IMG/VR virus record: IMGVR_UViG_3300042988_001268
Location: 1 to 58,152 of that record
Direction: 5' to 3' (one strand)
Origin: a virus
Length of the DNA: 58,152 nucleotides
This document shows positions 1 through 58,152 of the stretch, piece after piece (position 1 is the stretch's first letter; each line of letters begins with the position of its first letter). Made by a program: the position numbers and the translations under genes. Below the pieces are notes generated by a model. That model was not told where the DNA came from and ran no database searches. It worked only from the letters and a program-made list of their open reading frames with translations.

Positions 1-80
1 GTCCTTAAGCGCTTAATCCCTGCGCACCTGGCAGGTAGGACCCACGATTTTAGCGCCCGCATCTCGAGGCGCTGAATTTT

Positions 81-109
81 TTACTTTACGTCAACGCGCG
101 CCGTATATA
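81..109 (+). promoter_or_regulatory. Candidate promoter upstream of the left-arm genes
   Basis: A TTACTT box (81-86), a 17-base spacer and TATATA (104-109) resemble a sigma-70 promoter about 65 bases before the first gene. The surrounding 1-174 stretch is AT-richer than its neighbours, and I see no gene in it. Only the two boxes and their spacing support the call. Confidence 0.35.
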
Positions 110-174
110 AGGCGAGGGGCAGAGGGAACGGCCGCCCCTCTCTAGCATAGGCCAACCGAACGAAAGGCAAGGCA

Positions 175-402
175 ATGGCCCTTAATCTCTCCACCCTCGC
201 AAATCGCGCAGTCGACTCTATCGGCTATGCCTGCGCGGCGATCCTGTTTGTGGCGGTTATCGGCTGGCTCCCGGCCGGCATGATTGGCGCCGCCCTGGAA
301 TTCGCGGGAACGCCCGAAGGGCCAGCAATGGCTATTGGCTTTGCTGCCGTGGCTGTTTGGGGTTTTGTGAAGGCGCCCGCCGCGCTTGAAGGCCTGCTTT
401 AA
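175..402 (+). CDS. Small two-segment membrane protein of unknown function
   Basis: Predicted 75-residue protein with two hydrophobic stretches, about residues 18-35 (CAAILFVAVIGWLPAG) and 49-64 (AMAIGFAAVAVWGFV), separated by a short Gly/Pro/Glu loop, so it probably sits in the inner membrane as a hairpin. The start is preceded by ACGAAAGGCAAGGCA, a purine-rich leader like those of several later genes in this arm. It is the first gene after the candidate promoter. I do not recognise a family. Two-helix phage proteins of this size can be holins, but the gene lies far from the lysis cluster, so I do not call it one. Confidence 0.55.
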   Translation: MALNLSTLANRAVDSIGYACAAILFVAVIGWLPAGMIGAALEFAGTPEGPAMAIGFAAVAVWGFVKAPAALEGLL

Positions 403-469
403 TCCCCTACGGCGCGCCGCCTGCCAATCGGCGCGCATCTCTCCCCTTGGCAATCGAAAGGGCCGGATC

Positions 470-763
470 ATGGCTATTCTCGCAAAGGTATATCGCAACG
501 GCATTAGCGCCACGGCGCCCGATGCAATGGGCGCGCGCGCCGTCACGATTGAAGCGGCGCCCGCGCCTTGCTTTACTGGCACGCTAGGCAAAGCGGCCGC
601 CTATCTAGAGCGCCTGCCGATCGGTCAATCGGTTGAGGTGCGCTATTACCGGAACGGGAAGTTTGCCGGTTTGCGCTCTTGTATGAACAAGCCAGCGCTA
701 TGGGATAGCTTGCGCGATGGCGCGCGGCGCCGTTCCATCCCTAGCATTCGGGCGGCCGCCTAA
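470..763 (+). CDS. Unknown 97-residue protein
   Basis: The chosen start (MAILAKVYRNG) follows the leader CGAAAGGGCCGGATC. A longer reading from 386 would cover the previous intergenic region and lacks a ribosome site. The product is soluble-looking and mixed alpha/beta, with a segment EVRYYRNGKFAGLRS and a basic C-terminus. The stop TAA overlaps the next ATG (TAATG), implying translational coupling. No family recognised. Confidence 0.5.
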   Translation: MAILAKVYRNGISATAPDAMGARAVTIEAAPAPCFTGTLGKAAAYLERLPIGQSVEVRYYRNGKFAGLRSCMNKPALWDSLRDGARRRSIPSIRAAA

Positions 764-915
764 TGTCCGCCGCGCTTCACCTTCTCGGCGCTTGCGTCCA
801 GCCCTTTGCCATTGTGCTGGGTGCCTATGCCCTAGCAGGCATCTGCAGGGACTGGCGCCGGGCTATCCCGACAATTCGCGCAATCCGCGCGCAGCTTGAA
901 AGGTTGAATCCATGA
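763..915 (+). CDS. 50-residue membrane-anchored small protein
   Basis: A short frame begins MSAALHLLGACVQPF and ends AQLERLNP. Its ATG overlaps the preceding stop (TAATG) and its TGA overlaps the next start (ATGA), so it is locked into a coupled array. Residues 4-27 form one hydrophobic segment, followed by a basic, amphipathic tail (CRDWRRAIPTIRAIRAQLE). This suggests a single-pass membrane protein with a cytoplasmic basic tail. It is easily missed because of its length; the perfect coupling at both ends is the main support. Confidence 0.5.
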   Translation: MSAALHLLGACVQPFAIVLGAYALAGICRDWRRAIPTIRAIRAQLERLNP

Positions 916-1139
916 ACGTCCGGATTTTCATCGGCGCCGCCGCTTATGCCTGTATTGAGGAAAGCGGCCGGAAAACTGATATTCTGCTTTCCCCTGGAAA
1001 GGGCCCGATTGCCTCGCTTCGGGAATATGCGGAAAGCGAAAGGGCTCGAGCGCTTCGGATTCTGGAAATGGCGGCTCTTGCTGATAGGGCGGCCGATTGC
1101 CTGGAAAAGGAAAAGGCCGAATCTCCCATTGCAGCATAG
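912..1139 (+). CDS. Unknown 75-residue protein
   Basis: Starts in an ATGA overlap with the preceding small gene. After a short beta-like start (MNVRIFIGAAAYACIE) the rest is strongly alpha-helical, charged and alanine/glutamate-rich (residues 35-72). No motif or family recognised. The overlap with its neighbour and the directional array are the reasons for calling it. Confidence 0.5.
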   Translation: MNVRIFIGAAAYACIEESGRKTDILLSPGKGPIASLREYAESERARALRILEMAALADRAADCLEKEKAESPIAA

Positions 1140-1226
1140 GCCGAAACGCGCGGCCGATGTGTCGCGCGTCGCAAGGGATTGTGCGCCCCTTGCCTGACGA
1201 TGGCAGCACAAGCGAAGGAAAGAGCC

Positions 1227-1676
1227 ATGGATAAGATAGGGCAGGCAATCGCCCGCGCGGCAGATGGACTCGAGCGCGGCTTTTGGTGGGAAGATACGCG
1301 CGGCGATAAGCTGGCTTGCGGCTGGCTTGTGGGCGCCTGTTTTTCGCCGGGGCCCGATGGCGGATATACGGCGCGCGCTGCTTTTGGCGAATTCTGGGCG
1401 CCCGCGGAATATCGCAATGATGGCGCGCGCGTATCGGAATCAGCCGATGAAAAGGGGCAGCGCCTAGGGCGCGCGGCCGCCGTTGCTGCAATGCGCGAAT
1501 TCGCCGCTATGGCGCCGATCGATCGCGCCGCGCGCGCCGCCTATGTAGAAGATTGCCGGCGCCATCCGCTTTATAATGACGGCCGGCCGCGCCGCGCTTG
1601 GGAAGCGCTGGGCGAAATTGAGCACGAATCGTGGCGGCGCAATCCATCGCCGCGCGACTGGAGCGCTGCAGCATGA
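1227..1676 (+). CDS. Unknown 149-residue protein
   Basis: The start MDKIGQAIARAADG is preceded by GCGAAGGAAAGAGCC, a good ribosome site. The longer reading from 1179 has none. The protein has an aromatic-rich middle (RGFWWEDTRGDKLACGWLVG) and a helical, Arg/Ala-rich second half ending in WRRNPSPRDWSAAA. No catalytic motif is evident. The stop TGA overlaps the ATG of the following gene. Function unknown. Confidence 0.55.
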   Translation: MDKIGQAIARAADGLERGFWWEDTRGDKLACGWLVGACFSPGPDGGYTARAAFGEFWAPAEYRNDGARVSESADEKGQRLGRAAAVAAMREFAAMAPIDRAARAAYVEDCRRHPLYNDGRPRRAWEALGEIEHESWRRNPSPRDWSAAA

Positions 1677-1858
1677 TCGCGCCCGCTTTCATCGCTGGCC
1701 AGCTTGTCACCGTGGCGCCGCCCATGACGCCACATTGCCGGCATAGCGGCCGGATCATCGCCCGCGCCCGCAATGGCCACGGATGGCGCGTCGAATTCGA
1801 TGCTTGGGGGATACGTTGCCGGGAGACCATGCCCGAACGGTGCATTGCACCCGCCTAG
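1673..1858 (+). CDS. Small beta-rich protein, unknown
   Basis: Predicted 61 residues, starting in an ATGA overlap with the previous gene (MIAPAFIAGQLVTVAPP). The pattern GQLVTV...GRIIARARNGHGWRVEF resembles a small SH3-like or KOW-like barrel, a weak impression from hydrophobic alternation only. It ends just before the first strong CCCTATC motif. Function unknown. Confidence 0.45.
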   Translation: MIAPAFIAGQLVTVAPPMTPHCRHSGRIIARARNGHGWRVEFDAWGIRCRETMPERCIAPA

Positions 1859-2018
1859 GGCCCTATCCCGGTTTACCGTGGCGTGCGCCTGGCTCTTGCC
1901 CGGCGCCGCCTTCCCCTATCCCGGTTTTCCGTCCGGGGAAGCGGAAGGCGCAAGCCTTAGCCGATCGGCATTGCCCGCGCCGATCGGACCCTATCAGGGC
2001 AAGCGAAAGGATAGACCA

Positions 2019-2171
2019 ATGCCGATTGACTATGCCGCGCCCATGATGCGCGATCGCTCCCGATTCCCGGCCGCCAAGGGCCGCGCCATGACGCGCCGCG
2101 CCGCGCGCCGGGAAAAGTCCGCCCGCTTGTTTCTTGCGCTGGCTTTCCCGGCCGAATTTGGGGAGCGTTGA
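2019..2171 (+). CDS. Small basic protein, 50 residues
   Basis: Begins MPIDYAAPMMRDRS behind the leader CAAGCGAAAGGATAGACCA, which itself follows a CCCTATCAGGG motif. The centre is strongly basic (MTRRAARREKSARLF), which would suit nucleic-acid binding, and it ends in a short hydrophobic stretch. Three bases separate its stop from the next ATG. Family unknown. Confidence 0.45.
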   Translation: MPIDYAAPMMRDRSRFPAAKGRAMTRRAARREKSARLFLALAFPAEFGER

Positions 2172-2174
2172 GCC

Positions 2175-2444
2175 ATGATCGATCTAGAAAAGAACGTGCC
2201 CGGCGTCGGTTGGATATTTATCCAGCCGCTTAGCCCTATCCCTATTGCAGATCGGGCCGCCTATCTTTCCGCTACCTATGGCAAGCGCGCCGCACAATTC
2301 CGGATTGTCGAGCGCGCCACTATGTCGCCAGCACGAATCCGCGCCATGGATCTAGCCGATTGGAAAGCCATCGGCCGCCCTTCCGCGCCTGTCCCTAGCG
2401 CTGCATCTGCAATCATTGCCAAATTGCGGCGGGAGCGCGGCTAA
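2175..2444 (+). CDS. Unknown 89-residue protein
   Basis: Starts MIDLEKNVPGVGWIF, three bases after the previous stop, and ends in a TAATG overlap with the next gene. N-terminal third beta-like, then a helical basic region with ARIRAMDLADWKAIGR and a basic tail (AKLRRERG). One CCCTATC motif lies inside it and encodes Pro-Ile. No family recognised. Confidence 0.5.
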   Translation: MIDLEKNVPGVGWIFIQPLSPIPIADRAAYLSATYGKRAAQFRIVERATMSPARIRAMDLADWKAIGRPSAPVPSAASAIIAKLRRERG

Positions 2445-2620
2445 TGGGAGAGGCAACGCATATTCGCTTGCAGTACCTGCCAAGCCCTACCGCGCGCGTG
2501 TGGCGCAATTCGTCCCTGACAATGTGGGCGGCCGGCCGGGACAATATGGCGGCCACGGCCGAACGGCTGAAAGCACAAGAGGGCTGGCACGATTGGCGGA
2601 TTGTCCCGCACAATCCCTAG
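2444..2620 (+). CDS. 58-residue unknown protein
   Basis: A short frame from MGEATHIRLQYLPSPT to DWRIVPHNP, whose ATG overlaps the previous stop (TAATG). It contains three Trp residues and a helical middle (NMAATAERLKAQEGWHDW). A CCCTACC motif is embedded and encodes Pro-Thr. Too short for most gene finders, but supported by coupling and a protein-like residue pattern. Function unknown. Confidence 0.45.
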   Translation: MGEATHIRLQYLPSPTARVWRNSSLTMWAAGRDNMAATAERLKAQEGWHDWRIVPHNP

Positions 2621-2770
2621 CCCCTACCCGCGGCGCGCTGCAGATCGGCGCGCCGCCTATCCTGCCCCCTTCCCGGATTCACGGGGGGCGCGATAGGCGC
2701 TAAGCCTAAACCCTACCGCGCGCGCCCGTCGCGGCCGGGGAACCTACCAGGGCACACGAAAGGTAAACCA
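2621..2770 (+). promoter_or_regulatory. Motif-rich leader of the DUF3560 gene
   Basis: This 150-base gap contains CCCTACC at 2622 and 2711, and CCTACCAGGG at 2743. The last runs into GCACACGAAAGGTAAACC before the ATG. The same arrangement (motif, GGGCA, then CGAAAGG) precedes the gene at 2019. It may be a regulatory or translational leader; no independent promoter is obvious. Confidence 0.4.
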
Positions 2771-4105
2771 ATGGTTACGATTACCGCGACTTATAGCCCG
2801 GAAGACAACAAACTTCGCCTTTATGCGAGCTCCCGCCTTGACGCGGAGACATTCGCGCGGGTGAAGGCCGCCGGCTTTGCATGGGCGCCCCGGCAAGAGC
2901 TTTTCGTTTCCCCCAAGTGGACGCCGGAGCGGGAAGACCTGGCAACGGAGCTTGCCGGCGATATCGAGCCGGAGGAAATGACGCTTGCGGAGCGCGCCGC
3001 CCTGAAGGCGGAGCGGCTCGAGGGCCTGGCGCACAAGCGGCACGGTGAGGCAAACGCCTTTGCCCGGCGCGCGGATGAATTGTCGCAGGCGTTCTATATG
3101 GGCCAGCCGATCCTTATCGGGCACCATTCCGAGCGGAAGGCCCGGAAGACGCAAGAGCGCATGCAGGCGGCAAGCGACAAATCCGCGAAGCTGGCCAGCG
3201 CGGCCAATTATTGGCTCTATCGCGCAACCGGGGTTGAGCACTTCGCCAACATGAAAAACAACCCCCGCGTGCGGGCAAACCGGATCAAGACCCTATTAGC
3301 GGAATTGCGGGACCTGCAGCGCACAATTAACGAGGCGCACAAGGGGCTTGAGCTTTGGGAACGGTTCGACACGCCGGAAAAAATCATGTGGGCTATCTGC
3401 AACCTGAACGGGGACGCGCTGGCCATTCCCTGGGGGACCTATAGCAAGCGCGAAGAAGTCAACACGGCCGAGCTCAAGGCGGAATGCATCGCGCGTTTGC
3501 GGGCGCGGATCGATAGCCCAAAGCGCCGCCGCTGGATCGAGCACATTCTAAACCGCCTTGCGTTCGAGCGGTCTTTGCTGGGTCCGGTGGAGCGTTACGA
3601 GGGGGAGCTAACCCCTGTCATCCTGCAGGCCTTCGCCCGGGAGCATGGCGCCGACAAGCCGAAGGCAACCGAGATTGAGCCCGGGAGCTTTGAGCTTGAA
3701 AGCGCCGTGCCGCTTCCCCTTCACCTGGCAAGCGGGCGCTGGCTTGAATTGGACGCGGAAGGCTGGCGCGATCTTATGCAGGGCGTGGGGTACGAGGTGC
3801 CCGAGAAAAAGGCCGCCCTACCGCCGATTTTGAACGTGGAAGCGGAAACGCTTTATTCCCCTTCCCGGGCATTCGGGCAGCGCGGAGAGGCGGAAGCCTG
3901 GCGCGTGGTGAAGGTTACCAAGGCGCAGCTTGACGCGGTGCACAACGACGCCCGCGGGGTCCGGCCTAGCGCTTGCGGTCAATTCCGCTTTCGCGTTGCC
4001 AGCGCCCGGCACCTGAAAATTGAGGGCGCGAATCCCTGGGAATATGTGGCGGTTTTCGTCACTGATTCCAAGGTGCACCCCATGCCGGAAAGCATGGCGG
4101 CATGA
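2771..4105 (+). CDS. DUF3560 domain protein
   Basis: A 444-residue protein whose first half matches the pattern I associate with DUF3560: ITATYSPEDNKLRLYASSRL, FAWAPRQELFVSPKWTPERED, then a helical basic region with repeated NRIK and ER motifs. Such proteins occur on plasmids and phages of Proteobacteria, often beside methyltransferases. Their biochemical role is unknown to me. The C-terminal half (about 230-444) has no feature I recognise. The start follows ACGAAAGGTAAACCA. The stop overlaps the next gene's ATG, so it is coupled to a methyltransferase-like protein, which hints at a DNA-related role. Confidence 0.75.
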   Translation: MVTITATYSPEDNKLRLYASSRLDAETFARVKAAGFAWAPRQELFVSPKWTPEREDLATELAGDIEPEEMTLAERAALKAERLEGLAHKRHGEANAFARRADELSQAFYMGQPILIGHHSERKARKTQERMQAASDKSAKLASAANYWLYRATGVEHFANMKNNPRVRANRIKTLLAELRDLQRTINEAHKGLELWERFDTPEKIMWAICNLNGDALAIPWGTYSKREEVNTAELKAECIARLRARIDSPKRRRWIEHILNRLAFERSLLGPVERYEGELTPVILQAFAREHGADKPKATEIEPGSFELESAVPLPLHLASGRWLELDAEGWRDLMQGVGYEVPEKKAALPPILNVEAETLYSPSRAFGQRGEAEAWRVVKVTKAQLDAVHNDARGVRPSACGQFRFRVASARHLKIEGANPWEYVAVFVTDSKVHPMPESMAA

Positions 4106-4704
4106 GGCCAGATTGCTATCGGATGGCCAAGCGGCCCGCGTTCCTCCCGGTCAAGCGCCGGGAGGACTTCGCCCCGGTGGAGGCAAAGGCTCCGCCGGAG
4201 ATTGTGGCAGTCGATCGCGCAACGGAATGCCACGTTACCCCGCCGGAAGTTGCGGCGCGGATGGTGCGTTACCTGGGGGAGACCTGCGACCGCCTGACCC
4301 TCGAGCCAAGCGCGGGGACAGGGAACCTAAGCCGGGCCTTGATCGAGTCCGGGCACTCGCCTTGCGAGCTTGTCCAGGTAGAGCGGCACATTCGCCTAAG
4401 CCACGGTCTCCGCCAATTCGGATCGCTGATAAACGAGTGCTTTCTAGAGTATGCGGAGCGGGCCCGGGGCAAGGTCGAATTTCCCCGCGCGATCATGAAT
4501 CCGCCGTTTTCAGAGGTGCGGAAACATATTGCGGCGGCCCGCTCGCTTATGGGCAGGCACGGGCACCCGGTGCCGCCGGTTCTTGTCGCGCTTGTGCCGG
4601 TGACATTCCAGGCGGACGGAATGGAAACGCTAGAGCATTTGCCGGCGGATACGTTCGCGCATGCCCGGGTGAACACGAAAATAATTCGGATTTACGGGGA
4701 TTGA
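4102..4704 (+). CDS. Small SAM-dependent methyltransferase, probably DNA-directed
   Basis: 200 residues. The SAM-binding motif LEPSAGTGNLSRAL lies near residues 67-80 and the catalytic-type motif NPPF near 133-136, in the order of N6-adenine or N4-cytosine methyltransferases. A Thr-Pro-Pro-Glu segment before the SAM motif (ECHVTPPEVAARMV) is typical of the group. It lacks an obvious target-recognition domain, so specificity may be low or partner-dependent. The ATG overlaps the stop of the DUF3560 gene. A start at 4123 (MAKRPAF) is possible. It might protect phage DNA; the target is not visible. Confidence 0.7.
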   Translation: MRPDCYRMAKRPAFLPVKRREDFAPVEAKAPPEIVAVDRATECHVTPPEVAARMVRYLGETCDRLTLEPSAGTGNLSRALIESGHSPCELVQVERHIRLSHGLRQFGSLINECFLEYAERARGKVEFPRAIMNPPFSEVRKHIAAARSLMGRHGHPVPPVLVALVPVTFQADGMETLEHLPADTFAHARVNTKIIRIYGD

Positions 4705-4864
4705 CGGGCGGGCGGGGCTCCGGTCCCGCCTCCTACCGTGGGAGCCTGGCCCCCTACCGTGGGAAACGGGCGGGGCTTCCATGATAGGCAAGAGCCTATG
4801 ACCGGCGCGGCATTGCCCGGGCGCGTCGGGGATGATGAAAGGGCGGAAGAAAGGAATTGAGACA
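4705..4864 (+). promoter_or_regulatory. Intergenic stretch with two CCTACCGTGGG motifs
   Basis: Contains TCCTACCGTGGGAG (4731) and CCCTACCGTGGG (4752), which share the 10-mer CCTACCGTGG 21 bases apart, about two helical turns. That spacing would suit cooperative binding on one face. A purine-rich ribosome site (GAAAGGAATTGAGACA) precedes the next ATG at 4865. No promoter boxes stand out. Confidence 0.4.
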
Positions 4865-5272
4865 ATGGCAGGACTTACCTTTGCCCGCGCGCTGGAAATT
4901 ACGTGCGAGCTCGCCAGCGATAACGTGATCGATGACCCCGACATGATCGAGGAACAAGAGGAGCAGGAAGCGGCGATTGCCATGATCGAGAGCGAAGCCC
5001 CCGCCATGCTGGCGGCGCTGCGCGATCTGGTCGCCGGCAACTATGGCCAGCCGTCCGGCGTGACGGTCCCCGCGCTTGATCCTGCCCGCGCCATCCTCGC
5101 CCGGATCGACGGCACCCCTAGCGGTGAAGCCGTGGGGGCTATCGGGGATGCGCAAGCGAAGGCCGCCCGGTTGCGCGCCGATGCGCTGGCGCTGGATACC
5201 GGAATGGACCCCGCCCTAGTGCGCGAATTGCACGCGGAAGCCGATAGGATCGAAAGCGGGGGGGAGGGCTGA
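4865..5272 (+). CDS. Acidic helical unknown protein, 135 residues
   Basis: Start MAGLTFARALEITCE follows AAAGGAATTGAGACA. It has an acidic stretch (NVIDDPDMIEEQEEQEAAI) and several amphipathic helices (ALRDLVAGNYGQ; AKAARLRADALALD). Short acidic phage proteins can mimic DNA or inhibit host enzymes, but nothing here shows that. The next gene follows three bases later. Confidence 0.5.
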   Translation: MAGLTFARALEITCELASDNVIDDPDMIEEQEEQEAAIAMIESEAPAMLAALRDLVAGNYGQPSGVTVPALDPARAILARIDGTPSGEAVGAIGDAQAKAARLRADALALDTGMDPALVRELHAEADRIESGGEG

Positions 5273-5275
5273 GCA

Positions 5276-5470
5276 ATGGCCGCGCACGTCATGGCGCACC
5301 GTGGCCCCGGTTCCATCTTTGGCCGCGCTTCCGCCCCGTTGAAGGGGCCGGACGGCGGACCGCTGGAATTCCCCACCCTAGCCGAAGCGCAGGCCGAAGC
5401 GGCGCGGCTCAATGCCCGCGCAACTCCGAACGTCCACTATCAGGCAGAGGAGGGCCCCCCTACCGCGTGA
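5276..5470 (+). CDS. Unknown 64-residue protein
   Basis: Begins MAAHVMAHRGPGSIFG, three bases after the previous stop. The second half has the pattern FPTLAEAQAEAARLNA followed by NVHYQAEEG, resembling the helix-strand ending of small phage proteins that modify or bind nucleotides; I cannot assign a family. The C-terminus is encoded by a CCCCTACCGCG motif (5457-5467). Confidence 0.45.
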   Translation: MAAHVMAHRGPGSIFGRASAPLKGPDGGPLEFPTLAEAQAEAARLNARATPNVHYQAEEGPPTA

Positions 5471-5564
5471 GACAGGCGAAACGCGCCCCTAGCCCCGCTT
5501 GGGGGCGCGTCCGGCGGGCTTGCTCATCCCGCCGCTGATGAGCCGAGCAAATGAAGGAATCGAC

Positions 5565-6161
5565 ATGCTGCAATCTGCATTGACCGCCAAGGGCACCGGC
5601 TACCACGGGAGCCCCGCAACCGCATCCTGGCCGGGGACCGAGCGTTGCACTGCGTTCGACCCGTTCGACATTCTGGCGAACCCGCTGGGCGGTGACACGG
5701 CCGCGGCGAGGGAAAGCCGGGTTTTCGCGTCCAAGTCCGGAGGGGCTGGCACGACATACGTAAGCCATGAATTCTACCTGATGCGGCGCAAGGATGCGCG
5801 GCCGGGCGATGTCGCGTTCTATGTGGCGGTGCATCACGGCGGCGGCCGGCAAGTCTGGGCGCTTTCGTCCTGCTATCACTATTCCGAGGAGACGATTGCG
5901 GCGCTCCTCGCCATGCCGGAGCGGGCGCTTTATTCGCTGCTGCATGGGATCGTGGCGGCGCTCGATGATACCAAGCGCGCCGCCGAGCGCGACACGGCGG
6001 ACGAATGGCGCCGGGCTACCGTGGGCAAGCGCGTTAAGGTTTCGCGCCAGCCGACGAAGGGCCGGGCCTTTGTCTGGATCGAACCGGAGCGGCAAGAGGG
6101 CGAGAGCGAGGCGCAACACAAGCTGCGCTGTAGCCTGGCTAAGCCGTCCGGGGTTCGCTGA
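5565..6161 (+). CDS. Unknown 198-residue protein
   Basis: Start MLQSALTAKGTGYHG follows AATGAAGGAATCGAC, better than upstream alternatives at 5499 or 5538. The central part has alternating strands (FYLMRRKDARPGDVAFYVAV), then two helices and a basic C-terminus with RVKVSRQPTKGRAFVW. No catalytic motif or membrane segment. It stands between two motif-bearing gaps. Function unknown. Confidence 0.55.
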   Translation: MLQSALTAKGTGYHGSPATASWPGTERCTAFDPFDILANPLGGDTAAARESRVFASKSGGAGTTYVSHEFYLMRRKDARPGDVAFYVAVHHGGGRQVWALSSCYHYSEETIAALLAMPERALYSLLHGIVAALDDTKRAAERDTADEWRRATVGKRVKVSRQPTKGRAFVWIEPERQEGESEAQHKLRCSLAKPSGVR

Positions 6162-6220
6162 ACCCTACCCGCATTCACCGGCGCGGCTATCATCGCCGCA
6201 CCGAATCGGAGTGAAACAAC

Positions 6221-6505
6221 ATGACCGGAACAATCGGAATCGAATGGACGAACGGCCGCCCGCACAATGGCGCTGAAGCCGATGAGGAACGCGCGGAAGC
6301 TGCAGCCCTCGCCAGCCTGCAGCGCGCCGGGGTGACTCCTGAAGCGGCGCACGCGGCATATATGGCACAATGGCTTGAATATGACGACGAGGGGGCGATG
6401 CACGGGGACGCGCTGGCATGGATTGCCGCCCGCGATGCAGCGAATCTGGCCGCGACCGAGGGATGGCATAACCCGGACGGGGCGCACGTCTCGATCTACC
6501 TCTAA
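6221..6505 (+). CDS. Acidic unknown protein, 94 residues
   Basis: Begins MTGTIGIEWTNGRPHNG with a weak GGAGTG ribosome site. Mostly helical, alanine- and acid-rich (EADEERAEAAALASLQ), with AAYMAQWLEYDDEG and a final GWHNPDGAHVSIYL strand. No recognisable domain. The gene is flanked by motif copies at 6163 and 6546. Confidence 0.5.
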   Translation: MTGTIGIEWTNGRPHNGAEADEERAEAAALASLQRAGVTPEAAHAAYMAQWLEYDDEGAMHGDALAWIAARDAANLAATEGWHNPDGAHVSIYL

Positions 6506-6634
6506 CCGGCGCGGCGGCCTAGTCCGCCCGCCTTCCCTGCACCGGCCCTATCCCGGTTCATGGGAGGCGCACCGCCTACCGTTCCGGCTTGCCCGTCCGG
6601 AGCGCGTCAACCTGGGCGAATGAAGGGAATGACC
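6506..6634 (+). promoter_or_regulatory. Short leader with two motif copies
   Basis: Contains CCCTATCCCGGTTCATGGGAGG at 6546 and GCCTACCGTTCCGG at 6574. The first repeats the CCCTATCCCGGTT core seen at 1861 and 1914. The gap ends with GAAGGGA six bases before the chosen ATG at 6635. No other signal seen. Confidence 0.35.
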
Positions 6635-8092
6635 ATGCTTTGCGATCTTTTCAGCGTGACAACCGACATCAAGGACAAGCTGGGGAACGGAACCCGGCAG
6701 GCGAACGAAGCCGAGGCGAAAGCCTATGCCGACTTTCTGCGGCGGCGGCGCGATCTGCCCGACCTGGGCCATTGCGACCTGCACATCCTGTCAATCGGCG
6801 CTGGCCGACGCGGCGGGTTCATCTATCAGGGCGCGACGTTCGGGCGCCGGATTGCGGCCCCGCACAACATCAAGCAGCCGGGCGGGGAATTCCGGCATGT
6901 TCCGGCGGAATACGAGAACGGCGCGTTTTCCGTCATCTTCCCCGGCCACGATATGCACCGGGCCCGCGTCAAGTTCGAGGAACTGGACGAAGCCGGCGAG
7001 ACGGTGAAGGCCAGCACCCTACCAGTGGAGCCGAAAAAGGGCGGCGTGATCTGGTCGCGCGAGGACGTGCGCAAGGCCGCCGGCAAGGTGGAGAAGCCGG
7101 GCAAGGTGAAGGCCGCGCCGGCGGCGGACCCTATCCCGGTCGCGTGCGACCCGGCCCCTACCGTGGAAATGGCCACCCAGGAGCCGCAGGAGCGCGCCGA
7201 GGAGCCTCCCGCACCCCATGCCTATCCGGAGCCTGTGAAGGCGCTGAGCGAGGCCGAGGCGGGCGAGAGCGAGGCAATCGAACCTTACGATGCTATCGTA
7301 AAGTTGCCGGAGGTGGACCCCATCGCCGAACTTCTCGCCCGGGTGGAAGCGCTCGAGGCGCGGGTGGAGGCCCTACCGGCGGATATGGTGGCGCCCCCTA
7401 TCGCGGCTGCAGGACGGCCGGCGCGCACGGTGGCGCACGAGCGGGCAATTCGCCGGGCATGGGCAGAGCGGAAGGCGCGGCGGCGCTCCGATGCCATTTC
7501 GGCGGATCGCTTCAGCCAGCTTGTCGAGACGAGCGGGAAGCTGAGCACGGCGGAAAGCAATCTCCGCATGGGCCAGGCCCAGTATGACGGGCTCAAGGCG
7601 GATCTTGCCGAAGCGCGAACCCGGCTGCAGGCCAAGCAGGAATTGCTCGACGCCGAAAACGAGAACTACCGGGCTCTTGCTAGGCTGCTGGACCGGATCG
7701 CCGCCAAGCGCCGCCGCGCCGTGCTGAATGCCCGCATCCTGCAAACGCGGCTTTGGAGCGAATGCGCGCTGGTCGACCGATACCGGGGAGAGGTGAAGGC
7801 CGCCAAGGTGGAGGCGGAAGGCGCGCAGGGACGGGCGGACATGGCCCAGGCCGAGCTCGCCAGGATCAAGCGCGACATGGCGGACCCATCGCAGCCGGAA
7901 CGGGCCAACGACATCGCCCGCTTGATCCAGGAGCGGGACGCGGCGCGAACGGCGGCCGCTGCAACCGATGCCCGCAACCGGGCGCTGCAGAGCGCGGTGG
8001 ATGGGCTGGCCGACAAGTTCGAGGGCATGGTATCCCGCGTGAGCCGTGCCGAGGCGGCGATGCGTGCGGCCGGGCTGACGTTGGCGGCGTAG
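6635..8092 (+). CDS. Large coiled-coil protein of the left arm
   Basis: 485 residues from MLCDLFSVTTDIKDK, six bases after GAAGGGA; ATGs at 6620 and 6629 are too close to that site. N-terminal globular part (1-135) contains GRRGGFIYQGATFGRRIA and GHDMHRARVKFEEL. A Pro/Glu/Ala-rich linker (about 150-260) is where five CCCTAYC motifs sit, encoding Leu-Pro, Pro-Ile or Pro-Thr. From about 270 to the end come heptad-like helices with long Glu/Ala/Arg runs, a likely coiled coil. It resembles structural or DNA-organising phage proteins in layout only. The linker may have grown by motif acquisition. Function unknown. Confidence 0.6.
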   Translation: MLCDLFSVTTDIKDKLGNGTRQANEAEAKAYADFLRRRRDLPDLGHCDLHILSIGAGRRGGFIYQGATFGRRIAAPHNIKQPGGEFRHVPAEYENGAFSVIFPGHDMHRARVKFEELDEAGETVKASTLPVEPKKGGVIWSREDVRKAAGKVEKPGKVKAAPAADPIPVACDPAPTVEMATQEPQERAEEPPAPHAYPEPVKALSEAEAGESEAIEPYDAIVKLPEVDPIAELLARVEALEARVEALPADMVAPPIAAAGRPARTVAHERAIRRAWAERKARRRSDAISADRFSQLVETSGKLSTAESNLRMGQAQYDGLKADLAEARTRLQAKQELLDAENENYRALARLLDRIAAKRRRAVLNARILQTRLWSECALVDRYRGEVKAAKVEAEGAQGRADMAQAELARIKRDMADPSQPERANDIARLIQERDAARTAAAATDARNRALQSAVDGLADKFEGMVSRVSRAEAAMRAAGLTLAA

Positions 8093-8095
8093 GGC

Positions 8096-8150
8096 GAGGC
8101 ATGGTAAGCAAGGTCATTGGCAGATGCGGGTTCGAATCCCGTCAGGCTTA
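8096..8150 (+). tRNA. Degenerate tRNA-like element 1
   Basis: A perfect T-arm (GCGGG, TTCGAAT, CCCGT; 8126-8142) and a D-arm-like GGCATGGTAAGC (8098-8109) are present. Only 16 bases lie between the arms, where a normal tRNA has about 22-23, and no 7-base anticodon loop on a stem can be drawn. The 3' CAGGCTT does not pair with the bases before the D-arm. Probably a remnant or a mimic, not a functional tRNA. Confidence 0.5.
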
Positions 8151-8167
8151 GCCGCACTGCTTGGCGG

Positions 8168-8232
8168 TCGCCTGTAGTTCAACGGTAGAACGGTCCTCGG
8201 GGGAGAACCGGGTTCGAATCCCGGCCGGCAGT
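8168..8232 (+). tRNA. Degenerate tRNA-like element 2, glycine-tRNA-like D-arm
   Basis: D-arm GTTC-AACGGTA-GAAC (8177-8191) and T-arm CCGGG-TTCGAAT-CCCGG (8208-8224) are perfect. The TGTAGTTCAAYGGTAGAAC stretch is what bacterial tRNA-Gly carries. Exactly 16 bases separate the two arms, as in element 1. They can fold only into a hairpin with a GGGG loop, not an anticodon arm. The acceptor ends pair at about five of seven positions. Confidence 0.55.
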
Positions 8233-8244
8233 GAAGCCTAAGCA

Positions 8245-8280
8245 GAGGTTGAGCCGGTAGCATAATGGTAATGCGCCCCA
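8245..8280 (+). tRNA. 5' fragment of a tRNA
   Basis: GAGCCGGTAGCATAATGGTAATGCG contains a good D-arm (GCA-TAATGGTAA-TGC, 8260-8274) in the same order as in elements 1 and 2. The sequence then runs into CCCTACC (8282) and CCCTATCGCGG (8302), with no anticodon or T-arm. It looks like a tRNA whose 3' half was replaced by motif-bearing DNA. Confidence 0.4.
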
Positions 8281-8338
8281 TCCCCTACCGCACTCGCCCA
8301 CCCCTATCGCGGATTAGTAGGACAAAGGAAAACCCATC

Positions 8339-8596
8339 ATGGCTTACCCGGACCCCAAAGAAATGGAGGCCGCCCAGAATAGAGCGATGGAAGCTCTTTC
8401 GAGGGCGCGACGCGACTGCACTGAAATCATTGGCGGGACATATCGACGGCGCCCAGATCAGATGGATCGGGCGGATTGCGAATGGAAGTTGTCTCAATGC
8501 GAGGAAATCGCGCGGGATGTGCGTGCCCTAATCGAGCAGGCAGCTTCAGAGATCGGAAACACCCGGTGGGCCCCGCCGCCGTTTGCGAAGAACTAG
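8339..8596 (+). CDS. Unknown helical protein, 85 residues
   Basis: Begins MAYPDPKEMEAAQNRA behind ACAAAGGAAAACCCATC. Two long helices can be inferred (MEAAQNRAMEALSRARRD and CEEIARDVRALIEQAASE), with two cysteines at similar distances from the turn. It ends just before paired motif copies at 8597 and 8618. No family recognised. Confidence 0.5.
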   Translation: MAYPDPKEMEAAQNRAMEALSRARRDCTEIIGGTYRRRPDQMDRADCEWKLSQCEEIARDVRALIEQAASEIGNTRWAPPPFAKN

Positions 8597-8665
8597 CCCT
8601 ACCGCCGGCGCGCACGGCCCTACCTTGCGCGCCGGACGGGGGAGGCGTATCGAATGCAGCGTGAT

Positions 8666-8770
8666 GTGGCCTTGGCGGAATTGATAGACGCTGAAAGTCG
8701 CAAGGCAAAGCTGGACGGTCTGATGGCCGGAGGACCAGCGTAATCCGTGGTTTGAGTCCCGGAGGCCGCA
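8666..8770 (+). tRNA. Leucine-tRNA-like element, degenerate
   Basis: Acceptor strands GTGGCCT (8666-8672) and AGGCCGC (8763-8769) pair over seven positions, followed by discriminator A. TTGGCGGAATTGATAGACGC is a textbook tRNA-Leu D-arm. A long arm GCTGG/CCAGC (8710-8714 with 8735-8739) resembles a class II variable arm. However, the anticodon stem cannot be formed, the T-stem has two mismatches, and 105 bases is longer than a normal tRNA-Leu. It may be a decayed or structurally altered tRNA. Confidence 0.5.
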
Positions 8771-8823
8771 TCACATAGCCGGATTGCCCGACCGGCCGCG
8801 AGAGAGGGCAGGAGAACGAGACG

Positions 8824-9099
8824 ATGAAAGACGCATCCCAAGAGGAACTGGCCAAGGTTTATCTTGGCATCTGGCTAGTGAACCGCGAACTGTTCACCGC
8901 CTTCCGCGCTGGCAATCCCGCCATCACCGCGACGATGCTGGTGAACTCGGCGCTCCCCGCGCAGAACGTGTGGAAGATGCTCGACCATGAGACGCGCACC
9001 GCAACGCGCAAGCGTATCCGAATGGAATTCGGCGGACACTGGAAGACGATCAACCCGCTTGATGATGAGTGGTGGGCGGCGCGGGGGTCAGTTCAATGA
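8824..9099 (+). CDS. Unknown 91-residue protein upstream of DNA ligase
   Basis: Start MKDASQEELAKVYLG follows GGCAGGAGAACGAGACG. Helical, with WLVNRELFTAFRAGNP and DHETRTATRKRIRMEF. Its final codons overlap the ATG of the ligase-like gene (TCAATGATCC), so the two are probably co-translated. No domain recognised; a DNA-repair accessory role would be guesswork. Confidence 0.5.
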   Translation: MKDASQEELAKVYLGIWLVNRELFTAFRAGNPAITATMLVNSALPAQNVWKMLDHETRTATRKRIRMEFGGHWKTINPLDDEWWAARGSVQ

Positions 9100-9767
9100 T
9101 CCACACCGAACTCTGCCAACTCCTCGGCGACTGGGACGGCACCACCCCTACCGGCGGCGTCTGGTTCGAGCAAAAGCATGATGGCTGGCGCGCACTCCGG
9201 TTCGCCGGGATCGACGGCCAGGTGCGCCTCTGGACCCGCAACGGCCTGCCGATCGAGGGCACCGGACACATCCTCTGGCGCTTGGAGCAGATGGAGCAGG
9301 CCGCCGGCGAACCCATGATGTTCGATGGCGAGTTCGTGGTCGACGGCACGCTCGACGCCACGAAGCGCTGGGCGGAGAAGGGCTGGCGCGCAGGCGGTGA
9401 GGCCGGCGTCTTTCACCTGTTCGACGGGATGCCGCTCAGCGCCTGGCAGGCGGGCGGCGATCCTACCCCGCTCTACGAGCGCAAGAAGCGGCTCAAGGCC
9501 CTGTTCGACGCATCGGCCGGCGACGGATGGGAGTGGCGCCCGGGTTCGCGCGGCCGGGACGAGAACGGCCCGCCGGCGGTGCAGCTTGTCGAGGATGGCT
9601 GGGCGGCCGACGCGGGCGAGGTGATCGCTGGGGCCCGGCGTGTGTGGGCTACCGGGGGTGAGGGCTTAGTCCTGAAGGACTGGTCGAGTCCCTACCGCCG
9701 CACAAGATCGCCCGCATGGGCAAAGGTAAAACGTGAAAACTGCCACCGATGGCTGCGCGCCGCGTGA
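9096..9767 (+). CDS. ATP-dependent DNA ligase, adenylation domain only
   Basis: 223 residues carrying the nucleotidyltransferase motifs in order: motif I EQKHDGWRAL with the adenylated lysine at residue 27, motif III MFDGEFVV near 81, motif IIIa FHLFDGMPLS near 110, motif IV GGEGLVLKD near 194 and motif V AWAKVKR near 211. It should seal nicks using ATP, or transfer AMP to another substrate. There is no C-terminal OB-fold after motif V, so it is shorter than usual viral ligases. It starts within the end of the preceding gene. Two motif copies (9146, 9690) lie inside its coding sequence, just before motif I and just before motif V. Confidence 0.85.
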   Translation: MIHTELCQLLGDWDGTTPTGGVWFEQKHDGWRALRFAGIDGQVRLWTRNGLPIEGTGHILWRLEQMEQAAGEPMMFDGEFVVDGTLDATKRWAEKGWRAGGEAGVFHLFDGMPLSAWQAGGDPTPLYERKKRLKALFDASAGDGWEWRPGSRGRDENGPPAVQLVEDGWAADAGEVIAGARRVWATGGEGLVLKDWSSPYRRTRSPAWAKVKRENCHRWLRAA

Positions 9768-9793
9768 AGGCTACCAGATAACAGGAGAACGTG

Positions 9794-10351
9794 ATGAGCA
9801 AGATGGATATGCCCGTCGGCATAGCAATCAACGAACTGCGAAGCGATGGAACGGTGACTGTTACTGCCGAATTTATGGAAGGGAGGATGGCGGCTCCATT
9901 CGCTCGCGTGTTCGACGCGCTGCGAAAGTTGGGCGGTAATCAGGAAGCGTATTCCATCCTCGCCGACACGGAACGGGCGCTGAAACGCGCAGCGAAGCGG
10001 GCGGAGAGCCTATCGGGGGAATGGGAGCGGGTGGAGTTCCTGCCTACCCGTGGCGCCACGGTCGAGTTCACCGGCCGGCTGCTGGTCGAGGACGAATTCG
10101 AGAGCCGGGGCCCTACCCCTATCGCCGCACACATGCAGATCTGGGAGACCAAGGGCGGCGCGCTGGTAGCGGTCGACGAGACCCAGCGGATCGGGACCGA
10201 CAGCACGCCCCGGCTTGCGGTGCTGATGGCACCCCCTATCGCGGACGTGCAGGAGCAGCGGTTCGCCGTGATGGAGCATTTCGGGTGGAGCAGCCGGGCG
10301 CGGTCTATGGCGCGCAAGTTGGGCTGGAGCCTTCGCGTCGAGGTAGAATGA
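9794..10351 (+). CDS. Unknown 185-residue protein
   Basis: Start MSKMDMPVGIAINEL follows ACAGGAGAACGTG. A helical segment (residues 35-75) precedes a beta-rich region (ATVEFTGRLLVEDEF; QIWETKGGALVAVDE) and a basic C-terminal part (SSRARSMARKLGWSLRVEVE). Two tandem motif copies (10111, 10116) encode Pro-Thr-Pro-Ile and another (10234) encodes Pro-Pro-Ile. It is the last plus-strand gene of the arm. Function unknown. Confidence 0.55.
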   Translation: MSKMDMPVGIAINELRSDGTVTVTAEFMEGRMAAPFARVFDALRKLGGNQEAYSILADTERALKRAAKRAESLSGEWERVEFLPTRGATVEFTGRLLVEDEFESRGPTPIAAHMQIWETKGGALVAVDETQRIGTDSTPRLAVLMAPPIADVQEQRFAVMEHFGWSSRARSMARKLGWSLRVEVE

Positions 10352-10711
10352 GGGCGGCGGCGACCGGGAACCCCCAATCCATCCGCCGCCCCATCATCCG
10401 GCGATCAACCCGGATGCCCTTGCGGGTTTCGAGGCTGCGACGGTTTCAGTGCCTGCCGATATTCAGTCGGCTTGCGATGCAATGGCACCTGCGATGACAA
10501 ACCGCCCCGACACCAGCGCCGCAGCAACGCACCCCTATCAGCGGAGCCGCGCGAGGGGAATCCCTACCGGCGAACTGGTAGCTGGAACTGGTAGTCAGTA
10601 CCGCTCGGTGGCTACCAGTTTGATGTGTTCGAAAACCGCAGAACTCTGCCGGAAACGGGGCGGCGCCGTGCCCAACGCCGCCCCGCCCAAGGCCGAACGC
10701 GCCGACCAAGG
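10352..10711 (+). terminator. Convergent intergenic region with inverted repeats
   Basis: Between the converging transcription units lie AACTGGTAGC (10573-10582), a partial direct copy AACTGGTAG (10586-10594) and the inverse GCTACCAGTT (10611-10620). Either left copy can pair with the right one over nine or ten bases. No T-run follows, so this may be a bidirectional transcript-end structure or a binding site. Two CCCTAYC motifs (10533, 10562) precede it. An open frame at 10449-10805 exists but overlaps the real minus-strand gene. Confidence 0.45.
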
Positions 10712-11509
10712 TCAGATGATCGAGTGGATGACGAAGTCCTGCCCGAAGGTGCGGGGCTTGGGCCTGCCCTTGGCGACCAGCGGCTTGCCGAACTTGCCCA
10801 TGTAGGTCCGGGCCTGCCGGTACGCGGTCGCCTCTGGATCGAAGCAGCAATAGACGATGCCGGTCTCGCCAAGGGCCTCGGCCATCGGACGGAACGATGC
10901 CTCCAACTCCGCTTCCGTCAGCCACTCGAGCATGAATTCCAGCGTGCGCAGTTTCGCGCCGGGCTGCATGTCGGGAACGCCCCAGCGGGTGAATTCGAGA
11001 GCGCCGAGATCCTTGGTCCCGTACTCGAAATCACGGTTGTAGAAGCGGGCCGGTTCGATCCGCTTGCCCAGCACCAGCGTCGCCCCTTCGAAGTCACCGC
11101 TATGGCTTCCGATGTCCACGCGCCACCAGCGCTTCGTGTACGTCGACGGCAACTCATGGTGCGAATGGTAGAGGCCATCCGTGCGGGTGATCGACGGGTT
11201 GATGAAGGTCATCGGGCTGCTGTCGTAATCGGCGGATCCGTCGACCTCTGCCTGGCTGTCCCCCAGGCGCAACCGGATCGTGGTCGACGACGTCGCATTG
11301 GCTGAGACCAACGCGCAGAAGTCCACCTCCTTGGCTGATCCGAAGTCCCCGCGGACCCATGCGTTGCCGGACCCGCTCGTGCGCCATGTCAGGCCGATCG
11401 ATTCCGGCCGCCCGAGATGGGTTGCGGGATGCGAGGCCGTCGCATTGCCGGTGGCGATGGTGCCAAGGCTCAGCGGGACGACGAAGATCGGCTTGCGGAT
11501 GGTGGTCAT
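10712..11509 (-). CDS. Tail-associated or surface protein, 265 residues
   Basis: Beta-rich protein with NPSITRTDGLYHSHHELPSTYT, KRWWRVDIGSHSGDFEGATLVLG and an extended C-terminal part including EFMLEWLTEAELEASF. The first 140 residues resemble a jelly-roll or discoidin-type carbohydrate-binding fold in pattern (W-R-V-D, F-x-G-A-x-L-V-L-G), a weak impression. It is the last gene of the late operon, after lysis. It could be a distal tail or receptor-binding accessory; no family is certain. Confidence 0.55.
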   Translation of the reverse strand: MTTIRKPIFVVPLSLGTIATGNATASHPATHLGRPESIGLTWRTSGSGNAWVRGDFGSAKEVDFCALVSANATSSTTIRLRLGDSQAEVDGSADYDSSPMTFINPSITRTDGLYHSHHELPSTYTKRWWRVDIGSHSGDFEGATLVLGKRIEPARFYNRDFEYGTKDLGALEFTRWGVPDMQPGAKLRTLEFMLEWLTEAELEASFRPMAEALGETGIVYCCFDPEATAYRQARTYMGKFGKPLVAKGRPKPRTFGQDFVIHSII

Positions 11510-11512
11510 GGA

Positions 11513-11884
11513 TCAGCCCCAAACGGTGAGCGTGGCGCTCTGCTTGTCAAAGTCGATGGTGATGTCGCTCACGATCACGTCACGCGAAACGCCGCGCTCG
11601 GTATCGGTGAACACGCCCAGCGGGACGGCGCCGAGATAGGTGAGCGCCAGAACCTCATTGAGGCCGGTCACGGTCACGCGGAACCGGCGGCGCTCCTCGG
11701 ACAAGAGGGCCTGCCTGCCGTTGGCGATCTGCTGTGCACTGGTGACGGTGTCGAAGTAGGTCGGGACGGGATCTTCGCTTTCACGGGCAAGACCGCCGTG
11801 ATGGGTAACAGGCGCGGAACTCTGCGCCACCACCTTGCGGTATTCGTTCGTGATGAAGCCGATCCGGGATGCGGTTGCAGTCAT
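11513..11884 (-). CDS. Unknown 123-residue late protein
   Basis: Begins MTATASRIGFITNEYRKV and ends SATLTVWG four bases before the next gene. The beta-rich second half (RFRVTVTGLNEVLALTYLG; VIVSDITIDFDKQ) resembles a small virion or tail-associated domain. The first half may be extended (QSSAPVTHHGGLARES). Close spacing suggests it works with the 265-residue protein that follows. Confidence 0.5.
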   Translation of the reverse strand: MTATASRIGFITNEYRKVVAQSSAPVTHHGGLARESEDPVPTYFDTVTSAQQIANGRQALLSEERRRFRVTVTGLNEVLALTYLGAVPLGVFTDTERGVSRDVIVSDITIDFDKQSATLTVWG

Positions 11885-11906
11885 CGGGGCACCTCTGGCT
11901 GGTTGG

Positions 11907-12161
11907 TCACTTCTTCTCGCCCGATGGCCAAGCCTCGACAGTCAGGCGGTGCCGGGCGGCGCATTCGCCCCACGCGGCAATCAGGGATGCCTCCCAGGCG
12001 AGGCGGTCAGGGTCGATCATCACCAGCGGGCGCGGATCCAGCGGCGGGCATGGTGCGGCGAGGTTCGCCTGTAGCTTCGGCACTGGCGCGATCGAGCGCG
12101 CCGTCGAGCACGCCGAGAGCAGCGTCAGGCACAGCACACTCGGCAGGAACTTTGACGTCAC
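11907..12161 (-). CDS. Rz1-like outer-membrane spanin lipoprotein
   Basis: 84 residues from a GTG start (MTSKFLPSVLCLTLLS) with ribosome site AGGGAG eight bases upstream. The N-terminal signal ends in a lipobox, LLSAC, so the mature protein should be a lipid-anchored outer-membrane protein. It is Pro-rich after the anchor (APVPKLQANLAAPCPPLDPRP), as Rz1 proteins are. The start lies inside the Rz-like gene in another frame, the nested arrangement of spanin pairs. With Rz it should fuse the two membranes in the last lysis step. Confidence 0.75.
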   Translation of the reverse strand: MTSKFLPSVLCLTLLSACSTARSIAPVPKLQANLAAPCPPLDPRPLVMIDPDRLAWEASLIAAWGECAARHRLTVEAWPSGEKK

Positions 12162-12408
12162 GGTAGATCTCCCTGATCTGGGTCTGGGTCTGGATGGCAG
12201 CGGGGCGGTGCTCGGCGAGCAGGGCTTCCAGTTCAGCACCCTTGCCGTCGACCTTGCCCTGCATGGCCTCGCGCAGCTTCTCGGCCTTCTCGACCGCCTT
12301 GAGCGCCGCGCTGTCGGCGAAGGCATCGCGCACCGACCATCCCGCGCCGAACCCGGCGATGAGGCATAGGGCAGCGGCGCCGGCGAGGAGTTGCGGAGGG
12401 ATCACCAT
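12007..12408 (-). CDS. Rz-like inner-membrane spanin
   Basis: 133 residues: an N-terminal membrane anchor (LLAGAAALCLIAGFGAGW), then a periplasmic helical stretch (ALKAVEKAEKLREAMQGKV) and a Pro/Ala-rich tail. This is the i-spanin plan. Its 3' part overlaps the Rz1-like frame. The start overlaps the end of a 32-residue membrane peptide. The position directly after holin and endolysin supports the role. Confidence 0.75.
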   Translation of the reverse strand: MVIPPQLLAGAAALCLIAGFGAGWSVRDAFADSAALKAVEKAEKLREAMQGKVDGKGAELEALLAEHRPAAIQTQTQIREIYRDVKVPAECAVPDAALGVLDGALDRASAEATGEPRRTMPAAGSAPAGDDRP

Positions 12409-12500
12409 GCACCACCAAGGTGCGTAGCGAAGGCGAGCAGGGCGATGGCAGAGACCACGCCACCGGCGAGCATGAAGCCCGGAGAGCGGATCCAGTCCAT
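12402..12500 (-). CDS. 32-residue single-helix membrane peptide of the lysis cluster
   Basis: MDWIRSPGFMLAGGVVSAI...THLGGAW: a charged N-terminus, one hydrophobic helix and a short tail. The ATG overlaps the endolysin stop (TGATG-type overlap) and the end overlaps the Rz start, so it sits coupled between the two. Such peptides can be holin accessories or antiholins. Support is positional and compositional only. Confidence 0.4.
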   Translation of the reverse strand: MDWIRSPGFMLAGGVVSAIALLAFATHLGGAW

Positions 12501-12988
12501 CAGGCTACCCCTCTCAGGCACAGGGCCCGCTCGGATTGGCGCCGGCGGACAAGGCCAGCGACCTCGCGGCCACCAGCAAATCGCCATGAGAGGAAGGCAT
12601 CGCAGGCGCGGCGCCAGCGACCGGCGCTGAACTCGCGCGCTACCCGGCTCTTGCGGTAGTTCCCGACGCCGATGTTGTAGGCGAGCGAGGTAGCCGCAGC
12701 GAGTTGCGGGGTATGCCCGGCGAGCTCTGGATTGCGCTGGAGGACGGGTCCGGCGAAGTCAGCGATGCCGTTGGCGAGCATATCGTCGCACTCGGCATCC
12801 GAGTAGCGCCGCATCGCCACCCGGGTTTCCCCGTAGCATACCGTCGGCACCTTCACGATGTCGAGGTAGGGGTCGTTCCGCTTGCCTTCGAACCCCCCGA
12901 TCAGCGCGACCATGAGCGTTGCCGCCGCGGCGCCACCGGCGACTTTCGCCAACCGCGTCCGGCCCTTCGGTTGCGCGGGATCAGGCAC
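12500..12988 (-). CDS. SAR-type endolysin, GH24 lysozyme
   Basis: 162 residues from a GTG at 12988 that overlaps the holin stop. The first 40 residues carry a weakly hydrophobic Ala/Gly-rich segment (AKVAGGAAAATLMVALIGG), the mark of a signal-anchor-release endolysin. The catalytic Glu follows in GFEGKRNDPYLD, with TVCYGET supplying the Thr of the Glu-Asp/Cys-Thr triad of T4/R21-like lysozymes. Later features (ATSLAYNIGVGNY; FLSWRFAGG) fit GH24. It cleaves peptidoglycan after release from the inner membrane. The longer reading from 13108 lacks this logic. Confidence 0.85.
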   Translation of the reverse strand: MPDPAQPKGRTRLAKVAGGAAAATLMVALIGGFEGKRNDPYLDIVKVPTVCYGETRVAMRRYSDAECDDMLANGIADFAGPVLQRNPELAGHTPQLAAATSLAYNIGVGNYRKSRVAREFSAGRWRRACDAFLSWRFAGGREVAGLVRRRQSERALCLRGVA

Positions 12989-13157
12989 CGCGCTTCTCGC
13001 GCCAGACAGCGAGGAGGAGGCCAGCCGCGGCACCCGCGTAGGCGAAGCGCACATCGAATGCCGCGTACTGCGGGGCGATGGCGGACACGGCGGTAAGCAC
13101 AAGGCCAACCTTCGTCGACACCTCGGCCCAGCGGGCTTTGATCCAGTTCACGATCAT
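12981..13157 (-). CDS. Holin, 58 residues
   Basis: MIVNWIKARWAEVSTKVGLV... gives two hydrophobic segments (VGLVLTAVSAIA, about 17-28; FAYAGAAAGLLLAVW, about 38-52) and a basic C-terminus (REKRGA), the plan of a small class II holin. It begins after GGAGAAAACCT and its stop overlaps the endolysin start. It should form inner-membrane lesions or, with a SAR endolysin, collapse the membrane potential that holds the lysozyme inactive. Confidence 0.7.
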   Translation of the reverse strand: MIVNWIKARWAEVSTKVGLVLTAVSAIAPQYAAFDVRFAYAGAAAGLLLAVWREKRGA

Positions 13158-13171
13158 AGGTTTTCTCCAAT

Positions 13172-13196
13172 GAAAAACCCCGCCGAAGCGGGGCTA
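13172..13196 (-). terminator. Rho-independent terminator before the holin gene
   Basis: On the minus strand GCCCCGC-TTCG-GCGGGGT is followed by TTTTC: a six-to-seven-base GC stem with a UUCG-type tetraloop and a T-run. It lies directly after the 99-residue membrane protein and before the holin. It should cut tail-gene transcription ahead of lysis unless antitermination operates, which may delay or limit holin synthesis. Confidence 0.75.
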
Positions 13197-13493
13197 CTTT
13201 GCGACGTGCTCGACGCCGAATTTCCATGAGGCGACTATCACCCCGATTGCCGCGATAACCCCGGCCAGCCACCTGATGAACTTCCCCGCCGTCTTGACCG
13301 CGGCCATGACCTCGAGGATCTCGGTCGACTTCTCGACCTGCGGCTTCATTGCGGCGACGTCGGCTTGCAGCGCCGGCAGACATTCAATCTTCGCCAGTAT
13401 GGCGTGCAGCGTTTCCTCGATCGATATGAACCGCTCGCTGCCGGCCTTGAGGCGGGCGTCGATGTCCTCGTGCGTGACCCCGGGGTTCATCAC
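13194..13493 (-). CDS. Single-pass membrane protein, possible lysis accessory
   Basis: 99 residues: a soluble helical, partly coiled N-terminus (DIDARLKAGSERFISIEETL; MKPQVEKSTEILEVM), then one membrane helix (FIRWLAGVIAAIGVIVASW) and a short tail. The plan resembles small phage proteins found beside holins (N-terminal coil, C-terminal anchor). It ends at the terminator preceding the holin. It may be a holin partner or antiholin; no family is certain. Confidence 0.5.
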   Translation of the reverse strand: MMNPGVTHEDIDARLKAGSERFISIEETLHAILAKIECLPALQADVAAMKPQVEKSTEILEVMAAVKTAGKFIRWLAGVIAAIGVIVASWKFGVEHVAK

Positions 13494-13690
13494 TCTGGAG
13501 CCCCAGTCGGGCCTTCGACGATGATCTCGCCGATCTGGTCAATGTTGGTTTCATCGGCGTTCAAGGTGCGGCTCACGAAGGCGAAGTCCTGCCCCGGCTT
13601 GAGGTTGAACTGGACGTCGGCCCCCGTCTGAAATTGCTGCTCGGCAATCACGCCGCTCTCCTTGTCGTAGATCACTATGAAATTGAACAT
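13490..13690 (-). CDS. Unknown 66-residue late protein
   Basis: MFNFIVIYDKESGVIAEQQF... is beta-rich and acidic, beginning four bases after the fibre gene stops, and its own stop overlaps the next start. Similar small proteins after host-specificity genes may be tail or assembly proteins. No family recognised. Confidence 0.45.
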   Translation of the reverse strand: MFNFIVIYDKESGVIAEQQFQTGADVQFNLKPGQDFAFVSRTLNADETNIDQIGEIIVEGPTGAPE

Positions 13691-13694
13691 CCGA

Positions 13695-16600
13695 TCACCT
13701 CTTGATCCGGTTGATGATCAGCCGGCCTGACATGAAAGAGTGGGTGTCCGTCGAATAGACGCTGCCCCGAAGCAGGATGGTGTACGAGCCGGCGACCACA
13801 ATCGGCAGAACGTACACCGGGTTGAGGTTCGCGCTGTAGCCGATGGTCGCCGAGGGCAGTTGAACGCTGGACGTAGATGCAGTCAGGAATCCTGTCCCGA
13901 CGCCAGCAGGAGCAGATGATAGGCGGAGTTCCGCACCCGTCCGCTTATAGGACATGCTCAAGGGGAGTTCGACTTCCACCGCAGCCTGAATGATCAGGAC
14001 ATCGCCAACGGACAGGGTCCGCGTAATCGACAGCAAATCTTCGTCCAGCCCGTCCGACACAGAGATCGGCGACGAGAACTGCGAGGTATAGACGTCGTGT
14101 ACAGCGCTCGCCTGTATGGCTGCTGTAGCCACCTTGTCGGTCTTCACCGTTCCATCGCTATTGAGGCCACTGTTAGCGGAGTTGGCGCCAGTGGCGACCG
14201 TGGCGGCAGAGGTGCCGTTGATCGTGCCAGTGATGTTGCCGGCGAAGGCGACCGTCGACGAAGGCTGGTAGCGCAACTCCCCGGTATTGGTCGGAGAGAC
14301 GATGGACGAAACCATGATCCCGGCCGCGTTGACGTTCGTGTCGACCCGGCGATAGGCCCGAACCCCGAACGTATAGTAGAGGTCCGCGGACATCCCGGAG
14401 AAAACGATGGCGCGCTTGTTGGCGGAGGTGACATAAACGGTTTCCAGCGTCGGGTTCCCGCCGATGCTGTATGCCCCGTTCGACGTCGACGAATAGATAA
14501 AGACGTGGAATCCGTCGATGTCCGCCTCGGTCCCGGCCCATGCCCATCGAAACACAATATCAACCGAACCATCGGTATTCGGGCTGTGATCGATGCCCGT
14601 CCCATTGGTCGGAACTGTTGGCGCCAGAATGGCATCCCCATTCTGATTGTTCGACGCATTGAAGTCCGCCGATGACTGGGCCACCACTGCGGCAGTCGTT
14701 CCGGCGATTTGCCCGGTATAGTTTGGCGTCGATGCAGGCTGGTAGCGCAACTCCCCGGTATTGGTCGGAGAGACGATGGACGAAACCATGATCCCGGCCG
14801 CGTTGACGTTCGTGTCGACCCGGCGATAGGCCCGAACCCCGAACGTATAGTAGAGGTCCGCGGACATCCCGGAGAAAACGATGGCGCGCTTGTTGGCGGA
14901 GGTGACATAAACGGTTTCCAGCGTCGGGTTCCCGCCGATGCTGTATGCCCCGTTCGACGTCGACGAATAGATAAAGACGTGGAATCCGTCGATGTCCGCC
15001 TCGGTCCCGGCCCATGCCCATCGAAACACAATATCAACCGAACCATCGGTATTCGGGCTGTGATCGATGCCCGTCCCATTGGTCGGAACTGTTGGCGCCA
15101 GAATGGCATCCCCATTCTGATTGTTCGACGCATTGAAGTCCGCCGATGACTGGGCCACCACTGCGGCAGTCGTTCCGGCGATTTGCCCGGTATAGTTTGG
15201 CGTCGATGCAGGACGGTACGGATGCTGGCTCGCTCCCGATGAAAACACAGCGCTGGACCGCATAATCCCAGCCACGTTGATGTCGGTATCGACGATCCGG
15301 AAGGCCCGGACAAAGAACGAATACCAGAGGTTCGACGGAAGGCCATTTATCGTAAAGGCGCGCTTCACTGCGGGCGCGGTAAATATCTGCTCCTCGGCGG
15401 GTGCTGAGTTCAGAACATACGTCGCATTAGAATCGCGAGAGGATCGGATAATGATTTCGAACCCATCGATGTCCGCTTCGGTGCCAGACCAACCCCACTT
15501 GAAGGTGATGTTGACCGACGAGTCCGCATTGCTGACTGCCGTGAATGCAGAACCGTCGCTCGCCACGGTCGGTGTCACCAGCGCCGTCGAGATCCGGTCG
15601 TTCGAGACATTGGTATTGGCGACCGACTTCGACAGCGTGACAGTGCGGCGATAGGAGAACCCGGTGTAGGCCCCACTCCCGGTTGCCACGATGGTCAGCG
15701 TCGCTGAGTCCTCGCCGGTGTCGAAGCCTCCGCTGATGGTGAAGGTCTGCCCGGAATAGGCCACCGTGAGCGTCTGAGGATTGCCGCCCGATGCCGTGGC
15801 GAGCGAGAAGTTCGAGGAGACATCGGTTCCATCAGGCAGGCGTGCGGTGAAGGAACCCGTCGCCAGGGCATAGCTCGTGACCGCATTGGAGCCATCGACC
15901 GGCAGGGTAATCATCGACTTCGTGAGCGCGACATCGAGCGCGTCCAGTCCGTCATCGCCTGGATCCCCGGTTGCCCCCTGCTTCGACTTCGACAGCGAGA
16001 ACGTCTTGTCGACCGTCACCCCCGAATGCGCGCCGCTTCCGGTAGCCCTGATGGCGAGGTTCGCCACATCGGTTCCGCTCGCGAGCCCGCCAGAGACCGT
16101 ATAGGTTCGGCCCGAGTACGAGACTGTCAGGCCGGCCGCGTTCTGCAGCGTCGACAGGGTGAAGCTCGACGAGACATCGGTCGCACCCTTGAAAATCTTG
16201 AAGTCGCCCGTGGCCCCAGAATAGCTGCTGACGACACCAGTCGGTCCTGCGACGACCTGATGGCTCTCATTGGTCAGGAACCCGGTGTAGGCATCCGAGC
16301 CGTCCTGGATCTTGGTGATGGTGATGAGTTCGCGCAGATCGTCGCAGTAGATCGCGACCACCACCCCCTTCGCCGAGCCGATCGCCGCGTCGAAGTTCGC
16401 CCCCGTCATGGTCACGGTGTCGCCGGTCTGGGTGAAGCTGTTCGCGTCGGGCACGTTCTGGGTAACGGTGCCGCTTCCCGTGAGATAGACGCCGGCGTCG
16501 ATCTGGGTGCCTGGGAGCCGGTACATCTTGACGATCAGGTCGGACGTCGTGTTGGTCTTGGTCGCCGTGAAGGTGACGCTCTGCCCGGCGATGATGACCC

Positions 16601-19022
16601 CATCCTTGTCGTAGGAGATCGTCTGTTGGCTGGGCGAGACCTGCAGCAACTTCGCGGGCGTGCCGGAGCGGGCCTTCGTGACCGAGAAATAGACCGTCAC
16701 CGTCGTACCGCGATAGGTGATCGGAATGCCGATGCGGCCATATTCGGCAGCAAGCGCGGTGATCCGGTAGAAGCCCTTCGGCTTGCCTGCGATGGGGGTA
16801 TTCGTGGCGGTGTTGACGGTGCCCGTGGCGTTCAGGCCGGTCGCCGCCGAGATTGTCGCCTCGGTGAGTATTTCGTTCCCGGTGCCATCATAGGCTGACA
16901 ACTGCCCCTCAGCGTTCCCCCAGTCTGATACCGTGCCGGCGGAGTCCGACGGAACAGTGGCATTCTGCGGGGTCATAAACACGTTGAACGACGGAGTTCC
17001 GTCCGAGACCTTGAAAACCGTCGCGCTCTCGGTGACGGATCCGCATGTGACCTGAAGGACTACAGCAACATACCCGCCAGAGATGGCTGAATTAAAGCTC
17101 GATCCGGAGAGGCTGATCGTAGAACCAGTCTGCGTGAATGCGTTAGAATCCGGCACGTTCTGGGTAACGGTCCCGCTGCCTGATAGATAAACTCCGGCGT
17201 CTATCGCAGAGAGTGTTCCTGCTGAATTTACCCGATATATTCTGACAATGAGATTTGCAGTGGTATTCTGCCTTTCGGTATAGAAATCAACAATCTGCCC
17301 GGAGATCAATGTGCCGTACTGGTCGTACTTCACTTGGCTTCTGGTGGCGGACATCCGGAACAGCGTCGCCCCGGCCCCACCAATCGCCTTGGATATGGAA
17401 TAGACCTTGTCGATGGTGACGTCGCCATAGGTCGCCCGGAACACCGCCGTACCCTGGCTGGCACTCATCGAGTTGACGGTATAGACACCAGTGGTCGCGT
17501 TGATGGTAACGTCGACCCCCGTCTCGGACTCAACCGCGAAGTCGCAGAACGCGGTGATGTCGGTCGATCCCTGGATGACACGGAATTCGCCACCGGCGCC
17601 GGTAAAGCTGGACACGGTGCCGGACGAATCCGCGACGACGGTATGGCTCTCGTTGGTGAGGTAGCCGGCGATGGCCGCGCTGAGCGGAGGGGTATGGTTC
17701 GACCAGTAGGCATCGCTGGCAGTCGGCCAATCCGGCGGCGTGTTGCCGGAACTCGGATCGGTCGCGATGTATAGCCAGCGCGAGCCATCCGGCCGGTCGA
17801 CGATGTTGCCCTCGCGATAGGTCTCGGCGACGTCAAAGAGACCGCGGTCGACCATCGTCGCCCCGAAGGCAATCTCGTCGGAGGTGTGCACCCGCCAGCA
17901 CCGCGCCGCGCCCATGGTGGTCTTCGCATAGGGAGGGCTGACATCCACCTCGTCGACTTGCGTCACCTGCGGGAGGGACTGCCCCTGTGCATGGAGGGTG
18001 ATCTGCGACGATCCGGACATCGTCACCGCCGACACGAAGAACTTGCCCGTAAGCGAGATGCCTACCTGCCAGTTGCAGGCCAAAGCGAGGCGCTTGGCGA
18101 AGTCGATGAACTTTTCCTGGTCCGTCACCACGACATTGATCGCCCAGGGGACGGCGGTGTTGAGCGCGTCGAGGGTATCGGTGTCGAGCAGTGAACTGGA
18201 TATGCCGGCGATGTCGGCAACCTGCGCGATGATGTCGGCGGTGGAGCGTGGTTCAACTTCCACGTCGCCGGTGATCACGCCATAGGCCGGAGCCCCAAGC
18301 CGGATGAGGCCAGAGGCGAGGCAGGTCGCCCATTCGCCCGGAGGGATCGTAGCCGCAACCAGCGCGGCATAATTGGCATAGTCGGCGTTGGCCGCAGGGA
18401 AGGCACTCCCGCGCTCGTACAGACCCGCAATCGCGCTCAGCGCATGATAGGCGGTGAACTGATAGACCGAATAGGTCGCATTGATCAGGACCGGCTCGAC
18501 GTTCTTGGCGTGGCCGAGGACGAGCGGCTTCAGCCTGTTCTCAATATCCTCCCCGCCTTCGATGTCCCCTGTCCCCTGATAGGAGAGGTTGAGCACGTTG
18601 ACCGAGAACGGCTCGGAATCCACCTCGGCTTGCAAGAGGATCGTCGGGTAGCGCCCGCCATAGCTTTTCACCCGGCCGGAGAAGATCGTCGTCCACGGCC
18701 AACTGTCGCCCGGCGTGCCGTAGTAGATCTCCATCGGAGCGGCATTCCAGATGAAGGTCGTGACGTTGGGATAGGTGTTTTCCAGAACCTTGAGGTTGAC
18801 CGGCACAGCCGCCGCCGCCGGCGTCACCGCCTCGGCGAAGTCACCATTCCACAGCGCAATGCCGATCGACGGCTGCGTGGTGATGGCCGGCTCCCAGATG
18901 TGGCTGTTGAGGCCGACGACACGACGGTCATCGACCGACGACAGATACACGTCCTCGCGCAGGCCGGTGTTGATGTTGAGCGGAGAGACCTTGACCAAGC
19001 AGACGACAGACATCGGGATCAC
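13695..19022 (-). CDS. Central tail protein / host-specificity fibre, 1775 residues
   Basis: Residues 1-400 look like the tail-hub part of a J-like protein (TWPTASDAYW, STADIIAQVADIAGIS, FIDFAKRLALACNW). From about 460 on come repeated Ig/Fn3-like domains with recurring GYLTNESHTVVADSSG, ATGSGAYTGFSYRRTV and EADIDGFHVFIYSS patterns. Two adjacent 158-residue blocks are identical, encoded by an apparently exact 474-bp duplication (14263-15210); a third block (about 15211-15620) is diverged. The C-terminal 150 residues are beta-rich and may bind the receptor. It starts in an ATGA overlap with the tape-measure stop. It should form the tail tip and decide host range. Confidence 0.8.
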   Translation of the reverse strand: MIPMSVVCLVKVSPLNINTGLREDVYLSSVDDRRVVGLNSHIWEPAITTQPSIGIALWNGDFAEAVTPAAAAVPVNLKVLENTYPNVTTFIWNAAPMEIYYGTPGDSWPWTTIFSGRVKSYGGRYPTILLQAEVDSEPFSVNVLNLSYQGTGDIEGGEDIENRLKPLVLGHAKNVEPVLINATYSVYQFTAYHALSAIAGLYERGSAFPAANADYANYAALVAATIPPGEWATCLASGLIRLGAPAYGVITGDVEVEPRSTADIIAQVADIAGISSSLLDTDTLDALNTAVPWAINVVVTDQEKFIDFAKRLALACNWQVGISLTGKFFVSAVTMSGSSQITLHAQGQSLPQVTQVDEVDVSPPYAKTTMGAARCWRVHTSDEIAFGATMVDRGLFDVAETYREGNIVDRPDGSRWLYIATDPSSGNTPPDWPTASDAYWSNHTPPLSAAIAGYLTNESHTVVADSSGTVSSFTGAGGEFRVIQGSTDITAFCDFAVESETGVDVTINATTGVYTVNSMSASQGTAVFRATYGDVTIDKVYSISKAIGGAGATLFRMSATRSQVKYDQYGTLISGQIVDFYTERQNTTANLIVRIYRVNSAGTLSAIDAGVYLSGSGTVTQNVPDSNAFTQTGSTISLSGSSFNSAISGGYVAVVLQVTCGSVTESATVFKVSDGTPSFNVFMTPQNATVPSDSAGTVSDWGNAEGQLSAYDGTGNEILTEATISAATGLNATGTVNTATNTPIAGKPKGFYRITALAAEYGRIGIPITYRGTTVTVYFSVTKARSGTPAKLLQVSPSQQTISYDKDGVIIAGQSVTFTATKTNTTSDLIVKMYRLPGTQIDAGVYLTGSGTVTQNVPDANSFTQTGDTVTMTGANFDAAIGSAKGVVVAIYCDDLRELITITKIQDGSDAYTGFLTNESHQVVAGPTGVVSSYSGATGDFKIFKGATDVSSSFTLSTLQNAAGLTVSYSGRTYTVSGGLASGTDVANLAIRATGSGAHSGVTVDKTFSLSKSKQGATGDPGDDGLDALDVALTKSMITLPVDGSNAVTSYALATGSFTARLPDGTDVSSNFSLATASGGNPQTLTVAYSGQTFTISGGFDTGEDSATLTIVATGSGAYTGFSYRRTVTLSKSVANTNVSNDRISTALVTPTVASDGSAFTAVSNADSSVNITFKWGWSGTEADIDGFEIIIRSSRDSNATYVLNSAPAEEQIFTAPAVKRAFTINGLPSNLWYSFFVRAFRIVDTDINVAGIMRSSAVFSSGASQHPYRPASTPNYTGQIAGTTAAVVAQSSADFNASNNQNGDAILAPTVPTNGTGIDHSPNTDGSVDIVFRWAWAGTEADIDGFHVFIYSSTSNGAYSIGGNPTLETVYVTSANKRAIVFSGMSADLYYTFGVRAYRRVDTNVNAAGIMVSSIVSPTNTGELRYQPASTPNYTGQIAGTTAAVVAQSSADFNASNNQNGDAILAPTVPTNGTGIDHSPNTDGSVDIVFRWAWAGTEADIDGFHVFIYSSTSNGAYSIGGNPTLETVYVTSANKRAIVFSGMSADLYYTFGVRAYRRVDTNVNAAGIMVSSIVSPTNTGELRYQPSSTVAFAGNITGTINGTSAATVATGANSANSGLNSDGTVKTDKVATAAIQASAVHDVYTSQFSSPISVSDGLDEDLLSITRTLSVGDVLIIQAAVEVELPLSMSYKRTGAELRLSSAPAGVGTGFLTASTSSVQLPSATIGYSANLNPVYVLPIVVAGSYTILLRGSVYSTDTHSFMSGRLIINRIKR
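14263..15210 (-). repeat. Tandem duplication, two copies of 474 bp
   Basis: The sequence from 14263 (GGCTGGTAGCGCAACTCC...) recurs from 14737 with a period of 474 bases, and I found no difference between the copies by eye. 474 is a multiple of three, so the fibre frame is kept, adding one 158-residue Fn3-like module. The identity implies a recent duplication or an assembly effect. Confidence 0.85.
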
Positions 19023-22000
19023 CAGTTATTCGCCGCAAGGGCGAAGTCGGAGAGGAGGGAGTCGTTCGCCGGGGTCTGACCCTGTTGGATCAGCGTCCCG
19101 AGATTGGCGTTCACCGCGGCTAGTTGCGCCACCAGCGCATCGGTCTGGGTGGAGATCGCCGACACCACGGCTGTCGAATCCGTGGAGGCCGCCTGGGTGC
19201 TGGCCGTGAACGGGGAGTCGCTACTCGCCGCCGCGTCGATCATGGCGTAGCTCTGATCCAGCGCCGCTTGGGTGACGGAGGTCAGTTCGGTGAAGCGGTC
19301 GAAGTACGCCTTGCTCGATCCGTACAGTTCCCGCTCGATCTCGAGGAGGGTCTGCCCGGCACTGGCGAAGGGGTCGAAGGCCGTGCTGTCGCCAGCCAAG
19401 ACGCGCTGCTTGAGCGGGTCATAGGCGGCCAGCGCGGCGGAGCGGCGATCGGTCAGGGACAGGCCGTTGTTGCCAACCTTGAGGTCGTCGAGGAAACGCT
19501 TGAGCGTGCTGGTAAGGCGCTCCTTCTCCTGCTCGATCAGCTTCGCGCGCTCGATCCCGTACAGCTTCTCGAGATCGGCGTACTCCGCCGTCGTGGCGCT
19601 TGCCTCAGCGAAGATGACCTTCAGGGCGCTGAACTTCTTGTTCAGTGTGTCGAGCGCGGCGCCAAGCGGGTCGGTGGCTTCCTTGAGGCTGGTGAACACG
19701 CCTTCGAACTGAAGGGCCTTGTCGACCTGAACCTCGATGTCCTTCCCCGCCTTCAGAAGTGCCTGGGTGCTGGCCCGCAGACCGACCAGCGCGCCCTGTT
19801 GCACCGCCACCCCGATCGCCGCCTTGAGCGCTGCCGTGGCGTCGAGGCCGTCATAGACCGCATAGGGGCTCTTGGCGGAATACTGCGAACGGCCGAGGTA
19901 GGGGTCGTTCACATTGGACGAGACCTGATAGTACCCGCCCTTGTAAGCCCCAATGCCCACGGAATACTGCCCGAGGGTGGCGCCGAGCCGCTGGGCGATG
20001 CTGGAAATCCCGGACTGGATGCTCGAGCCCTGCGCGTTGAGTCCTTCGATGATGCTGCCGCGGTTGCCGCTGGCAGAGACAGAATCGTTGGACACGGTGG
20101 CGCGGCCGCGGGGAATTCCGGCGATGAGGTTGCCGATGATGCCCCCGGCGATGGCGCCGATGATCTCACCTCCGGGGATGGGCAGGAATGACCCGATCGC
20201 GGCCCCAATCTGAGACCCGGTCTGGTTCATACTAATGCCGAGGGAATTCGCAACGCCCGCGACAGCGGTCCCAGTCGACGACCCCTTCAGCGCCTTGTCC
20301 AATGCTCCGCTGATTCCTTCCGGAAGGCCCTTGATGTCCTTCAGGGCACCAAGGATCGCACCGGGGGTTCCGCCCACAGCCTGCCCATACAGCGCGCCGC
20401 TCAGCATCCCCCCCAACTGCGAGCCGAGGTTCTTCCCGAGAAGCTGCTGAAGTTCGTCCGTGAGCGGTTGCGTCAACCCCTTGGTCATGCGCTCGAAGAA
20501 CGCTTCCGGGGTCAGCGACATCACCGTTCCGCTGTCGCGCAAGCCGGCGATGGCGGCGCGCGAGGCGGTGACGACAATCTCGTCGGTTCCGGAATTGTCG
20601 TTGGCGGCAATCCGTCCAGCGAATGCCGCGTCGAATGCGGCCTCGAGCGATTGCGTTACCGTTGGTGCGGCGTCGGCTACAACGCCGGTGCCCAACGCAG
20701 TGCCGGGCGACGAAATGCGTGCGGCCGCGCCAGAGAGCGCATCAGCCAGTACCGACGCGGCTTTCCCAGCCCGCTCCGTCTCGGACTTGAGCATGTCCAC
20801 CGCATCATCGACGCCCGTCGAGCGCCGGATGTATTTGTCCATGTCCCGGAGCACGTCGCCGAACAGGTTCTCGACGATGACGCGCGACTTCAACTGCCGG
20901 AAGATCGCACCGAAGTTGACGCTCTCGCCGGAAAACAGCTTTTCCAGTTCGCTGCGGACGGAACGGGTCGCGTCGAGATAGGCGTTCTGGATTTCCTGCC
21001 GCTTGCGCAGGACTTCGTTCACCTGTTCCTCGGCCTGGGCAATGGCATAGATCTGCGCCTTGCGCTCCTCGCTGAGCGGGCCAAGCCGCTCCTCGAACTG
21101 CCAGATGCGCTGCACCGCTTCCGCCTCAGCGTCACGACCAGAGAGAATGAGGCTCTGGACCTGCACCCGGCGGGCCGCATCGCGCTCCATCTCCGCGAAT
21201 GGACGGACCAGCGCTTCCTGGATGACGCCCTTGGCCTTTTCGGCATCGGCGATCATCTGTTCGAAGCCGGCCGGCTTGCGCTCGGACAGGTCGGCGATGA
21301 TGGCGTCGAGCTCGCGAGTCGACTGGGCGGCGCGGTCGACCAGGCGTGGCTGCTCGTCGAAACGCTCGTTTATGCGCTTGATCGCTTCGGCCGCGCTCTC
21401 TCCAAAGCGCTGCAACTGCTGCGCCTGCTTGATCGGACCCGGCCCCTTCGCGCCCCTTTTCGTCGACTGCAGTGCCTCAAGGTCGGAATCCCGCTTCGCC
21501 GTCAATGCGGTGAAGCGACGCTCGTACTCACTCTGCGACATGCGCGGAGCGAGAGGATCAAGGTTATTCTGCTGGCTACGGAAGGTATCGTTCAGTTCAG
21601 CCACGGCGCGATTGTAGCGGCCCGTCGCCGCGGCGCGCTTGTCGAGCGATTCGATCGCTCGGTTCTGGCTGACGGCAATAGAGGAGTCCGTGGCCGTCTG
21701 CTGAGCGATGCGCAGTGATTCCCGATCAGTCTTGATCTGAGCCTGCAACTCACCCATCCGGCGGTAGTTCGGCCCCTGGAATGGCAACAGCGAGGTGAGC
21801 GATTTCCCATCGCTTTGCAGCCTTGCCAGTTCCGATTGAGCGGAAGCGATGCGCCCTTCAAGGTCGGTCACGGACTGTCCTGCGATCAGCGCTTTGCTCC
21901 GCAGGAAATCGCCCTGAACAGCTATCGCGTTGCGCATTTCCTGCTGCAACTGCTGCATCGCGTTGGCCGTCTGGTTGGCCGAGAGGGCAAGGATATTCAG

Positions 22001-23410
22001 GCCCGTGCTGAAGTCGTAGGTCTTCTTGTTGGCCTTGTCCGCTTCGTCACCCGTCTTGAACAGTTCATCGATCAGCGGGCTAAGAGCCACCGTCGCGATC
22101 AGGATCGCGGCCCCCCACGGGCCGGACATGAACGCGCCGAACCGACCGATTCTGTCGAGCGTCTTGTTCGCGTTGCCCTCAAGGCCGGTGAGCGCAAAAC
22201 CCAACTGCGGAAGCTGCTGCGCAAAGATGGTCGATGCCCGCGTCCCCATCTGGAACTGGATCGCCATGTCCTGAATTTGCTGGCCAGCCTGAATGCCCGC
22301 GACGCGCTGGGCGCGCATCGAGTTGACGACCATGTGGTTGGCGTCGGTCCCGCGCTTCGCCGCAGCCGCCTGCGCATCATGCGCTGCGGTTAGGGCGGCC
22401 CATGACGTTTGCAGATTGCTCCGGGCTAGGTTTTGCGCAGCGGCATATTCCTTCGCGGAGATCGCCCCGGCGCGGAGGAGATCATCGGCCCGCGCCATTT
22501 CGGCGTCGAAACGCTGCTGGGCGGCAAGGCTCGGATCAAGTTGGGCGCGCAACTGGGCAGCGGAAGCGGCGTAGCGCTCGCTCTCCTGCGCGACCCGGGC
22601 CAGGGCTGCGGCCTGCTCGTTGCTTGCGCGGGTGGCCTGCTCGGCAGATGCCGCGATGGCGGTGGAAACCTCCTGCCCCTTCACTGCGACCCGGCCGAGA
22701 ACCTGCTCGAGGGTGGTGGCAGCTATAGCCGCACGATCGAGTGAGGCCGAACCAGCAAGCATCCGGTCCAAGCCGGAGCGCGTATCAGCCTTCGGGGCAT
22801 AGGACTGCGATTCGAATACTGATGCGGAATCCCGTGCACTTCTGGGCGTGCGATCGAGACCAGGGGCGTACTTGGAGTTGATCGCGTTCTGGAAGGTGGT
22901 CGCGTAGTTCGCGGCCTTCGCCTGCTCCATGAAGGTATCGCGGTAGGACTGGGCGAGGCGCTGGTTGGCAGAGACAGTCTTGTCGATCTCGCCCTGCAGC
23001 CGAGTGTAGGTCGTGACCTGCTCGTTCGCCGCATTCCGCGCACGCTCGGCTTCAATCACCTGGGCTCGCAGCGCGGCGAGATAGGTCTGAGTCGCAGCCG
23101 AGGTGTCGCCGGTCTTCGCGGCGAGCGACACGGCTGCATCGCGCATGGCCGTTATGCGCTGGGCGGCAAACTCGGCGTCCGCCGCAGTCTTGCGCAAACC
23201 GGGCACGTCAAACGAGAGGTTCAACGAACCAGCCTTGAGGCTCGACAGCGAGCGATCGATGGTGCGGCCGATCTCGTCGAACGACTTCTTGAAGTGCCGC
23301 TCAGCACCGCCGGTCATCGACGCAACCTCAGCAAGAAACGACGCCTTCGCGCTTCCATCGGCCTGATGCTCAAATTTCAGGAATGCGGGAAAGACAGGGC
23401 CAGCAGCCAT
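19019..23410 (-). CDS. Tail tape-measure protein, 1463 residues
   Basis: Long helical protein with coiled-coil stretches (YLAALRAQVIEAERARN; QAAALARVAQESERYAAS), a hydrophobic segment near 430-455 (WGAAILIATVALSPLIDELF), later charged helices and a Gly-rich hydrophobic region (IGAIAGGIIGNLIAGIP) near 1090. This is the usual plan of siphophage tape-measure proteins, which set tail length and are ejected ahead of DNA. Order fits: tail tube, chaperone, tape measure, tip. Its stop overlaps the following central tail gene. Confidence 0.85.
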   Translation of the reverse strand: MAAGPVFPAFLKFEHQADGSAKASFLAEVASMTGGAERHFKKSFDEIGRTIDRSLSSLKAGSLNLSFDVPGLRKTAADAEFAAQRITAMRDAAVSLAAKTGDTSAATQTYLAALRAQVIEAERARNAANEQVTTYTRLQGEIDKTVSANQRLAQSYRDTFMEQAKAANYATTFQNAINSKYAPGLDRTPRSARDSASVFESQSYAPKADTRSGLDRMLAGSASLDRAAIAATTLEQVLGRVAVKGQEVSTAIAASAEQATRASNEQAAALARVAQESERYAASAAQLRAQLDPSLAAQQRFDAEMARADDLLRAGAISAKEYAAAQNLARSNLQTSWAALTAAHDAQAAAAKRGTDANHMVVNSMRAQRVAGIQAGQQIQDMAIQFQMGTRASTIFAQQLPQLGFALTGLEGNANKTLDRIGRFGAFMSGPWGAAILIATVALSPLIDELFKTGDEADKANKKTYDFSTGLNILALSANQTANAMQQLQQEMRNAIAVQGDFLRSKALIAGQSVTDLEGRIASAQSELARLQSDGKSLTSLLPFQGPNYRRMGELQAQIKTDRESLRIAQQTATDSSIAVSQNRAIESLDKRAAATGRYNRAVAELNDTFRSQQNNLDPLAPRMSQSEYERRFTALTAKRDSDLEALQSTKRGAKGPGPIKQAQQLQRFGESAAEAIKRINERFDEQPRLVDRAAQSTRELDAIIADLSERKPAGFEQMIADAEKAKGVIQEALVRPFAEMERDAARRVQVQSLILSGRDAEAEAVQRIWQFEERLGPLSEERKAQIYAIAQAEEQVNEVLRKRQEIQNAYLDATRSVRSELEKLFSGESVNFGAIFRQLKSRVIVENLFGDVLRDMDKYIRRSTGVDDAVDMLKSETERAGKAASVLADALSGAAARISSPGTALGTGVVADAAPTVTQSLEAAFDAAFAGRIAANDNSGTDEIVVTASRAAIAGLRDSGTVMSLTPEAFFERMTKGLTQPLTDELQQLLGKNLGSQLGGMLSGALYGQAVGGTPGAILGALKDIKGLPEGISGALDKALKGSSTGTAVAGVANSLGISMNQTGSQIGAAIGSFLPIPGGEIIGAIAGGIIGNLIAGIPRGRATVSNDSVSASGNRGSIIEGLNAQGSSIQSGISSIAQRLGATLGQYSVGIGAYKGGYYQVSSNVNDPYLGRSQYSAKSPYAVYDGLDATAALKAAIGVAVQQGALVGLRASTQALLKAGKDIEVQVDKALQFEGVFTSLKEATDPLGAALDTLNKKFSALKVIFAEASATTAEYADLEKLYGIERAKLIEQEKERLTSTLKRFLDDLKVGNNGLSLTDRRSAALAAYDPLKQRVLAGDSTAFDPFASAGQTLLEIERELYGSSKAYFDRFTELTSVTQAALDQSYAMIDAAASSDSPFTASTQAASTDSTAVVSAISTQTDALVAQLAAVNANLGTLIQQGQTPANDSLLSDFALAANNW

Positions 23411-23413
23411 GCG

Positions 23414-24124
23414 TCAGATCCTTCCGAGGGCTTCGTAGAACAGGGCGGGGAGTTCGGCGGCGACCGAACGCATGATGGCGGGGACATCGACACGGGCCGC
23501 GCGAGACGTGCGCGGGATGCCGATGAACAGCACCACCAGTTCGCGCTGGACCTGCCCCTTGCGAGGGTATCCAGCCTTGGTGAGGGACTTCGCGCTACGC
23601 TTCATTCCAGCTTCGCTCACGCCGACATTCTTGACTGCGAGCAGTGGATAGCCGTTAACCGACCTGATCCGGATCAGCGGGCCAATCTTACGGTCGAAGC
23701 CGTTCTTCATGTAGAGCTCCGGGGTCATCCGGAACTTGCCCGTCACGCGGGGCAGGGCATCAGTGGCAATCCACAACCACCGCCCGCGCACCGGCTTGAT
23801 GTCAGCCCCTTGGGTATAGGCTTCGATGGCACCGAGAGTGCGCTCCGACTTGGACCTGACAAAGACCACGCCGGAAGCCGAGAATCCCCCGTTGGGATAA
23901 CGGTGGATGCGACCCTTGTCGGCGTCCGACGTGTCTTTGATGGCATTGCCCAGCCGGCCCAGAGCGGCCGACTGCATTGCCGAGCGGATGTTGTTGACCG
24001 CGATCCGAGCGCCCTTCTTTGTCGCGATCAGGGCAGCGCGTTCGGCGCGTTGCTCGGCGAAGCGGTAATAGTCGGAGAACGCGGCGTCGAAGTTGCCGCG
24101 TTCCACCCGGGCGTTAAGCCGCAT
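23414..24124 (-). CDS. Minor tail or tail-completion protein, possibly DUF6441
   Basis: 236 residues. An N-terminal helical part (ATKKGARIAVNNIRSAMQS) leads into a beta region (GVVFVRSKSERTLGAIEAY; GRWLWIATDALPRV) and KVSEAGMKRSAK-like basic helices. The pattern of a small-sized protein with a K-K-G-A-R-x-A motif between chaperone and tape measure fits phage DUF6441/HK97-gp10-like tail proteins. The family is from memory and unsure. Its ATG overlaps the end of the chaperone extension frame. Confidence 0.55.
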   Translation of the reverse strand: MRLNARVERGNFDAAFSDYYRFAEQRAERAALIATKKGARIAVNNIRSAMQSAALGRLGNAIKDTSDADKGRIHRYPNGGFSASGVVFVRSKSERTLGAIEAYTQGADIKPVRGRWLWIATDALPRVTGKFRMTPELYMKNGFDRKIGPLIRIRSVNGYPLLAVKNVGVSEAGMKRSAKSLTKAGYPRKGQVQRELVVLFIGIPRTSRAARVDVPAIMRSVAAELPALFYEALGRI

Positions 24125-24266
24125 CGCGCTTCAACCTGGCCTTTGCATCGCCAATGATGGCGAAGGCATCGAGCAGTACGAGAGGCTGGTCGAGCACAGC
24201 GCCGCCATCAGGAAAGCGCATCCCGGCCATCCCCATGTCGCAGAGCGAATGAAGCCGAAGGACCAT
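24114..24266 (-). CDS. Second frame of the tail assembly chaperone (possible frameshift product)
   Basis: After the 255-residue chaperone ends at 24281, an open frame in the -1 register continues with LTDEHWMVLRLHSLCDMG, then MAGMRFPDGGAVLDQPLVLL and a basic tail (AKARLKRDAA). It ends in an overlap with the next gene. It has no clear ribosome site at the internal ATG (24266). Siphophages usually make a minor fused G-T chaperone by -1 slippage here. I see no canonical slippery heptamer, so slippage is inferred from layout and protein-like content. Confidence 0.55.
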   Translation of the reverse strand: MVLRLHSLCDMGMAGMRFPDGGAVLDQPLVLLDAFAIIGDAKARLKRDAA

Positions 24267-24280
24267 CCAGTGCTCATCGG

Positions 24281-25048
24281 TCAGGCGGTTTCGCGGGTTT
24301 TCTTCGAACGCGCCGACCCCGTCGATTTCCCATCCGGCGCCGAGGTGTTCGTCTCGTTCGAAGCTGGCTGGGTCATCTCTGACGGCGACGGCGATTCGGA
24401 GTTTTTTTCCTCGTCCTTGGTGAGGAACATCCGCTTGGAGCAGGCGACCGACAACTCCATCCAGGCCATGCCTTCCTTGAGGCCGTGGCGGCGCTCAAGC
24501 GCGACCAGTTCCTCAGCCACCTTTTCCATCATCGCGAGGGTCAGGTAGCCGCGATCCATATCCTTGCGGACGGGCAGGCCAGTGATGTCCTGCACCACCA
24601 CCGCGGCAATGATCGGGAAGGTCAGTTCGGAATAGTCGGCATTGTCGGCGACCATCTCGCACAGGCGGGGCCACGACTTTGCGATCTTGTCCTCAAGCGC
24701 GTCGACCGCTTCCTCGATCTCGGCGTCATAGGACCATTCGAGGTCGGGATCGTCCTTCTGCTGCAGGGCGAATTCGTCACGCGCTTCCCACAGCGCCTTC
24801 ACCATTGGCGCGTGCGCATCGAAGGCTTCGGGGGTCCACAGGTGGCGGAGCCCGTTCAGCATCTCGGCGCGCATCTTGGCGATGTCGTGGAAGCGAATGC
24901 CGCTCTCGAGGAGCAGGCGGCGATGGAAGCGCTTCTCGCGCATGGTGCAGGCGCGGAGCGTGAATACCGGCGCTCCCTCGATCTTCTCGAGGGAGGCCGG
25001 AGTGAACGAGAGCACGTCGCTCGCGTCGAGGGGAATGTCCTGGGGCAC
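24281..25048 (-). CDS. Tail assembly chaperone, gpG-like
   Basis: 255 residues, acidic and helical (TPASLEKIEGAPVFTLRACT; DAEIEEAVDALEDKIAKSW), with a disordered Ser/Thr/Lys tail at the end. It lies directly between the tail-tube gene and the tape-measure gene, where siphophages keep the chaperone that binds the tape measure before tube assembly. The downstream extension frame supports this. The start MPQDIPLDASD is preceded by CAGAAAGGACATCCTG. Confidence 0.65.
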   Translation of the reverse strand: MPQDIPLDASDVLSFTPASLEKIEGAPVFTLRACTMREKRFHRRLLLESGIRFHDIAKMRAEMLNGLRHLWTPEAFDAHAPMVKALWEARDEFALQQKDDPDLEWSYDAEIEEAVDALEDKIAKSWPRLCEMVADNADYSELTFPIIAAVVVQDITGLPVRKDMDRGYLTLAMMEKVAEELVALERRHGLKEGMAWMELSVACSKRMFLTKDEEKNSESPSPSEMTQPASNETNTSAPDGKSTGSARSKKTRETA

Positions 25049-25081
25049 GTCAGGATGTCCTTTCTGTCAGGGTTGAGGGGA

Positions 25082-26272
25082 TCAGGAACCGGGAAAGACG
25101 ATCCCGAGGTTCCGGTCGAGCACGTCGATGAACAGCCCGAGGTTTTCCATGATGGTGCCGCCGCTGAGGTCAGGGTTCGGGAAGTTCAGGCGGGCATCAG
25201 GGATGGTGATCTGCACCGTGTTCCACGCGCCATTGCCCCACTGCATGAAGAAGGGATGGTACGCCTGGGCATCAGCGAGGCTCAGGGTGTCGAGCGTCGC
25301 CTTCAGGTACTTCTGCATGGTGAGCGAGCCGGTAGCCGTACCGCCGGCGATCTCCGGCGCGTCCGTGCCGTCGGGCTGGTTGGCATTGGGCGGGTACTCA
25401 GCCTCGAGGCCCAGTTCGATCGACACGGTCGACGTGCCCACCCGCTGCTGGTTGAGCCAGACATCCGCATCCTTGAGCAGCGGAACCGCGCCGCCGGCCG
25501 GAATGGAGGGCGTGGCCTCATCCGAGGAGCCGTCGATGGTGCAGTCGAGGGTGAACTCGAACTCGGGATAGGCCGCCTGCTGCTTGGTCGAGGTAGGGAT
25601 GACCCAACGGAAGCCGGTGACGCCGCAGTTGACGAGGTCAAGCCGGTAGCCGCCCATCCACAGGATCAGCGAGAGGATTTCCGGGTCCGCCGAGGTGACG
25701 TCGCGGAAGTAGCCGATGAAGGTCGGGATCTGGTAGTTCGCCGCCGGGGCAGCCCCCAGTTCCTCCATCAGTTCGGCCGTCTTGGTCGAGCCGACATAGT
25801 CGCGGATCGCGGTCAGGCGTTCCTTGTAAGTGCTGCCGTTGTCGCTGAGGATCAGCGGGAAGCCCTTGTAGATGTCGTTCGTGGTCGAAGCCGAGGAGCC
25901 GAGCACGGCATGGGTCGCATCCGAACCGACGCCAAGCGCCTCAGCCGAAGCTGGAATGGCCGTGGCAGTGCGGACTTCGGTGAACTTGGCAGCCTGAAGC
26001 AGGCGGCCAGGCACAAAGGCATCGAGAGCGGGCAGCGACGAAGGCGGGCGCATCTTGACGTTGAACGACAGCGTCACGCGCTTGCCGGCGATGTCGTCAG
26101 CGTTCTTGAACGGCGAGCCGGTGTATTCGTCGTTGGCGATGGTCACGCCGTCGATCTGCAGGCGGCAGTTCGAGAAGCGCAGGAGGTCGGTCGTGTCGTT
26201 CGGTTCGTCAAAGACGTCGCGAGCAGACTGGATCTTCACGGCGATAGCCGTGTTGTTCGACTTGAGAGCCAT
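25082..26272 (-). CDS. Major tail (tube) protein
   Basis: 396 residues with beta-rich N-terminal domain (RLQIDGVTIANDEYTGSPF; GKRVTLSFNVKM), a central insertion and a later strand-rich part (PEFEFTLDCTIDGSS; NTVQITIPDARLNF). Length and position before the chaperone and tape measure, after the joining genes, indicate the tube subunit. It likely carries an additional decorating domain compared with lambda gpV. Start MALKSNNTAIAVK with AAAGGACGCCTCTC upstream. Confidence 0.75.
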   Translation of the reverse strand: MALKSNNTAIAVKIQSARDVFDEPNDTTDLLRFSNCRLQIDGVTIANDEYTGSPFKNADDIAGKRVTLSFNVKMRPPSSLPALDAFVPGRLLQAAKFTEVRTATAIPASAEALGVGSDATHAVLGSSASTTNDIYKGFPLILSDNGSTYKERLTAIRDYVGSTKTAELMEELGAAPAANYQIPTFIGYFRDVTSADPEILSLILWMGGYRLDLVNCGVTGFRWVIPTSTKQQAAYPEFEFTLDCTIDGSSDEATPSIPAGGAVPLLKDADVWLNQQRVGTSTVSIELGLEAEYPPNANQPDGTDAPEIAGGTATGSLTMQKYLKATLDTLSLADAQAYHPFFMQWGNGAWNTVQITIPDARLNFPNPDLSGGTIMENLGLFIDVLDRNLGIVFPGS

Positions 26273-26298
26273 GAGAGGCGTCCTTTCGTTTCAGGAGA

Positions 26299-26508
26299 TC
26301 AGGTGGAGGGCGGAGTGGCATCCGGCTTCGGTGCCGGCTTGGCCTTGCTCTCTGCCGAGGCGGCAGGGGCAGTTGCGGGAGCAGCGGAGCGGCTTTTGGC
26401 CGCCTCGATCGCCTTGGTGAGATCCTTGCCGGCCGCGTCGGCGGCGTGGACCGCGGAAAAGTCGACGCTGCCGGCCCCGAACGGGGGGCAGGAACGGGAG
26501 TTCTTCAT
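26299..26508 (-). CDS. Small Ala/Pro/Lys-rich protein
   Basis: 69 residues from MKNSRSCPPFGAGSVDF, preceded by AGGATTTCCGAC. The second half is low-complexity Ala/Pro/Lys/Ser (AKSRSAAPATAPAASAES), probably disordered. It lies between tail terminator and tube genes and may be a tail accessory. No family recognised. Confidence 0.45.
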   Translation of the reverse strand: MKNSRSCPPFGAGSVDFSAVHAADAAGKDLTKAIEAAKSRSAAPATAPAASAESKAKPAPKPDATPPST

Positions 26509-26519
26509 GTCGGAAATCC

Positions 26520-26981
26520 TCACTGTGGGATGAGCGTGAACCAGTCGTCGGGGCTGGTGTAGAAGATCACGGAGACCTGCAGCGAAGCCGTCCCCGCGTC
26601 CTTTCCGTTCGGCGCCACCGGGGCGACGTCGATTTCCTGAATGTCCTCGACCATTCCGCCCAGCGTGCGGTCGGAGGCGATGGCTCCGGCAATGTGGGCG
26701 ATGGTGGTCATATTCTGACGGCTGATCGTGCCGACAGATGGCGTCTCGGAGACGCACTCGAATTCGATGACGGCGGTGTGCTGGACCGTCCAATGCTCCG
26801 GCGGAACGTCGAAACTGTAGGCCGAGGTCTGGATGTTGATGATCGGGAGCGCCGCCTCGTCGAGCGCGACGTCGATCGACTGCTCGGTCTGAACCGTGTG
26901 GGCGGCGAGAGCCGTGTAGCCCTCGAGCAAATCCTTGAGCAGGTCCTCGACCTGCGCAATGGCGGGGACCGGATCAGGCAT
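26520..26981 (-). CDS. Tail terminator-like protein
   Basis: 153 residues with QVEDLLKDLLEGYTALA, then strands (INIQTSAYSFDVPPEHW; HTAVIEFECVSE) and TASLQVSVIFYTSP. The helix-then-strand pattern, size and position directly before the tube gene fit lambda gpU-like tail-completion proteins. They cap the tube and join it to the head. Its start overlaps the previous gene's stop by eight bases. Confidence 0.6.
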   Translation of the reverse strand: MPDPVPAIAQVEDLLKDLLEGYTALAAHTVQTEQSIDVALDEAALPIINIQTSAYSFDVPPEHWTVQHTAVIEFECVSETPSVGTISRQNMTTIAHIAGAIASDRTLGGMVEDIQEIDVAPVAPNGKDAGTASLQVSVIFYTSPDDWFTLIPQ

Positions 26982-27315
26982 TCACCTTCTCCACTTCGAA
27001 CTGCCAGTGCGTCCCGGCGTTGTCGCGGCGGACGTTAATCGGTCGGAAGGTCAGGCCAGAGAGGCGTGCCAGCGTGAGGCGGCACTGCCCACTGGGTTTC
27101 ACCGGGACATCGGCGATCAGCATGTCGACAGTGATGTCCTGGGCGATCATCTGGCCGGTCTCGATGTCGCGGATGGCGTCGGCGTAGCTCACATAGGCGC
27201 TGAGCGTGCGGTAGGCGCCGCCGACCGGCTTGTAGCGGATCGTGTCGCCGAGGGCGGCCATGCAGGCAGCGTCGAGGTCGTCGTCCTGCATGTCCTCGAG
27301 GCGCGGCCCAGTCAT
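26974..27315 (-). CDS. Head-tail joining protein, gpFII-like
   Basis: 113 residues. It contains DIRYKPVGG-type strands (TIRYKPVGGAYRTLSAYV), a loop with DMLIADVPVKPSG and a final strand WQFEVEKVNA, the plan of lambda gpFII and the Gifsy-2 attachment family. It should form the connector ring to which the tail binds. The genes on both sides overlap it by one to eight bases, so it is tightly coupled. Confidence 0.6.
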   Translation of the reverse strand: MTGPRLEDMQDDDLDAACMAALGDTIRYKPVGGAYRTLSAYVSYADAIRDIETGQMIAQDITVDMLIADVPVKPSGQCRLTLARLSGLTFRPINVRRDNAGTHWQFEVEKVNA

Positions 27316-27701
27316 CAGATCGGAGCCTGGTCGTCGTCGGCATCATCGCCTTCCGCAATGGCAGAGGCGGCCTGCTCATTCTGGAATAGAATGATCCGGC
27401 GCGCGATTTCCGGAGCATTCCATCCGGCGAAGGGGCGCTTGCCAATGATCTCGGTGTAGCGCTTGCGGGCTGCGGCGAGGTCATCACCTTCGGCCGCGAT
27501 GCTTCCGCCAGGCGCGCCGTCGCCATCGTGGTCGAGCGGGGAGGCGGCGGCGTCGTGAAGCACGGCATAGCCGCTCTCGATGCGCCGCATGGCGAGGTCG
27601 GTGCGCAGGGGGCCGACGTCGTCCTTGTTGAATACGCAGATCTGCACGCCGTCGAAAACAGTGAAGGTCCGCAGCGAACGGATGGTGATTGTCTCGGTCA
27701 T
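27315..27701 (-). CDS. Head completion/packaging accessory protein, gpFI position
   Basis: 128 residues from MTETITIRSLRTFTVF, eight bases after GGAG; the longer GTG reading at 27710 has no such site. A beta-like start (VFDGVQICVFNKDD) is followed by helices (DDLAAARKRYTEIIGK; PEIARRIILFQNEQAA) and an acidic end. Position after the capsid and before gpFII matches lambda gpFI; sequence resemblance is not clear. Confidence 0.5.
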   Translation of the reverse strand: MTETITIRSLRTFTVFDGVQICVFNKDDVGPLRTDLAMRRIESGYAVLHDAAASPLDHDGDGAPGGSIAAEGDDLAAARKRYTEIIGKRPFAGWNAPEIARRIILFQNEQAASAIAEGDDADDDQAPI

Positions 27702-27722
27702 AGAGGGCACTCCGAATGAGAC

Positions 27723-27748
27723 GGGGGCGGGCCCGAAGACCCACCCCC
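27723..27748 (-). terminator. Strong RNA hairpin after the capsid gene
   Basis: On the minus strand GGGGGTGGG pairs with CCCGCCCCC (one G-U) around an eight-base loop, nine pairs in all, directly downstream of the major capsid stop. No T-run follows. It may stabilise the capsid mRNA 3' end or act as a partial terminator, which would help make capsid the most abundant product. Confidence 0.5.
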
Positions 27749-27759
27749 TTCCGTGACGA

Positions 27760-28788
27760 TCAGGCGGTGCGCTTGCCGCGGAGCAGGATCTCCGGGCGGG
27801 TGCACATGTGGAGCGGGTAGGAGAAGATCTCCGGCTGCACCCACTGGTTGCGCTTGGTGTCGCGCACCAGGTTCGAGTAGATCTCGCGACCGATGGTGTT
27901 CACCGTCTCGAAATCTTCACCCGGGCCGTTGATGCGACGGAACAACCCCGGGACGCCGGTGACGACGAACTTCACCTTGTCGACGCCAATGGCGACCGTC
28001 GAGTTGTCGTCGGTGCCCTTGTAGTTGACCCAGTCCACGCCGGCGAAGGTGAACGATTCGAACGCGGTCGAGCCGCGCAGCGAAGCGGCGGCCTCCCAGT
28101 TCTTGTACGTCACCCGGACGTCGTTGTGGTTGACGAAGGCATCGTAGAAGTCATCGCCGCACAGGGCGAGGATGCGGACGCCCGGGTTCCACGCCGCACC
28201 GAGAGCACGGGCAATGGAGCGGACGACGCTGTCGCTGACCAAGGTGCGCAGGACGCCCTCGGCCGGCGACGAGGCGGCGAGATCGAAGTTGATCTCAGAC
28301 GGCTGCGAGATGTTGAACTCGGTGAAGAAGTTGTAGATCGTCGAGCCGTCGGTATCGATCAGGATGCCCTGGGCGGCGCCGAGGCGGTGCAGTTCCATCG
28401 TAAGCTGATAGCGCTGCATGAGCTTCATCTGCTTCTGGGCGATGAGCTTCACCGCCGTCAGCAGTTCACCCTCGGTGCCGAACGCGCGAACGCCCTGCAC
28501 TTCGCGAGCGAAGACCTGATCCGACGCGGCAACGCGGGGGATCGAGAAGCTGCGCAGGTTGGCACGGTCGGTGCCCTGCATCGGCGGCTCGGTGCCACGG
28601 GCCGACGTCAGGATCGGGGTGAGCGTGCTGCTCTTGCCCTCAATCGTGACCGTGTCGGTCGCAACGCCCTCGCCGGATCCGAACAGGCCGATGGAGCCGA
28701 GGTAGCCCGGGATGGTCGGCAGCTTTTCAACCGCCGTGGTCATCGACGACAGCGAGAATGCGTCGTCGTTGAAGATGTCCATGTGCAT
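27760..28788 (-). CDS. Major capsid protein, lambda gpE family
   Basis: 342 residues matching the Phage_cap_E pattern: MDIFNDDAFSLSSMTTAVEK at the start, TLTPILTSARGTEPP, RSFSIPRVAASDQVFAREVQ, then RILALCGDDFYDAFVNHNDV and a C-terminal PEIFSYPLHMCTRPEILLRG. It builds the icosahedral shell with gpD. The start at 28788 follows AAGGACCATTCCC. Order scaffold-gpD-gpE is the lambda order. Confidence 0.92.
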   Translation of the reverse strand: MHMDIFNDDAFSLSSMTTAVEKLPTIPGYLGSIGLFGSGEGVATDTVTIEGKSSTLTPILTSARGTEPPMQGTDRANLRSFSIPRVAASDQVFAREVQGVRAFGTEGELLTAVKLIAQKQMKLMQRYQLTMELHRLGAAQGILIDTDGSTIYNFFTEFNISQPSEINFDLAASSPAEGVLRTLVSDSVVRSIARALGAAWNPGVRILALCGDDFYDAFVNHNDVRVTYKNWEAAASLRGSTAFESFTFAGVDWVNYKGTDDNSTVAIGVDKVKFVVTGVPGLFRRINGPGEDFETVNTIGREIYSNLVRDTKRNQWVQPEIFSYPLHMCTRPEILLRGKRTA

Positions 28789-28871
28789 GGGAATGGTCCT
28801 TCTAGGATGAGCCGGTCCCTTCCCCGGAGGAGGCTTCCTCCGAGGTCAGGCGGTCAAATTGTGGGGGGAGT
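28789..28871 (-). other. Hairpin between gpD and gpE genes
   Basis: The minus-strand gap contains CGGAGG-AAGC-CTCCTCCG, an imperfect stem with strong GC pairs, before the ribosome site of the capsid gene. It may be a processing or stability element. Nothing else seen here. Confidence 0.3.
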
Positions 28872-29546
28872 TCAGACGGCCTTGATGCCGAGGTTCTGAA
28901 GCTGCTCGATGCCCTCGGCCTTCTGGGCCGCGGTCGCGCCGCTGAACCACGAGAGGTCGTTCTTGTTAACGACCGCCGGGCCGCGAACGAGCGCGGTCGT
29001 CGCCGTGGCGCCGCCGCTGGCATCGGTGTTCTTCATCAGGATCGCAGCGACAGTCTGCGAACCGTTGGTGTTGGCGACGTCGTACTCCTCATAGACGAGC
29101 ACGGTGTCATCGCCGTCGTAGGTCACGGTGACGGGGATGATGTCGCCAGCGGTCCAGTCGTTCGAGCCGTCCGCGAGCGTGCCGTTGAGGCCGCCGTTGT
29201 AGGCCGTGCCGACAGTGCCGGTGCCCTCGGTGGTGCCGTCGGGACGAACCACCTTGAACTTGCCGGTGGCGCCGGACGTGGTGATCTCGATCGTCCACTC
29301 GCCTTCCATGATGCCGGCGTCGCCGGTCCAGGTGCCAACGGTGCCGTTACCGACAGTGCCGCCGGTGCCCGAAACGGGGGTTCCGGCCGTGACGGTCGGC
29401 GTGCCGGTCTGGGCAACGCCGAGGACGGCGCCGGCGGAGAGGTTTTCGCCGGACTTCAGGGTGATGGCTTCGACGTGGTAGCCGAGGCCCATGGCCAGTT
29501 CGCCGATGAACTCGCCTTCGCGCATCGGTTCGTTGAGAGTGGTCAT
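28872..29546 (-). CDS. Head decoration protein, lambda gpD-like, with an internal insertion
   Basis: 224 residues, about twice lambda gpD. The start (MTTLNEPMREGEFIGELAMG) and end (AVVNKNDLSWFSGATAAQKA) fit gpD-type trimer proteins. Between about 50 and 130 is an inserted Gly/Thr-rich beta segment (TGDAGIMEGEWTIEITTSGA; GKFKVVRPDGTTEG). That pattern recurs in other extended gpD-like proteins. It should stabilise the expanded capsid. The insert may be exposed on the surface. Confidence 0.8.
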   Translation of the reverse strand: MTTLNEPMREGEFIGELAMGLGYHVEAITLKSGENLSAGAVLGVAQTGTPTVTAGTPVSGTGGTVGNGTVGTWTGDAGIMEGEWTIEITTSGATGKFKVVRPDGTTEGTGTVGTAYNGGLNGTLADGSNDWTAGDIIPVTVTYDGDDTVLVYEEYDVANTNGSQTVAAILMKNTDASGGATATTALVRGPAVVNKNDLSWFSGATAAQKAEGIEQLQNLGIKAV

Positions 29547-29590
29547 CTCAGTGTCCTTTCGATTTCAGGGCGGTCAGTTTCGCGCCTGGT

Positions 29591-30106
29591 TCAGAGGGTG
29601 CCGTAGGCGCTTGCCCAAAGCGCGCCGGCGTCTTCAGCCTTCGACTTTGAGCCACCGGCGCCTGCGTCGATGGTGGAGTTGTTGCTGGCTTCGATTGCCG
29701 AGCGCATCTCGGCGCGAGCGGCTTCCTCGGCCGACTGAGCGCCGGTCGTGGTCGATGCGGCGGGCTGCGCCGGAGCGGCAGCGGCCAGGGCCGTGATGAT
29801 CTCGTCCGCCGAGAGCTTGTCATTGGCGAGCAGTGCCGAAGCAAGCTGCTCACGGCCGGCATAGTGCTCAGAGGCGAGAACGGTGCTGAAGCGCTGGTTG
29901 GCTTCAGCAAACCCTTCAGCCTTCGCCTGGGCGATGGCTGCGTCGTTGCAGTTCGGATCCATAGGTTTCTTGTCCTTGTTCTTGCCCTTCTTTGCCGAGG
30001 TGTCGTCCTCGTCGCTGTCGGGCTCGGTTTCGGTGGGGTCCATTTCCGGGTCCGGGCTGGCGGCACGCGCCGCCATCCGGAGACCAGCGTAGGTTCCGGT
30101 GGTCAT
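29591..30106 (-). CDS. Scaffold-type protein
   Basis: 171 residues from MTTGTYAGLRMAARAA with AAAGGAAGTCG upstream; the longer start at 30175 would overlap the protease. Acidic, Lys-rich disordered N-terminal part (DPTETEPDSDEDDTSAKKG) then Ala-rich helices (AIAQAKAEGFAEANQR; SAEEAARAEMRSAIEA). It occupies the lambda Nu3 position between the S49 protease and gpD, though as a separate gene. It probably guides procapsid assembly and is degraded by the protease. Confidence 0.65.
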   Translation of the reverse strand: MTTGTYAGLRMAARAASPDPEMDPTETEPDSDEDDTSAKKGKNKDKKPMDPNCNDAAIAQAKAEGFAEANQRFSTVLASEHYAGREQLASALLANDKLSADEIITALAAAAPAQPAASTTTGAQSAEEAARAEMRSAIEASNNSTIDAGAGGSKSKAEDAGALWASAYGTL

Positions 30107-30125
30107 TCGACTTCCTTTCGTCGGC

Positions 30126-31013
30126 TCAGTTGGCGAGCGAGCGAGCTCGTTCGAAGACGGCCTCGAATGGGCCAATCCCGTCGATCAAGCCGTGGGTCAT
30201 GGCCTCATCGCCATGATACCAGTCGCCCTCCTGCGAGAGGACGCTGTCGACGGAAATTCTGCGGTTCGCAGCGACCAGTTCGGCGAACTGCTGGCGGGTC
30301 GATTCCACCCACGTCATCAGCTTCGCAACAGTCGCCTTGTCGGCGTGCTCATAGGGCCCGCCACGCGCCTTGCGTTCACCGGCGCGGATCATGGTGACGT
30401 TGATGCCACCCTGATCCAGCGCCCGGGTCATGTCGACCAGCAGCGTCCAGACGCCGATCGATCCGGCAATCCCGGTCTCCGGCATGTAGGTCTCATCGCA
30501 AGCCGAGAGGATCGCGTAGCCGGCAGAGCACGCCTGCTCATTGGCCACGCCGATGATCGGCTTCCCGCCATTGCGCGCCGAGTATGTCGCAATCTTGCGG
30601 GACAGGTCGAAGCACCCAGCAACCTCACCCCCGGGGGAGTCGACGTCCAGCAGCACGGCGCGAACCCCGCTGTCGTCCATCGCCATTTCGAGCAGCGTGC
30701 CGATCTGGTTGTAGCCGACCATACCGGAGTAGGGCCGCAGCCCCGACACGCGCTGGGCGAGAGAACCCTGCACCGGAATGATGGCGACGCCGTCGATCAC
30801 TTCGAAGCAGCGGTCAGCCGACCGGCCGCCATCCATCGCCTCGCTCGCCTGCTGCCGCAGTTCGACGACGCCAAGGCTCGTCCCGTCGACGCGGTTCAAC
30901 TTTGCCACACCCAGGTGATCGAGCAGCGCCGCGACCACGATCTCGCATTTCTGCGGGTGCAGCATCAGCGGCACGTTGAACAGGCGCTGGCCGATGAGCG
31001 GGTAATTCATCAC
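30126..31013 (-). CDS. S49-family head maturation protease, gpC-like
   Basis: 295 residues of the SppA/ClpP fold: VIPVQGSLAQRV, then LLDVDSPGGEVAGCFD with the oxyanion Gly-Gly, and the nucleophile Ser in NEQACSAGYAILSACDE. A basic Lys in the following ARGGPYEHADK region may be the general base, by family analogy. It cleaves scaffold and possibly portal during head maturation. Its start overlaps the portal stop (ATGA). Confidence 0.88.
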   Translation of the reverse strand: MMNYPLIGQRLFNVPLMLHPQKCEIVVAALLDHLGVAKLNRVDGTSLGVVELRQQASEAMDGGRSADRCFEVIDGVAIIPVQGSLAQRVSGLRPYSGMVGYNQIGTLLEMAMDDSGVRAVLLDVDSPGGEVAGCFDLSRKIATYSARNGGKPIIGVANEQACSAGYAILSACDETYMPETGIAGSIGVWTLLVDMTRALDQGGINVTMIRAGERKARGGPYEHADKATVAKLMTWVESTRQQFAELVAANRRISVDSVLSQEGDWYHGDEAMTHGLIDGIGPFEAVFERARSLAN

Positions 31014-32674
31014 TGGGCAGTCCCTCCGTTGGCGCCCTTGCGCTTCGCCTCAAGCGGCTTTCCGTCGCCGTCGTGATCCTGTTCGGTCGCACCACTGTCG
31101 CTGCCAGCCGCACCATCCGCGGCGGCATCGGCTTTGACGTTGTGGTTGACCGGAGAGAGGCCGCGCTTCTCGCGCTCGGCGTTGAACCACTGCTCCTCGG
31201 CCATGACATCGGTCGGGTCGCGGCCTCCTTCGAGGATGCACTCGACCGTCGACTTGCGACCGGCGGCAGTGTCGAGGTTGTTGGCGTTTGCCTCCTTGAG
31301 CGGATCCACCGATCCGCGTCCCGGACCGATCCATTCGGCCATGCAGATGGCCGTCTTGGATCGATAGAAGTTGGCGGGGCCGCCAGGCACCTTCACGTCT
31401 CCGTTCGCCACTTCCATCTCGAGCCAGGCTGCATAGACCGGGGTCAGGAAGTGCTGGGTGAAGAACCGACGGTCCTCAAGGAACGAGCGCCACAGTTCGT
31501 TAAGCAGCGCACGGGCCGATGAATAGTTGATCCCGGCCCAGTCCTGAGAAAGCTGCGGGTAGCTGATCCCCAGCGACCCAGCGACCTTCTGCAGCACGAA
31601 CCGGGCAAAGTCCGGGTAGTTGCTGTTCGGGCTTGACCGATCCGGCGTGACCACGTCCTCGTCAGGCAGGAGGTGCGTGACCTGCGCTCCGTCGACGATC
31701 ACCGGGGACTGCTCCCGCATGGTGACGTACTGGCTCACCCACGGGTCCATCGTCGAGGTGTCGGACGCCGGCGCAAGTGCTGCCTCAAGGTCTTCGGTCG
31801 TCCCCGGGGACTTGATGAAGATCGAGAAGATGGCGGACTTCAGCGCAGCCTGCACTTCGGCCCGGTCGACCCGGTCCAGCATCTTGGCCGGAACCATGAT
31901 CTCGGCAAGGCGGCTGATGCCCCGGTTCTGCTCCACCCGGCGGGGCGAGAAGACATGGATGAACTTCGCGCGCCCCGTGCGCCCACGGGCCGGGATGTAT
32001 TCCCAGCGCTGGTTGCTGAACCCGGCGTAGGGGTCGTTTGGATGCGTCGCCCGGATCCAGTACCCGATAGGGGCGCCGTTCGCGTCGTAGGCGATGCCAT
32101 CACGCAGCCGCGGCCCTTCCATCATCCCGGGCTTCGTCGAGATGCGTTCAGGCTCGATCAGCAGCAGGTTCGTCGTGTTGCGCAGGCCACGACGGTTGTC
32201 GCGCACCTCGGCGCACGCGGAGCCGTCGCGGACGTAACCGAGGTAGGCCAGCTTCGCGAGCGCGCCGAAACTGAATTGCTGCCTGGCATCCGAGCGCCGC
32301 TCGATGTCATTGGCCCAGACGTCGAACCGGGCCTGGACGTCGGCGGTCCACGCCATGCGCCAGTCATAGTCGCGGTTGAGCAGTTCGTGCTTCGGCTGTG
32401 CCGACAGGCGGATGTTGACGCCGATAACCGACTCGACCCGGCGATCGAGCCCGCCGTTGATCCAGCCATTGTTCTCGTCGAGGTCGCGGGCCCGGCCCAT
32501 GATCCGGTCGAGATCGTAGCCCCCCGACATTCCCGCGAAGCGCAGGTTGGGCGACCACCCGGAGAACTCGACAAGGTCATGCCGTGCCGCGTCCCGCTTC
32601 TGGTTGGTGCCGTCGAAGGCCAGCGCCTTGGCGCGCCCGCTGCCGAACTTGCGCTGGTAGTCTGCCGGTAGCAT
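31010..32674 (-). CDS. Portal protein, lambda gpB family
   Basis: 554 residues from MLPADYQRKFGSGRAKAL, four bases after GGAGGAA. An ATG at 32686 precedes that site. Typical Phage_portal_2 features: ARDLDENNGWINGGLDRRV, FDVWANDIERRSDARQQF, RERISTKPGMMEG-type region and EDLEAALAPASDTSTMDPW. It forms the dodecameric ring through which DNA passes. A disordered Asp/Gly-rich tail ends the protein. The start overlaps the stop of the gpW-like gene. Confidence 0.92.
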   Translation of the reverse strand: MLPADYQRKFGSGRAKALAFDGTNQKRDAARHDLVEFSGWSPNLRFAGMSGGYDLDRIMGRARDLDENNGWINGGLDRRVESVIGVNIRLSAQPKHELLNRDYDWRMAWTADVQARFDVWANDIERRSDARQQFSFGALAKLAYLGYVRDGSACAEVRDNRRGLRNTTNLLLIEPERISTKPGMMEGPRLRDGIAYDANGAPIGYWIRATHPNDPYAGFSNQRWEYIPARGRTGRAKFIHVFSPRRVEQNRGISRLAEIMVPAKMLDRVDRAEVQAALKSAIFSIFIKSPGTTEDLEAALAPASDTSTMDPWVSQYVTMREQSPVIVDGAQVTHLLPDEDVVTPDRSSPNSNYPDFARFVLQKVAGSLGISYPQLSQDWAGINYSSARALLNELWRSFLEDRRFFTQHFLTPVYAAWLEMEVANGDVKVPGGPANFYRSKTAICMAEWIGPGRGSVDPLKEANANNLDTAAGRKSTVECILEGGRDPTDVMAEEQWFNAEREKRGLSPVNHNVKADAAADGAAGSDSGATEQDHDGDGKPLEAKRKGANGGTAQ

Positions 32675-33216
32675 CAGTTCCTCCACGCCAGACTGATCGG
32701 CCGGCGGCGGGCGGTGCCGGCGGCGGTAGCGGACGCCGAGACCAGTTCGCTTTCAAGCACCCGGATGTGCTCGGTCAGTTCGCGCAGGCTCGGCATCTTC
32801 TTCGTGATGCGCCGGCCGTCTCGCCACAGTTCAGTGACGGCGTTTCCGGATGCGATCGTGATGCGCAGCGCCCGCGCCGCAGCAAGTTCGCGTGTGATCC
32901 GCTCGACGTCGGTCTCAGCCGCAGGCCCGATGCTGGTGTCGATGACATCGACGCCGAACGATTCTTCGAGCGTGCGCCCGCCATTGGTCGTGATGGCAAC
33001 GGTAAAGATCACGCGCTGCCCGTGGGTGCCGCCAGTCAGCCATACGCGCGTCACCAGATCCGAATTCGAAGCCGCAGAGGATTGCGAGGCGCCGCCAGCC
33101 TGCACCAGAGATGCGGTTACAGCGGTGATCGTCTCGCCCGAGCCAAGGAAATCGGACCAGTCATAGGCCCAGTCCTTCGTCTCGCTCGGGTCCAGGGTTT
33201 CGGTATAGACCTGCAT
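32674..33216 (-). CDS. gpW-like joining domain fused to a fibre-type N-terminus
   Basis: 180 residues. The first 110 resemble a phage fibre/adaptor beta domain (YTETLDPSETKDWAYDWSDF; RVIFTVAITTNGGRTLEESF). The last 70 fit gpW: DVERITRELAAARALRITIA, a short hairpin ELWRDGRRI, then LRELTEHIRVLESEL. In lambda gpW is 68 residues and stands alone between terL and portal; here the same place is kept with an extra N-terminal domain. Start follows AGGAGGTTGA. It probably seals the portal after packaging. Confidence 0.6.
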   Translation of the reverse strand: MQVYTETLDPSETKDWAYDWSDFLGSGETITAVTASLVQAGGASQSSAASNSDLVTRVWLTGGTHGQRVIFTVAITTNGGRTLEESFGVDVIDTSIGPAAETDVERITRELAAARALRITIASGNAVTELWRDGRRITKKMPSLRELTEHIRVLESELVSASATAAGTARRRPISLAWRN

Positions 33217-33224
33217 TCAACCTC

Positions 33225-34124
33225 CTAGCCTTCCGGCAGCAGCCGGGCATTGCGGGACGCCTTGATCAGGCGACCGCCCTGCGGAGCGTAAAGCGTGCGA
33301 CCGTTGATGAGCGCGGTCAGGGTTCGTGACGCCGGAGTCGGCGTGTAGATCATCACGATCGGCTCGGTGACGACATGCGCGTGGATGCAGTCGGCCGGGG
33401 AGATCGCGTAGAACGGTTCGATGTCAGGCTCGCCGGCCTGGTGGGCACTGAGCGCGTCGTCGACCAGCAGTGAGTATGTGACCGTCAGAACCGGCCGGGT
33501 GGAGACGTGCTGGTGGTCAACACTCTCCGGCGTTACCGAGACCCCGGCGTAGATCAGTGGCTCTCCGCTCGTGATCTGGTGGCTTGTGTCTGCCGGGACC
33601 AGAGAATTCCACGTTGCCAGCGATGGTTCGCCCGCCTCGTGGTCGTGCGCCCCGTCTCCTGGGATCAAGTTCATACTTGCCGCAAGGTCGACCAGATCAG
33701 CCTCATGGGCGTGCAGCGCCGAATTGACCGACACTGCATAGGCCGTCGAAAGCAGCGGCGAGGTCGCACTGTGATCGTGCAATGCCGATGCCAGCGTCAG
33801 GGTCCATTGCGCCGCCAATGTTGGCGAGGTCGCCTCGTGGTCATGGCTGGCGAAGTTGATCGAGACGCTTGCGCTGAAGGTGATCGTTGGGCTCGACGAG
33901 GCAAGCAGATGGCCCGCCTGATCGATGTAGAGCATCCGCGCCGTGACGTCCGGAGACGTCGAAGCGAGATCATGGAAGGTTGACCCTGGAGAGACCGTGT
34001 AGGCGCTCGACAGGGATGGACTGGTCGAAGTGGACCCCATGACCACACCGTCGACCGAAATAGTCCAGTGCGTGCTCCCAAGTGCCCCCAACGGCGTACT
34101 AGCTATGGGGCAAAAGCCGAGCAC
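33225..34124 (-). CDS. Repeat protein with ten 22-residue HxH-type modules
   Basis: 299 residues, GTG start at 34124 (weak). From about residue 35 to 253 it consists of ten copies of a 22-residue unit (one has 21) beginning SP or EP and ending in a His-rich tetrad such as HDHEAT, HAHEAD or HDHEAG. Hydrophobic alternation in each unit suggests a beta-solenoid or beta-stacked shaft with His pairs on a face, which might bind metal. The last 45 residues are basic (LINGRTLYAPQGGRLIK). It stands in a fibre cassette and is probably a fibre shaft. Family not recognised. Confidence 0.6.
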   Translation of the reverse strand: MLGFCPIASTPLGALGSTHWTISVDGVVMGSTSTSPSLSSAYTVSPGSTFHDLASTSPDVTARMLYIDQAGHLLASSSPTITFSASVSINFASHDHEATSPTLAAQWTLTLASALHDHSATSPLLSTAYAVSVNSALHAHEADLVDLAASMNLIPGDGAHDHEAGEPSLATWNSLVPADTSHQITSGEPLIYAGVSVTPESVDHQHVSTRPVLTVTYSLLVDDALSAHQAGEPDIEPFYAISPADCIHAHVVTEPIVMIYTPTPASRTLTALINGRTLYAPQGGRLIKASRNARLLPEG

Positions 34125-34129
34125 TTAAA

Positions 34130-34630
34130 TTACGTCCAGTATTCGTCGTTGGTATAGTCCGACGGAATATCCTCCATCGCTTGAATGGCAAAAGAATGGA
34201 GCCAGATTGGCTGACGAAATTCAGCGGATGCCAGCATTATTTCCTGCCATTCCAAAGCAGTTACGGAAACTGATCCGGTATTGGTAACAATGCTGATCCC
34301 CATTTCGCCGCGACCTATCGCTATGGCGGCCAGAGATGCGCTTGTAACCTCCGACCACCCCTCTAGGTCATCCTTGGTCGTGCCGATGTGGTGGACGCCA
34401 CGAGAGTCTCCGAAATCATAATCGAAGCCCAGGGCCAGGCGGCGTTCACGCTCGGCAACTACGCCATCCACCGTCCCAGGTGCTCTGGCTGACTCCGAGA
34501 ATGTGAGGCCGTCGTACAGCCACCCAATCTGGGCTTCTTCGCTATGGACCCAACCTTGTGATGCCGCGAAGCCACTTTCGGCCAAAGCGATGTTTACAAC
34601 GACCCCATTGTCGACAACCGCAAAGCGCAT
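34130..34630 (-). CDS. DUF4376-type tail-fibre assembly protein
   Basis: 166 residues from MRFAVVDNGVVVNIALA. The segment RRLALGFDYDFGDSRGVHH, then TTKDDLEGWSEVT, matches the DUF4376 pattern found next to tail fibres. An ATG at 34636 overlaps the fibre stop and could also serve. It probably acts as a chaperone or terminal piece of the Gly-rich fibre encoded just before it. Confidence 0.65.
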   Translation of the reverse strand: MRFAVVDNGVVVNIALAESGFAASQGWVHSEEAQIGWLYDGLTFSESARAPGTVDGVVAERERRLALGFDYDFGDSRGVHHIGTTKDDLEGWSEVTSASLAAIAIGRGEMGISIVTNTGSVSVTALEWQEIMLASAEFRQPIWLHSFAIQAMEDIPSDYTNDEYWT

Positions 34631-34635
34631 AGACA

Positions 34636-35796
34636 TCACCACGAATAGACGCGGCAGAGGCCGCCGCCGCCAGCCCCACCGGCGCCAGAATTGTAGCTAT
34701 TTGTGGATCCAGCTCCGCCACCGCCCCCAGCGGCATAGCCGCCATCGCCACCGGCGTAAGATGCGGCTGCCCCTTCGGCAGACCCGCCACCACCTCCGCA
34801 AAATGCCTGACCATCAGCCCCTACGGAAGATGAGCCAGCCGCACCCCCGCCTCCGGAAATTACACCCTGGGAACCACCGGCAGAAGGAACAAGGATCCCA
34901 TTACTGCTATTGATGCTTCCGCCCATACCTCCGCCGGCGCCGGCGTAGGACGACCCCTTGCCTGCGAATGCGACAAGAGATCCGATACCTCCACCCGCGC
35001 CTCCGCCGAATGCAGAATAGTAGCTTGCCGCATCCGATACTCCGGCGGCGCCGCCGCCGAAATGGCCAGGACCACTACTTACAACGGGATTTCCGCTAGA
35101 GAATGTTCCACCGCCGCTACCCCCGGCGATTGAACTTGATGTCGTGCCAGAGGATCCCCCGGATCCGCCATACGCGGTGAGAAACGACCCAAAAGTCGTA
35201 TTACCCCCGGCAGACCCAGCCGCGCCGCTGGTGTTATCCGAAGATACCGCCGCGCCACCACTTCCACCCGCTCCGATCGTCACAGTCTCGGTAGATGAAA
35301 GTTCTGATGCCTTGAATATCTTGAACTTATATCCCCCTCCCCCGCCTCCGGTGCCGCCTATTCTAGCAGAACCAGCAGAAGTCCCCCGACGCCCTGAGCC
35401 ACCGCCGCCCCCAGCACCCCAAATCTCGACCAAGACGAATGTGACATTGTCTGGCTTCGTCCATGTTCCGGAGGAGGTAAATTCCTGCAGGTCGCCCTTT
35501 ACGATGTCACTCTCGAGTGCGGTTATAGCAACCGTCGCGGATCCACTCAGGTTCAACGCGGCGTTGCTGTTCGAAGATCCGATGACACTGCGCGAGAGGG
35601 TTGTTCCGGAAGATGTGTAAGTCCCGGTTCCGACCTCCCATGCCGTACCATCTTCAATCAGGTAGGAGACGACGTCACCATTGCTGACGCCACCGTCGGC
35701 AAATGACTGGAAGCCGCTAGAGGCGGAGCCAAGGGTTATGGTTCCGGTTCCAGTAGTCGCCGTCGCGACCTTCACCCGGTTAGCTAGTTTTACCAT
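34636..35796 (-). CDS. Glycine-rich tail-fibre adhesin
   Basis: 386 residues from [14 protein letters not shown]. After a beta N-terminal adaptor (residues 1-110) comes a domain beginning [19 protein letters not shown] and continuing as dense Gly-rich stretches ([20 protein letters not shown]) to the end. This is the pattern of polyglycine-II sandwich adhesins (gp38-like or glycine-rich domain fibres), where variable loops between Gly helices bind the receptor. It probably contacts the host surface and may evolve rapidly. Confidence 0.7.
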
Positions 35797-36170
35797 TACG
35801 ATGGATCTGCGATCTCGATCTTCCACGTCCCGATGTCGACCGTGCCGCCCGCACCGACCGCCTGGCTCGCCGTGGTCGTGACGTACTGCAGCGCAGTACC
35901 GGAGACATCGAGCAGGGCCGCGTGCGTCACCGTCCCGGTCACGTCCACGGTCACGCCGGTCTTCGCCGCGATCGTCGTCTTGCGTCCGGAGGTGTCGCCA
36001 TTGGCGTGGGTGAAGTCGCTCGACGACATGGTCACGTCGGCCAGCGCATAGGTCGCGTTACCCTCGGTGTAGGTCGTCGGCTGAGAACTGCACACCGTCT
36101 GCCGGGTGCAATTATTCTTGATGATGTCGAGCGCGCCGTCGAGAACCGCGTCTGCTACCAGCTTACCCAT
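35796..36170 (-). CDS. Beta-rich structural protein of the fibre cassette
   Basis: 124 residues: helical start ([17 protein letters not shown]) then Thr/Val/Ala-rich strands ([34 protein letters not shown]) ending [11 protein letters not shown]. Small proteins of this type precede Gly-rich fibres in other alphaproteobacterial phages, to my knowledge. It may be a baseplate or fibre adaptor. The stop overlaps the fibre start (ATG of 35796). Confidence 0.55.
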
Positions 36171-36477
36171 TGGTCAGAACCTCCCGACCATCCCAGACGT
36201 AAGCCTGGGCTTCCTCAAGCGAAGTGCCGCGGGCAACCGCAGCGCGATCGGGCATGACGAACTTGCCCTTGTTCGATCCGTCGCCCCAGATGGTGCAGGG
36301 ATCGATGTCGAGCTCGTCGATGCCGATGGTCACGGCAGCATCGCCGTCGTGATCGTCGGCCCAGCCACAAGCCTTGAAATACGGCGCGGCATCCGGGTCT
36401 TCGAACCCGTATGCAACGCCCGGGTGCAGGTCGAGGCGACCATGCTTCACCCGCTGGTTGAACATGATGACGTCCAT
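36163..36477 (-). CDS. Unknown 104-residue protein after TerL
   Basis: MDVIMFNQRVKHGRLD... with an AAGGAAGGAACTCC leader. Mixed alpha/beta, acidic (DDHDGDAAVTIGIDELDID) with PGVAYGFEDPDAAPYF. It could be a small virion or connector component. It starts 20 bases after TerL and overlaps the next start by eight bases. No family recognised. Confidence 0.5.
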   Translation of the reverse strand: MDVIMFNQRVKHGRLDLHPGVAYGFEDPDAAPYFKACGWADDHDGDAAVTIGIDELDIDPCTIWGDGSNKGKFVMPDRAAVARGTSLEEAQAYVWDGREVLTNG

Positions 36478-36496
36478 CGTCGGAGTTCCTTCCTTC

Positions 36497-38641
36497 TCAG
36501 TTCTTTCGATTGAGCGCGTTGAACCGCTCGATCATGGTCGCCTTCGGCTTGGCGCTTACTGGGGCCCGTGCCGATCCCGCCTCGGTGGGCAGATCACCTC
36601 CTTCCGGATGGAGTGAGATCGGCTTTGCCCAGACCGGCCGCCGTGCCGGATCCGACCAGATAATTTCCTTGCGGTCAGGCTGAAGCATCAGCCGCCCAGC
36701 CTTGGTGTAGCCGAGCAGGTCGAGCGTTTCGTTCGGCCCATTGCGGACGAACGACCTGTCGATCAGCGGCTCGTTGAAGATTTCCTCGTATGCCTTGTCC
36801 GGCATGTTGGTCGGGAACACGACCTGACCCGGCGAGCCGTCATCAATCGCCAGATCCTCGAGCGTTTCCTCTTTCAGCTTGTGGACGCCGAGCATGGTGA
36901 GCGTCACCACCGGCAGGAGTGGCTTGCCCTCGGAGTCCTTCGAAATCTTGGTCGGCGTAGGCGGCAGCGGTTCAGCCTTCGGGTTGGTCGAACCCTTGAT
37001 GCAGCGCACGCGACGAAAATTTATCCAGCGCTTGCCGTCCATCTGCCGCGCGAACTCGTAAGCCTTCCACGTCACGTTGCCGTCGGAGGCGTCGATCGTC
37101 ATCACCGCTACCGGCAGCGCCCGGCCGGGATCGTCGCGCAGCGGGTAGAGCCGGTCGATCTCCGGCTCGAGCACCGCCCAGTCGTCCTGCACCTTGGCCG
37201 GCGCGATGTCGCGCAGCGTGCCATCGGCGTGCATCCGCTGCCGGATCGTGCGGCGGTCGATCACCGCTGAGCGGCCTTCCGCATCCCATCCTCGGGTGAG
37301 GATGTCGAACTTGTTACCGCCGACGTCGACCGCCTTGGTCAGGTAGAGCACCCAGGGCGGGACCGAACCCATCCGGTAATCGAACGGCGAGACCGGAGCA
37401 TCCGCCAGTTCCTTGGTCCGCTCTTTCAGCGCGCGGGCATCGAGCCCGGTCACGTCGCCGGCGCCTTCGAATGCCTCACCGAATGTTCGGACCAGCACCT
37501 GCTTCAACTTGTCGGTCTTGCCGGTGCGCTCCTTGTGCTCGATCGCGCCTTCCAATTCGCGGGCGAGCTCGCTGAGCGCGACCTGCTTGCTCATCAGGAC
37601 GTGGATCCAGAACCCCCAGGTCCGGTTCTTCTCCGGGTCGCCGGTGATCCCGGCGCGGATGTCGAGACCTTGACCGCGGTGCATGTACGCGCCCCCCTCG
37701 ATCATTTCGGCCCGCTGGTCCTCGTCGAGCACCACCCCGCAATGCGGGCAGGCGATGCCGGCCGACCGTTCCGCGAGGCTCAAGCGGCGATCGACCGGCG
37801 TCGCCTCGGCCGACCGGGTGTAGGTCAGCCGAAACCGAGGTACGTCGGGCCAGTGCTTCGTCGGGTAGGGCGAGCCGTGGCCGCCGCATTCCGGGCACCG
37901 GAAGATGAAAATGCCTTGCGTGGAGAGCGTCCACGCCGCGGCGATGCCTCCGCTCCACCCGATGTCAGGGTGCGCGCAGGCGTAGATCTTGCGGTCGTTG
38001 CCCAGCATTCGCTGGCGCTGGCGACCCTGCTCGAGGAAGTTCGAGCGGTAGTCGCGGTGGTAGCTGTCCGGCTCGTCGAACACGATGTAGGCGGCTTGCC
38101 GGTTCGTGGTCGTCTTGCCCGACATCACCATGAGTTCGATCGTCTGTGAGCCGACCCGCTTCATGGTCTTCTTGTTGTCGCTGGCCTTGGGGCCGATCCG
38201 GGACGCGACCCCGGGGTGATCCTCGAAGATCGGCGTGAACACGCGGTCGCCGTATGACCGGACCTCCTCGGGCCCGGCCAAGTACCACATCACGTCGCCA
38301 GATGGACCGAAGTCGAGGCGCTTGAGCGCATGGTTCTCAGCGACCACCGTGCCGCCAGTTCGCCCCGGCTTGGGGACCACGATCTCGAGGACGTCGGGAT
38401 CGTCGTGGGCCTCCATGATGGGGACCAGGTAAGGCGTCAGGTCGCGGGACCAGTTGGTCTTCGTGCCGTCCGGCTTGCGGATGACCCGGTGCTGTTCCGA
38501 GTAGTCGATGGTCGAGATGAACTCGCGCGGCAGCAGTCGGTCGAGCAGGCTTGCGGCAATATCGGCGGGGCGCTGGCAGAACGAATGGCTTGAGAGCAGT
38601 TGCGCCTGCTCAGCCAGTTCCGCCCTGCTGAATACCCGCAC
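36497..38641 (-). CDS. Terminase large subunit, lambda gpA family
   Basis: 714 residues from a GTG (VRVFSRAELAEQAQ), preceded by GAGGAGCATCGGACG and overlapping the TerS end by 32 bases; a longer frame from 38731 is less likely. gpA-type features: VVPKPGRTGGTVVAEN in place of a classic Walker A, Walker B-like AAYIVFDEPDSYHRD, zinc pairs CPECGGH and CPHCG, and a nuclease-type domain (VMTIDASDGNVTWKAY; QMDGKRWI). It pumps DNA into the head and cuts it. cos-type cleavage is likely by family, though the cos site was not found. Confidence 0.92.
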   Translation of the reverse strand: MRVFSRAELAEQAQLLSSHSFCQRPADIAASLLDRLLPREFISTIDYSEQHRVIRKPDGTKTNWSRDLTPYLVPIMEAHDDPDVLEIVVPKPGRTGGTVVAENHALKRLDFGPSGDVMWYLAGPEEVRSYGDRVFTPIFEDHPGVASRIGPKASDNKKTMKRVGSQTIELMVMSGKTTTNRQAAYIVFDEPDSYHRDYRSNFLEQGRQRQRMLGNDRKIYACAHPDIGWSGGIAAAWTLSTQGIFIFRCPECGGHGSPYPTKHWPDVPRFRLTYTRSAEATPVDRRLSLAERSAGIACPHCGVVLDEDQRAEMIEGGAYMHRGQGLDIRAGITGDPEKNRTWGFWIHVLMSKQVALSELARELEGAIEHKERTGKTDKLKQVLVRTFGEAFEGAGDVTGLDARALKERTKELADAPVSPFDYRMGSVPPWVLYLTKAVDVGGNKFDILTRGWDAEGRSAVIDRRTIRQRMHADGTLRDIAPAKVQDDWAVLEPEIDRLYPLRDDPGRALPVAVMTIDASDGNVTWKAYEFARQMDGKRWINFRRVRCIKGSTNPKAEPLPPTPTKISKDSEGKPLLPVVTLTMLGVHKLKEETLEDLAIDDGSPGQVVFPTNMPDKAYEEIFNEPLIDRSFVRNGPNETLDLLGYTKAGRLMLQPDRKEIIWSDPARRPVWAKPISLHPEGGDLPTEAGSARAPVSAKPKATMIERFNALNRKN

Positions 38642-39263
38642 CCGTCCGATGCTCCTCGATGAACTGTGCCGCCTGGGCGTGAACCGATGTTGCGACCGAC
38701 CGCAGATGCTGGTCGATCGATGCCCGGACATGCGCCGGCAGATTTCCGTTCGGGTCGACCTTCGTCCGCACCCCGAGGATGCCGTCGAGCACCTTCTGAT
38801 TGTACCCGGCCACGAAACTGATCACGTCGTCGGCCGGCACATATTGCCGTTGCCGCTCCGCCGCCGAGACGATCGTCACGGTGAGGTTCACCAGATCCTT
38901 GGTCTCGGCCATGCTCGGCGCCGATTCCTCGGCGGGAAGCTGGACGCCCACCGCCTTGGTGATTGCCCGGCTCTTGCGCGCCTGGCCGGCGAGCCTGGCC
39001 CTGAAGTGGGCGATCAGGAAGGCGACGGTCTTGCGTGGCCGGAAGGTCCACTCGATCCCGTTACCGCCGCGATCAAAAGCGCCGGACTGATCGAATCCTT
39101 CGATTTCATTGCACCAGTCCCGGAGGACATTCCACGTCACCCCAAGGATCTCCGCCATCGGCTTGGAGGCCAACGTCACCTTGGGCCCGAGCTTTGCTGC
39201 ACGGGCTTTGGCGGATTCCAGCTTGCGAAGCCGGGCGTCGAGTGAGGTGGTCTGGCGAGCCAT
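38610..39263 (-). CDS. Terminase small subunit, Nu1-like
   Basis: 217 residues with an N-terminal helix-turn-helix (LASKPMAEILGVTWNVLRDW) that should bind the packaging start site, and a helical oligomerising part (TKDLVNLTVTIVSAAERQRQ) and a C-terminal helix that may contact TerL. Fits DUF1441/Nu1-type small terminases. A promoter-like sequence with a palindrome lies directly upstream. Confidence 0.75.
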   Translation of the reverse strand: MARQTTSLDARLRKLESAKARAAKLGPKVTLASKPMAEILGVTWNVLRDWCNEIEGFDQSGAFDRGGNGIEWTFRPRKTVAFLIAHFRARLAGQARKSRAITKAVGVQLPAEESAPSMAETKDLVNLTVTIVSAAERQRQYVPADDVISFVAGYNQKVLDGILGVRTKVDPNGNLPAHVRASIDQHLRSVATSVHAQAAQFIEEHRTGAGIQQGGTG

Positions 39264-39317
39264 GAAGTCAGCCGGCTCTCTTAGCCGATCTAGATCCCCG
39301 ATTTCCGGAGAGGGAAT

Positions 39318-39362
39318 AATCGACTGTTCCGATTAAATCTCGCGAATTGCTTTGCATGTCAA
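39318..39362 (-). promoter_or_regulatory. Candidate late promoter with operator-like palindrome before terS
   Basis: Minus strand: a perfect TTGACA (39357-39362), a 19-base gap and TTTAAT (39332-39337), 69 bases before terS. Overlapping the second box is the palindrome AATCG-N7-CGATT (39318-39334). The gap 39264-39358 otherwise contains no gene. It could drive the late genes under an activator or repressor; the spacing is a little long for sigma-70. Confidence 0.45.
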
Positions 39363-40063
39363 TCCATCCTTTTGGCGATGGCATCGAGATCCAGTTTCAG
39401 CTTCGCGCAAAAGTCGACGATCTGCTGGGCTGCGAAGCGGAAGTTCGGAAGCAGCCGGGAGTTGTCTCGCCGCGCCGCCGTCGCCGCCGCGCGCAGGGAC
39501 AGATCTTTGATCACCACGTTCTCGAAAACGGGCAGGAAGCGCGGATTAACGTGCATCCTGGCCTGCCGGTAGAGTTGCCGTGCCTCAGCCTCCCACTCGT
39601 GCGCCGCCATCGGATGCTGGGCCAATCCGCCACCGCCGCCAACATTCCCGGCGAGGGAAAAGTTGGCCGTCTTGTACCGACCTTCCAGCCCGGATGCGTC
39701 GTGGATAACTCGATACCAGCGACACGCGATCAGTTGGTCGTCGGTGATCTTGCCGTCGAAGCAGAGCTTCACGACCATCGACACGCCGCCGCGCCGATAG
39801 CCGCGCACCGTCTTGACCGTGCCGTCCTCCAGCCTGGGCGTGAAGGTCGACACATTGCCCTTGGCCAGCCATTCCGGCGTAGGCTCGAGCACCGCATCGG
39901 TGATGCTCACCGTCTTGCCGCTGGCCACCTCGATCTCGGCCGCGGCGCGGATGATCTCGGCGGAGTGATAGTCCCTGTCCCTCTGAACCACGTCGCGCAC
40001 CCGGTCACGTTCCTGGCGCTCGAGCCGGCGAATGCGGGTCAGTCGGTCGTCTCGGTCGTGCAT
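39359..40063 (-). CDS. DUF6456-like protein
   Basis: 234 residues. Helical basic N-terminus (MHDRDDRLTRIRRLERQERD), then TITDDQLIACRWYRVIHDAS, GLEGRYKTANFSLAGNVGG with a Gly run, and a C-terminal helical part. The DQLIACRWYR...SGLEGRY pattern matches DUF6456, known in alphaproteobacterial regulators and prophages. It ends at the candidate late promoter. Could be a late regulator; not certain. Confidence 0.5.
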   Translation of the reverse strand: MHDRDDRLTRIRRLERQERDRVRDVVQRDRDYHSAEIIRAAAEIEVASGKTVSITDAVLEPTPEWLAKGNVSTFTPRLEDGTVKTVRGYRRGGVSMVVKLCFDGKITDDQLIACRWYRVIHDASGLEGRYKTANFSLAGNVGGGGGLAQHPMAAHEWEAEARQLYRQARMHVNPRFLPVFENVVIKDLSLRAAATAARRDNSRLLPNFRFAAQQIVDFCAKLKLDLDAIAKRMD

Positions 40064-40064
40064 G

Positions 40065-40274
40065 TCAGCCCCTCGGTCCGTAAATCTTCGCTGCGATGAT
40101 CTCGATGTATTCGCGGTCGAGCTTGTCGAGCCGCCTCAGGCTGTCCGGGAACAGGATGATGGTCCCGTCTATGCGCCATTGCCGCGCTGCCATCTTGCGG
40201 TGGCCAGCCGGGTCAGGATCCTGCATCGACTCCGCATAAGGGGTCAGGGAGGTGCGGTGGATCCCGTGGCTCAC
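40065..40274 (-). CDS. Unknown 69-residue protein
   Basis: Short basic protein beginning MSHGIHRTSLTPYAES and ending EYIEIIAAKIYGPRG. Start overlaps the previous stop by four bases and it ends one base before the DUF6456 start, so it is part of the operon. The segment DSLRRLDKLDREYIEI is helical. No family recognised. Confidence 0.45.
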   Translation of the reverse strand: MSHGIHRTSLTPYAESMQDPDPAGHRKMAARQWRIDGTIILFPDSLRRLDKLDREYIEIIAAKIYGPRG

Positions 40275-40522
40275 AGCATCGGCTCCCTCTGCTCCATCGG
40301 CATCTCCCGTCCATCCATGTCTGCCTGCCCCTGCCGGTACTGGGCCTTGCGCCGCTCCTGCTCAGCGCCGGACTTCATCCGCAGCCCGTTCTCTCGTTCG
40401 AACTGCTGGGTGTGAACCAGCTTCATGTTGTCCCCAGCAACGACCCACTCGATCTCGCCCGACCGTGTGGTCTGGGCGATCCGATCGTTGTATCGCCGGC
40501 AGAGGTCGTGAAGCTGACTCAC
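40271..40522 (-). CDS. Unknown 83-residue protein
   Basis: MSQLHDLCRRYNDRIAQT... with charged helical C-terminal part (EQERRKAQYRQGQADMDG). The stop and start overlap the neighbouring genes (ATGA type). No motif recognised. Confidence 0.45.
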   Translation of the reverse strand: MSQLHDLCRRYNDRIAQTTRSGEIEWVVAGDNMKLVHTQQFERENGLRMKSGAEQERRKAQYRQGQADMDGREMPMEQREPML

Positions 40523-41205
40523 ATCAGCCCCGCTTCGATCAGTTCGGCGACCCGGGCCTTGCAGGCCTCGGGATCATCAGGCCGGCGCGTGTAGCTGCCA
40601 TCGGTCAGCGCCCAGATCAGCCCCATCTCGGCGAACATGCCCTTCCACCGATCGGGCAGCGTGCCGATCTGCTCGTCGCTCATCTCGCCCGATTCGATCG
40701 CAGCCATCGCCTCGTGGAATCGGGCATTCCGCTCCCCGTTCAATTTCGACCGGGCCAATTCCCGAACGGCCTTGAACGGGTGCTCTGGCTGGGTGAACCG
40801 CTTGGCGATCTCCAGGCATTCGGCGACCGTCGGGAACCACTTGCAGGTCGCGATGGCCTCCTCGGCGACGAAGCTGATCGCTTCCCGGGTGAGGTGGCCC
40901 AGCATCCGCCTGTAGGCCCGGGCGAGTAGTTCGCCGCTCGTGTCGTCCTGCGAACGCTTCGGCAGGGCCGCGTCGACCAGCGCGAAGCACTGGTTGAAGT
41001 GACGCTCAGAGCATGGTTGCGGGGCGGGGAGCCGGGAGGAGGCGACCACCTCCAGGCTCGTCATCGTCGCGTCGTCCAGCCGAGCCGGCAGGGCCCTCAT
41101 CCGCTCCAAGCTCCAGTCGTCGCTGCCAAGCCTTTGTGGCTCCATCGCGCCGGTCTGGCCGCCCATTTCCGGCAGTGCCTCCCCAACCTGTCGTGCTTCG
41201 CTCAT
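40519..41205 (-). CDS. Replication-associated protein, possible helicase loader
   Basis: 228 residues from MSEARQVGEALPEMGG, preceded by AGAAAG. It contains ARAYRRMLGHLTREAISFVA, CKWFPTVAECLEIAKRF and AEMGLIWALTDGSYT, a pattern of phage proteins paired with an O-like initiator, in the position of lambda P. The family is not certain. The start lies within the end of the upstream initiator-like frame, 200 bases before that frame closes. Confidence 0.5.
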   Translation of the reverse strand: MSEARQVGEALPEMGGQTGAMEPQRLGSDDWSLERMRALPARLDDATMTSLEVVASSRLPAPQPCSERHFNQCFALVDAALPKRSQDDTSGELLARAYRRMLGHLTREAISFVAEEAIATCKWFPTVAECLEIAKRFTQPEHPFKAVRELARSKLNGERNARFHEAMAAIESGEMSDEQIGTLPDRWKGMFAEMGLIWALTDGSYTRRPDDPEACKARVAELIEAGLM

Positions 41206-41893
41206 CTTTCTGAACCCACTCTGCCTTGAACCCGCGCCAGCCGCGCAAAATGCTTTCCGAGATCGCTTGCTCAAGAGTCCACCCGACCCGGTCGGCTTCA
41301 CGCCTGAAGCCAGCGAGAGCAGTCGCCGTCAGATCGGCGTCGATGCGCCGACGGTGGATCAGGAAATCCGACCAGACCTGCTCTGAGACTTCCTCGGGGC
41401 GGTCAGGGACGGGTGCGACCGGCATGGTCTTGCGCTTCCGCTTCGGCTTCCACCCCGCAGCCAGCGCCTCGTTCCGGGCGGTGACGTGAGCATCGAACGG
41501 GATCGCCTCTCGCGCGCCCGAAGAATTATCCGGGTGGGTAGGGGCGGGGGGGTTTGAGTTAATATCTTTGGGGGGGAGGGGAAGGGCGGGGGGAGCCTCA
41601 GCCGTTCCGGTGGAATTCCGCTCGTTCTGCGGAATTCCGCTCGTTTCCGGTGGAATTCCGGTGGAATTATCCTTCGCTTCCTTGGCCCGGCGCTTGCGCT
41701 CACGGTCGTAGGCGCGGCGCTTCTCAGCCGCTTGATCGACTGGTCCCCCTTGCCCAGGTGCCGGGATACACGCGAGAAATTCCGCCTCAATCTCAGCGAT
41801 GGCCGTCACCAGCGCCTCGCCGGTCACGCCCGCGGCGACGAGGTGTTTCAGGGCGGTGGTGATGACGCCGCTCAAACCCGATACCTCCCGCAC
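41006..41893 (-). CDS. Replication initiator-like protein
   Basis: 295 residues as read. N-terminal helical part (GVITTALKHLVAAGVTG), a basic zone (EKRRAYDRERKRRAKEAK), a Pro/Ser linker, then WSDFLIHRRRIDADLTATAL and GWTLEQAISESILRGWRGFKAEW. That last region is a familiar C-terminal module of phage replication proteins. After it the residues become low-complexity (TGWGGTAGNGRPDRRDG) while the other frame (41205) is coding, so the true end may be nearer 41200 or the overlap may be genuine. AT-rich linker DNA near 41550 could be an origin. Confidence 0.6.
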   Translation of the reverse strand: MREVSGLSGVITTALKHLVAAGVTGEALVTAIAEIEAEFLACIPAPGQGGPVDQAAEKRRAYDRERKRRAKEAKDNSTGIPPETSGIPQNERNSTGTAEAPPALPLPPKDINSNPPAPTHPDNSSGAREAIPFDAHVTARNEALAAGWKPKRKRKTMPVAPVPDRPEEVSEQVWSDFLIHRRRIDADLTATALAGFRREADRVGWTLEQAISESILRGWRGFKAEWVQKDERSTTGWGGTAGNGRPDRRDGATKAWQRRLELGADEGPAGSAGRRDDDEPGGGRLLPAPRPATML

Positions 41894-42366
41894 CCGAACT
41901 CATCATGCCGATCGCGCCGGACGCCGCACCTCACGCAAGGATCGCGCTGGGCGTAGTTCGCCGCGGCATCGCGATCAGTCCGCTCCTTTTCGGCCATGCG
42001 GTTCAGAGCCCGCTCGACCTCGAATTCCTTCTTGTTGGCGCGGAGGTTCGGCTTCGGCTTCGGCGGGGACTTGTACCGCTCGGCGCATTCCGCCCGCTGC
42101 TCCGGGGTCATCCGGCGCCAGTGGGGGCGGGGGACCTCGCCGGACGTCCGCTTGCCCGTGGCGATGATGGTGACGATGCGGCTATTCTGACCGCGTTCGA
42201 TGGCGATCAGCCCCTCGCTCTCCATCTGGCTCAAGGCGACCGAGGCGGCGGATGTGCTTTGCCACCCAACCAGGGCGCAAAGGGCGTCGTTGGTCGGGCA
42301 TGGCGCGCACCTTTCGGCCACGTCGATCAAGTGGTTGAGGATCACCTCGCGGGCGGCGCGGCTCAC
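41872..42366 (-). CDS. Winged-helix protein with a C-terminal Cys cluster
   Basis: 164 residues. Residues 1-65 look like a winged helix (LCALVGWQSTSAASVALSQM, then SEGLIAIERGQNSRIVTI). The C-terminus has CVRCGVRRDRHDEFGCGRY, a possible zinc site. Basic middle (PKPKPNLRANKKEFEVERA). It probably binds DNA and may regulate early transcription or replication. It starts in overlap with the previous gene. Confidence 0.55.
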   Translation of the reverse strand: MSRAAREVILNHLIDVAERCAPCPTNDALCALVGWQSTSAASVALSQMESEGLIAIERGQNSRIVTIIATGKRTSGEVPRPHWRRMTPEQRAECAERYKSPPKPKPNLRANKKEFEVERALNRMAEKERTDRDAAANYAQRDPCVRCGVRRDRHDEFGCGRYRV

Positions 42367-42674
42367 TGGCTTTCCTCCGTGAGGACGCGCCAGACAGCAT
42401 GTCCGAAAGCTGTCAGGTGGCGGGTGGAATAGTCGACCAATCCGAAAGGTCGCAGCGCCCTGGCAAGGCCCTCATTCGGGAGGGTCCAGCACGAATACCT
42501 TCGCTCAGCGCAGAGCAGCGCCTCGACCATATCGTCGGTCATGCAATAGACGTAGTCGTGTGGATCCGGGAGGATGGCGAGGGTGTCGCGCAGTTCCTTC
42601 TTCAATCCGTACTGGGCGGCATGGAGGGCGGACCGATATTCATCTCGGCTGTTGCGGATGCGCTTTTCGGTCAT
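42363..42674 (-). CDS. Unknown 103-residue protein
   Basis: Helical start (RDEYRSALHAAQYGLKKEL), YCMTDDMVEALLCAERRYSC and a C-terminal LTAFGHAVWRVLTE that resembles the end of winged-helix phage proteins. Overlaps both neighbours by four bases. Function unknown. Confidence 0.5.
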   Translation of the reverse strand: MTEKRIRNSRDEYRSALHAAQYGLKKELRDTLAILPDPHDYVYCMTDDMVEALLCAERRYSCWTLPNEGLARALRPFGLVDYSTRHLTAFGHAVWRVLTEESQ

Positions 42675-43315
42675 GCCGGCACCCCCAGCGCCGGGCGGAG
42701 GACTTCTTCAGCGAGCCATGGGGGCGTAAACTTCTCGCGCAGCAGCCATGATGTCAGGACGCCGAGCGCCGCGGCCTCGTCGTTCTTGCGGCAGGTGAAG
42801 CCCAACTGGTAGGCGCGCTCCTCGATCAGTTCGATCAGCGTCTTACGCTTGGTCCCGCGGGGCTGGCGGCCGATCCAGTCCGACTGCCACGAGTTGCGAT
42901 GGACGCCGATCAGGAGGCGCATGTTGGCGCGGAAGTGGAACAGCTTCACCGCGCCGAGCAGTTCGATCAGGATGTCGTTGCTTGGGTTCGAGGCCCCGCC
43001 GCGCTGCTCAGGGGTGAGGGCGCGCTCGTAGATCACGTTCTCGATCCCGAACACGCGCCGCAGCGTGGTGAGATTGGCGATCAGCTTGTCGTGCGGCTCG
43101 CCCTCGCGTGACCACTCGGTCTTGAGACGCCATGCGCCGTGCGCGACGCTCCATTCGCCATCGCCGAACACGCGCCAGTTCTTGCTCACCCGGCTGATGC
43201 CGAGCACGTCGAGCAGTTGCAGCCAGTCCGGCCGGTTGGTTTCGAGCAGCCGGCGAATGTCTCCGGGGACGATGATCGCCCACCCGGTAGATGACGCCGA
43301 CACGTCGAGGCTCAT
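42671..43315 (-). CDS. RuvC-like Holliday junction resolvase
   Basis: 214 residues from MSLDVSASSTGWAII. The first acidic residue lies in this motif, a second in NVIYERALTPE and the last in CRKNDEAAALGVLTSWLL, the RNase H-like order of RuvC-type resolvases. Basic segment (GRQPRGTKRKTLIELIEE) fits DNA binding. It should resolve branched DNA before packaging. The frame extends to 43540 upstream, but those residues look non-coding. Confidence 0.7.
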   Translation of the reverse strand: MSLDVSASSTGWAIIVPGDIRRLLETNRPDWLQLLDVLGISRVSKNWRVFGDGEWSVAHGAWRLKTEWSREGEPHDKLIANLTTLRRVFGIENVIYERALTPEQRGGASNPSNDILIELLGAVKLFHFRANMRLLIGVHRNSWQSDWIGRQPRGTKRKTLIELIEERAYQLGFTCRKNDEAAALGVLTSWLLREKFTPPWLAEEVLRPALGVPA

Positions 43316-43391
43316 GGTCTTCAAGGTAATACCCCTTCCGTCATCGAAGGGCTGGCCGACCGAAATCAACCAGCACTTCGGGACGGAAGGA

Positions 43392-43985
43392 TCAGTGGAA
43401 AGGCTGGGCGAAGCCCTCGCCGATCTTCTTCCCGCGCGACTTGCGGCCAGCCTGCTGGGCGAGCTCGGCTTCGCTGGGTTCGAACGAGCCGTCATCGCCG
43501 TCGCTGCCGTCCTTGGGATCACCGTCAGGCAGCGGACCATCGATGGCAGCGATGACCGCGTTGGCGGCCTCCATCAGGTCGGTCTCATCACCATCTGCGA
43601 GCGGGGCGTCGGCGACCACGCTGAGGTTCGGCCGGGCATAGCCATCATCCTTGGGCTGCTGCGCGAGGTCGACCAGATCGACGTAGTGGTGGCTGAGGAT
43701 TTCGTGGCCGAGGAGTTCGTTCAACTGGCCGACGACCGTGCGGATGAACGCCTCGCGCTTGCCGGCTTCCATCTCGTAGATCTTGAGCGCGACCTGATAG
43801 CCGCCAGGCACCATGTTGAGGTGCTTCTTCACATGCTTCATCGACGTCGAGACGGTCTGCATGTGCTCGCTGGCCTGCGAACGGGCCGGCTTAACGTCCT
43901 CGAAATAGACGCGCTTGCCGCCGGCGAAGTCCATCGCCTTCACTTCTTCGACCACGTCGGTCTGCTTCTTCTTCGGTCGTGCCAC
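43392..43985 (-). CDS. Unknown 197-residue early protein
   Basis: GTG start at 43985 (VARPKKKQTDVVEEVKAMD) with AGAGGAGG eight bases upstream; the earlier ATG at 44054 has no site. Basic N-terminus, a helical region (MKHVKKHLNMVPGGYQVALK, EMEAGKREAFIRTVVGQL) that faintly recalls GapR/DUF2312-type DNA-binding coils, and an acidic tail ending in a basic cluster. Function unknown. Confidence 0.5.
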   Translation of the reverse strand: MARPKKKQTDVVEEVKAMDFAGGKRVYFEDVKPARSQASEHMQTVSTSMKHVKKHLNMVPGGYQVALKIYEMEAGKREAFIRTVVGQLNELLGHEILSHHYVDLVDLAQQPKDDGYARPNLSVVADAPLADGDETDLMEAANAVIAAIDGPLPDGDPKDGSDGDDGSFEPSEAELAQQAGRKSRGKKIGEGFAQPFH

Positions 43986-44093
43986 GGTGGGCCTCCTCTT
44001 GGTTGAAAGGGTGGGGGGAGGATTCGCCGGGTGAGGCGTGGAAACTCGCCTCACAGCCAGCCGGCGGCCGAGGACAGGAATCCCATCCTCCCC

Positions 44094-44498
44094 TTACGAG
44101 GCCACTGCCCCGCTGGATTTCAGACTGCGGCGGTTCTCCCGGGCGCCGGCAACGACCTCATCGCGCGGCCGCAGATTCGCCGTGGACAGGGATGCTACCG
44201 TGTTGGCACGGGCTTCCTGCTGGCGACGCCGCTTCTCCTCAGCGGCCTGGCGCCGCTTGATGCCAAGCGCGAGACCGCCGGCGCGGGCCATGGCGGACCG
44301 AGTCTTGGCCCACTTCGCCACTTCGCCTTCAAGTTCCGCAATGCGCTGGGCCCGCTGCTTCAAGAGCGATTCAAGGCCTCGGTTCGCCATCTGCTCGATT
44401 GCGAGTTCTCTCTTGGCATTACGGACCAAGTGAAAGGCTGAAAGGACGGCGATCACTCCACCGCCCGATGCCACTAGCCCGATGGTTTCGATGATCAT
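44094..44498 (-). CDS. Membrane-anchored coiled-coil protein
   Basis: 134 residues: N-terminal membrane helix (MIIETIGLVASGGGVIAVLS), a coiled coil (QRIAELEGEVAKWAKTRS), a very basic stretch (KRRQAAEEKRRRQQEARAN) and a loose tail. It would place a long basic coil in the cytoplasm. Could be a superinfection or host-takeover protein; no family known. Confidence 0.5.
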   Translation of the reverse strand: MIIETIGLVASGGGVIAVLSAFHLVRNAKRELAIEQMANRGLESLLKQRAQRIAELEGEVAKWAKTRSAMARAGGLALGIKRRQAAEEKRRRQQEARANTVASLSTANLRPRDEVVAGARENRRSLKSSGAVAS

Positions 44499-44519
44499 GG
44501 TCGTATCCCCTCGTGATGA

Positions 44520-44945
44520 TCAGTGCGTGGCGCCGAGGCCCGCAGCCTTGGCGGAAAGGTCGGTGTTTTCGCCGGGCCCGATGTCGACTCCGGCCTCGCT
44601 GTGCGGATGGCGTGCATGAGCGTAGCTGAGCGCGAACTCGCCGCACTTGGCCGCCAGGGTGTCGTGGTCGACGCCCTCGGGGACGGCGATGATCATCCGG
44701 CCTGTCGGCAGCAGGAGATCGATCAGGTCATCGGGCAGCACGCCGATCAGCCGATAGAGTGCCGAGATTGGCATCACCGCCGGCTGGCGATCCTGCTCGC
44801 CCGGGAAGTACGAGACCAGCGTCGGGTACGGGATGCCGGAATCAGCCGAAACCACCTTGAGGTGGATGTGCCGACGGTCGAGTTCGCGACGGATCGCCAG
44901 TTGGCGGTCTCGAATGACCGATGTGATCGTATCACCGTGCGACAT
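44520..44945 (-). CDS. Early regulator with HTH, possible CII-like function
   Basis: 141 residues from MSHGDTITSVIRDRQLA. Residues 10-60 fit a lambda-repressor-type HTH: RRELDRRHIHLKVVSADSG then IPYPTLVSYFPG. The C-terminal half is acidic and helical. The position, third after cro, is that of lambda cII. The longer start at 45029 would run through the upstream gene. Function by position only. Confidence 0.55.
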   Translation of the reverse strand: MSHGDTITSVIRDRQLAIRRELDRRHIHLKVVSADSGIPYPTLVSYFPGEQDRQPAVMPISALYRLIGVLPDDLIDLLLPTGRMIIAVPEGVDHDTLAAKCGEFALSYAHARHPHSEAGVDIGPGENTDLSAKAAGLGATH

Positions 44946-45264
44946 GATGCTGCTGATTTCCCATCGTATTGGTGTCGGCATGAACAGACGCGACAGAGAG
45001 ATGGCCGGTGGCGCCGTTGTGACGCTCACCGGCCTGCGACCCGCGGACTCCCACGGGGATCAGAACTCTCTCGGCAATTCTCTTGCCTTTGGCGGTCAGG
45101 CGGTAAGTGCGATCGGGGCGCTCCTCGACGACGCCAGCGACAACCATGCGCCGCAGCCAGAAGTCAGGGACATTCACCCGCAGCACGCCGCAGTCGCGCA
45201 GGGCGCGATACCAGCGCAGGATCGCCGCAACGTCCTTGTCGGTGAGGTCCGCTGCCTCGCGCAT
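44932..45264 (-). CDS. Winged-helix early regulator
   Basis: 110 residues; ALRDCGVLRVNVPDFWLRRM and VVAGVVEERPDRTYRLTAKG give a winged-helix pattern with a closing strand. It starts in an ATGA overlap with the cro-like stop and its end overlaps the next gene. Probably an early transcription factor. The last 35 residues are low-complexity. Confidence 0.5.
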   Translation of the reverse strand: MREAADLTDKDVAAILRWYRALRDCGVLRVNVPDFWLRRMVVAGVVEERPDRTYRLTAKGKRIAERVLIPVGVRGSQAGERHNGATGHLSVASVHADTNTMGNQQHHVAR

Positions 45265-45473
45265 CAGGCAGGCTCGCCCAGCGGGAAGATGACATCGCGC
45301 TCTGTGATCTCGATCCCCGCATCGCGCGCAGTCTTGAGGACGTGCGGCTGCTCACTGGACGGAATGCGTCCGGCGGTCTTCCAGCTTTGCACGGTCGACG
45401 GCGGCTTACCGAGGAGATCAGCCGCTCTACGAATGCCGCCGAGGCGGTCGAAAAGGGTGTGTTGGGTGTCCAT
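45264..45473 (-). CDS. Cro-like repressor
   Basis: 69 residues from MDTQHTLFDRLGGIRRAA. HTH pattern: IRRAADLLGKPPSTVQSW KT, as in YdaS/Cro-type antirepressors that start with a residue-skipping helix. Divergent from the CI-like gene with three operators between. There is no ribosome site before the ATG (CATCATGGCCC), so it may be translated from a leaderless message. It should shut off CI synthesis in the lytic cycle. Confidence 0.75.
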   Translation of the reverse strand: MDTQHTLFDRLGGIRRAADLLGKPPSTVQSWKTAGRIPSSEQPHVLKTARDAGIEITERDVIFPLGEPA

Positions 45474-45482
45474 GGGCCATGA

Positions 45483-45501
45483 TGTACGATAACATCGCAC
45501 A
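45483..45501. promoter_or_regulatory. Operator O1
   Basis: TGTACGA-TAACA-TCGCACA, the best-matching of three tandem CI/Cro sites (consensus TGTRCGA-N5-TCGYACA). It lies next to cro and overlaps a candidate cro promoter on the minus strand: TTGCCA, 17 bases, TACATC. Confidence 0.75.
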
Positions 45502-45505
45502 CTTG

Positions 45506-45524
45506 GCAACGAACAAATCGCACA
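45506..45524. promoter_or_regulatory. Operator O2
   Basis: GCAACGA-ACAAA-TCGCACA. The right half is perfect, the left half matches at about four of seven positions. Its centre is 23 bases from O1. Confidence 0.6.
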
Positions 45525-45529
45525 GATTT

Positions 45530-45548
45530 TGTGCGAGTTATTCGCCAT
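45530..45548. promoter_or_regulatory. Operator O3
   Basis: TGTGCGA-GTTAT-TCGCCAT. The left half is perfect, the right half partial. Its centre is 24 bases from O2, and it ends eight bases before the CI ATG, so occupancy would block CI expression. Confidence 0.6.
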
Positions 45549-45556
45549 CAAGGGGT

Positions 45557-46297
45557 ATGGGAGTTTTCAATGATCAACTCAGGGCCCTGCGCAAGCAGAG
45601 CAAGCTATCGTCACGCAGGATGGCGGATGCGCTCGGCATGGCGTGGTCAACCTATGCCGCATATGAGGATCCCAAGAAGTTCAAGAAACCGATCATCCCG
45701 ATCGATTTCGCCGAGCGGATTGCATCCGTTGTTGTCCCTCTGGGCGTTAACCGCTCCGAAGTAATGTTGCTCGCAGGTTTGACTGGCGAAAATTCATCAG
45801 TCAGTGCTGTCGGCACTCAGGAGGAATGGTTGACCGTTACGGGTGCAGTTGCAGCAGGTATTTGGCGTGCGCAAACAGAGTGGCCCGCCGCAGAGCAATA
45901 TGACGTCAGGTTCGGTGTGTCGGACTACTCATCAGAGAAGCGCTTCGCCGTCCGCATGGAGGGTCTGTCGATGAACCGGACAATCTTGCCGGGGTCCGAC
46001 CTGGAATGTCTATGGGTGAAGTTCTCCCCGATTGCGCCACAGCCCGGCGATCTCGTGATCGTCGAACGGCGCCAGCATGATCTTGTGGAACTGACCTGTA
46101 AGCGCCTAGCCATGGACGGCGACGAATATATCCTGGTGGCCGAGAGCACGGAGCCTGACTTCCAGGAGCCGATCCGCATCGGCAAGCCCGATCGCGACGA
46201 CCACACCGACAACGAAACTCGTGTCGTTGGCATCGTCTTGTCAGCCAAGCTGGACCTTGCTCCCAAGGGGCTTAGCCAGAGACGGTATCGAAGTTAG
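45557..46297 (+). CDS. CI-like repressor with S24 (LexA-type) protease domain
   Basis: 246 residues from MGVFNDQLRALRKQSK, ribosome site AAGGGG just upstream. Residues 5-60: HTH with SSRRMADALGMAWSTYAAYE. From about 100: LexA-like dimer and self-cleavage domain, nucleophile Ser in RMEGLSMNRTILPGSD and the paired Lys in LVELTCKRL. It should hold the prophage silent and cleave itself in the SOS response. A longer frame to 45479 would read through the operators and is rejected. Confidence 0.85.
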   Translation: MGVFNDQLRALRKQSKLSSRRMADALGMAWSTYAAYEDPKKFKKPIIPIDFAERIASVVVPLGVNRSEVMLLAGLTGENSSVSAVGTQEEWLTVTGAVAAGIWRAQTEWPAAEQYDVRFGVSDYSSEKRFAVRMEGLSMNRTILPGSDLECLWVKFSPIAPQPGDLVIVERRQHDLVELTCKRLAMDGDEYILVAESTEPDFQEPIRIGKPDRDDHTDNETRVVGIVLSAKLDLAPKGLSQRRYRS

Positions 46298-46306
46298 GAC
46301 GCAATC

Positions 46307-46882
46307 ATGCTGCAGATGTTCGCCCCGCTCCTGCTCACCTCCTCGTTCATCACGGGAGCGGGGGATCTCGTGATGGGATCGATCGCCCATGGGCCCACGC
46401 GCGACGAGACCGTCTATATCGAGCGGGTGTGGCGGCAGGCGGACAAATGTGCGGACAAGACTTGTCGGGAAGATCTGGCACTAGCGGTTCGGGACGTTGT
46501 CAATCTTCGCCGGAAACTCTCGCTTTACTCCTATCGACAGGGACAATTCGACGAGCTTCGCGCGCCCTGTGAAGCGATGAATGACCGATTGCCGGAGCAA
46601 CGCGCGTGCTTCCAGGCTGCGATCGACAGCATATCCCCTCCAGTTCCTCCCCGGCCCCCTGTCACCTACAAGGGCGTGACCCGCGCCGGCTACTATGCAC
46701 TGCGAATCGGCATGTCACAGAAGGACGTTTTCACGCTGCTCGGCGAGGACGGCGATCAGGTTTCCTACGCGGCATCGGGTGGGTATTCGGCGGCGATGTA
46801 CAAGTGGCAGGCTGGCCGACGCCTGATCATCGTGACCTTTTCGGACGATGAAGTGAGCGGATATTCGAAGTCAGGGTTCTGA
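46307..46882 (+). CDS. Exported BamE-like protein, possible lysogenic conversion gene
   Basis: 191 residues. A hydrophobic start (MLQMFAPLLLTSSFITG) suggests export. Residues 45-105 carry four Cys (KCADKTC; APCEAMNDRLPEQRAC) that may form disulphides. The last 60 match the SmpA/OmlA/BamE pattern: YYALRIGMSQKDVFTLLGE, then MYKWQAGRRLIIVTFSDDEV. It lies nine bases after cI and before the second operator pair, so it would be made in the lysogen. That suggests superinfection exclusion or envelope modification. Confidence 0.6.
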   Translation: MLQMFAPLLLTSSFITGAGDLVMGSIAHGPTRDETVYIERVWRQADKCADKTCREDLALAVRDVVNLRRKLSLYSYRQGQFDELRAPCEAMNDRLPEQRACFQAAIDSISPPVPPRPPVTYKGVTRAGYYALRIGMSQKDVFTLLGEDGDQVSYAASGGYSAAMYKWQAGRRLIIVTFSDDEVSGYSKSGF

Positions 46883-46898
46883 CGAGAGACATCGCCGC

Positions 46899-46939
46899 TG
46901 TACGAAAATATCGCTTGCACTGTACGACGTAATCGCACA
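46899..46939 (+). promoter_or_regulatory. Operator pair O4/O5 and promoter of the plus-strand early operon
   Basis: TGTACGA-AAATA-TCGCTTG (46899-46917) and TGTACGA-CGTAA-TCGCACA (46921-46939) match the sites beside cI, with centres 22 bases apart. TTGCAC (46915-46920) with a 17-base gap to CATAGG fits a promoter overlapping the second site. This is the equivalent of lambda OL, controlling recombination and integration genes. Confidence 0.7.
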
Positions 46940-47000
46940 TAGGTTCCCGCATAGCCGGTGAGCCTTAACGCGCAGACCCGGCCCAATTCGGAGGCCGGAC

Positions 47001-47210
47001 ATGCGCTTCATTCTCGAAAACGGCCCTTCGCGCACCGAAGCCGAGGCCCCTGATCTGCCCTCGGCGCTCTACTGGGCGCAGCAGAACTGGGCGCCCGCCC
47101 TCATGCGGGGCTCGGCCAGCAAGACGCTCTCGCCCAACCTGACGATCAACGGCGTTCCGCTGATGGACGCGGTTGCGGCCTATGAGGCCGAGAAGGCGCG
47201 GGCCGCCTGA
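47001..47210 (+). CDS. Unknown 69-residue early protein
   Basis: First gene after O4/O5 (start MRFILENGPSRTEAEAP, leader TTCGGAGGCCGGAC). Short beta start, then helical APDLPSALYWAQQNWAPALM and a final helix. Lies in the position of an early antirestriction or regulator gene. No family recognised. Confidence 0.5.
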   Translation: MRFILENGPSRTEAEAPDLPSALYWAQQNWAPALMRGSASKTLSPNLTINGVPLMDAVAAYEAEKARAA

Positions 47211-47211
47211 T

Positions 47212-47475
47212 ATGGCCAGCGCGCACCTCATCACGAAACCCACCCGCGAGGAGCCCGGCGCTGTGCCTGGGCTGGCCGTAGCTACGGAGATTGTCCCCCG
47301 GACAAGGCCACGCGGTTTTCGGACTCCCCGCCGGGAGGAGTGGGAAATCCCGGCTATCATTCCCGAGGATCTGGCCGTGCTTGCCGCGATCGGCGCCGGT
47401 GCGATCCTCCTCAACCTCAGCGAGTGCATCGTGAAGGGCATCGTCGCGTGGCAGTTCGGACTGCTGCCGTCGTGA
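47212..47475 (+). CDS. Small membrane protein
   Basis: 87 residues from MASAHLITKPTREEPG, one base after the previous stop. Cytoplasmic basic N-terminal half, then a membrane helix (LAVLAAIGAGAILLNLSECI). Function unknown; possibly an early host-takeover protein. Confidence 0.45.
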   Translation: MASAHLITKPTREEPGAVPGLAVATEIVPRTRPRGFRTPRREEWEIPAIIPEDLAVLAAIGAGAILLNLSECIVKGIVAWQFGLLPS

Positions 47476-47558
47476 GGCTGCGCCTGCCCCTCTGGCTGCG
47501 CCGGCGCCTCGACGCCTTCGTCGCAAACCTCAACCTCCAATGGAAAGAGTGGCCATGA
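47472..47558 (+). CDS. 28-residue basic peptide
   Basis: A GTG overlapping the previous stop (GTGA) opens a short frame MRLRLPLWLRRRLDAF... ending WKEWP just before the next gene. Amphipathic, very basic. Supported only by coupling; may be non-coding. Confidence 0.25.
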   Translation: MRLRLPLWLRRRLDAFVANLNLQWKEWP

Positions 47559-47917
47559 TCGAACAGTTCACTGCGTTTCGCGCCAGCGACGGCACGACGC
47601 ACGACAGCGCCTATGCGGCGTGGAAGCGCGAGCTCCGGTGTTGGCTGCGCACCAATGGGGTCGACAACGACGCTATTGCCGATGCGATCGTCAAGAAGGT
47701 CGACGACGGACGGATGGAGACGCTCAACGGCCTCGAGGTCATCGTCGCTGGTCTGATTGAGCACGCGCCGGAGCCGCCGGCCAAGGCGGATCCGGAGACC
47801 ACTTCTAACTCGGCGGATTGGGCGCCTGAGACGCGGCACGCGCGGGACTGCGCCTACGTCACCACCGACGGCCCGGCGCCATGCACCTGTCACGCGGCCG
47901 AGGCGTTGATCGCATGA
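47555..47917 (+). CDS. Unknown 120-residue protein
   Basis: MIEQFTAFRASDGTTHDSAY... with an AAAGAGTGGCC leader. N-terminal helical (AWKRELRCWLRTNGVDNDAI) with a Pro/Glu linker and a Cys-rich end (RDCAYVTTDGPAPCTCHAAE), which may bind metal. The stop overlaps the next start. No family recognised. Confidence 0.5.
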   Translation: MIEQFTAFRASDGTTHDSAYAAWKRELRCWLRTNGVDNDAIADAIVKKVDDGRMETLNGLEVIVAGLIEHAPEPPAKADPETTSNSADWAPETRHARDCAYVTTDGPAPCTCHAAEALIA

Positions 47918-48135
47918 GCATACCCTATGCCTTCCCGGTCTCATGGCCGGAGCCCAATGCGCCTGAGCCGGGCATGACCCTGCGCGACTGGTTCGCCGGG
48001 CAAGCGCTACCCGCCCTCATCACAGGGCGCGACTGGTCCGGTATTCCTGACGACCAGAGCAAGGTCGATGCGTGGGCAGCGGCTGCTTACATAGTGGCCG
48101 ACGCCATGCTCGCCGAACGGGAGCGCCGCTCGTGA
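47914..48135 (+). CDS. Unknown 73-residue phage protein
   Basis: MSIPYAFPVSWPEPNAP... then GMTLRDWFAGQALPALI and AWAAAAYIVADAMLAERERR. The pattern GMTLRDWFAGQAL...AYxxADAML is one I know from many small phage and prophage proteins of unknown function. Its stop overlaps a GTG of the next gene. Confidence 0.55.
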   Translation: MSIPYAFPVSWPEPNAPEPGMTLRDWFAGQALPALITGRDWSGIPDDQSKVDAWAAAAYIVADAMLAERERRS

Positions 48136-48314
48136 GGCCGCGCCCCGTCCGTGAAGGCGACCGAGTCGATTGCGCCACTTGCTACGGCAACGGCTGTGCC
48201 TCCTGCTCTCACCGAGGCTGGTTCGAGAGCGACGAGGCCCGCGCCGATCGCGAGCAGGCCGAAGACGACTGGGCCGACGCCGAGCGTGAGCGCCGCATCC
48301 TCGATCGAGACTGA
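48132..48314 (+). CDS. Small zinc-ribbon-like protein
   Basis: 60 residues from GTG (VRPRPVREGDRVDCAT). CATCYGNGCASCSHRGW supplies four closely spaced Cys like a zinc knuckle; the rest is acidic helical. Could bind nucleic acid or a protein partner. Stop-start coupled to its neighbour. Confidence 0.5.
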   Translation: MRPRPVREGDRVDCATCYGNGCASCSHRGWFESDEARADREQAEDDWADAERERRILDRD

Positions 48315-48350
48315 CCCCTTTCCACCATCCTGTGCCCAGGAGCCTCTGAC

Positions 48351-49601
48351 ATGCCCGAAGTAGAAGCCGAAGTTCTCCCGCCCGAGACCACCGACATCAT
48401 CACTGTCGTATTCGACGAGCCGCAGATCGTTCTGGTCGACAAGGTCAAGGGTGATGCCTTCCTTGCCGCGGTGCGCGCCGAGACCGAGAAGCTGGTCCCC
48501 GACACCACGACGGACAAGGGTCGCACCGAAATCCGGTCTATGGCCGCGAAGGTGACCCGGTCCAAGACGCTGGTCGAAAAGGCCCGGCTCTCGCTGACCG
48601 CCGGCCTTCGCCAGCAGGTCTCCGACATCAACGAGGCCGGCAAGCGGATCACCGGGAGCCTCGACGCGCTCGCCGACGAGGTGCGCAAGCCGCTCACCGA
48701 CTGGGAAGACCTCGAGAAGCTGCGCGAGGCGCGGGTCGCCGAGACGATCGCCTGGCTGAAGCAGGCTGCTGTCGTCACGATCACCGACACCGCCGAGGTG
48801 GTGCGCGAGCGCGGCGCGGCCGTGTTCAACCGCGAGATCACCAAGGACGAGTTCGGCAAGCGCTACTTCGAAGCGCGCGAACTGCAGGATCTCGCCGTCG
48901 CCACGCTCAAGGCCGCGATGGAGCGGTTGGAGCAGGAGAAGGCGGATCGCGCCGAACTGGCTCGGCTGCGCAAGGCCGACGAGGAGCGGGCGGCCCAAGA
49001 GGCTGAGGCGCGTGCCGCCGTACAGCGCGAGGAGCAGCGCAAGCAATACGCCCGGAACATGATCCAGCACATTCGCAACTGCGGCATGGGCATGATCGAC
49101 GGGAAGACCTATCCCTATGTGATCCTCATCCGCGAGCTTGAGGAGAAGGTCGTTATTGACGACGAGTTCGGCGATCTCCGCGAGGAGGCCGAGCAGGTCC
49201 TCGCTGAGAACCTGCAGAAGCTCCGCGAGGCTTTCGAGAGCAGCCAGGCCGAGGCCGTAGAGCGGGCCGCGCGCGAGGCGGCCGACAATGCCGCCCGCGA
49301 GGCCGACGAGGCCGCCCAGCGCGAGATCGACGCCGCCAACGCCCGCGCCGCCGAGGCGGAACGCGCCGCCCAGGCCGAACGCGAGGAGCGGGAAGCCGAG
49401 GATCGGGCCCGCACCGCAGCCGCCCAGCGCGAGGCCGACGAGAAGGCCAAGCGCGAACGCAACCGCGCCCACCGGGCGCAGGTCATGGGCGAGATCAAGC
49501 TCGCGATCATGGCCGCCGGGAAGATCACCGATGAGCAGGCCATCGCCGTCGTCAAGGCGATGGTGGGCGGATCGATCGCGCGCGTCCGAGTGGAGTTCTG
49601 A
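48351..49601 (+). CDS. Coiled-coil protein of the recombination operon, DUF1351-like
   Basis: 416 residues. N-terminal part (PQIVLVDKVKGDAFLAAVRA; VTRSKTLVEKARLSLTAGLR) resembles DUF1351, found beside phage recombination genes. From 190 to 390 it is an Ala/Glu/Arg coiled coil (DNAAREADEAAQREIDAANA). It may organise the exonuclease and annealing proteins or nucleotide metabolism. The gene is followed by the DnaQ-like gene two bases later. Confidence 0.65.
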   Translation: MPEVEAEVLPPETTDIITVVFDEPQIVLVDKVKGDAFLAAVRAETEKLVPDTTTDKGRTEIRSMAAKVTRSKTLVEKARLSLTAGLRQQVSDINEAGKRITGSLDALADEVRKPLTDWEDLEKLREARVAETIAWLKQAAVVTITDTAEVVRERGAAVFNREITKDEFGKRYFEARELQDLAVATLKAAMERLEQEKADRAELARLRKADEERAAQEAEARAAVQREEQRKQYARNMIQHIRNCGMGMIDGKTYPYVILIRELEEKVVIDDEFGDLREEAEQVLAENLQKLREAFESSQAEAVERAAREAADNAAREADEAAQREIDAANARAAEAERAAQAEREEREAEDRARTAAAQREADEKAKRERNRAHRAQVMGEIKLAIMAAGKITDEQAIAVVKAMVGGSIARVRVEF

Positions 49602-49603
49602 GC

Positions 49604-50197
49604 ATGAACATTCTCTTTTTCGACACCGAAACCACCGGACTTCCCGAGTGGCGCTTGCCCTCCGATGATCCCTGCCAGCCGCACCTGATCCAGATCGCCG
49701 CGATCCTGACCGACATCCACGGCAACGAACTCGAGGAGTGGTCCACCATCGTCCAGCCGGAGCCCGGCGCGACGATGGCGCCCGAAGCCTTCAATGCTCA
49801 CGGCATCTCGCTTGAGCGGGCGCGCGAGGAGGGCGTTCCCCTCTCCGCCGCATGGGCGCGATTCACCACGCTCCTGCGCAAGGCCGAGGGCGTAGCCGGG
49901 CACAACGTCAGCTTCGACGTGCGGATCATGCGGATCGCCGGCGCCCGGGTGACCGGCCAGAAGTGGGACTGCGACATCCCGCAGCGCTGCACGATGCGCA
50001 TGGCGACCTCGATCGTGAACCTGCCGCCCACGCCCAAGATGATCGCGGCCGGCTTCAACAAGCCCAAGGCCCCGAACCTGACCGAGTGCGTCCGGCACTT
50101 CTTCAACGAGGATCTGGGCGGCGCGCACGACGCGCTGGTCGACGTTCGCGCGTCGAAGCGCGTCTATTTCGCGATCCGGGAAAGGCTCGCCGCGTGA
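49604..50197 (+). CDS. DnaQ-like DEDDh 3'-5' exonuclease
   Basis: 197 residues with Exo I FFDTETTGLPEW at residues 5-16, Exo II GHNVSFDVRIM near 98, and Exo III GGAHDALVDVRAS near 175, with the His of the DEDDh type. It degrades 3' ends, perhaps trimming recombination intermediates or proofreading. It is in an exonuclease/annealing operon, and its stop overlaps the GTG start of the next gene. Confidence 0.88.
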   Translation: MNILFFDTETTGLPEWRLPSDDPCQPHLIQIAAILTDIHGNELEEWSTIVQPEPGATMAPEAFNAHGISLERAREEGVPLSAAWARFTTLLRKAEGVAGHNVSFDVRIMRIAGARVTGQKWDCDIPQRCTMRMATSIVNLPPTPKMIAAGFNKPKAPNLTECVRHFFNEDLGGAHDALVDVRASKRVYFAIRERLAA

Positions 50198-51219
50198 GCC
50201 GGGGCGAGAACCCGTTCGCCGCGCGATCGGACCGCGCGTACCGGCCCGCGCCATCGGCCGAGGCCGCACCGGAGCCGGCAGCCGCCGCCAACGACGAAGA
50301 TGAGTTCGTAAAGATCACCGAGCCTGGTGCCTACCCCGGCATCGACGGTGAACTCTACCACCGCATTGAGATCTGCGATGCGCCGTCCATTTCGTCGACG
50401 GGCTTGAAGACCATCGAGGGCAAGAGCGCCTTCCACTACTGGTACGAGAGCCCGCTCAATCCGAACCGGCCGCCGCAGGAGCAGAAGGCCCACTTCAACG
50501 TCGGCAAGGGGGTCCACGATCTCCTGCTGCTGCAGGGGCTGTTCCCGAAGAACTATTTCATCCTGCCCGAGGGTTTCGACGCCCGGTTGAAGAAGTGGGC
50601 CGACGTCAACGACGAGCGCGACGCGGCGGCAGAGAGCGGCATCCCGATCCTGACCCATCCCCAGCATCAGATGGTGCTGGCGATGGCCGAGCAGGTCGAG
50701 AAGAACGAGCTCGCCAAGGCGCTGATCACCTCCGGCATCCCGGAAATGACGCTTGTCGCCAAGGATCCTGAGACCGGCGTGTGGCTTCGCACGAAGCCGG
50801 ACATCACGCCCGATACGATCGACATCGTGCCGGACATCAAGACCGCGATCTCAGCGCATCCGGCGGCATTCGAGAAGCAGGCGACGGCGGTCGGCTATTT
50901 CCAGTCCGCCGCCCATTATCTCGACGTGATCGACCTTGTGTACGGCACGCCCGCGAGCAAGCGGCGCTTCGTGCTGATCGTGGTCGAGAAGGAGCCGCCG
51001 CACCTCGTCCAGATCTACCAGTTGGATGACGAGTCCATCCAGATGGGCCGGATGCTCAACCGGCGTGCGCTGAACACATTCGCGCGCTGCCTCGAGACCG
51101 GCGTCTGGCCGGGCTACTCCACCGCCGAGCAGCCGATCCTGCAGTTGCAGGCGACCCGCTGGTTCCAATCCGAAATCACCCGCCGCGTCGATGCCGGCGA
51201 ACTCTCATGGGAGAACTGA
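50194..51219 (+). CDS. RecE-like exonuclease, DUF3799/PDDEXK type
   Basis: 341 residues from GTG (VSRGENPFAARSDRA), ribosome site AAAGG upstream, overlapping the previous stop. The core begins LYHRIEICDAPSISSTGLKT and has GKGVHDLLLLQ, LRTKPDITPDTIDIVPDIKT and QATAVGYFQSAAHYLD: the PDDEXK-like order of RecE/lambda-exo-related nucleases. It should resect double-strand ends for annealing. The protein next to it is the annealing partner. Confidence 0.8.
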   Translation: MSRGENPFAARSDRAYRPAPSAEAAPEPAAAANDEDEFVKITEPGAYPGIDGELYHRIEICDAPSISSTGLKTIEGKSAFHYWYESPLNPNRPPQEQKAHFNVGKGVHDLLLLQGLFPKNYFILPEGFDARLKKWADVNDERDAAAESGIPILTHPQHQMVLAMAEQVEKNELAKALITSGIPEMTLVAKDPETGVWLRTKPDITPDTIDIVPDIKTAISAHPAAFEKQATAVGYFQSAAHYLDVIDLVYGTPASKRRFVLIVVEKEPPHLVQIYQLDDESIQMGRMLNRRALNTFARCLETGVWPGYSTAEQPILQLQATRWFQSEITRRVDAGELSWEN

Positions 51220-51220
51220 G

Positions 51221-52348
51221 TTGAACGCCGTCACCCCCCAGCAAATCCACCAGCAGAATGCCCGCGTCCCGGCCGCCAGCCAGGCGACGCACATCGAGCA
51301 GGCTCGCGCCATTGCCGAAGTGCAGGCCATGTTCCTCATGGCCAAGCAGGCGCCGCGGAACGAAGGCGAGGCCATCGCCCGCGCGCTGGAAGCCTGCGGC
51401 CAGTACCAACTTGCCGAACGCGCCTTCTACAGCTTCCCGCGGGGCGGGGAGAGCGTGAACGGCCCGTCGATCGGCCTCGCTACCGAACTCGCCCGGTGCT
51501 GGGGGAACATCGACTACGGGATCATGGAACTGACCCGCAACGATGACGCCGGTCATACCGAGATGCTGGCGTTCGCCCGCGACCTTGAGACCAACACCCG
51601 GTCGCACCAAACCTTCATCGTTCCCCATGCCCGCGACACACGCTCCGGCCGCAAGGCCCTTACCGACATGCGCGACATCTACGAGAACAACGCCAACAAC
51701 GGCGCCCGCCGGTTGCGCGAGTGCATCTTCCGCGTCCTGCCGATCTACCTGCGCGCAGCCGCCGAGGACCGCTGCCGGGAGGTGCTGCAGAAGGGCAAGG
51801 GCGACCTGCCTATCGCCCAGCGCACCGCGCAGGCCATCTCTGCATTCAAGGAGATCGGCATCACGCTCGATCGGCTTGAGGCGAAGCAGGGCAATAGCGG
51901 GAACTGGACCGGCGTCGAACTGGCGAACCTCGAGATCGCCTACCGCTCGATCAAGCGCGGTGAGACCACGTCCGACGAAGCCTTCCCGAGGGTGAAGGAA
52001 ACGGCCGAGGACGTCACTGCCGAGGTTCGCGCGCTTGCCGCGGGGAAGGCCGCCCAGACCACTGCCGAAGCCATCGGCGACGACCTCCCCGAGACCCTCA
52101 AGGGCAATCCCTTCGCCAGGGCCGAGGAGGATGAGCAATCAACCGAGCAGACCGACGAGGAACCCATCTGGGTCAAGCACTACGACGCCCTGCGCCAGCG
52201 CATCGCCAAGGCCAGCACCATCGTCGACGTGAACAACCTCGAGACCGAGGTGACTAACATGGCCCAGGCGATCCCCGAGGATGCCGGCGCCACTCTCAGG
52301 AACGACATCGACGCCGCACGTGAGCGGCTGAGCAAGAAGGCGAAGTGA
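51221..52348 (+). CDS. Predicted single-strand annealing protein
   Basis: 375 residues. A TTG start (LNAVTPQQIHQQNARV) lies one base after the exonuclease stop with GGGAGAAC upstream; an ATG at 51191 would overlap that gene. The conserved-looking core is NGPSIGLATELARCWGNIDY, DLETNTRSHQTFIVPH, DIYENNANNGARRLRECIFR. I know this pattern from phage proteins encoded beside exonucleases, but I cannot place it in RecT, Erf or Red-beta. The C-terminal third is a charged linker and helix. Role inferred from position. Confidence 0.6.
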   Translation: MNAVTPQQIHQQNARVPAASQATHIEQARAIAEVQAMFLMAKQAPRNEGEAIARALEACGQYQLAERAFYSFPRGGESVNGPSIGLATELARCWGNIDYGIMELTRNDDAGHTEMLAFARDLETNTRSHQTFIVPHARDTRSGRKALTDMRDIYENNANNGARRLRECIFRVLPIYLRAAAEDRCREVLQKGKGDLPIAQRTAQAISAFKEIGITLDRLEAKQGNSGNWTGVELANLEIAYRSIKRGETTSDEAFPRVKETAEDVTAEVRALAAGKAAQTTAEAIGDDLPETLKGNPFARAEEDEQSTEQTDEEPIWVKHYDALRQRIAKASTIVDVNNLETEVTNMAQAIPEDAGATLRNDIDAARERLSKKAK

Positions 52349-52351
52349 ACC

Positions 52352-52744
52352 ATGCAGAATGAACAGCTTATCGGCCTGACGTCGGACATCGTATCGGCCT
52401 TCGTCCAGAACAATGCCATTGCGGCCAACGATGTGCCGGCCATGATCGGCAGCATCCACGCCGCGCTGAAGGATCTTGGCACTGAGGTCATCAAGATTGC
52501 ACCCGGCCCAGAACCGGCCGTCTCGGCGCGCAAGTCCGTCACCCCGGACCACGTCATCTGCATGGTCTGCGGGGAGAAGCAGAAGATGCTGAAGCGGCAC
52601 CTGATGACGGCGCACGATCTCACCCCGGAAGCCTACCGCGCGAAGTTCGGCCTTCCGGCAGATCATCCGCTGGTAGCCCCGAACTATGCCGAGAAGCGGG
52701 CGGCTATCGCCAAGGCAACCGGGCTTGGTCGGAAGCGGGGCTGA
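52352..52744 (+). CDS. Ros/MucR-family zinc-finger regulator
   Basis: 130 residues. Helical N-terminus (LIGLTSDIVSAFVQNNAIA), then CMVCGEKQKMLKRHLMTAHD, a C2H2-type finger of the Ros/MucR family, and LTPEAYRAKFGLPADHPLVA followed by a basic tail (ATGLGRKRG). This family is a mark of Alphaproteobacteria. MucR/Ros proteins bind AT-rich DNA and repress many genes. In a phage recombination operon it may retune host genes or phage promoters. Confidence 0.85.
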   Translation: MQNEQLIGLTSDIVSAFVQNNAIAANDVPAMIGSIHAALKDLGTEVIKIAPGPEPAVSARKSVTPDHVICMVCGEKQKMLKRHLMTAHDLTPEAYRAKFGLPADHPLVAPNYAEKRAAIAKATGLGRKRG

Positions 52745-52747
52745 GCA

Positions 52748-52948
52748 ATGATTGGTGCCCCAGTCCCCTGCCTCACATACGACGAGGCCGAACTGGTCGG
52801 GCTGGCCGTTCGCCGCCGATGGAAGGCGCTCACCGGCAAGAAGAAAACCCCGTTCCTGCGGGACGAGCAGTGGGCAGACGTGATCCAGACTGTGCTGCGG
52901 CATGCCGCCCAGGTGGTCTCTGAGAGGGGCGTCAATGATGAAGCCTGA
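52748..52948 (+). CDS. Unknown 66-residue protein
   Basis: MIGAPVPCLTYDEAEL... contains EAELVGLAVRRRWKALTGKK, a helical basic patch, three bases after the MucR-like gene. No family recognised; it could bind DNA through the basic helix. Confidence 0.45.
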   Translation: MIGAPVPCLTYDEAELVGLAVRRRWKALTGKKKTPFLRDEQWADVIQTVLRHAAQVVSERGVNDEA

Positions 52949-53183
52949 CACCCTCTCCCGCACCATCGAACTGATCAGCGGTCGGATGCGTGGCGACCCC
53001 ATCGCCCTCTGCGCTGATTCCGAACTCGAGGCCGTGCTCTGCCCGGTCGACCGAGTGGGCGCGCTCCCATTCTGGCTCGAGGAGATGACCGGATCCATCC
53101 CCACCGATGCCGAGCTGATGAACTGGCGCACGGTGGGCGACGTCGCGCGCTGGGTCGAACTGGTTGATCGGAGGGCAGCGTAA
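52935..53183 (+). CDS. Unknown 82-residue acidic protein
   Basis: MMKPDTLSRTIELISGR... with acidic helices (DAELMNWRTVGDVARWVELV) that recall an acyl-carrier-like four-helix bundle, without a recognised attachment Ser. Overlaps the previous gene and its stop overlaps the HNH start (TAATGG). Function unknown. Confidence 0.45.
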   Translation: MMKPDTLSRTIELISGRMRGDPIALCADSELEAVLCPVDRVGALPFWLEEMTGSIPTDAELMNWRTVGDVARWVELVDRRAA

Positions 53184-53785
53184 TGGGGCGCGCGGAGGAT
53201 CTTGTGAGATGGGCATCTGCCACACGAACCTGTGAGCAATGCGGTCGTGTGTTCGGTCGTAAGGACAAGCCAGGCATCATCTACAGCAACTTCATGGCAC
53301 TGCGATTTTGCAGTCCTGGATGCAGCGCCGACTCGTTGCGGGTCGATCCGGTGATCTCATTCTGGCAGAAGGTCCAGAAGGGGCTGGGATGCTGGATTTG
53401 GACGGGTGGCATGAGCCCGAAGGGCTATGGGGTCCATTGGGTCGGACGTGGCCATAAGCGGGCGCATCGCTACTCCTTCGAATTGCACACAGGGATAGAC
53501 CCTGGCGGTCTTGTGGTGATGCACACCTGCGACAACCGCGCGTGCGTTAATCCGAACCACTTGGAACTCGGAACGCAGACCGAAAACATAGCCGATATGG
53601 ACCGCAAAGGACGCCGCGGATCGGCCAAGGGAATGGCTCACCCCGCTGCCGCCCTCAACGAAGACCAGGTTCGGGCCATTCGCGCGGACACCAGAAACCA
53701 ACGCGACATCGCTGCCGATTATTCGATCAGCAAGGCTTGCGTGGGCGCCATCAAGGCTGGGAGGACGTGGAAGCATGTTCGTTGA
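53183..53785 (+). CDS. Free-standing HNH homing endonuclease
   Basis: 200 residues. N-terminal zinc-like Cys pairs (CEQCGRVFG; FCSPGCSAD), then the HNH core RAHRYSFELHTGIDPGGLVV, MHTCDNRACVNPNHLELGTQ, and a C-terminal HTH-like NUMOD part (NEDQVRAIRADTRNQRDIAA). This is the plan of I-HmuI-type selfish nucleases. It overlaps its neighbours by only a few bases and has not obviously disrupted a gene. Confidence 0.8.
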   Translation: MGRAEDLVRWASATRTCEQCGRVFGRKDKPGIIYSNFMALRFCSPGCSADSLRVDPVISFWQKVQKGLGCWIWTGGMSPKGYGVHWVGRGHKRAHRYSFELHTGIDPGGLVVMHTCDNRACVNPNHLELGTQTENIADMDRKGRRGSAKGMAHPAAALNEDQVRAIRADTRNQRDIAADYSISKACVGAIKAGRTWKHVR

Positions 53786-54194
53786 TACACGGTCTCGACG
53801 GAAGAACTCGGCGCGGCCGGCGAGCAAGAGCGCGCCCTCATACTTGGCCTGGCTCCGCGGCCGTCCCTGCTACCTCGCGAACCACCGCGCCGGCGGCTGC
53901 GGCGAGGGCGATCCCCCGCGCAACTCCCCGGTGGAGGCCGCTCACGTCGACCACGGCGGCGACAAGGGCATGAGTACGCGCGCCAGTGACCGTTACGCTC
54001 TGCCCTTGTGCCAGCGCCACCATGACGAGCAGCACGGCAAGATCGGATCTTTCCGCCAGCGCGGCGGGTGGAAGTCGTTCGAACTCAAGTACGGGTTCAG
54101 CGCGACCACCGTGGCTGCTTCGTACTGGGCCAAGTGGCTGGGGACGACGATGGGCAGGAACTGGGCGGCGCGGAATGGAGGGGGTGAGGCATGA
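53775..54194 (+). CDS. HNH/DUF968-type nuclease
   Basis: 139 residues. YLAWLRGRPCYLANHRAG, EAAHVDHGGDKGMSTRASD, RYALPLCQRHHDEQHGKIG: the His/Cys pattern of DUF968/Ref-like HNH nucleases in phage recombination regions. C-terminal helix (ATTVAASYWAKWLGTT). It may cleave DNA during recombination. The end overlaps the methyltransferase start. Confidence 0.7.
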   Translation: MFVDTRSRRKNSARPASKSAPSYLAWLRGRPCYLANHRAGGCGEGDPPRNSPVEAAHVDHGGDKGMSTRASDRYALPLCQRHHDEQHGKIGSFRQRGGWKSFELKYGFSATTVAASYWAKWLGTTMGRNWAARNGGGEA

Positions 54195-55558
54195 GCAACC
54201 ACCGCGTCATCCATGGCGATTGCACGACGGTCCTGCGCGATCTCGCGCGCGATGCTGTCCTCGTCGACAGCGTCGTCACCGACCCGCCGTACCACCTCGC
54301 CAGCATCGTCGCGCGCCTCGGCCAGCCGGACAGTGCTCCAATCCAGTCCGGCGTGACCGGCGTCTATGCCCGCTCCTCGCAGGGCTTCATGGGCCAGCAG
54401 TGGGATGGCGGCGACGTCGCATTCCGGCCTGAGACCTGGCGCCGCGTGTTCGACGTGATGAAGCCGGGCGCTCACCTCGTCGCCTTCGCCGCGACCAAGG
54501 GCTATCACCGGATGGCCTGCGCGATCGAGGATGCCGGGTTTGAGATCCGCGACATGATCGCATGGCTCTACGGGTCTGGATTTCCCAAGTCTCATAATGT
54601 CGCCAATAGCATAGATAAGTTGAGCGGAGAGCCGGACAGGGGCGGACGGATCGCCGTAGCAAGTCGTCGTCACCCGGACGGAACATTAGAGCCTAATGGG
54701 CAAGAATTGCCGAAGTATGTGGCTCGGACAGAGCAGGGGAAGCCATGGGAGGGGTGGGGAACCGCCCTCAAGCCCGCCATTGAACCCATCATTGTTGCTC
54801 GGAAGCCGCTGAACGGATCAGTTGCAGAAAACTCGCTGCGCTGGGGTGTGGGCGCGCTCAATATCGACGCCTGCCGCATAGATCTCAACGGCGATTACAA
54901 GTGCAAGGCGAACGGACGGCCATCTCTTACCGGGCTCGCCGATGGCTACGACCCTGCGAATGCCAACATTGCCGATACGGTCGGCCGCTGGCCTGCCAAC
55001 GTCTGCCACGACGGCAGCGAGGAGGTGATGGACGCCTTTGCCGCCTACGGCGAGCGCGGTGCTATCGCCCCTGTCCACACTCGGGGCGCGGACAAGTTCC
55101 GCAACACCTATGGGGCATTCGCCGGCAACGTCGACGAGGCCGGATCGACCTTCCGCGGCGATAGCGGAACCGCAGCCAGGTTCTTCTACTCGTCGAAGGC
55201 TACCCAGGGAGAGCGCATCTTCGAATGCCGGGAATGCGGCGCCCATAGTGCCGGAAAGCCGTCCTGCGGCCACACCGACATGCGGACGCACCCGACGGTG
55301 AAGCCGATCTCGCTGATGCGCTGGCTAGTTGAACTGGTCACGCCCCCAGCAGGGCTCGTGCTTGATCCCTTCGCCGGGACAGGCACCACCGCCGCTGCGG
55401 CGCGCGAGGCGGGCTTCCAATCGCTCTCGATCGAGGCAGACGAGAACCATGTCCGCGACATCGGAGTTCGCCTGGGCATCGACGTTGCCGACTTGATCGC
55501 CGCCAATGTCCAATCCGCGCCGATCGCGCGCGACGAGCAGGGAGATATGTTCCTGTGA
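54191..55558 (+). CDS. DNA (N4/N6) methyltransferase, beta-class
   Basis: 455 residues. The catalytic motif DPPYHLAS is near residue 34 and the SAM motif LDPFAGTGTTAAAARE near 400, so catalytic before SAM: the beta order. A target-recognition insert (about 130-300) and a zinc-like segment (CRECGAHSAGKPSCGH) lie between. It could modify phage DNA against restriction. There is no partner nuclease. The stop overlaps the xis-like GTG. Confidence 0.88.
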   Translation: MSNHRVIHGDCTTVLRDLARDAVLVDSVVTDPPYHLASIVARLGQPDSAPIQSGVTGVYARSSQGFMGQQWDGGDVAFRPETWRRVFDVMKPGAHLVAFAATKGYHRMACAIEDAGFEIRDMIAWLYGSGFPKSHNVANSIDKLSGEPDRGGRIAVASRRHPDGTLEPNGQELPKYVARTEQGKPWEGWGTALKPAIEPIIVARKPLNGSVAENSLRWGVGALNIDACRIDLNGDYKCKANGRPSLTGLADGYDPANANIADTVGRWPANVCHDGSEEVMDAFAAYGERGAIAPVHTRGADKFRNTYGAFAGNVDEAGSTFRGDSGTAARFFYSSKATQGERIFECRECGAHSAGKPSCGHTDMRTHPTVKPISLMRWLVELVTPPAGLVLDPFAGTGTTAAAAREAGFQSLSIEADENHVRDIGVRLGIDVADLIAANVQSAPIARDEQGDMFL

Positions 55559-55923
55559 CCGCCCCGGCCCCTCTCCCCCCGCCGTTCTCGGTCCCCCAAC
55601 TCGCTCAGCGCTGGGGATGCTCCGAGGGCCTGATCCGCAAGCTCATTCGGAACAAGCGGTTGCAATGCTTCCGCCCGGGGAGCCTTATCCGGATCTCCGT
55701 AGCCGAAGTGGAGAGATTCGAATGTCAGCAGCAAATGACGACGCATGGAGCGTCCAACGATTCCGGGGAGGGTTCGCCCTCGTCTGGTGGGAAACCGCCG
55801 GCGGAGCCCGAACCCGCCGCCGAAGGCAACTCGCCTCGCAAGATCGGGCGAGCGCCGAAGCGGAAGCGCGCCGCCTCTGGCGCGATGGGGACGATTCTCC
55901 CTGGACCGTGGGCCGGATTATGA
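55555..55923 (+). CDS. Excisionase-like HTH protein
   Basis: 122 residues, GTG start overlapping the methyltransferase stop. Residues 12-58 have the MerR-like HTH_17 pattern: FSVPQLAQRWGCSEGLIRKL, then LIRISVAEVERFE. The rest is a loose Pro/Ser/basic tail that overlaps the integrase by about 200 bases. The coding frame may really end soon after residue 60 functionally. It probably directs excision. Confidence 0.6.
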   Translation: MTAPAPLPPPFSVPQLAQRWGCSEGLIRKLIRNKRLQCFRPGSLIRISVAEVERFECQQQMTTHGASNDSGEGSPSSGGKPPAEPEPAAEGNSPRKIGRAPKRKRAASGAMGTILPGPWAGL

Positions 55924-56723
55924 CCGCCTACCTCGCTTCCATCAGCCAGAAGCCTTCGCATGGGCGGAGGCAGGATGCGTGGAAGGCGATGCGATCGTTC
56001 TGGGAAAACGTCGACCCACGGCTGATTGATGAGCGCATGGCCCGCGATTACCGCGCCCGCCGCAAGGTCTCCGACGCTACGGCTCGATACGAGCTACTGC
56101 AGTTATCGACTGCCTTGGGCTGGGCGACCAGCGACGGACCCCACCTCCCGTCCCGGCCATCAATCTGGCTCCCGGCTCAGCCGGAGCGGAAGGTCCGCCA
56201 TCTCACCCGGGCGGAGTTCTCTCAGTTCTTCGCCGCGGTGAAGGCTGACCATGCGCGCCTCTACGTCATGCTTGGGATCTACACGATGGCCCGGCCGTCG
56301 GCGATCCTCGATCTCGAGTGGGACCGGGTGGACTTCATGCGCCGCCAGATCGACTTCACCCCGCCTGGCCATATCCGGACGGCCAAGCGCCGCGTCGTGG
56401 TCCCGATCAGCACCGCTCTCCTCCCGCACCTGCAGAAGGGATTCGAGGCAAGGACGACCCAGTGGGTGATCGAGCGCGGTGGCGCGCAGGTCGCCTGCAT
56501 CAAAAAAGCGTTCCAGGCTGCCAGTGAAAGGAGCGGTGTCCACGCGACCCCCTATACGCTGCGCCACACCGGAGCGGTCTGGGCGGCAGAAGCCGGGATC
56601 CCGATGTCCGAACTGGCGCAATTCATGGGCCATGACGACGATAGGACCACCCAGAAGCACTATGCCCGGTTCTCGCCGGAGCATCTGTCCCGAGTTGCCG
56701 ACGCGATCGGCCAGGTGGCCTGA
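55722..56723 (+). CDS. int: Tyrosine integrase
   Basis: 333 residues from MSAANDDAWSVQRFRG. An N-terminal arm-binding and core-binding part precedes the catalytic domain. Catalytic residues: Arg in MARPSAILDLEWDRVD near 190, His-x-x-Arg in YTLRHTGAVW near 280, then LAQFMGHDDD and Tyr in KHYARFSPEH near 314. It should recombine the attP just downstream with a host tRNA gene. The upstream start at 55506 would lie inside the methyltransferase gene and is rejected. Confidence 0.9.
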   Translation: MSAANDDAWSVQRFRGGFALVWWETAGGARTRRRRQLASQDRASAEAEARRLWRDGDDSPWTVGRIMTAYLASISQKPSHGRRQDAWKAMRSFWENVDPRLIDERMARDYRARRKVSDATARYELLQLSTALGWATSDGPHLPSRPSIWLPAQPERKVRHLTRAEFSQFFAAVKADHARLYVMLGIYTMARPSAILDLEWDRVDFMRRQIDFTPPGHIRTAKRRVVVPISTALLPHLQKGFEARTTQWVIERGGAQVACIKKAFQAASERSGVHATPYTLRHTGAVWAAEAGIPMSELAQFMGHDDDRTTQKHYARFSPEHLSRVADAIGQVA

Positions 56724-56746
56724 GGTTCAATTGGAACCCCAGGCCC
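56718..56746 (+). terminator. Hairpin after the integrase gene
   Basis: CCTG-A-GGTTC-AATTG-GAACC-C-CAGG around 56720-56744 forms nine pairs with one internal mismatch. No T-run follows. It may end integrase mRNA or be an integrase/Xis binding structure next to attP. Confidence 0.4.
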
Positions 56747-56790
56747 CTGTCTGCAAATGGAGCGAAATCTCTATGGAAACGCTGAATAAT

Positions 56791-56840
56791 TGGTCGGGGA
56801 GAGAGGATTCGAACCTCCGGCCCCTGCCTCCCGAAGACGA
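56791..56840 (-). other. attP core: 3' half of a tRNA-Pro(CGG)
   Basis: On the minus strand the sequence reads from an anticodon loop TTCGGGA (anticodon CGG, 56829-56835) through the T-arm GGAGG-TTCGAAT-CCTCT to CCCCGACCA. The 5' half of the tRNA is absent: 56836 onward (GACGACGCCCC) does not complete the anticodon stem properly. This is what an attP (or attL/attR) with tRNA 3' identity looks like, restoring the tRNA after integration. It stands about 70 bases after int. Confidence 0.75.
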
Positions 56841-56925
56841 CGCCCCTGCCGGAATATGGCGGTTTCCCGTGACCTCTCCGCGCGTAGCGGTGTCGTCTGG
56901 TGGTACGGAATCACCTTTCGTTCAC

Positions 56926-56947
56926 GGCGCGAGGTTCAAACCGCGCC
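56926..56947. other. Inverted repeat near attP
   Basis: GGCGCG and CGCGCC flank ten bases. Together with short CCCCTGTCT/CCCCTGCC repeats around attP (near 56750, 56821, 56843, 56955), it may mark arm-type binding sites. Nothing else is seen in 56841-56990. Confidence 0.3.
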
Positions 56948-56990
56948 TTCAGCCCCTGTCTCTCCGCATCCCTACGGGGATGGATGGGGT

Positions 56991-57734
56991 ATGAGCAGGA
57001 CCGTCATCTGGTTTTCGTCCGGTGCCGCCAGTGCCATTATGGCCAAGCTGGTCCTGCGCGATCACCCCGAGGCAATGGTCGTCAACTGCAACCTTGGCGA
57101 GAGCGAGGACCCCGACAACGAGCGGTTCCTGAACGATTGTGTGCGTTGGTTCAACGCGCCAATTCAACGCATATCGTCGGCAGAATATCTCACGATTGAC
57201 GAGGTGTTCGAGGACCGGCGCTATCACGCCAACCACCGCGGCGCGCCATGCACCAGCGCAATGAAGCGAGTGCCCCGGCTTGAGTTCCAGAAGCCCGGCG
57301 ACGTGCATCTGTTTGGCTATACCGCCGACGCGCACGACGTAGAACGCGCCAAGCGGTTCGTGGAGAACAGCCCTGGGTTGCTACTGCGCTTTCCGCTGAT
57401 CGAGCGCGGCGTCACCAAGGCGGCTTGCTTCGCGCTGCTGGAGGATGCTGGGATCAGGCGTCCCCGCGTTTACGACATGGGCTATCCGAATGGGAATTGC
57501 CCCGGCTGCGTGAAGGCGTCCAGCCCCGACTATTGGGCCTTGGTTCGCAAGATGCATCCTGAGGTGTTCGCGCGCCGGGCCGACCAATGCCGCCGCTTTG
57601 GATCGCGTCTGACGCGGATCAACAACGAGCGCATCTTCATTGATGAAATCCCCGCCGACTGGCCGATCCTCAATCCAACCGTGCCGTCGTGTGACTTCCT
57701 TTGTCACTTGGCTGGGCAGGACATGACCGCCTGA
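56991..57734 (+). CDS. PAPS-reductase/DndC-like protein
   Basis: 247 residues from MSRTVIWFSSGAASAI. The PP-loop motif is WFSSGAASAIMAKL near 7-20 (variant of SGGxDS), then NCNLGESEDPDNERF, HRGAPCTSAMKRVPRLEF and a Cys pair in YPNGNCPGCVKASSPDY. Phage proteins of this type are called phosphoadenosine phosphosulphate reductase family. Some relatives take part in DNA phosphorothioation or tRNA thiolation. The true substrate cannot be told. The longer reading from 56790 is an artefact of the tRNA complement. Confidence 0.75.
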   Translation: MSRTVIWFSSGAASAIMAKLVLRDHPEAMVVNCNLGESEDPDNERFLNDCVRWFNAPIQRISSAEYLTIDEVFEDRRYHANHRGAPCTSAMKRVPRLEFQKPGDVHLFGYTADAHDVERAKRFVENSPGLLLRFPLIERGVTKAACFALLEDAGIRRPRVYDMGYPNGNCPGCVKASSPDYWALVRKMHPEVFARRADQCRRFGSRLTRINNERIFIDEIPADWPILNPTVPSCDFLCHLAGQDMTA

Positions 57735-57757
57735 CCCCCACCCCATAGGAGAACCCC

Positions 57758-58069
57758 ATGAACGAAGAACAGGATGAACGTGGCGCTTCGGCAGAATGGA
57801 CGCCCGAGGAAATCGAAGACCTGCTGACCGACGCGATCGGCGACAGCTTCGATATGGATTGGCAGGCCCGTGACGGCGCGAAGGCGATCATGCGCGAACT
57901 GGCCGAGTGCGGCCTGCACATCACGCTCACGCCGGAGCGGCGCGACCTGATCGCCAATCCGCCCGGAAAGATCGAATGTCCGGCGTCGTTCGATGGGCTC
58001 CACCACGTCGATACCAGCATGGAGAGCGGCCCGAACAACTGCTTCCACTGCGAAAGGCCGATGTCATGA
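57758..58069 (+). CDS. Unknown acidic protein, 103 residues
   Basis: MNEEQDERGASAEWTPEE... with EEIEDLLTDAIGDSFDMDWQ and a C-terminal pair CFHCERP, preceded by ATAGGAGAACCCC. The stop overlaps the next start. No family recognised. Confidence 0.5.
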   Translation: MNEEQDERGASAEWTPEEIEDLLTDAIGDSFDMDWQARDGAKAIMRELAECGLHITLTPERRDLIANPPGKIECPASFDGLHHVDTSMESGPNNCFHCERPMS

Positions 58070-58152
58070 ACGAAGAACTGATAGCCGAACTGGTGGCTGC
58101 CCTGGAGCGGGCGCGGGATGATCTGGAGTCTATGCCGTTCTCCAACAAGGGC
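58066..58152 (+). CDS. Partial gene at the window edge
   Basis: MNEELIAELVAALERARDDL... starts in an ATGA overlap and runs off the end, 29 residues seen. Helical and acidic. Function cannot be judged. Confidence 0.45.
   Translation, partial: MNEELIAELVAALERARDDLESMPFSNKG

Follow-up and report, generated by a model that had tools for sequence, protein, structure and literature searches.

A sense-strand CCCTAYC array in one arm of related phages looks like an undescribed control system

What is a seven-nucleotide motif doing at 28 places in one arm of a virus genome, always in the same orientation? The DNA in question, here called the window, is the whole 58,152-nucleotide stretch at positions 1 to 58,152 of IMG/VR record IMGVR_UViG_3300042988_001268. 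An exact count of CCCTAYC in 1859–10620 gives 28 copies on the plus strand and 0 on the minus strand. They form an array from 1861 to 10568 with every site along the direction of transcription, as a preliminary description had reported (28 strict copies in 8.7 kb). A codon-preserving shuffle, set beforehand as the refuting test, produced no similar count: the codon-preserving and dinucleotide null for this region has a mean of 2.68 (sd 1.59) and a maximum of 9 in 2000, with 0.41 antisense copies vs. 0 observed. Over the whole window and both strands there are 36 copies vs. 6.94 expected (maximum 14 in 100 shuffles). The eight copies outside 1861–10568 are all on the minus strand, two in the same arm (1083 and 1235) and the other six in the interval 12865–41543, where they lie on the coding strand of a leftward operon; the earlier statement of about five, all minus, was right on the strand and too low on the number. 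By raw count, this operon has 6 coding-strand copies over 12.9–41.5 kb, whereas the arm has 28 in 8.7 kb. CCCTAGC is a further variant, seen in the sense orientation only (33 CCCTANC vs. 28 CCCTAYC in 1700–10620).

Half of the 28 plus-strand sites are non-coding (14 in 1532 nt) and half coding (14 in 7230 nt). The non-coding copies read CCCTATC at 1861–1867 (site 1, with two bases separating it from the stop codon of 1673–1858), 1914–1920 (site 2), 1989–1995 (site 3), 6546–6552 (site 12), 8302–8308 (site 19) and 10533–10539 (site 27), and CCCTACC at 2622–2628 (site 6) and 6163–6169 (site 11), each separated from a stop codon by a single base, 2711–2717 (site 7), 4752–4758 (site 9), 8283–8289 (site 18), 8597–8603 (site 20, with a stop codon immediately before it), 8618–8624 (site 21) and 10562–10568 (site 28). 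The coding copies read CCCTATC at 2234–2240 (site 4), 7129–7135 (site 14), 7396–7402 (site 17), 10117–10123 (site 25) and 10234–10240 (site 26), and CCCTACC at 2485–2491 (site 5), 3816–3822 (site 8), 5458–5464 (site 10, close to the gene end), 7017–7023 (site 13), 7156–7162 (site 15), 7371–7377 (site 16, start-to-start 25 bp ahead of site 17), 9146–9152 and 9690–9696 (sites 22 and 23, within a ligase gene) and 10111–10117 (site 24, overlapped by site 25); sites 24 to 26 lie within the gene for a protein we call P186. Coding copies fall in frames 0/1/2 as 1/3/10, and their use of all three frames at a count far above the codon-preserving null indicates selection on nucleotides rather than codons, as first proposed.

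The array is not peculiar to the window. Fourteen distinct genomes of phages or prophages, several of which come from inside sphingomonad bacteria, have it around the ligase gene and its neighbor P186, and the array regions of 11 of these genomes hold 158 sense copies vs. 2 antisense. (G004, a near-copy of G001, is excluded from the 158/2 figure and from later genome counts; L102 is counted as a prophage of G248 because their spacings are identical.) In an over-representation screen of six array regions, CCCTAYC topped the ranking in four, was second in G011 and came third in L104; in 9-kb windows of L083, L084 and L085 it was outside the top 8 strand-asymmetric 7-mers. Enrichment at the syntenic place, whose absence from related phages would have been the second refutation, was found in relatives, though not in every one. 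At sixteen related loci no clear array is present, and several of these still have the ligase and P186. No array of switched specificity was seen in the array-less relatives; L006 and L087 have other over-represented words, that of L087 being a start-associated repeat. The interpretation first offered, an undescribed site-based regulatory or DNA-marking system, is partly supported: a site-based feature of this arm common to related phages stands, and marking finds no support: nothing found points to modification, and the window's two methyltransferase genes (4102–4704 and 54191–55558) are not common to all array phages. A search of one open-access literature library, best matches only, did not find the array described, and it looks like an undescribed control system.

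Across 158 sites in 11 genomes the CCCTAYC core is almost invariant. C-to-T variants at four core positions occur sense/antisense 8/1, 10/5, 8/6 and 5/0, vs. 158/2 for CCCTAYC itself. Downstream, the CNGG/GCGG/GTGG extension noted at first reduces mainly to G at +10 (72% of the 158 sites; 20/28 in the window), and +12 is almost never G; upstream, positions −20 to −1 hold ≤0.12 bit and no CGAC.

Position relative to genes is equally distinctive. Among non-coding sites, 22/69 start 1–3 nt past a stop codon, vs. 2.2 expected and a maximum of 11 in 5000 placements. By mechanical gene calls, 72 sites lie in 8431 nt of non-coding DNA vs. 103 in about 58.6 kb of coding DNA, a roughly five-fold difference in density. 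Coding copies across the array genomes nevertheless use all frames (13/24/49, n = 86), so the mark seems to be wanted anywhere in the transcribed stretch. Six of 181 sites, in L034 and L097, are antisense to mechanically called genes, so the rule follows the strand of the array rather than the coding strand. For 60 non-coding sites with a following plus-strand gene, the start lies 7 to 286 nt ahead, with one at 1056 and only one at 7. The parallel drawn earlier with the start-associated sequences of cluster K phages is therefore a poor one. Those are asymmetric 13-bp repeats, mostly in one orientation and in the genome half without structural genes, according to excerpts of PMC3203893. They have the sequence GGGATAGGAGCCC and lie 3–7 bp upstream of start codons, whereas the array favors the bases past stop codons and also occurs inside genes.

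It is quite possible, and we hold it as a tentative reading, that the sites punctuate this operon in an orientation-dependent way, acting on its transcription or its transcript and behaving much as stoperators do. A phage-encoded factor would read the sense strand, either as RNA or as DNA at the moment polymerase passes, by recognizing CCCTAYC plus the bases beyond it (G at +10, any base but G at +12 and +14), and would stop, pause or process transcription there. Promoter-distal genes of the operon would thereby be silenced or separated while untranslated, and the effects of many marks, whether at the ends of genes or within them, would add up. We infer the binding of such a factor, its phage origin and its action on transcription or RNA; the sense-only orientation far above the null, the preference for bases just past stop codons together with the denser non-coding placement, and the excess in this arm over the leftward operon all support the reading. 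If it is true, a short sense-strand code common to divergent phages, linked to stop codons and subject to a spacing rule, would constitute a control layer that ordinary gene annotation misses. Counting against it are the near-invariance of the core, which is more enzyme-like than repressor-like, the sites antisense to called genes, and the array-less relatives that keep the ligase and P186.

The comparison with stoperators is instructive on both sides. L5-type stoperators are asymmetric sites coupled to the direction of transcription that lose their function when reversed (excerpts of PMC9283540), and the temperate cluster A mycobacteriophages have over twenty of them, pointing along transcription (excerpts of PMC9283540, PMC6550527). 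The array matches these descriptions in its asymmetry, its copy number (>20), its orientation and its occurrence in temperate phages. L5-type stoperators halt transcription elongation in one orientation only. However, they have a 13-bp consensus read by an immunity repressor (helix-turn-helix plus stoperator domain), whereas the array has a 7-nt core of different sequence; no common immunity repressor was found, the window's repressor gene having a tblastn match in 1/8 array genomes compared, which also counts against punctuation. The parallel first suggested holds for orientation and fails for distribution, as L5-type stoperators occur genome-wide in promoters and short intergenic spaces and the array occupies one arm with 14/28 window copies coding. 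Odd spacing (see below) and the post-stop-codon preference are further features of the array unlike L5-type stoperators.

The same marks could be read in mature mRNA, with an RNA-binding protein, endoribonuclease or small RNA acting on CCCUAYC in decay, cutting or translation control and transcription untouched. Sense-only sites, tolerance of Y within the core (position 5) and the preference for the first bases past stop codons would all fit, and so would RNA structure between sites: where neighboring sites are 31–60 bp apart, the gap is more strongly folded than its mononucleotide shuffles (mean z −1.61, n = 14; random windows −0.18), which we also count for punctuation, with a weaker effect at 61–150 bp (−0.67, n = 19; random −0.09) and no folding excess at ≤30 bp (−0.17, n = 27; random −0.02). 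Over 159 sites, 20-nt windows from 12 nt before the site are less folded than random windows (z 4.2), again as mRNA recognition would have it; however, windows at offsets −16, +4 and +20 are more folded (z −2.6, −2.8 and −2.9), so the evidence on accessibility does not point one way. The arm also holds two hammerhead ribozymes, which speak for action on RNA, although at the gathering score hammerheads are confined to the window, with 0/15 other loci having one. Guide pairing should moreover tolerate C to U elsewhere in the core, and such variants are rare. On balance we consider action on mature mRNA alone unlikely. A hairpin at the site itself was rejected, as structure is not consistent across sites. 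REP-like and attC-like hairpin elements carry a constant hairpin beside a conserved core, and the array, unlike them, has none next to its core. VIPR guide RNAs were set aside because the motif in the excerpt of their source is different (PMC13142463).

At the DNA level the main rival is that CCCTAYC marks nick sites, cut on one strand by a phage nickase in replicating or packaged DNA and sealed by the ATP ligase of the arm; one-strand placement would avoid double-strand breaks. Excerpts of PMC3517423 describe phiKMV-like phages (nick consensus CGACxxxxxCCTA/CTCCGG) and phage tf (TACT/RTGMC) as nicked on one strand at unevenly distributed sites, and the array resembles the strand interruptions seen in T5-like and phiKMV-like phages and in tf in being short, sharp, on one strand and uneven. 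Its core is sharp, it shares CCTA-Y....GG with the phiKMV consensus, and a ligase gene is present in 14/14 array genomes. Neither consensus is matched, however: the array lacks the upstream CGAC, has C rather than T after CCTAY and differs in the following bases. It is also confined to one arm. The stop-codon preference would have no reason under nicking, cuts spaced 25 bp apart would free short single strands, and the ligase is kept in array-less relatives too. Nicking therefore strikes us as rather improbable.

Spacing between neighboring sites is the least expected property of the array, and counts against punctuation. Neighbors <150 bp apart have an odd start-to-start distance in 51/54 independent cases, most commonly 25 bp, and the bias weakens from this bin (7–149 bp) to 23/36 independent cases at 150–299 bp. 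For the 51/54 count G004 was reinstated and homologous pairs were merged, including one L104 pair (57 bp) with one of G008; two overlapping pairs 6 bp apart were left out of the bins. A further set of 8 loci gave 7 odd and 2 even short spacings, the even ones both 16 bp and in array-less L093 and L095, and two of the odd ones in L102. Background alternation is not the source, as 74 control 5-mers had an odd fraction of 0.505 (sd 0.096); the highest, CTACC (0.769), is part of the site. A palindromic center between sites was weak (205/665 matches vs. 186 in shuffles, sd 11.4), shifted pairing gave an unclear pattern (z 2.3, 2.7 and 1.7 at shifts −6, −4 and 0, −3.4 at 8 and 4.0 at 19), and outer helix span did not account for the rule (even 29, odd 26). 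No transcription model known to us predicts odd spacing, and we know of no system with a parity rule between sites. The rule, if it survives, limits the kind of machine able to read the sites.

One such machine would be a stepping motor that reads one strand as a replication or recombination signal (loading, pausing or Chi-like), crossing the gap between two 7-nt sites in 2-nt steps. The fading of the bias with distance, the ligase in the arm and an array-less relative in which an ORF fuses a DnaN-like clamp to a region that weakly matches P510 (see below) would suit it. The 2-nt step argument is itself conjectural, though, the sites keep to a single transcribed arm, their preference for stop codons finds no explanation, and the window's recombination genes are not common to array phages (8 array genomes compared, G013 by two pieces only and G010 and G014 minus small stretches); we think such a motor very unlikely. 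To a register-reading array we assign a similarly low probability. Here an enzyme or filament, part of the ligase–P186 module, would load at each 7-nt site and move in 2-nt steps along the sense strand of a single phage operon where this is not translated, seeing the next site only at an even gap, which is an odd start-to-start distance.

Could the motif belong to the host? E. coli KOPS has the consensus GGGNAGGG, and the reverse complement of the array motif, GRTAGGG, resembles it weakly. CCCTAYC looked polarized among the host matches listed, as would befit a chromosome-orienting motif borrowed by a prophage; KOPS and AIMS are strand-biased short motifs polarized along the host chromosome (AIMS: excerpts of PMC5993296). 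Direct counts in two hosts do not show this: CCCTAYC occurs 10/8 and 6/16 on the two strands of two G046 stretches, where the positive control GGGNAGGG is polarized 41:4 and 24:3, and 30/38 in 620 kb of G046 and G075 DNA. We give the idea practically no credence. In these two genomes the host copies are unpolarized and without the extension, making a host FtsK-type signal unlikely and suggesting a phage-encoded reader; we count this for punctuation as well.

Three genes of the arm, all on the plus strand, bear on the putative reader. P510 (6635–8092), a coiled-coil protein with a linker rich in sites, occurs in 11/14 array genomes and was rejected because array loci L083, L084 and L097 have no match; its structure model was unusable (mean pLDDT 59). 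The short ATP-dependent DNA ligase (9096–9767) and the adjoining P186 (9794–10351, function not assigned) are in 14/14 array genomes. Neither suffices to cause an array, as both are also present in array-less L004, L006, L040, L087, L093, L095 and L099; array-less L094 and L100 have the ligase. The P186 C-terminus comprises a beta-sheet and two helices. For the P186 fold, Foldseek against PDB and BFVD returned no match at E 0.001 or better, and structure comparison gave PURA (Z 5.7) and PARP WGR (Z about 4 to 5), both below the tool's telling level. The search for a reader would best begin with the ligase–P186 pair; the smallest arrays sit around it. On a 23-row ligase tree the array label takes 5 changes; on earlier, smaller trees (16-row ligase, 17-row P186) it takes 2 changes each.

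The one-way array of CCCTAYC sites reported in the preliminary description is real: between positions 1859 and 10620 the window has 28 copies on the plus strand and none on the minus strand. A codon-preserving null, which kept the amino acids and codon counts of each gene and the dinucleotides of the gaps, did not reproduce it (mean 2.68 copies, maximum 9 in 2000), and CCCTAYC ranked first in the window in an over-representation screen of one-degenerate 7-mers (28 vs. 0.66 expected). The array occupies a rightward arm (1.8–10.6 kb) that converges on a leftward structural operon. The window is an entire IMG/VR virus record of 58,152 bases, and family matches (integrase, transcriptional repressor, exonuclease VIII, portal, large terminase, and tail) identify it as a temperate tailed phage or prophage.

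The array is common to a set of phages. Relatives were sought with DUF3560, terminase, P510 (a coiled-coil protein, 6635–8092, plus strand), a short ATP-dependent DNA ligase (9096–9767, plus strand), and its neighbor P186 (9794–10351, plus strand). The expected enrichment in related phages was found in 14 distinct genomes (the window, G001, G004, G008–G013, G075, G248, G046, and the contigs of L097 and L104) and in clear form was absent from 16 related loci, several of which are fragments (G002, G003, G005, G006, G007, G014, L003, L006, L008, L086, L087, L093, L094, L095, L099, and L100); some of these, such as G003 and G007, match neither ligase nor P186, and G002 is weak, L004 holding seven copies in sense and one in antisense. 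G013 is a Sphingomonadaceae MAG, and G075, G248, and G046 come from 397 genomes of its family, 6 of which have a P186 match. Eleven array genomes (57,031 nt) hold 158 sense vs. 2 antisense copies. A strand-asymmetry screen placed CCCTANC or CCCTAYC first in all eight array regions tried, and neither was first in 9-kb windows of L083–L085, whose arrays are short. In its orientation the array behaves like stoperators, the L5-type asymmetric repressor sites of mycobacteriophages to which it had been likened, but it lacks their genome-wide distribution and no repressor common to the array phages was found, so we do not claim membership.

Single-mismatch variants were scarcely enriched in 11 array genomes, with two exceptions, CCCTAGC (13 against 0) and ACCTAYC and TCCTAYC together (16 against 1). 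Downstream of phage sites, G occurs at +10 in 72%, at +12 in 3%, and at +14 in 9%. This extension is absent from the 68 copies in 620 kb of host DNA from G046 and G075 (+10 G 26%, +12 G 35%), which are divided 30/38 between strands; these direct counts contradict a polarization of CCCTAYC along the chromosomes of these two hosts. Because these host copies have neither polarity nor extension, we infer that the reader of the sites is encoded by the phage. The sharp core and the one-strand rule, together with a resemblance to CCTA/CTCCGG in the phiKMV-like consensus, keep nick sites as the main remaining DNA-level rival.

When genes were called mechanically across 13 array regions (67,033 nt), 103 sites fell in plus-strand genes, 72 in non-coding DNA (8431 nt), and 6 antisense to a called gene. 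As had been claimed, all three frames are used (13/24/49 for 86 coding sites in manually or homology-supported genes). Among 69 sites in gaps downstream of a plus-strand gene, 22 start 1–3 nt past the stop codon, against 2.2 expected and at most 11 in 5000 random placements within the same gaps; genes were called by hand in the window and mechanically elsewhere, and some error remains in this count. Read by eye, long gaps at 1858–2019, 2620–2771, and 4704–4865, and similar ones in L002 and L022, resemble repeated modules in which a stop codon is followed by a site, by GC-rich inverted repeats containing TTGCCC...GGGCA, and finally by a purine-rich ribosome-binding site.

The most frequent distance between consecutive sites is 25 bp (13 of 161, where the null averaged 0.43 and did not exceed 4 in 5000), with eight independent cases once homologous pairs are merged. 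Odd distances separate 51 of 54 independent consecutive pairs less than 150 bp apart (binomial p = 2.9e-12); leaving out those spaced 25 bp gives 43 of 46. The bias fades with distance (7/11 at 150–199 bp, 16/25 at 200–299 bp; from 450 bp upward, 24 distances are odd and 27 are even), and 74 control 5-mers had a mean odd fraction of 0.505. This rule was spotted post hoc in 12 genomes; all five distances below 100 bp in L097 and L104, two array phages identified afterwards, are odd, one of them homologous to a G008 pair.

As a reading of the array, punctuation of either transcription or the transcript fits best, because of the strict sense orientation of the sites, their placement in coding and non-coding transcribed DNA, their restriction to one arm, and their strong preference for the bases just past stop codons. 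The folding seen between sites that lie 31–60 bp apart (mean z −1.61, n = 14) is compatible with an RNA-level role, and also with ordinary intergenic hairpins; no constant hairpin was found at array sites. Two rules, stop-codon preference and odd spacing, make the array worth a bench test.

In tblastn searches of window genes against eight array genomes, only ligase and P186 matched all eight; large terminase, portal, and several tail genes matched seven, the exception being G013, for which the search covered two pieces. Profile searches found ligase and P186 in 14/14 array genomes and P510 in 11/14, and the smallest arrays (L083, L084, L085) surround ligase and P186. Neither of these two alone accounts for the array, because array-less relatives retain both and the ligase tree requires at least five changes of the array label. 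The C-terminal part of P186 was modeled confidently (pLDDT about 95), and structure comparisons found no clear structural relative of it. A conjugative Novosphingobium megaplasmid (L173 11309–12306; NZ_CP128493.1) carries the ligase–P186 pair as well, annotated as hypothetical proteins, with one site inside the P186 gene. In the array-less L006, an ORF at 2938–5370 combines a DnaN-like sliding clamp with a region that weakly matches P510.

Other elements were seen in host DNA, the arm, and relatives. GGGNAGGG, the E. coli KOPS consensus, is strongly polarized in G046:C11 (250–370 kb and 450–650 kb; 24:3 and 41:4) and nearly all on one strand in G075:C1 at 1.70–2.10 Mb. The array arm also contains two type II hammerhead ribozymes just 5′ of small genes (1139–1212 and 5474–5551; Rfam RF02276, 40.3 and 42.4 bits, cut-off 37); in 15 other loci no hit reached the gathering score. 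Following the P510 gene, 8121–8281 contains tRNA-like and Y-RNA-like (YrlA) stretches below Rfam cut-offs, and ARAGORN found no tRNA there. L087 carries a different sense-only repeat, CTAGGAY, at 9469–15301 (8 copies vs. 0 on the other strand); three of the eight read GAAGGGACTAGGACA, and those three lie directly 5′ of a start codon.

Follow-up and report, generated by a model that had tools for sequence, protein, structure and literature searches.

Fibre I of podophage GP4 reportedly consists of five Gp80 dimers, linked through an elongated rope protein, on a ring of Gp77 with 15-fold symmetry. A 15:12 mismatch in GP4 is mentioned in a passage of the DEV paper (PMC10925440). The cyanophage A-1(L) has five neck fibres, bead chains about 100 nm long, on a pentadecamer, and the terminal bead has a carbohydrate-binding module (PMC10966104). 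His pairs (HxH) are found in other phage-type fibres, since octahedral Fe is held in the trimer HxH sites of R-pyocin fibre shafts and of T4 gp37 (PMC6116203). In the viral DNA analysed here, a stretch of 58,152 nucleotides (the window), a homologue of Gp77 (PF23148, 8jou_D) is encoded beside a putative fibre gene, as in the GP4 fibre I, and this putative fibre gene encodes an array of 22-residue units, many of them with HxH. The family to which this protein belongs is real and was not described before, and it is most likely a component of beaded neck fibres.

The repeat gene and its surroundings in the window

The repeat gene is located on the minus strand (33225..34124), has a GTG start and encodes a 299-aa protein made of the repeats and a 40-aa tail without an extra domain. 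The self-identity of the protein is 22.4% at lag 22, 21.6% at lag 44 and 17.6% at lag 66, compared with a highest value of 15.8% at any lag in 500 shuffles, and its BLOSUM autocorrelation at lag 22 gave a z of 13. Four consecutive HxH at an exact spacing of 22 aa occurred once in the window and in 0 of 100 dinucleotide shuffles. The array comprises 11 phase-locked units (residues 18-259; 33348..34073, minus strand), six of which carry the complete HxH (residues 94/96, 116/118, 138/140, 160/162, 204/206 and 248/250), four others retain a single His (residues 51, 72, 182 and 228, that at 51 being one residue off register), and the first has neither. An earlier note, made from the letters of this DNA, had described ten modules of the formula SP/EP-x19-H-x-H-E-x-x with His pairs at fixed places. 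The 22-residue period and the phase-locking are confirmed, but the units number 11, the pairs are incomplete as given above, and the formula is an average rather than a strict rule, because SP/EP is present in most units only and an E follows the HxH in three (94, 138 and 160). The C-terminal tail (SRTLTALINGRTLYAPQGGRLIKASRNARLL; 33228..33347, minus strand) shows a ~10-residue spacing of the type 'R-x-hydrophobic-x-hydrophobic', and such Arg-spaced tails are common to many family members.

Downstream of the repeat gene, at a distance of 8 bp, a single ORF (32674..33216, minus strand) fuses Gp77 (residues 9-89) to the head-completion protein gpW (residues 109-160). It matched PF23148 (E 3.6e-19) and PF02831 (E 4.6e-5) in Pfam, and 8jou_D (E 7.5e-4) and the gpW structure 1hyw (E 0.016) in the PDB, and the fusion suggests that the neck-fibre ring and the head-completion ring can be one protein. 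The next gene encodes the portal protein (31010..32686, minus strand; PF05136, E 1.1e-81), which places the cassette in the neck/head-completion region; the repeat gene adjoins portal/gpW and lies away from the large tail genes. These neighbours suggest a neck fibre anchored on the Gp77 adaptor instead of the tail needle to which the earlier note had likened the protein. On the other side, the stop of a gene for a 170-aa protein (phrog_27624; 34130..34642, minus strand) lies 5 bp before the start of the repeat gene. Further upstream is a gene for a glycine-rich, tail-fibre-like protein (34636..35826, minus strand; phrog_863, E 1.9e-25; PF21722, Gly_rich_2), which may be another fibre part, and which lies between the repeat gene and the gene of a 124-aa protein (35796..36170, minus strand), hereafter the partner and proposed bead subunit. 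Gp80 was not found in the window.

Two further regions of the window were recorded. A 1775-aa tail protein (13695-19022, minus strand) contains a 474-bp direct tandem duplication of 99% identity together with a third, diverged copy (14253-15212, to 15339); DUF7359 (PF24058) matches it three times, and a fibre domain seems to have been duplicated here very recently. A phage integrase and an N6/N4 DNA methylase are encoded at 55506-56723 and 54191-55558, respectively, and the phage is therefore probably temperate.

The repeat family and its genetic linkage

By searching IMG/VR with a blind pattern of four HxH spaced 22 aa apart, plus a consensus scan, 79 family ORFs were obtained in about 75 contigs. 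The pattern by itself does not define the family, because it also catches fibres of the PTR type (PF12789, Phage tail repeat like) and unrelated or out-of-frame 66-bp DNA repeats (L063, L240, L158 and similar loci); the 118 genome stretches that it matched contained 0 family members under the filter, most of them being low-complexity His-rich or out-of-frame. The unit consensus, xHx-L-x-V/I-x-D-A-x-H-x-H-x-A-D/E-N-x-x-L-T-Q, was derived from 1,014 units, and percentages drawn from these are lower bounds because some units come from a second His register. Units follow one another every 22 residues, now and then stretched to 23-26 by inserts. The N-terminal part is LamG-like or Gly-rich in several members, LamG being found in L002 and L269. 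The window protein had no match in Pfam, NCBIfam or the PDB and only a chance-level match in PHROG, and its HxH-dense relatives likewise gave no match in these four libraries except borderline ones judged spurious. No named fibre family of Pfam, PHROG or NCBIfam was therefore matched, in agreement with the earlier note, which knew of no named family with such a repeat. Among 50,697 GenBank phage records, tblastn found a single credible relative, the protein XAI95683.1 encoded by Microcystis phage Mae-JY22, which is annotated as hypothetical. A likely role is proposed below for a repeat family that has no name in the libraries searched, is nearly absent from cultured phages and recurs in environmental viral contigs.

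The partner was found by tblastn near the repeat gene in 51 of 75 family loci, always on the same strand, at a median gap of 239 bp, and on either side of it (upstream in 29, downstream in 22), so the pair is kept and its order is not. Using an HMM, the partner was detected in 49/74 family loci vs 1/99 control viral loci, a conservative comparison because the controls include at least one overlooked family member (L051) and three loci with 22-aa repeats; they were taken from the same pattern scan and so are enriched for HxH. About a third of the family loci had no detected partner, many of them being short fragments. Reciprocally, when 79 viral loci were chosen by the partner alone, in-phase HxH repeats were present in 39 and any 22-periodic ORF on the same strand in 57, counts that are not fully independent, since some loci are near-identical contigs. 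In these partner-chosen loci, lag 22 was the peak in 50, whereas the remaining lags between 14 and 29 each peaked in 2 at most. The partner was also found in 4 of 754 bacterial genomes, sampled from the classes to which one Bosea and one Delftia genome belong, and a 22-periodic ORF adjoined it in all four. The 124-aa partner is thus a second gene that predicts the presence of the repeat protein. It weakly matched phrog_3758, 'virion structural protein', and its hhalign comparison with the Gp80 profiles gave a P of 0.004 and a probability of 8%, compared with at most 0.7% for shuffles. Its kinship to Gp80, judged from profiles, is suggestive only, and for this reason it is named a proposed bead. 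In the loci L305 and L308 (10001-10776), a Gp80 homologue lies directly after the partner gene, and neither locus yielded a 22-residue HxH protein.

Gp77 was found next to the repeat gene in 20/74 family loci vs 3/99 controls, the Gp77-bearing controls themselves holding 22-periodic proteins. At the 20 loci it was on the same strand, within 700 bp and often with an overlap of a few bases. Rare fusions join the components directly: in L089, the HxH repeats are fused to a Gp77 domain (E 4.2e-8), and in L276 to two Gp80 domains (PF23140, E 3.4e-53). Gp80 occurs at one family locus only. Other 22-residue repeats were observed in the Gp77-bearing loci L080 (6311-7612) and L050 (1643-3136), namely 'GTFTLTGAAADLLLTRELDAEF' and a form of the HxH unit with QxN in place of the His pair (QPNTSTA).

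Fold of the unit and the exchangeable His pair

AF2 monomer models showed about three short strands per 22-aa unit, arranged as a solenoid, with a pLDDT of 65 for 8 units of L107 and 57 for the window protein. Foldseek of these models against the PDB returned nothing convincing, with a best E of 0.27 and TM below 0.45; pectate-lyase matches, at E of at least 0.27, were dismissed. Since unrealistic beta-solenoids are known from AF2 on repeat sequences (PMC11795689), and given the low confidence and the lack of a PDB match, the modelled fold was not accepted as proof of a solenoid. It could be argued that the protein is a monomeric beta-solenoid rod with internal His ladders, a reading of the fold that is compatible with the rope role considered below, and the three strands per turn and a borderline NosD beta-helix match of L073 point that way; in view of the pLDDT values, the poor fold matches and the false solenoids known from repeats, we regard such a rod as doubtful. 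Of the beta-solenoid or stacked-hairpin shaft that the earlier note had suggested, a regular beta-type repeat in a virion fibre is thus retained, and the solenoid itself, though drawn by AF2, is weakly backed.

An i, i+2 His pair recurs in this repeated, shaft-like protein. In array-internal units of the family, the first His (H0) was kept in 708/714 and the second (H+2) in 657/714, being mostly Gln where changed, and the HxH arrays are under strong selection for the first His. Joint loss of the pair was tried as a test of metal binding and rejected, since H0 is almost never lost, which leaves such a test powerless (1 joint loss vs 0.5 expected). The partner-linked 22-residue proteins indicated that the pair is replaceable, as LxL, LxV, QxQ or VxV stand at the two His positions in units that are otherwise conserved, e.g. 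ADALLSLAAESPALTQHNILAV. The simplest reading of this exchange is that positions 0 and +2 of the unit point both side chains into a buried core. The exchange also means that the repeat fold does not require metal, because these sister proteins, at the same genetic position, have LxL, LxV or QxQ at both positions. By analogy with the Fe sites of trimeric fibres (PMC6116203), metal binding by the HxH versions is plausible; the earlier note's comparison with metal-bound His-rich shafts is fair as an analogy. If the rope reading set out below is true, nature has, in swapping HxH for LxL, already run an experiment on the role of metal in phage fibres.

A proposed beaded neck fibre, its alternatives and its known counterparts

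With moderate confidence, we favour the repeat protein as the rope or shaft of a beaded neck fibre of the GP4 type. In such a fibre, the Gp77-gpW fusion would form the ring at the neck and attach the fibre to the head-tail joint. The rope would consist of the arrayed 22-residue beta units, and the 124-aa partner would be the bead that decorates or links it. Some members would add distal lectin domains, and HxH at positions 0/+2 may hold one metal ion per unit, as in trimeric fibre shafts. Counting against this role are the single family locus with Gp80, the weak likeness of partner and Gp80, the roughly one third of loci that are partnerless, the low confidence of the structure models, the weak period of the BcepMigl rope candidate described below, and the LamG lectin-like domains of L002 and L269, which would also suit a distal adhesin. 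If the rope reading is true, beaded neck fibres are far commoner than the two solved cases suggest. A more detailed version is conceivable but less probable: the fibre would be a widespread, previously undescribed beaded neck fibre of mostly uncultured phages, in which each unit docks one bead subunit, the number of units sets the length, and a single metal ion in every unit stiffens or locks the ropes that carry HxH.

An ordinary trimeric tail-tip fibre shaft that holds metal at HxH, comparable to T4 gp37 or the PTR fibres, would make the Gp77 neighbour incidental. PTR fibres and the R22Y tail fibre also show HxH 22 aa apart, Fe is bound by HxH in trimeric fibres (PMC6116203), and the genes upstream include one for a Gly-rich tail-fibre protein. 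However, the repeat gene sits beside portal/gpW, away from the large tail genes, the linkage to Gp77 and the partner recurs in many contigs, and the family shares with PTR no more than the His pair. PF12789 gave no match for the window protein and none above the cut-off for other members (best L090, 14.1 bits vs a cut-off of 27), and with HxH masked the matching register ranked third of 22, so PTR membership was rejected. We therefore consider a tail-tip shaft unlikely. Less likely still is that the protein forms the distal carbohydrate-binding tip of a neck fibre, an analogue of A-1(L) gp80 in which the repeat is a mere spacer and not a bead-carrying rope; the LamG/ConA-like domains of L002 and L269 and the carbohydrate-binding module of the A-1(L) terminal bead speak for it, but the window protein has only repeats and its tail, and in the L089 fusion the repeats are joined straight to the adaptor. 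That the protein decorates the capsid or forms a head fibre is highly improbable: the partner's weak matches, phrog_3758 and phrog_240, belong to the head and packaging category, but phrog_240 is the Gp80 family (11/11 Gp80 sequences match it), named a GP4 fibre protein in Pfam, and Gp77 is a fibre-tail adaptor.

Returning to the neck-fibre rope, a close counterpart is the cassette of Mae-JY22, which combines a protein of the same repeat family with a copy of the partner (53% identity) and a homologue of Gp77; unlike in the window, its Gp77 is not fused to gpW and a beta-helix tailspike-like gene is nearby. T4 gp37, the R-pyocin fibre and P2 gpV share with the family the i, i+2 His pair, an octahedral site in those trimers, but in one to seven occurrences and without a strict 22-aa array. 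PTR has the same period, HxH at equal spacing and a place in phage fibres, but another sequence between the His pairs (GLQxALDGKA). The Anabaena myophage A-1(L), with gp82-gp81-gp80 on the pentadecameric gp5, resembles the proposed fibre in being a neck bead-chain fibre on a 15-mer with a lectin-type domain in the system; it differs in having beads chained head to tail and no repeat rope, and no 22-aa period was found in its gp81 and gp82.

The GP4 fibre I differs from the locus of the window in that the adaptor of the window is fused to gpW, the phage has a tail-terminator-like gene, and the bead-sized partner is not recognisable as Gp80 (PF23140, 8jou_a). The repeats differ too: the GP4-type, Gp80-linked neighbours are tandem repeats of period 20, whereas that of the window has period 22 with HxH. 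In the GenBank phages C72C1, ct2t2046 and MEP401, the gene after the Gp80 bead encodes a tandem-repeat protein of period 20. The period-20 proteins that follow Gp80 beads at the GenBank phage loci L383 (2892-3722) and L384 (2894-3709), annotated 'serine-rich adhesin' and 'tail protein', are candidate ropes. BcepMigl gp57, a candidate GP4-type rope, gave a weak lag-20 signal (z 3.4) and matched no PDB chain. The likeness to GP4 lies in the rare fusions of HxH repeats to Gp77 and Gp80 and in the position of the repeat gene next to a bead-sized gene: the HxH protein beside its partner occupies the place that corresponds to the period-20 protein after the Gp80 bead.
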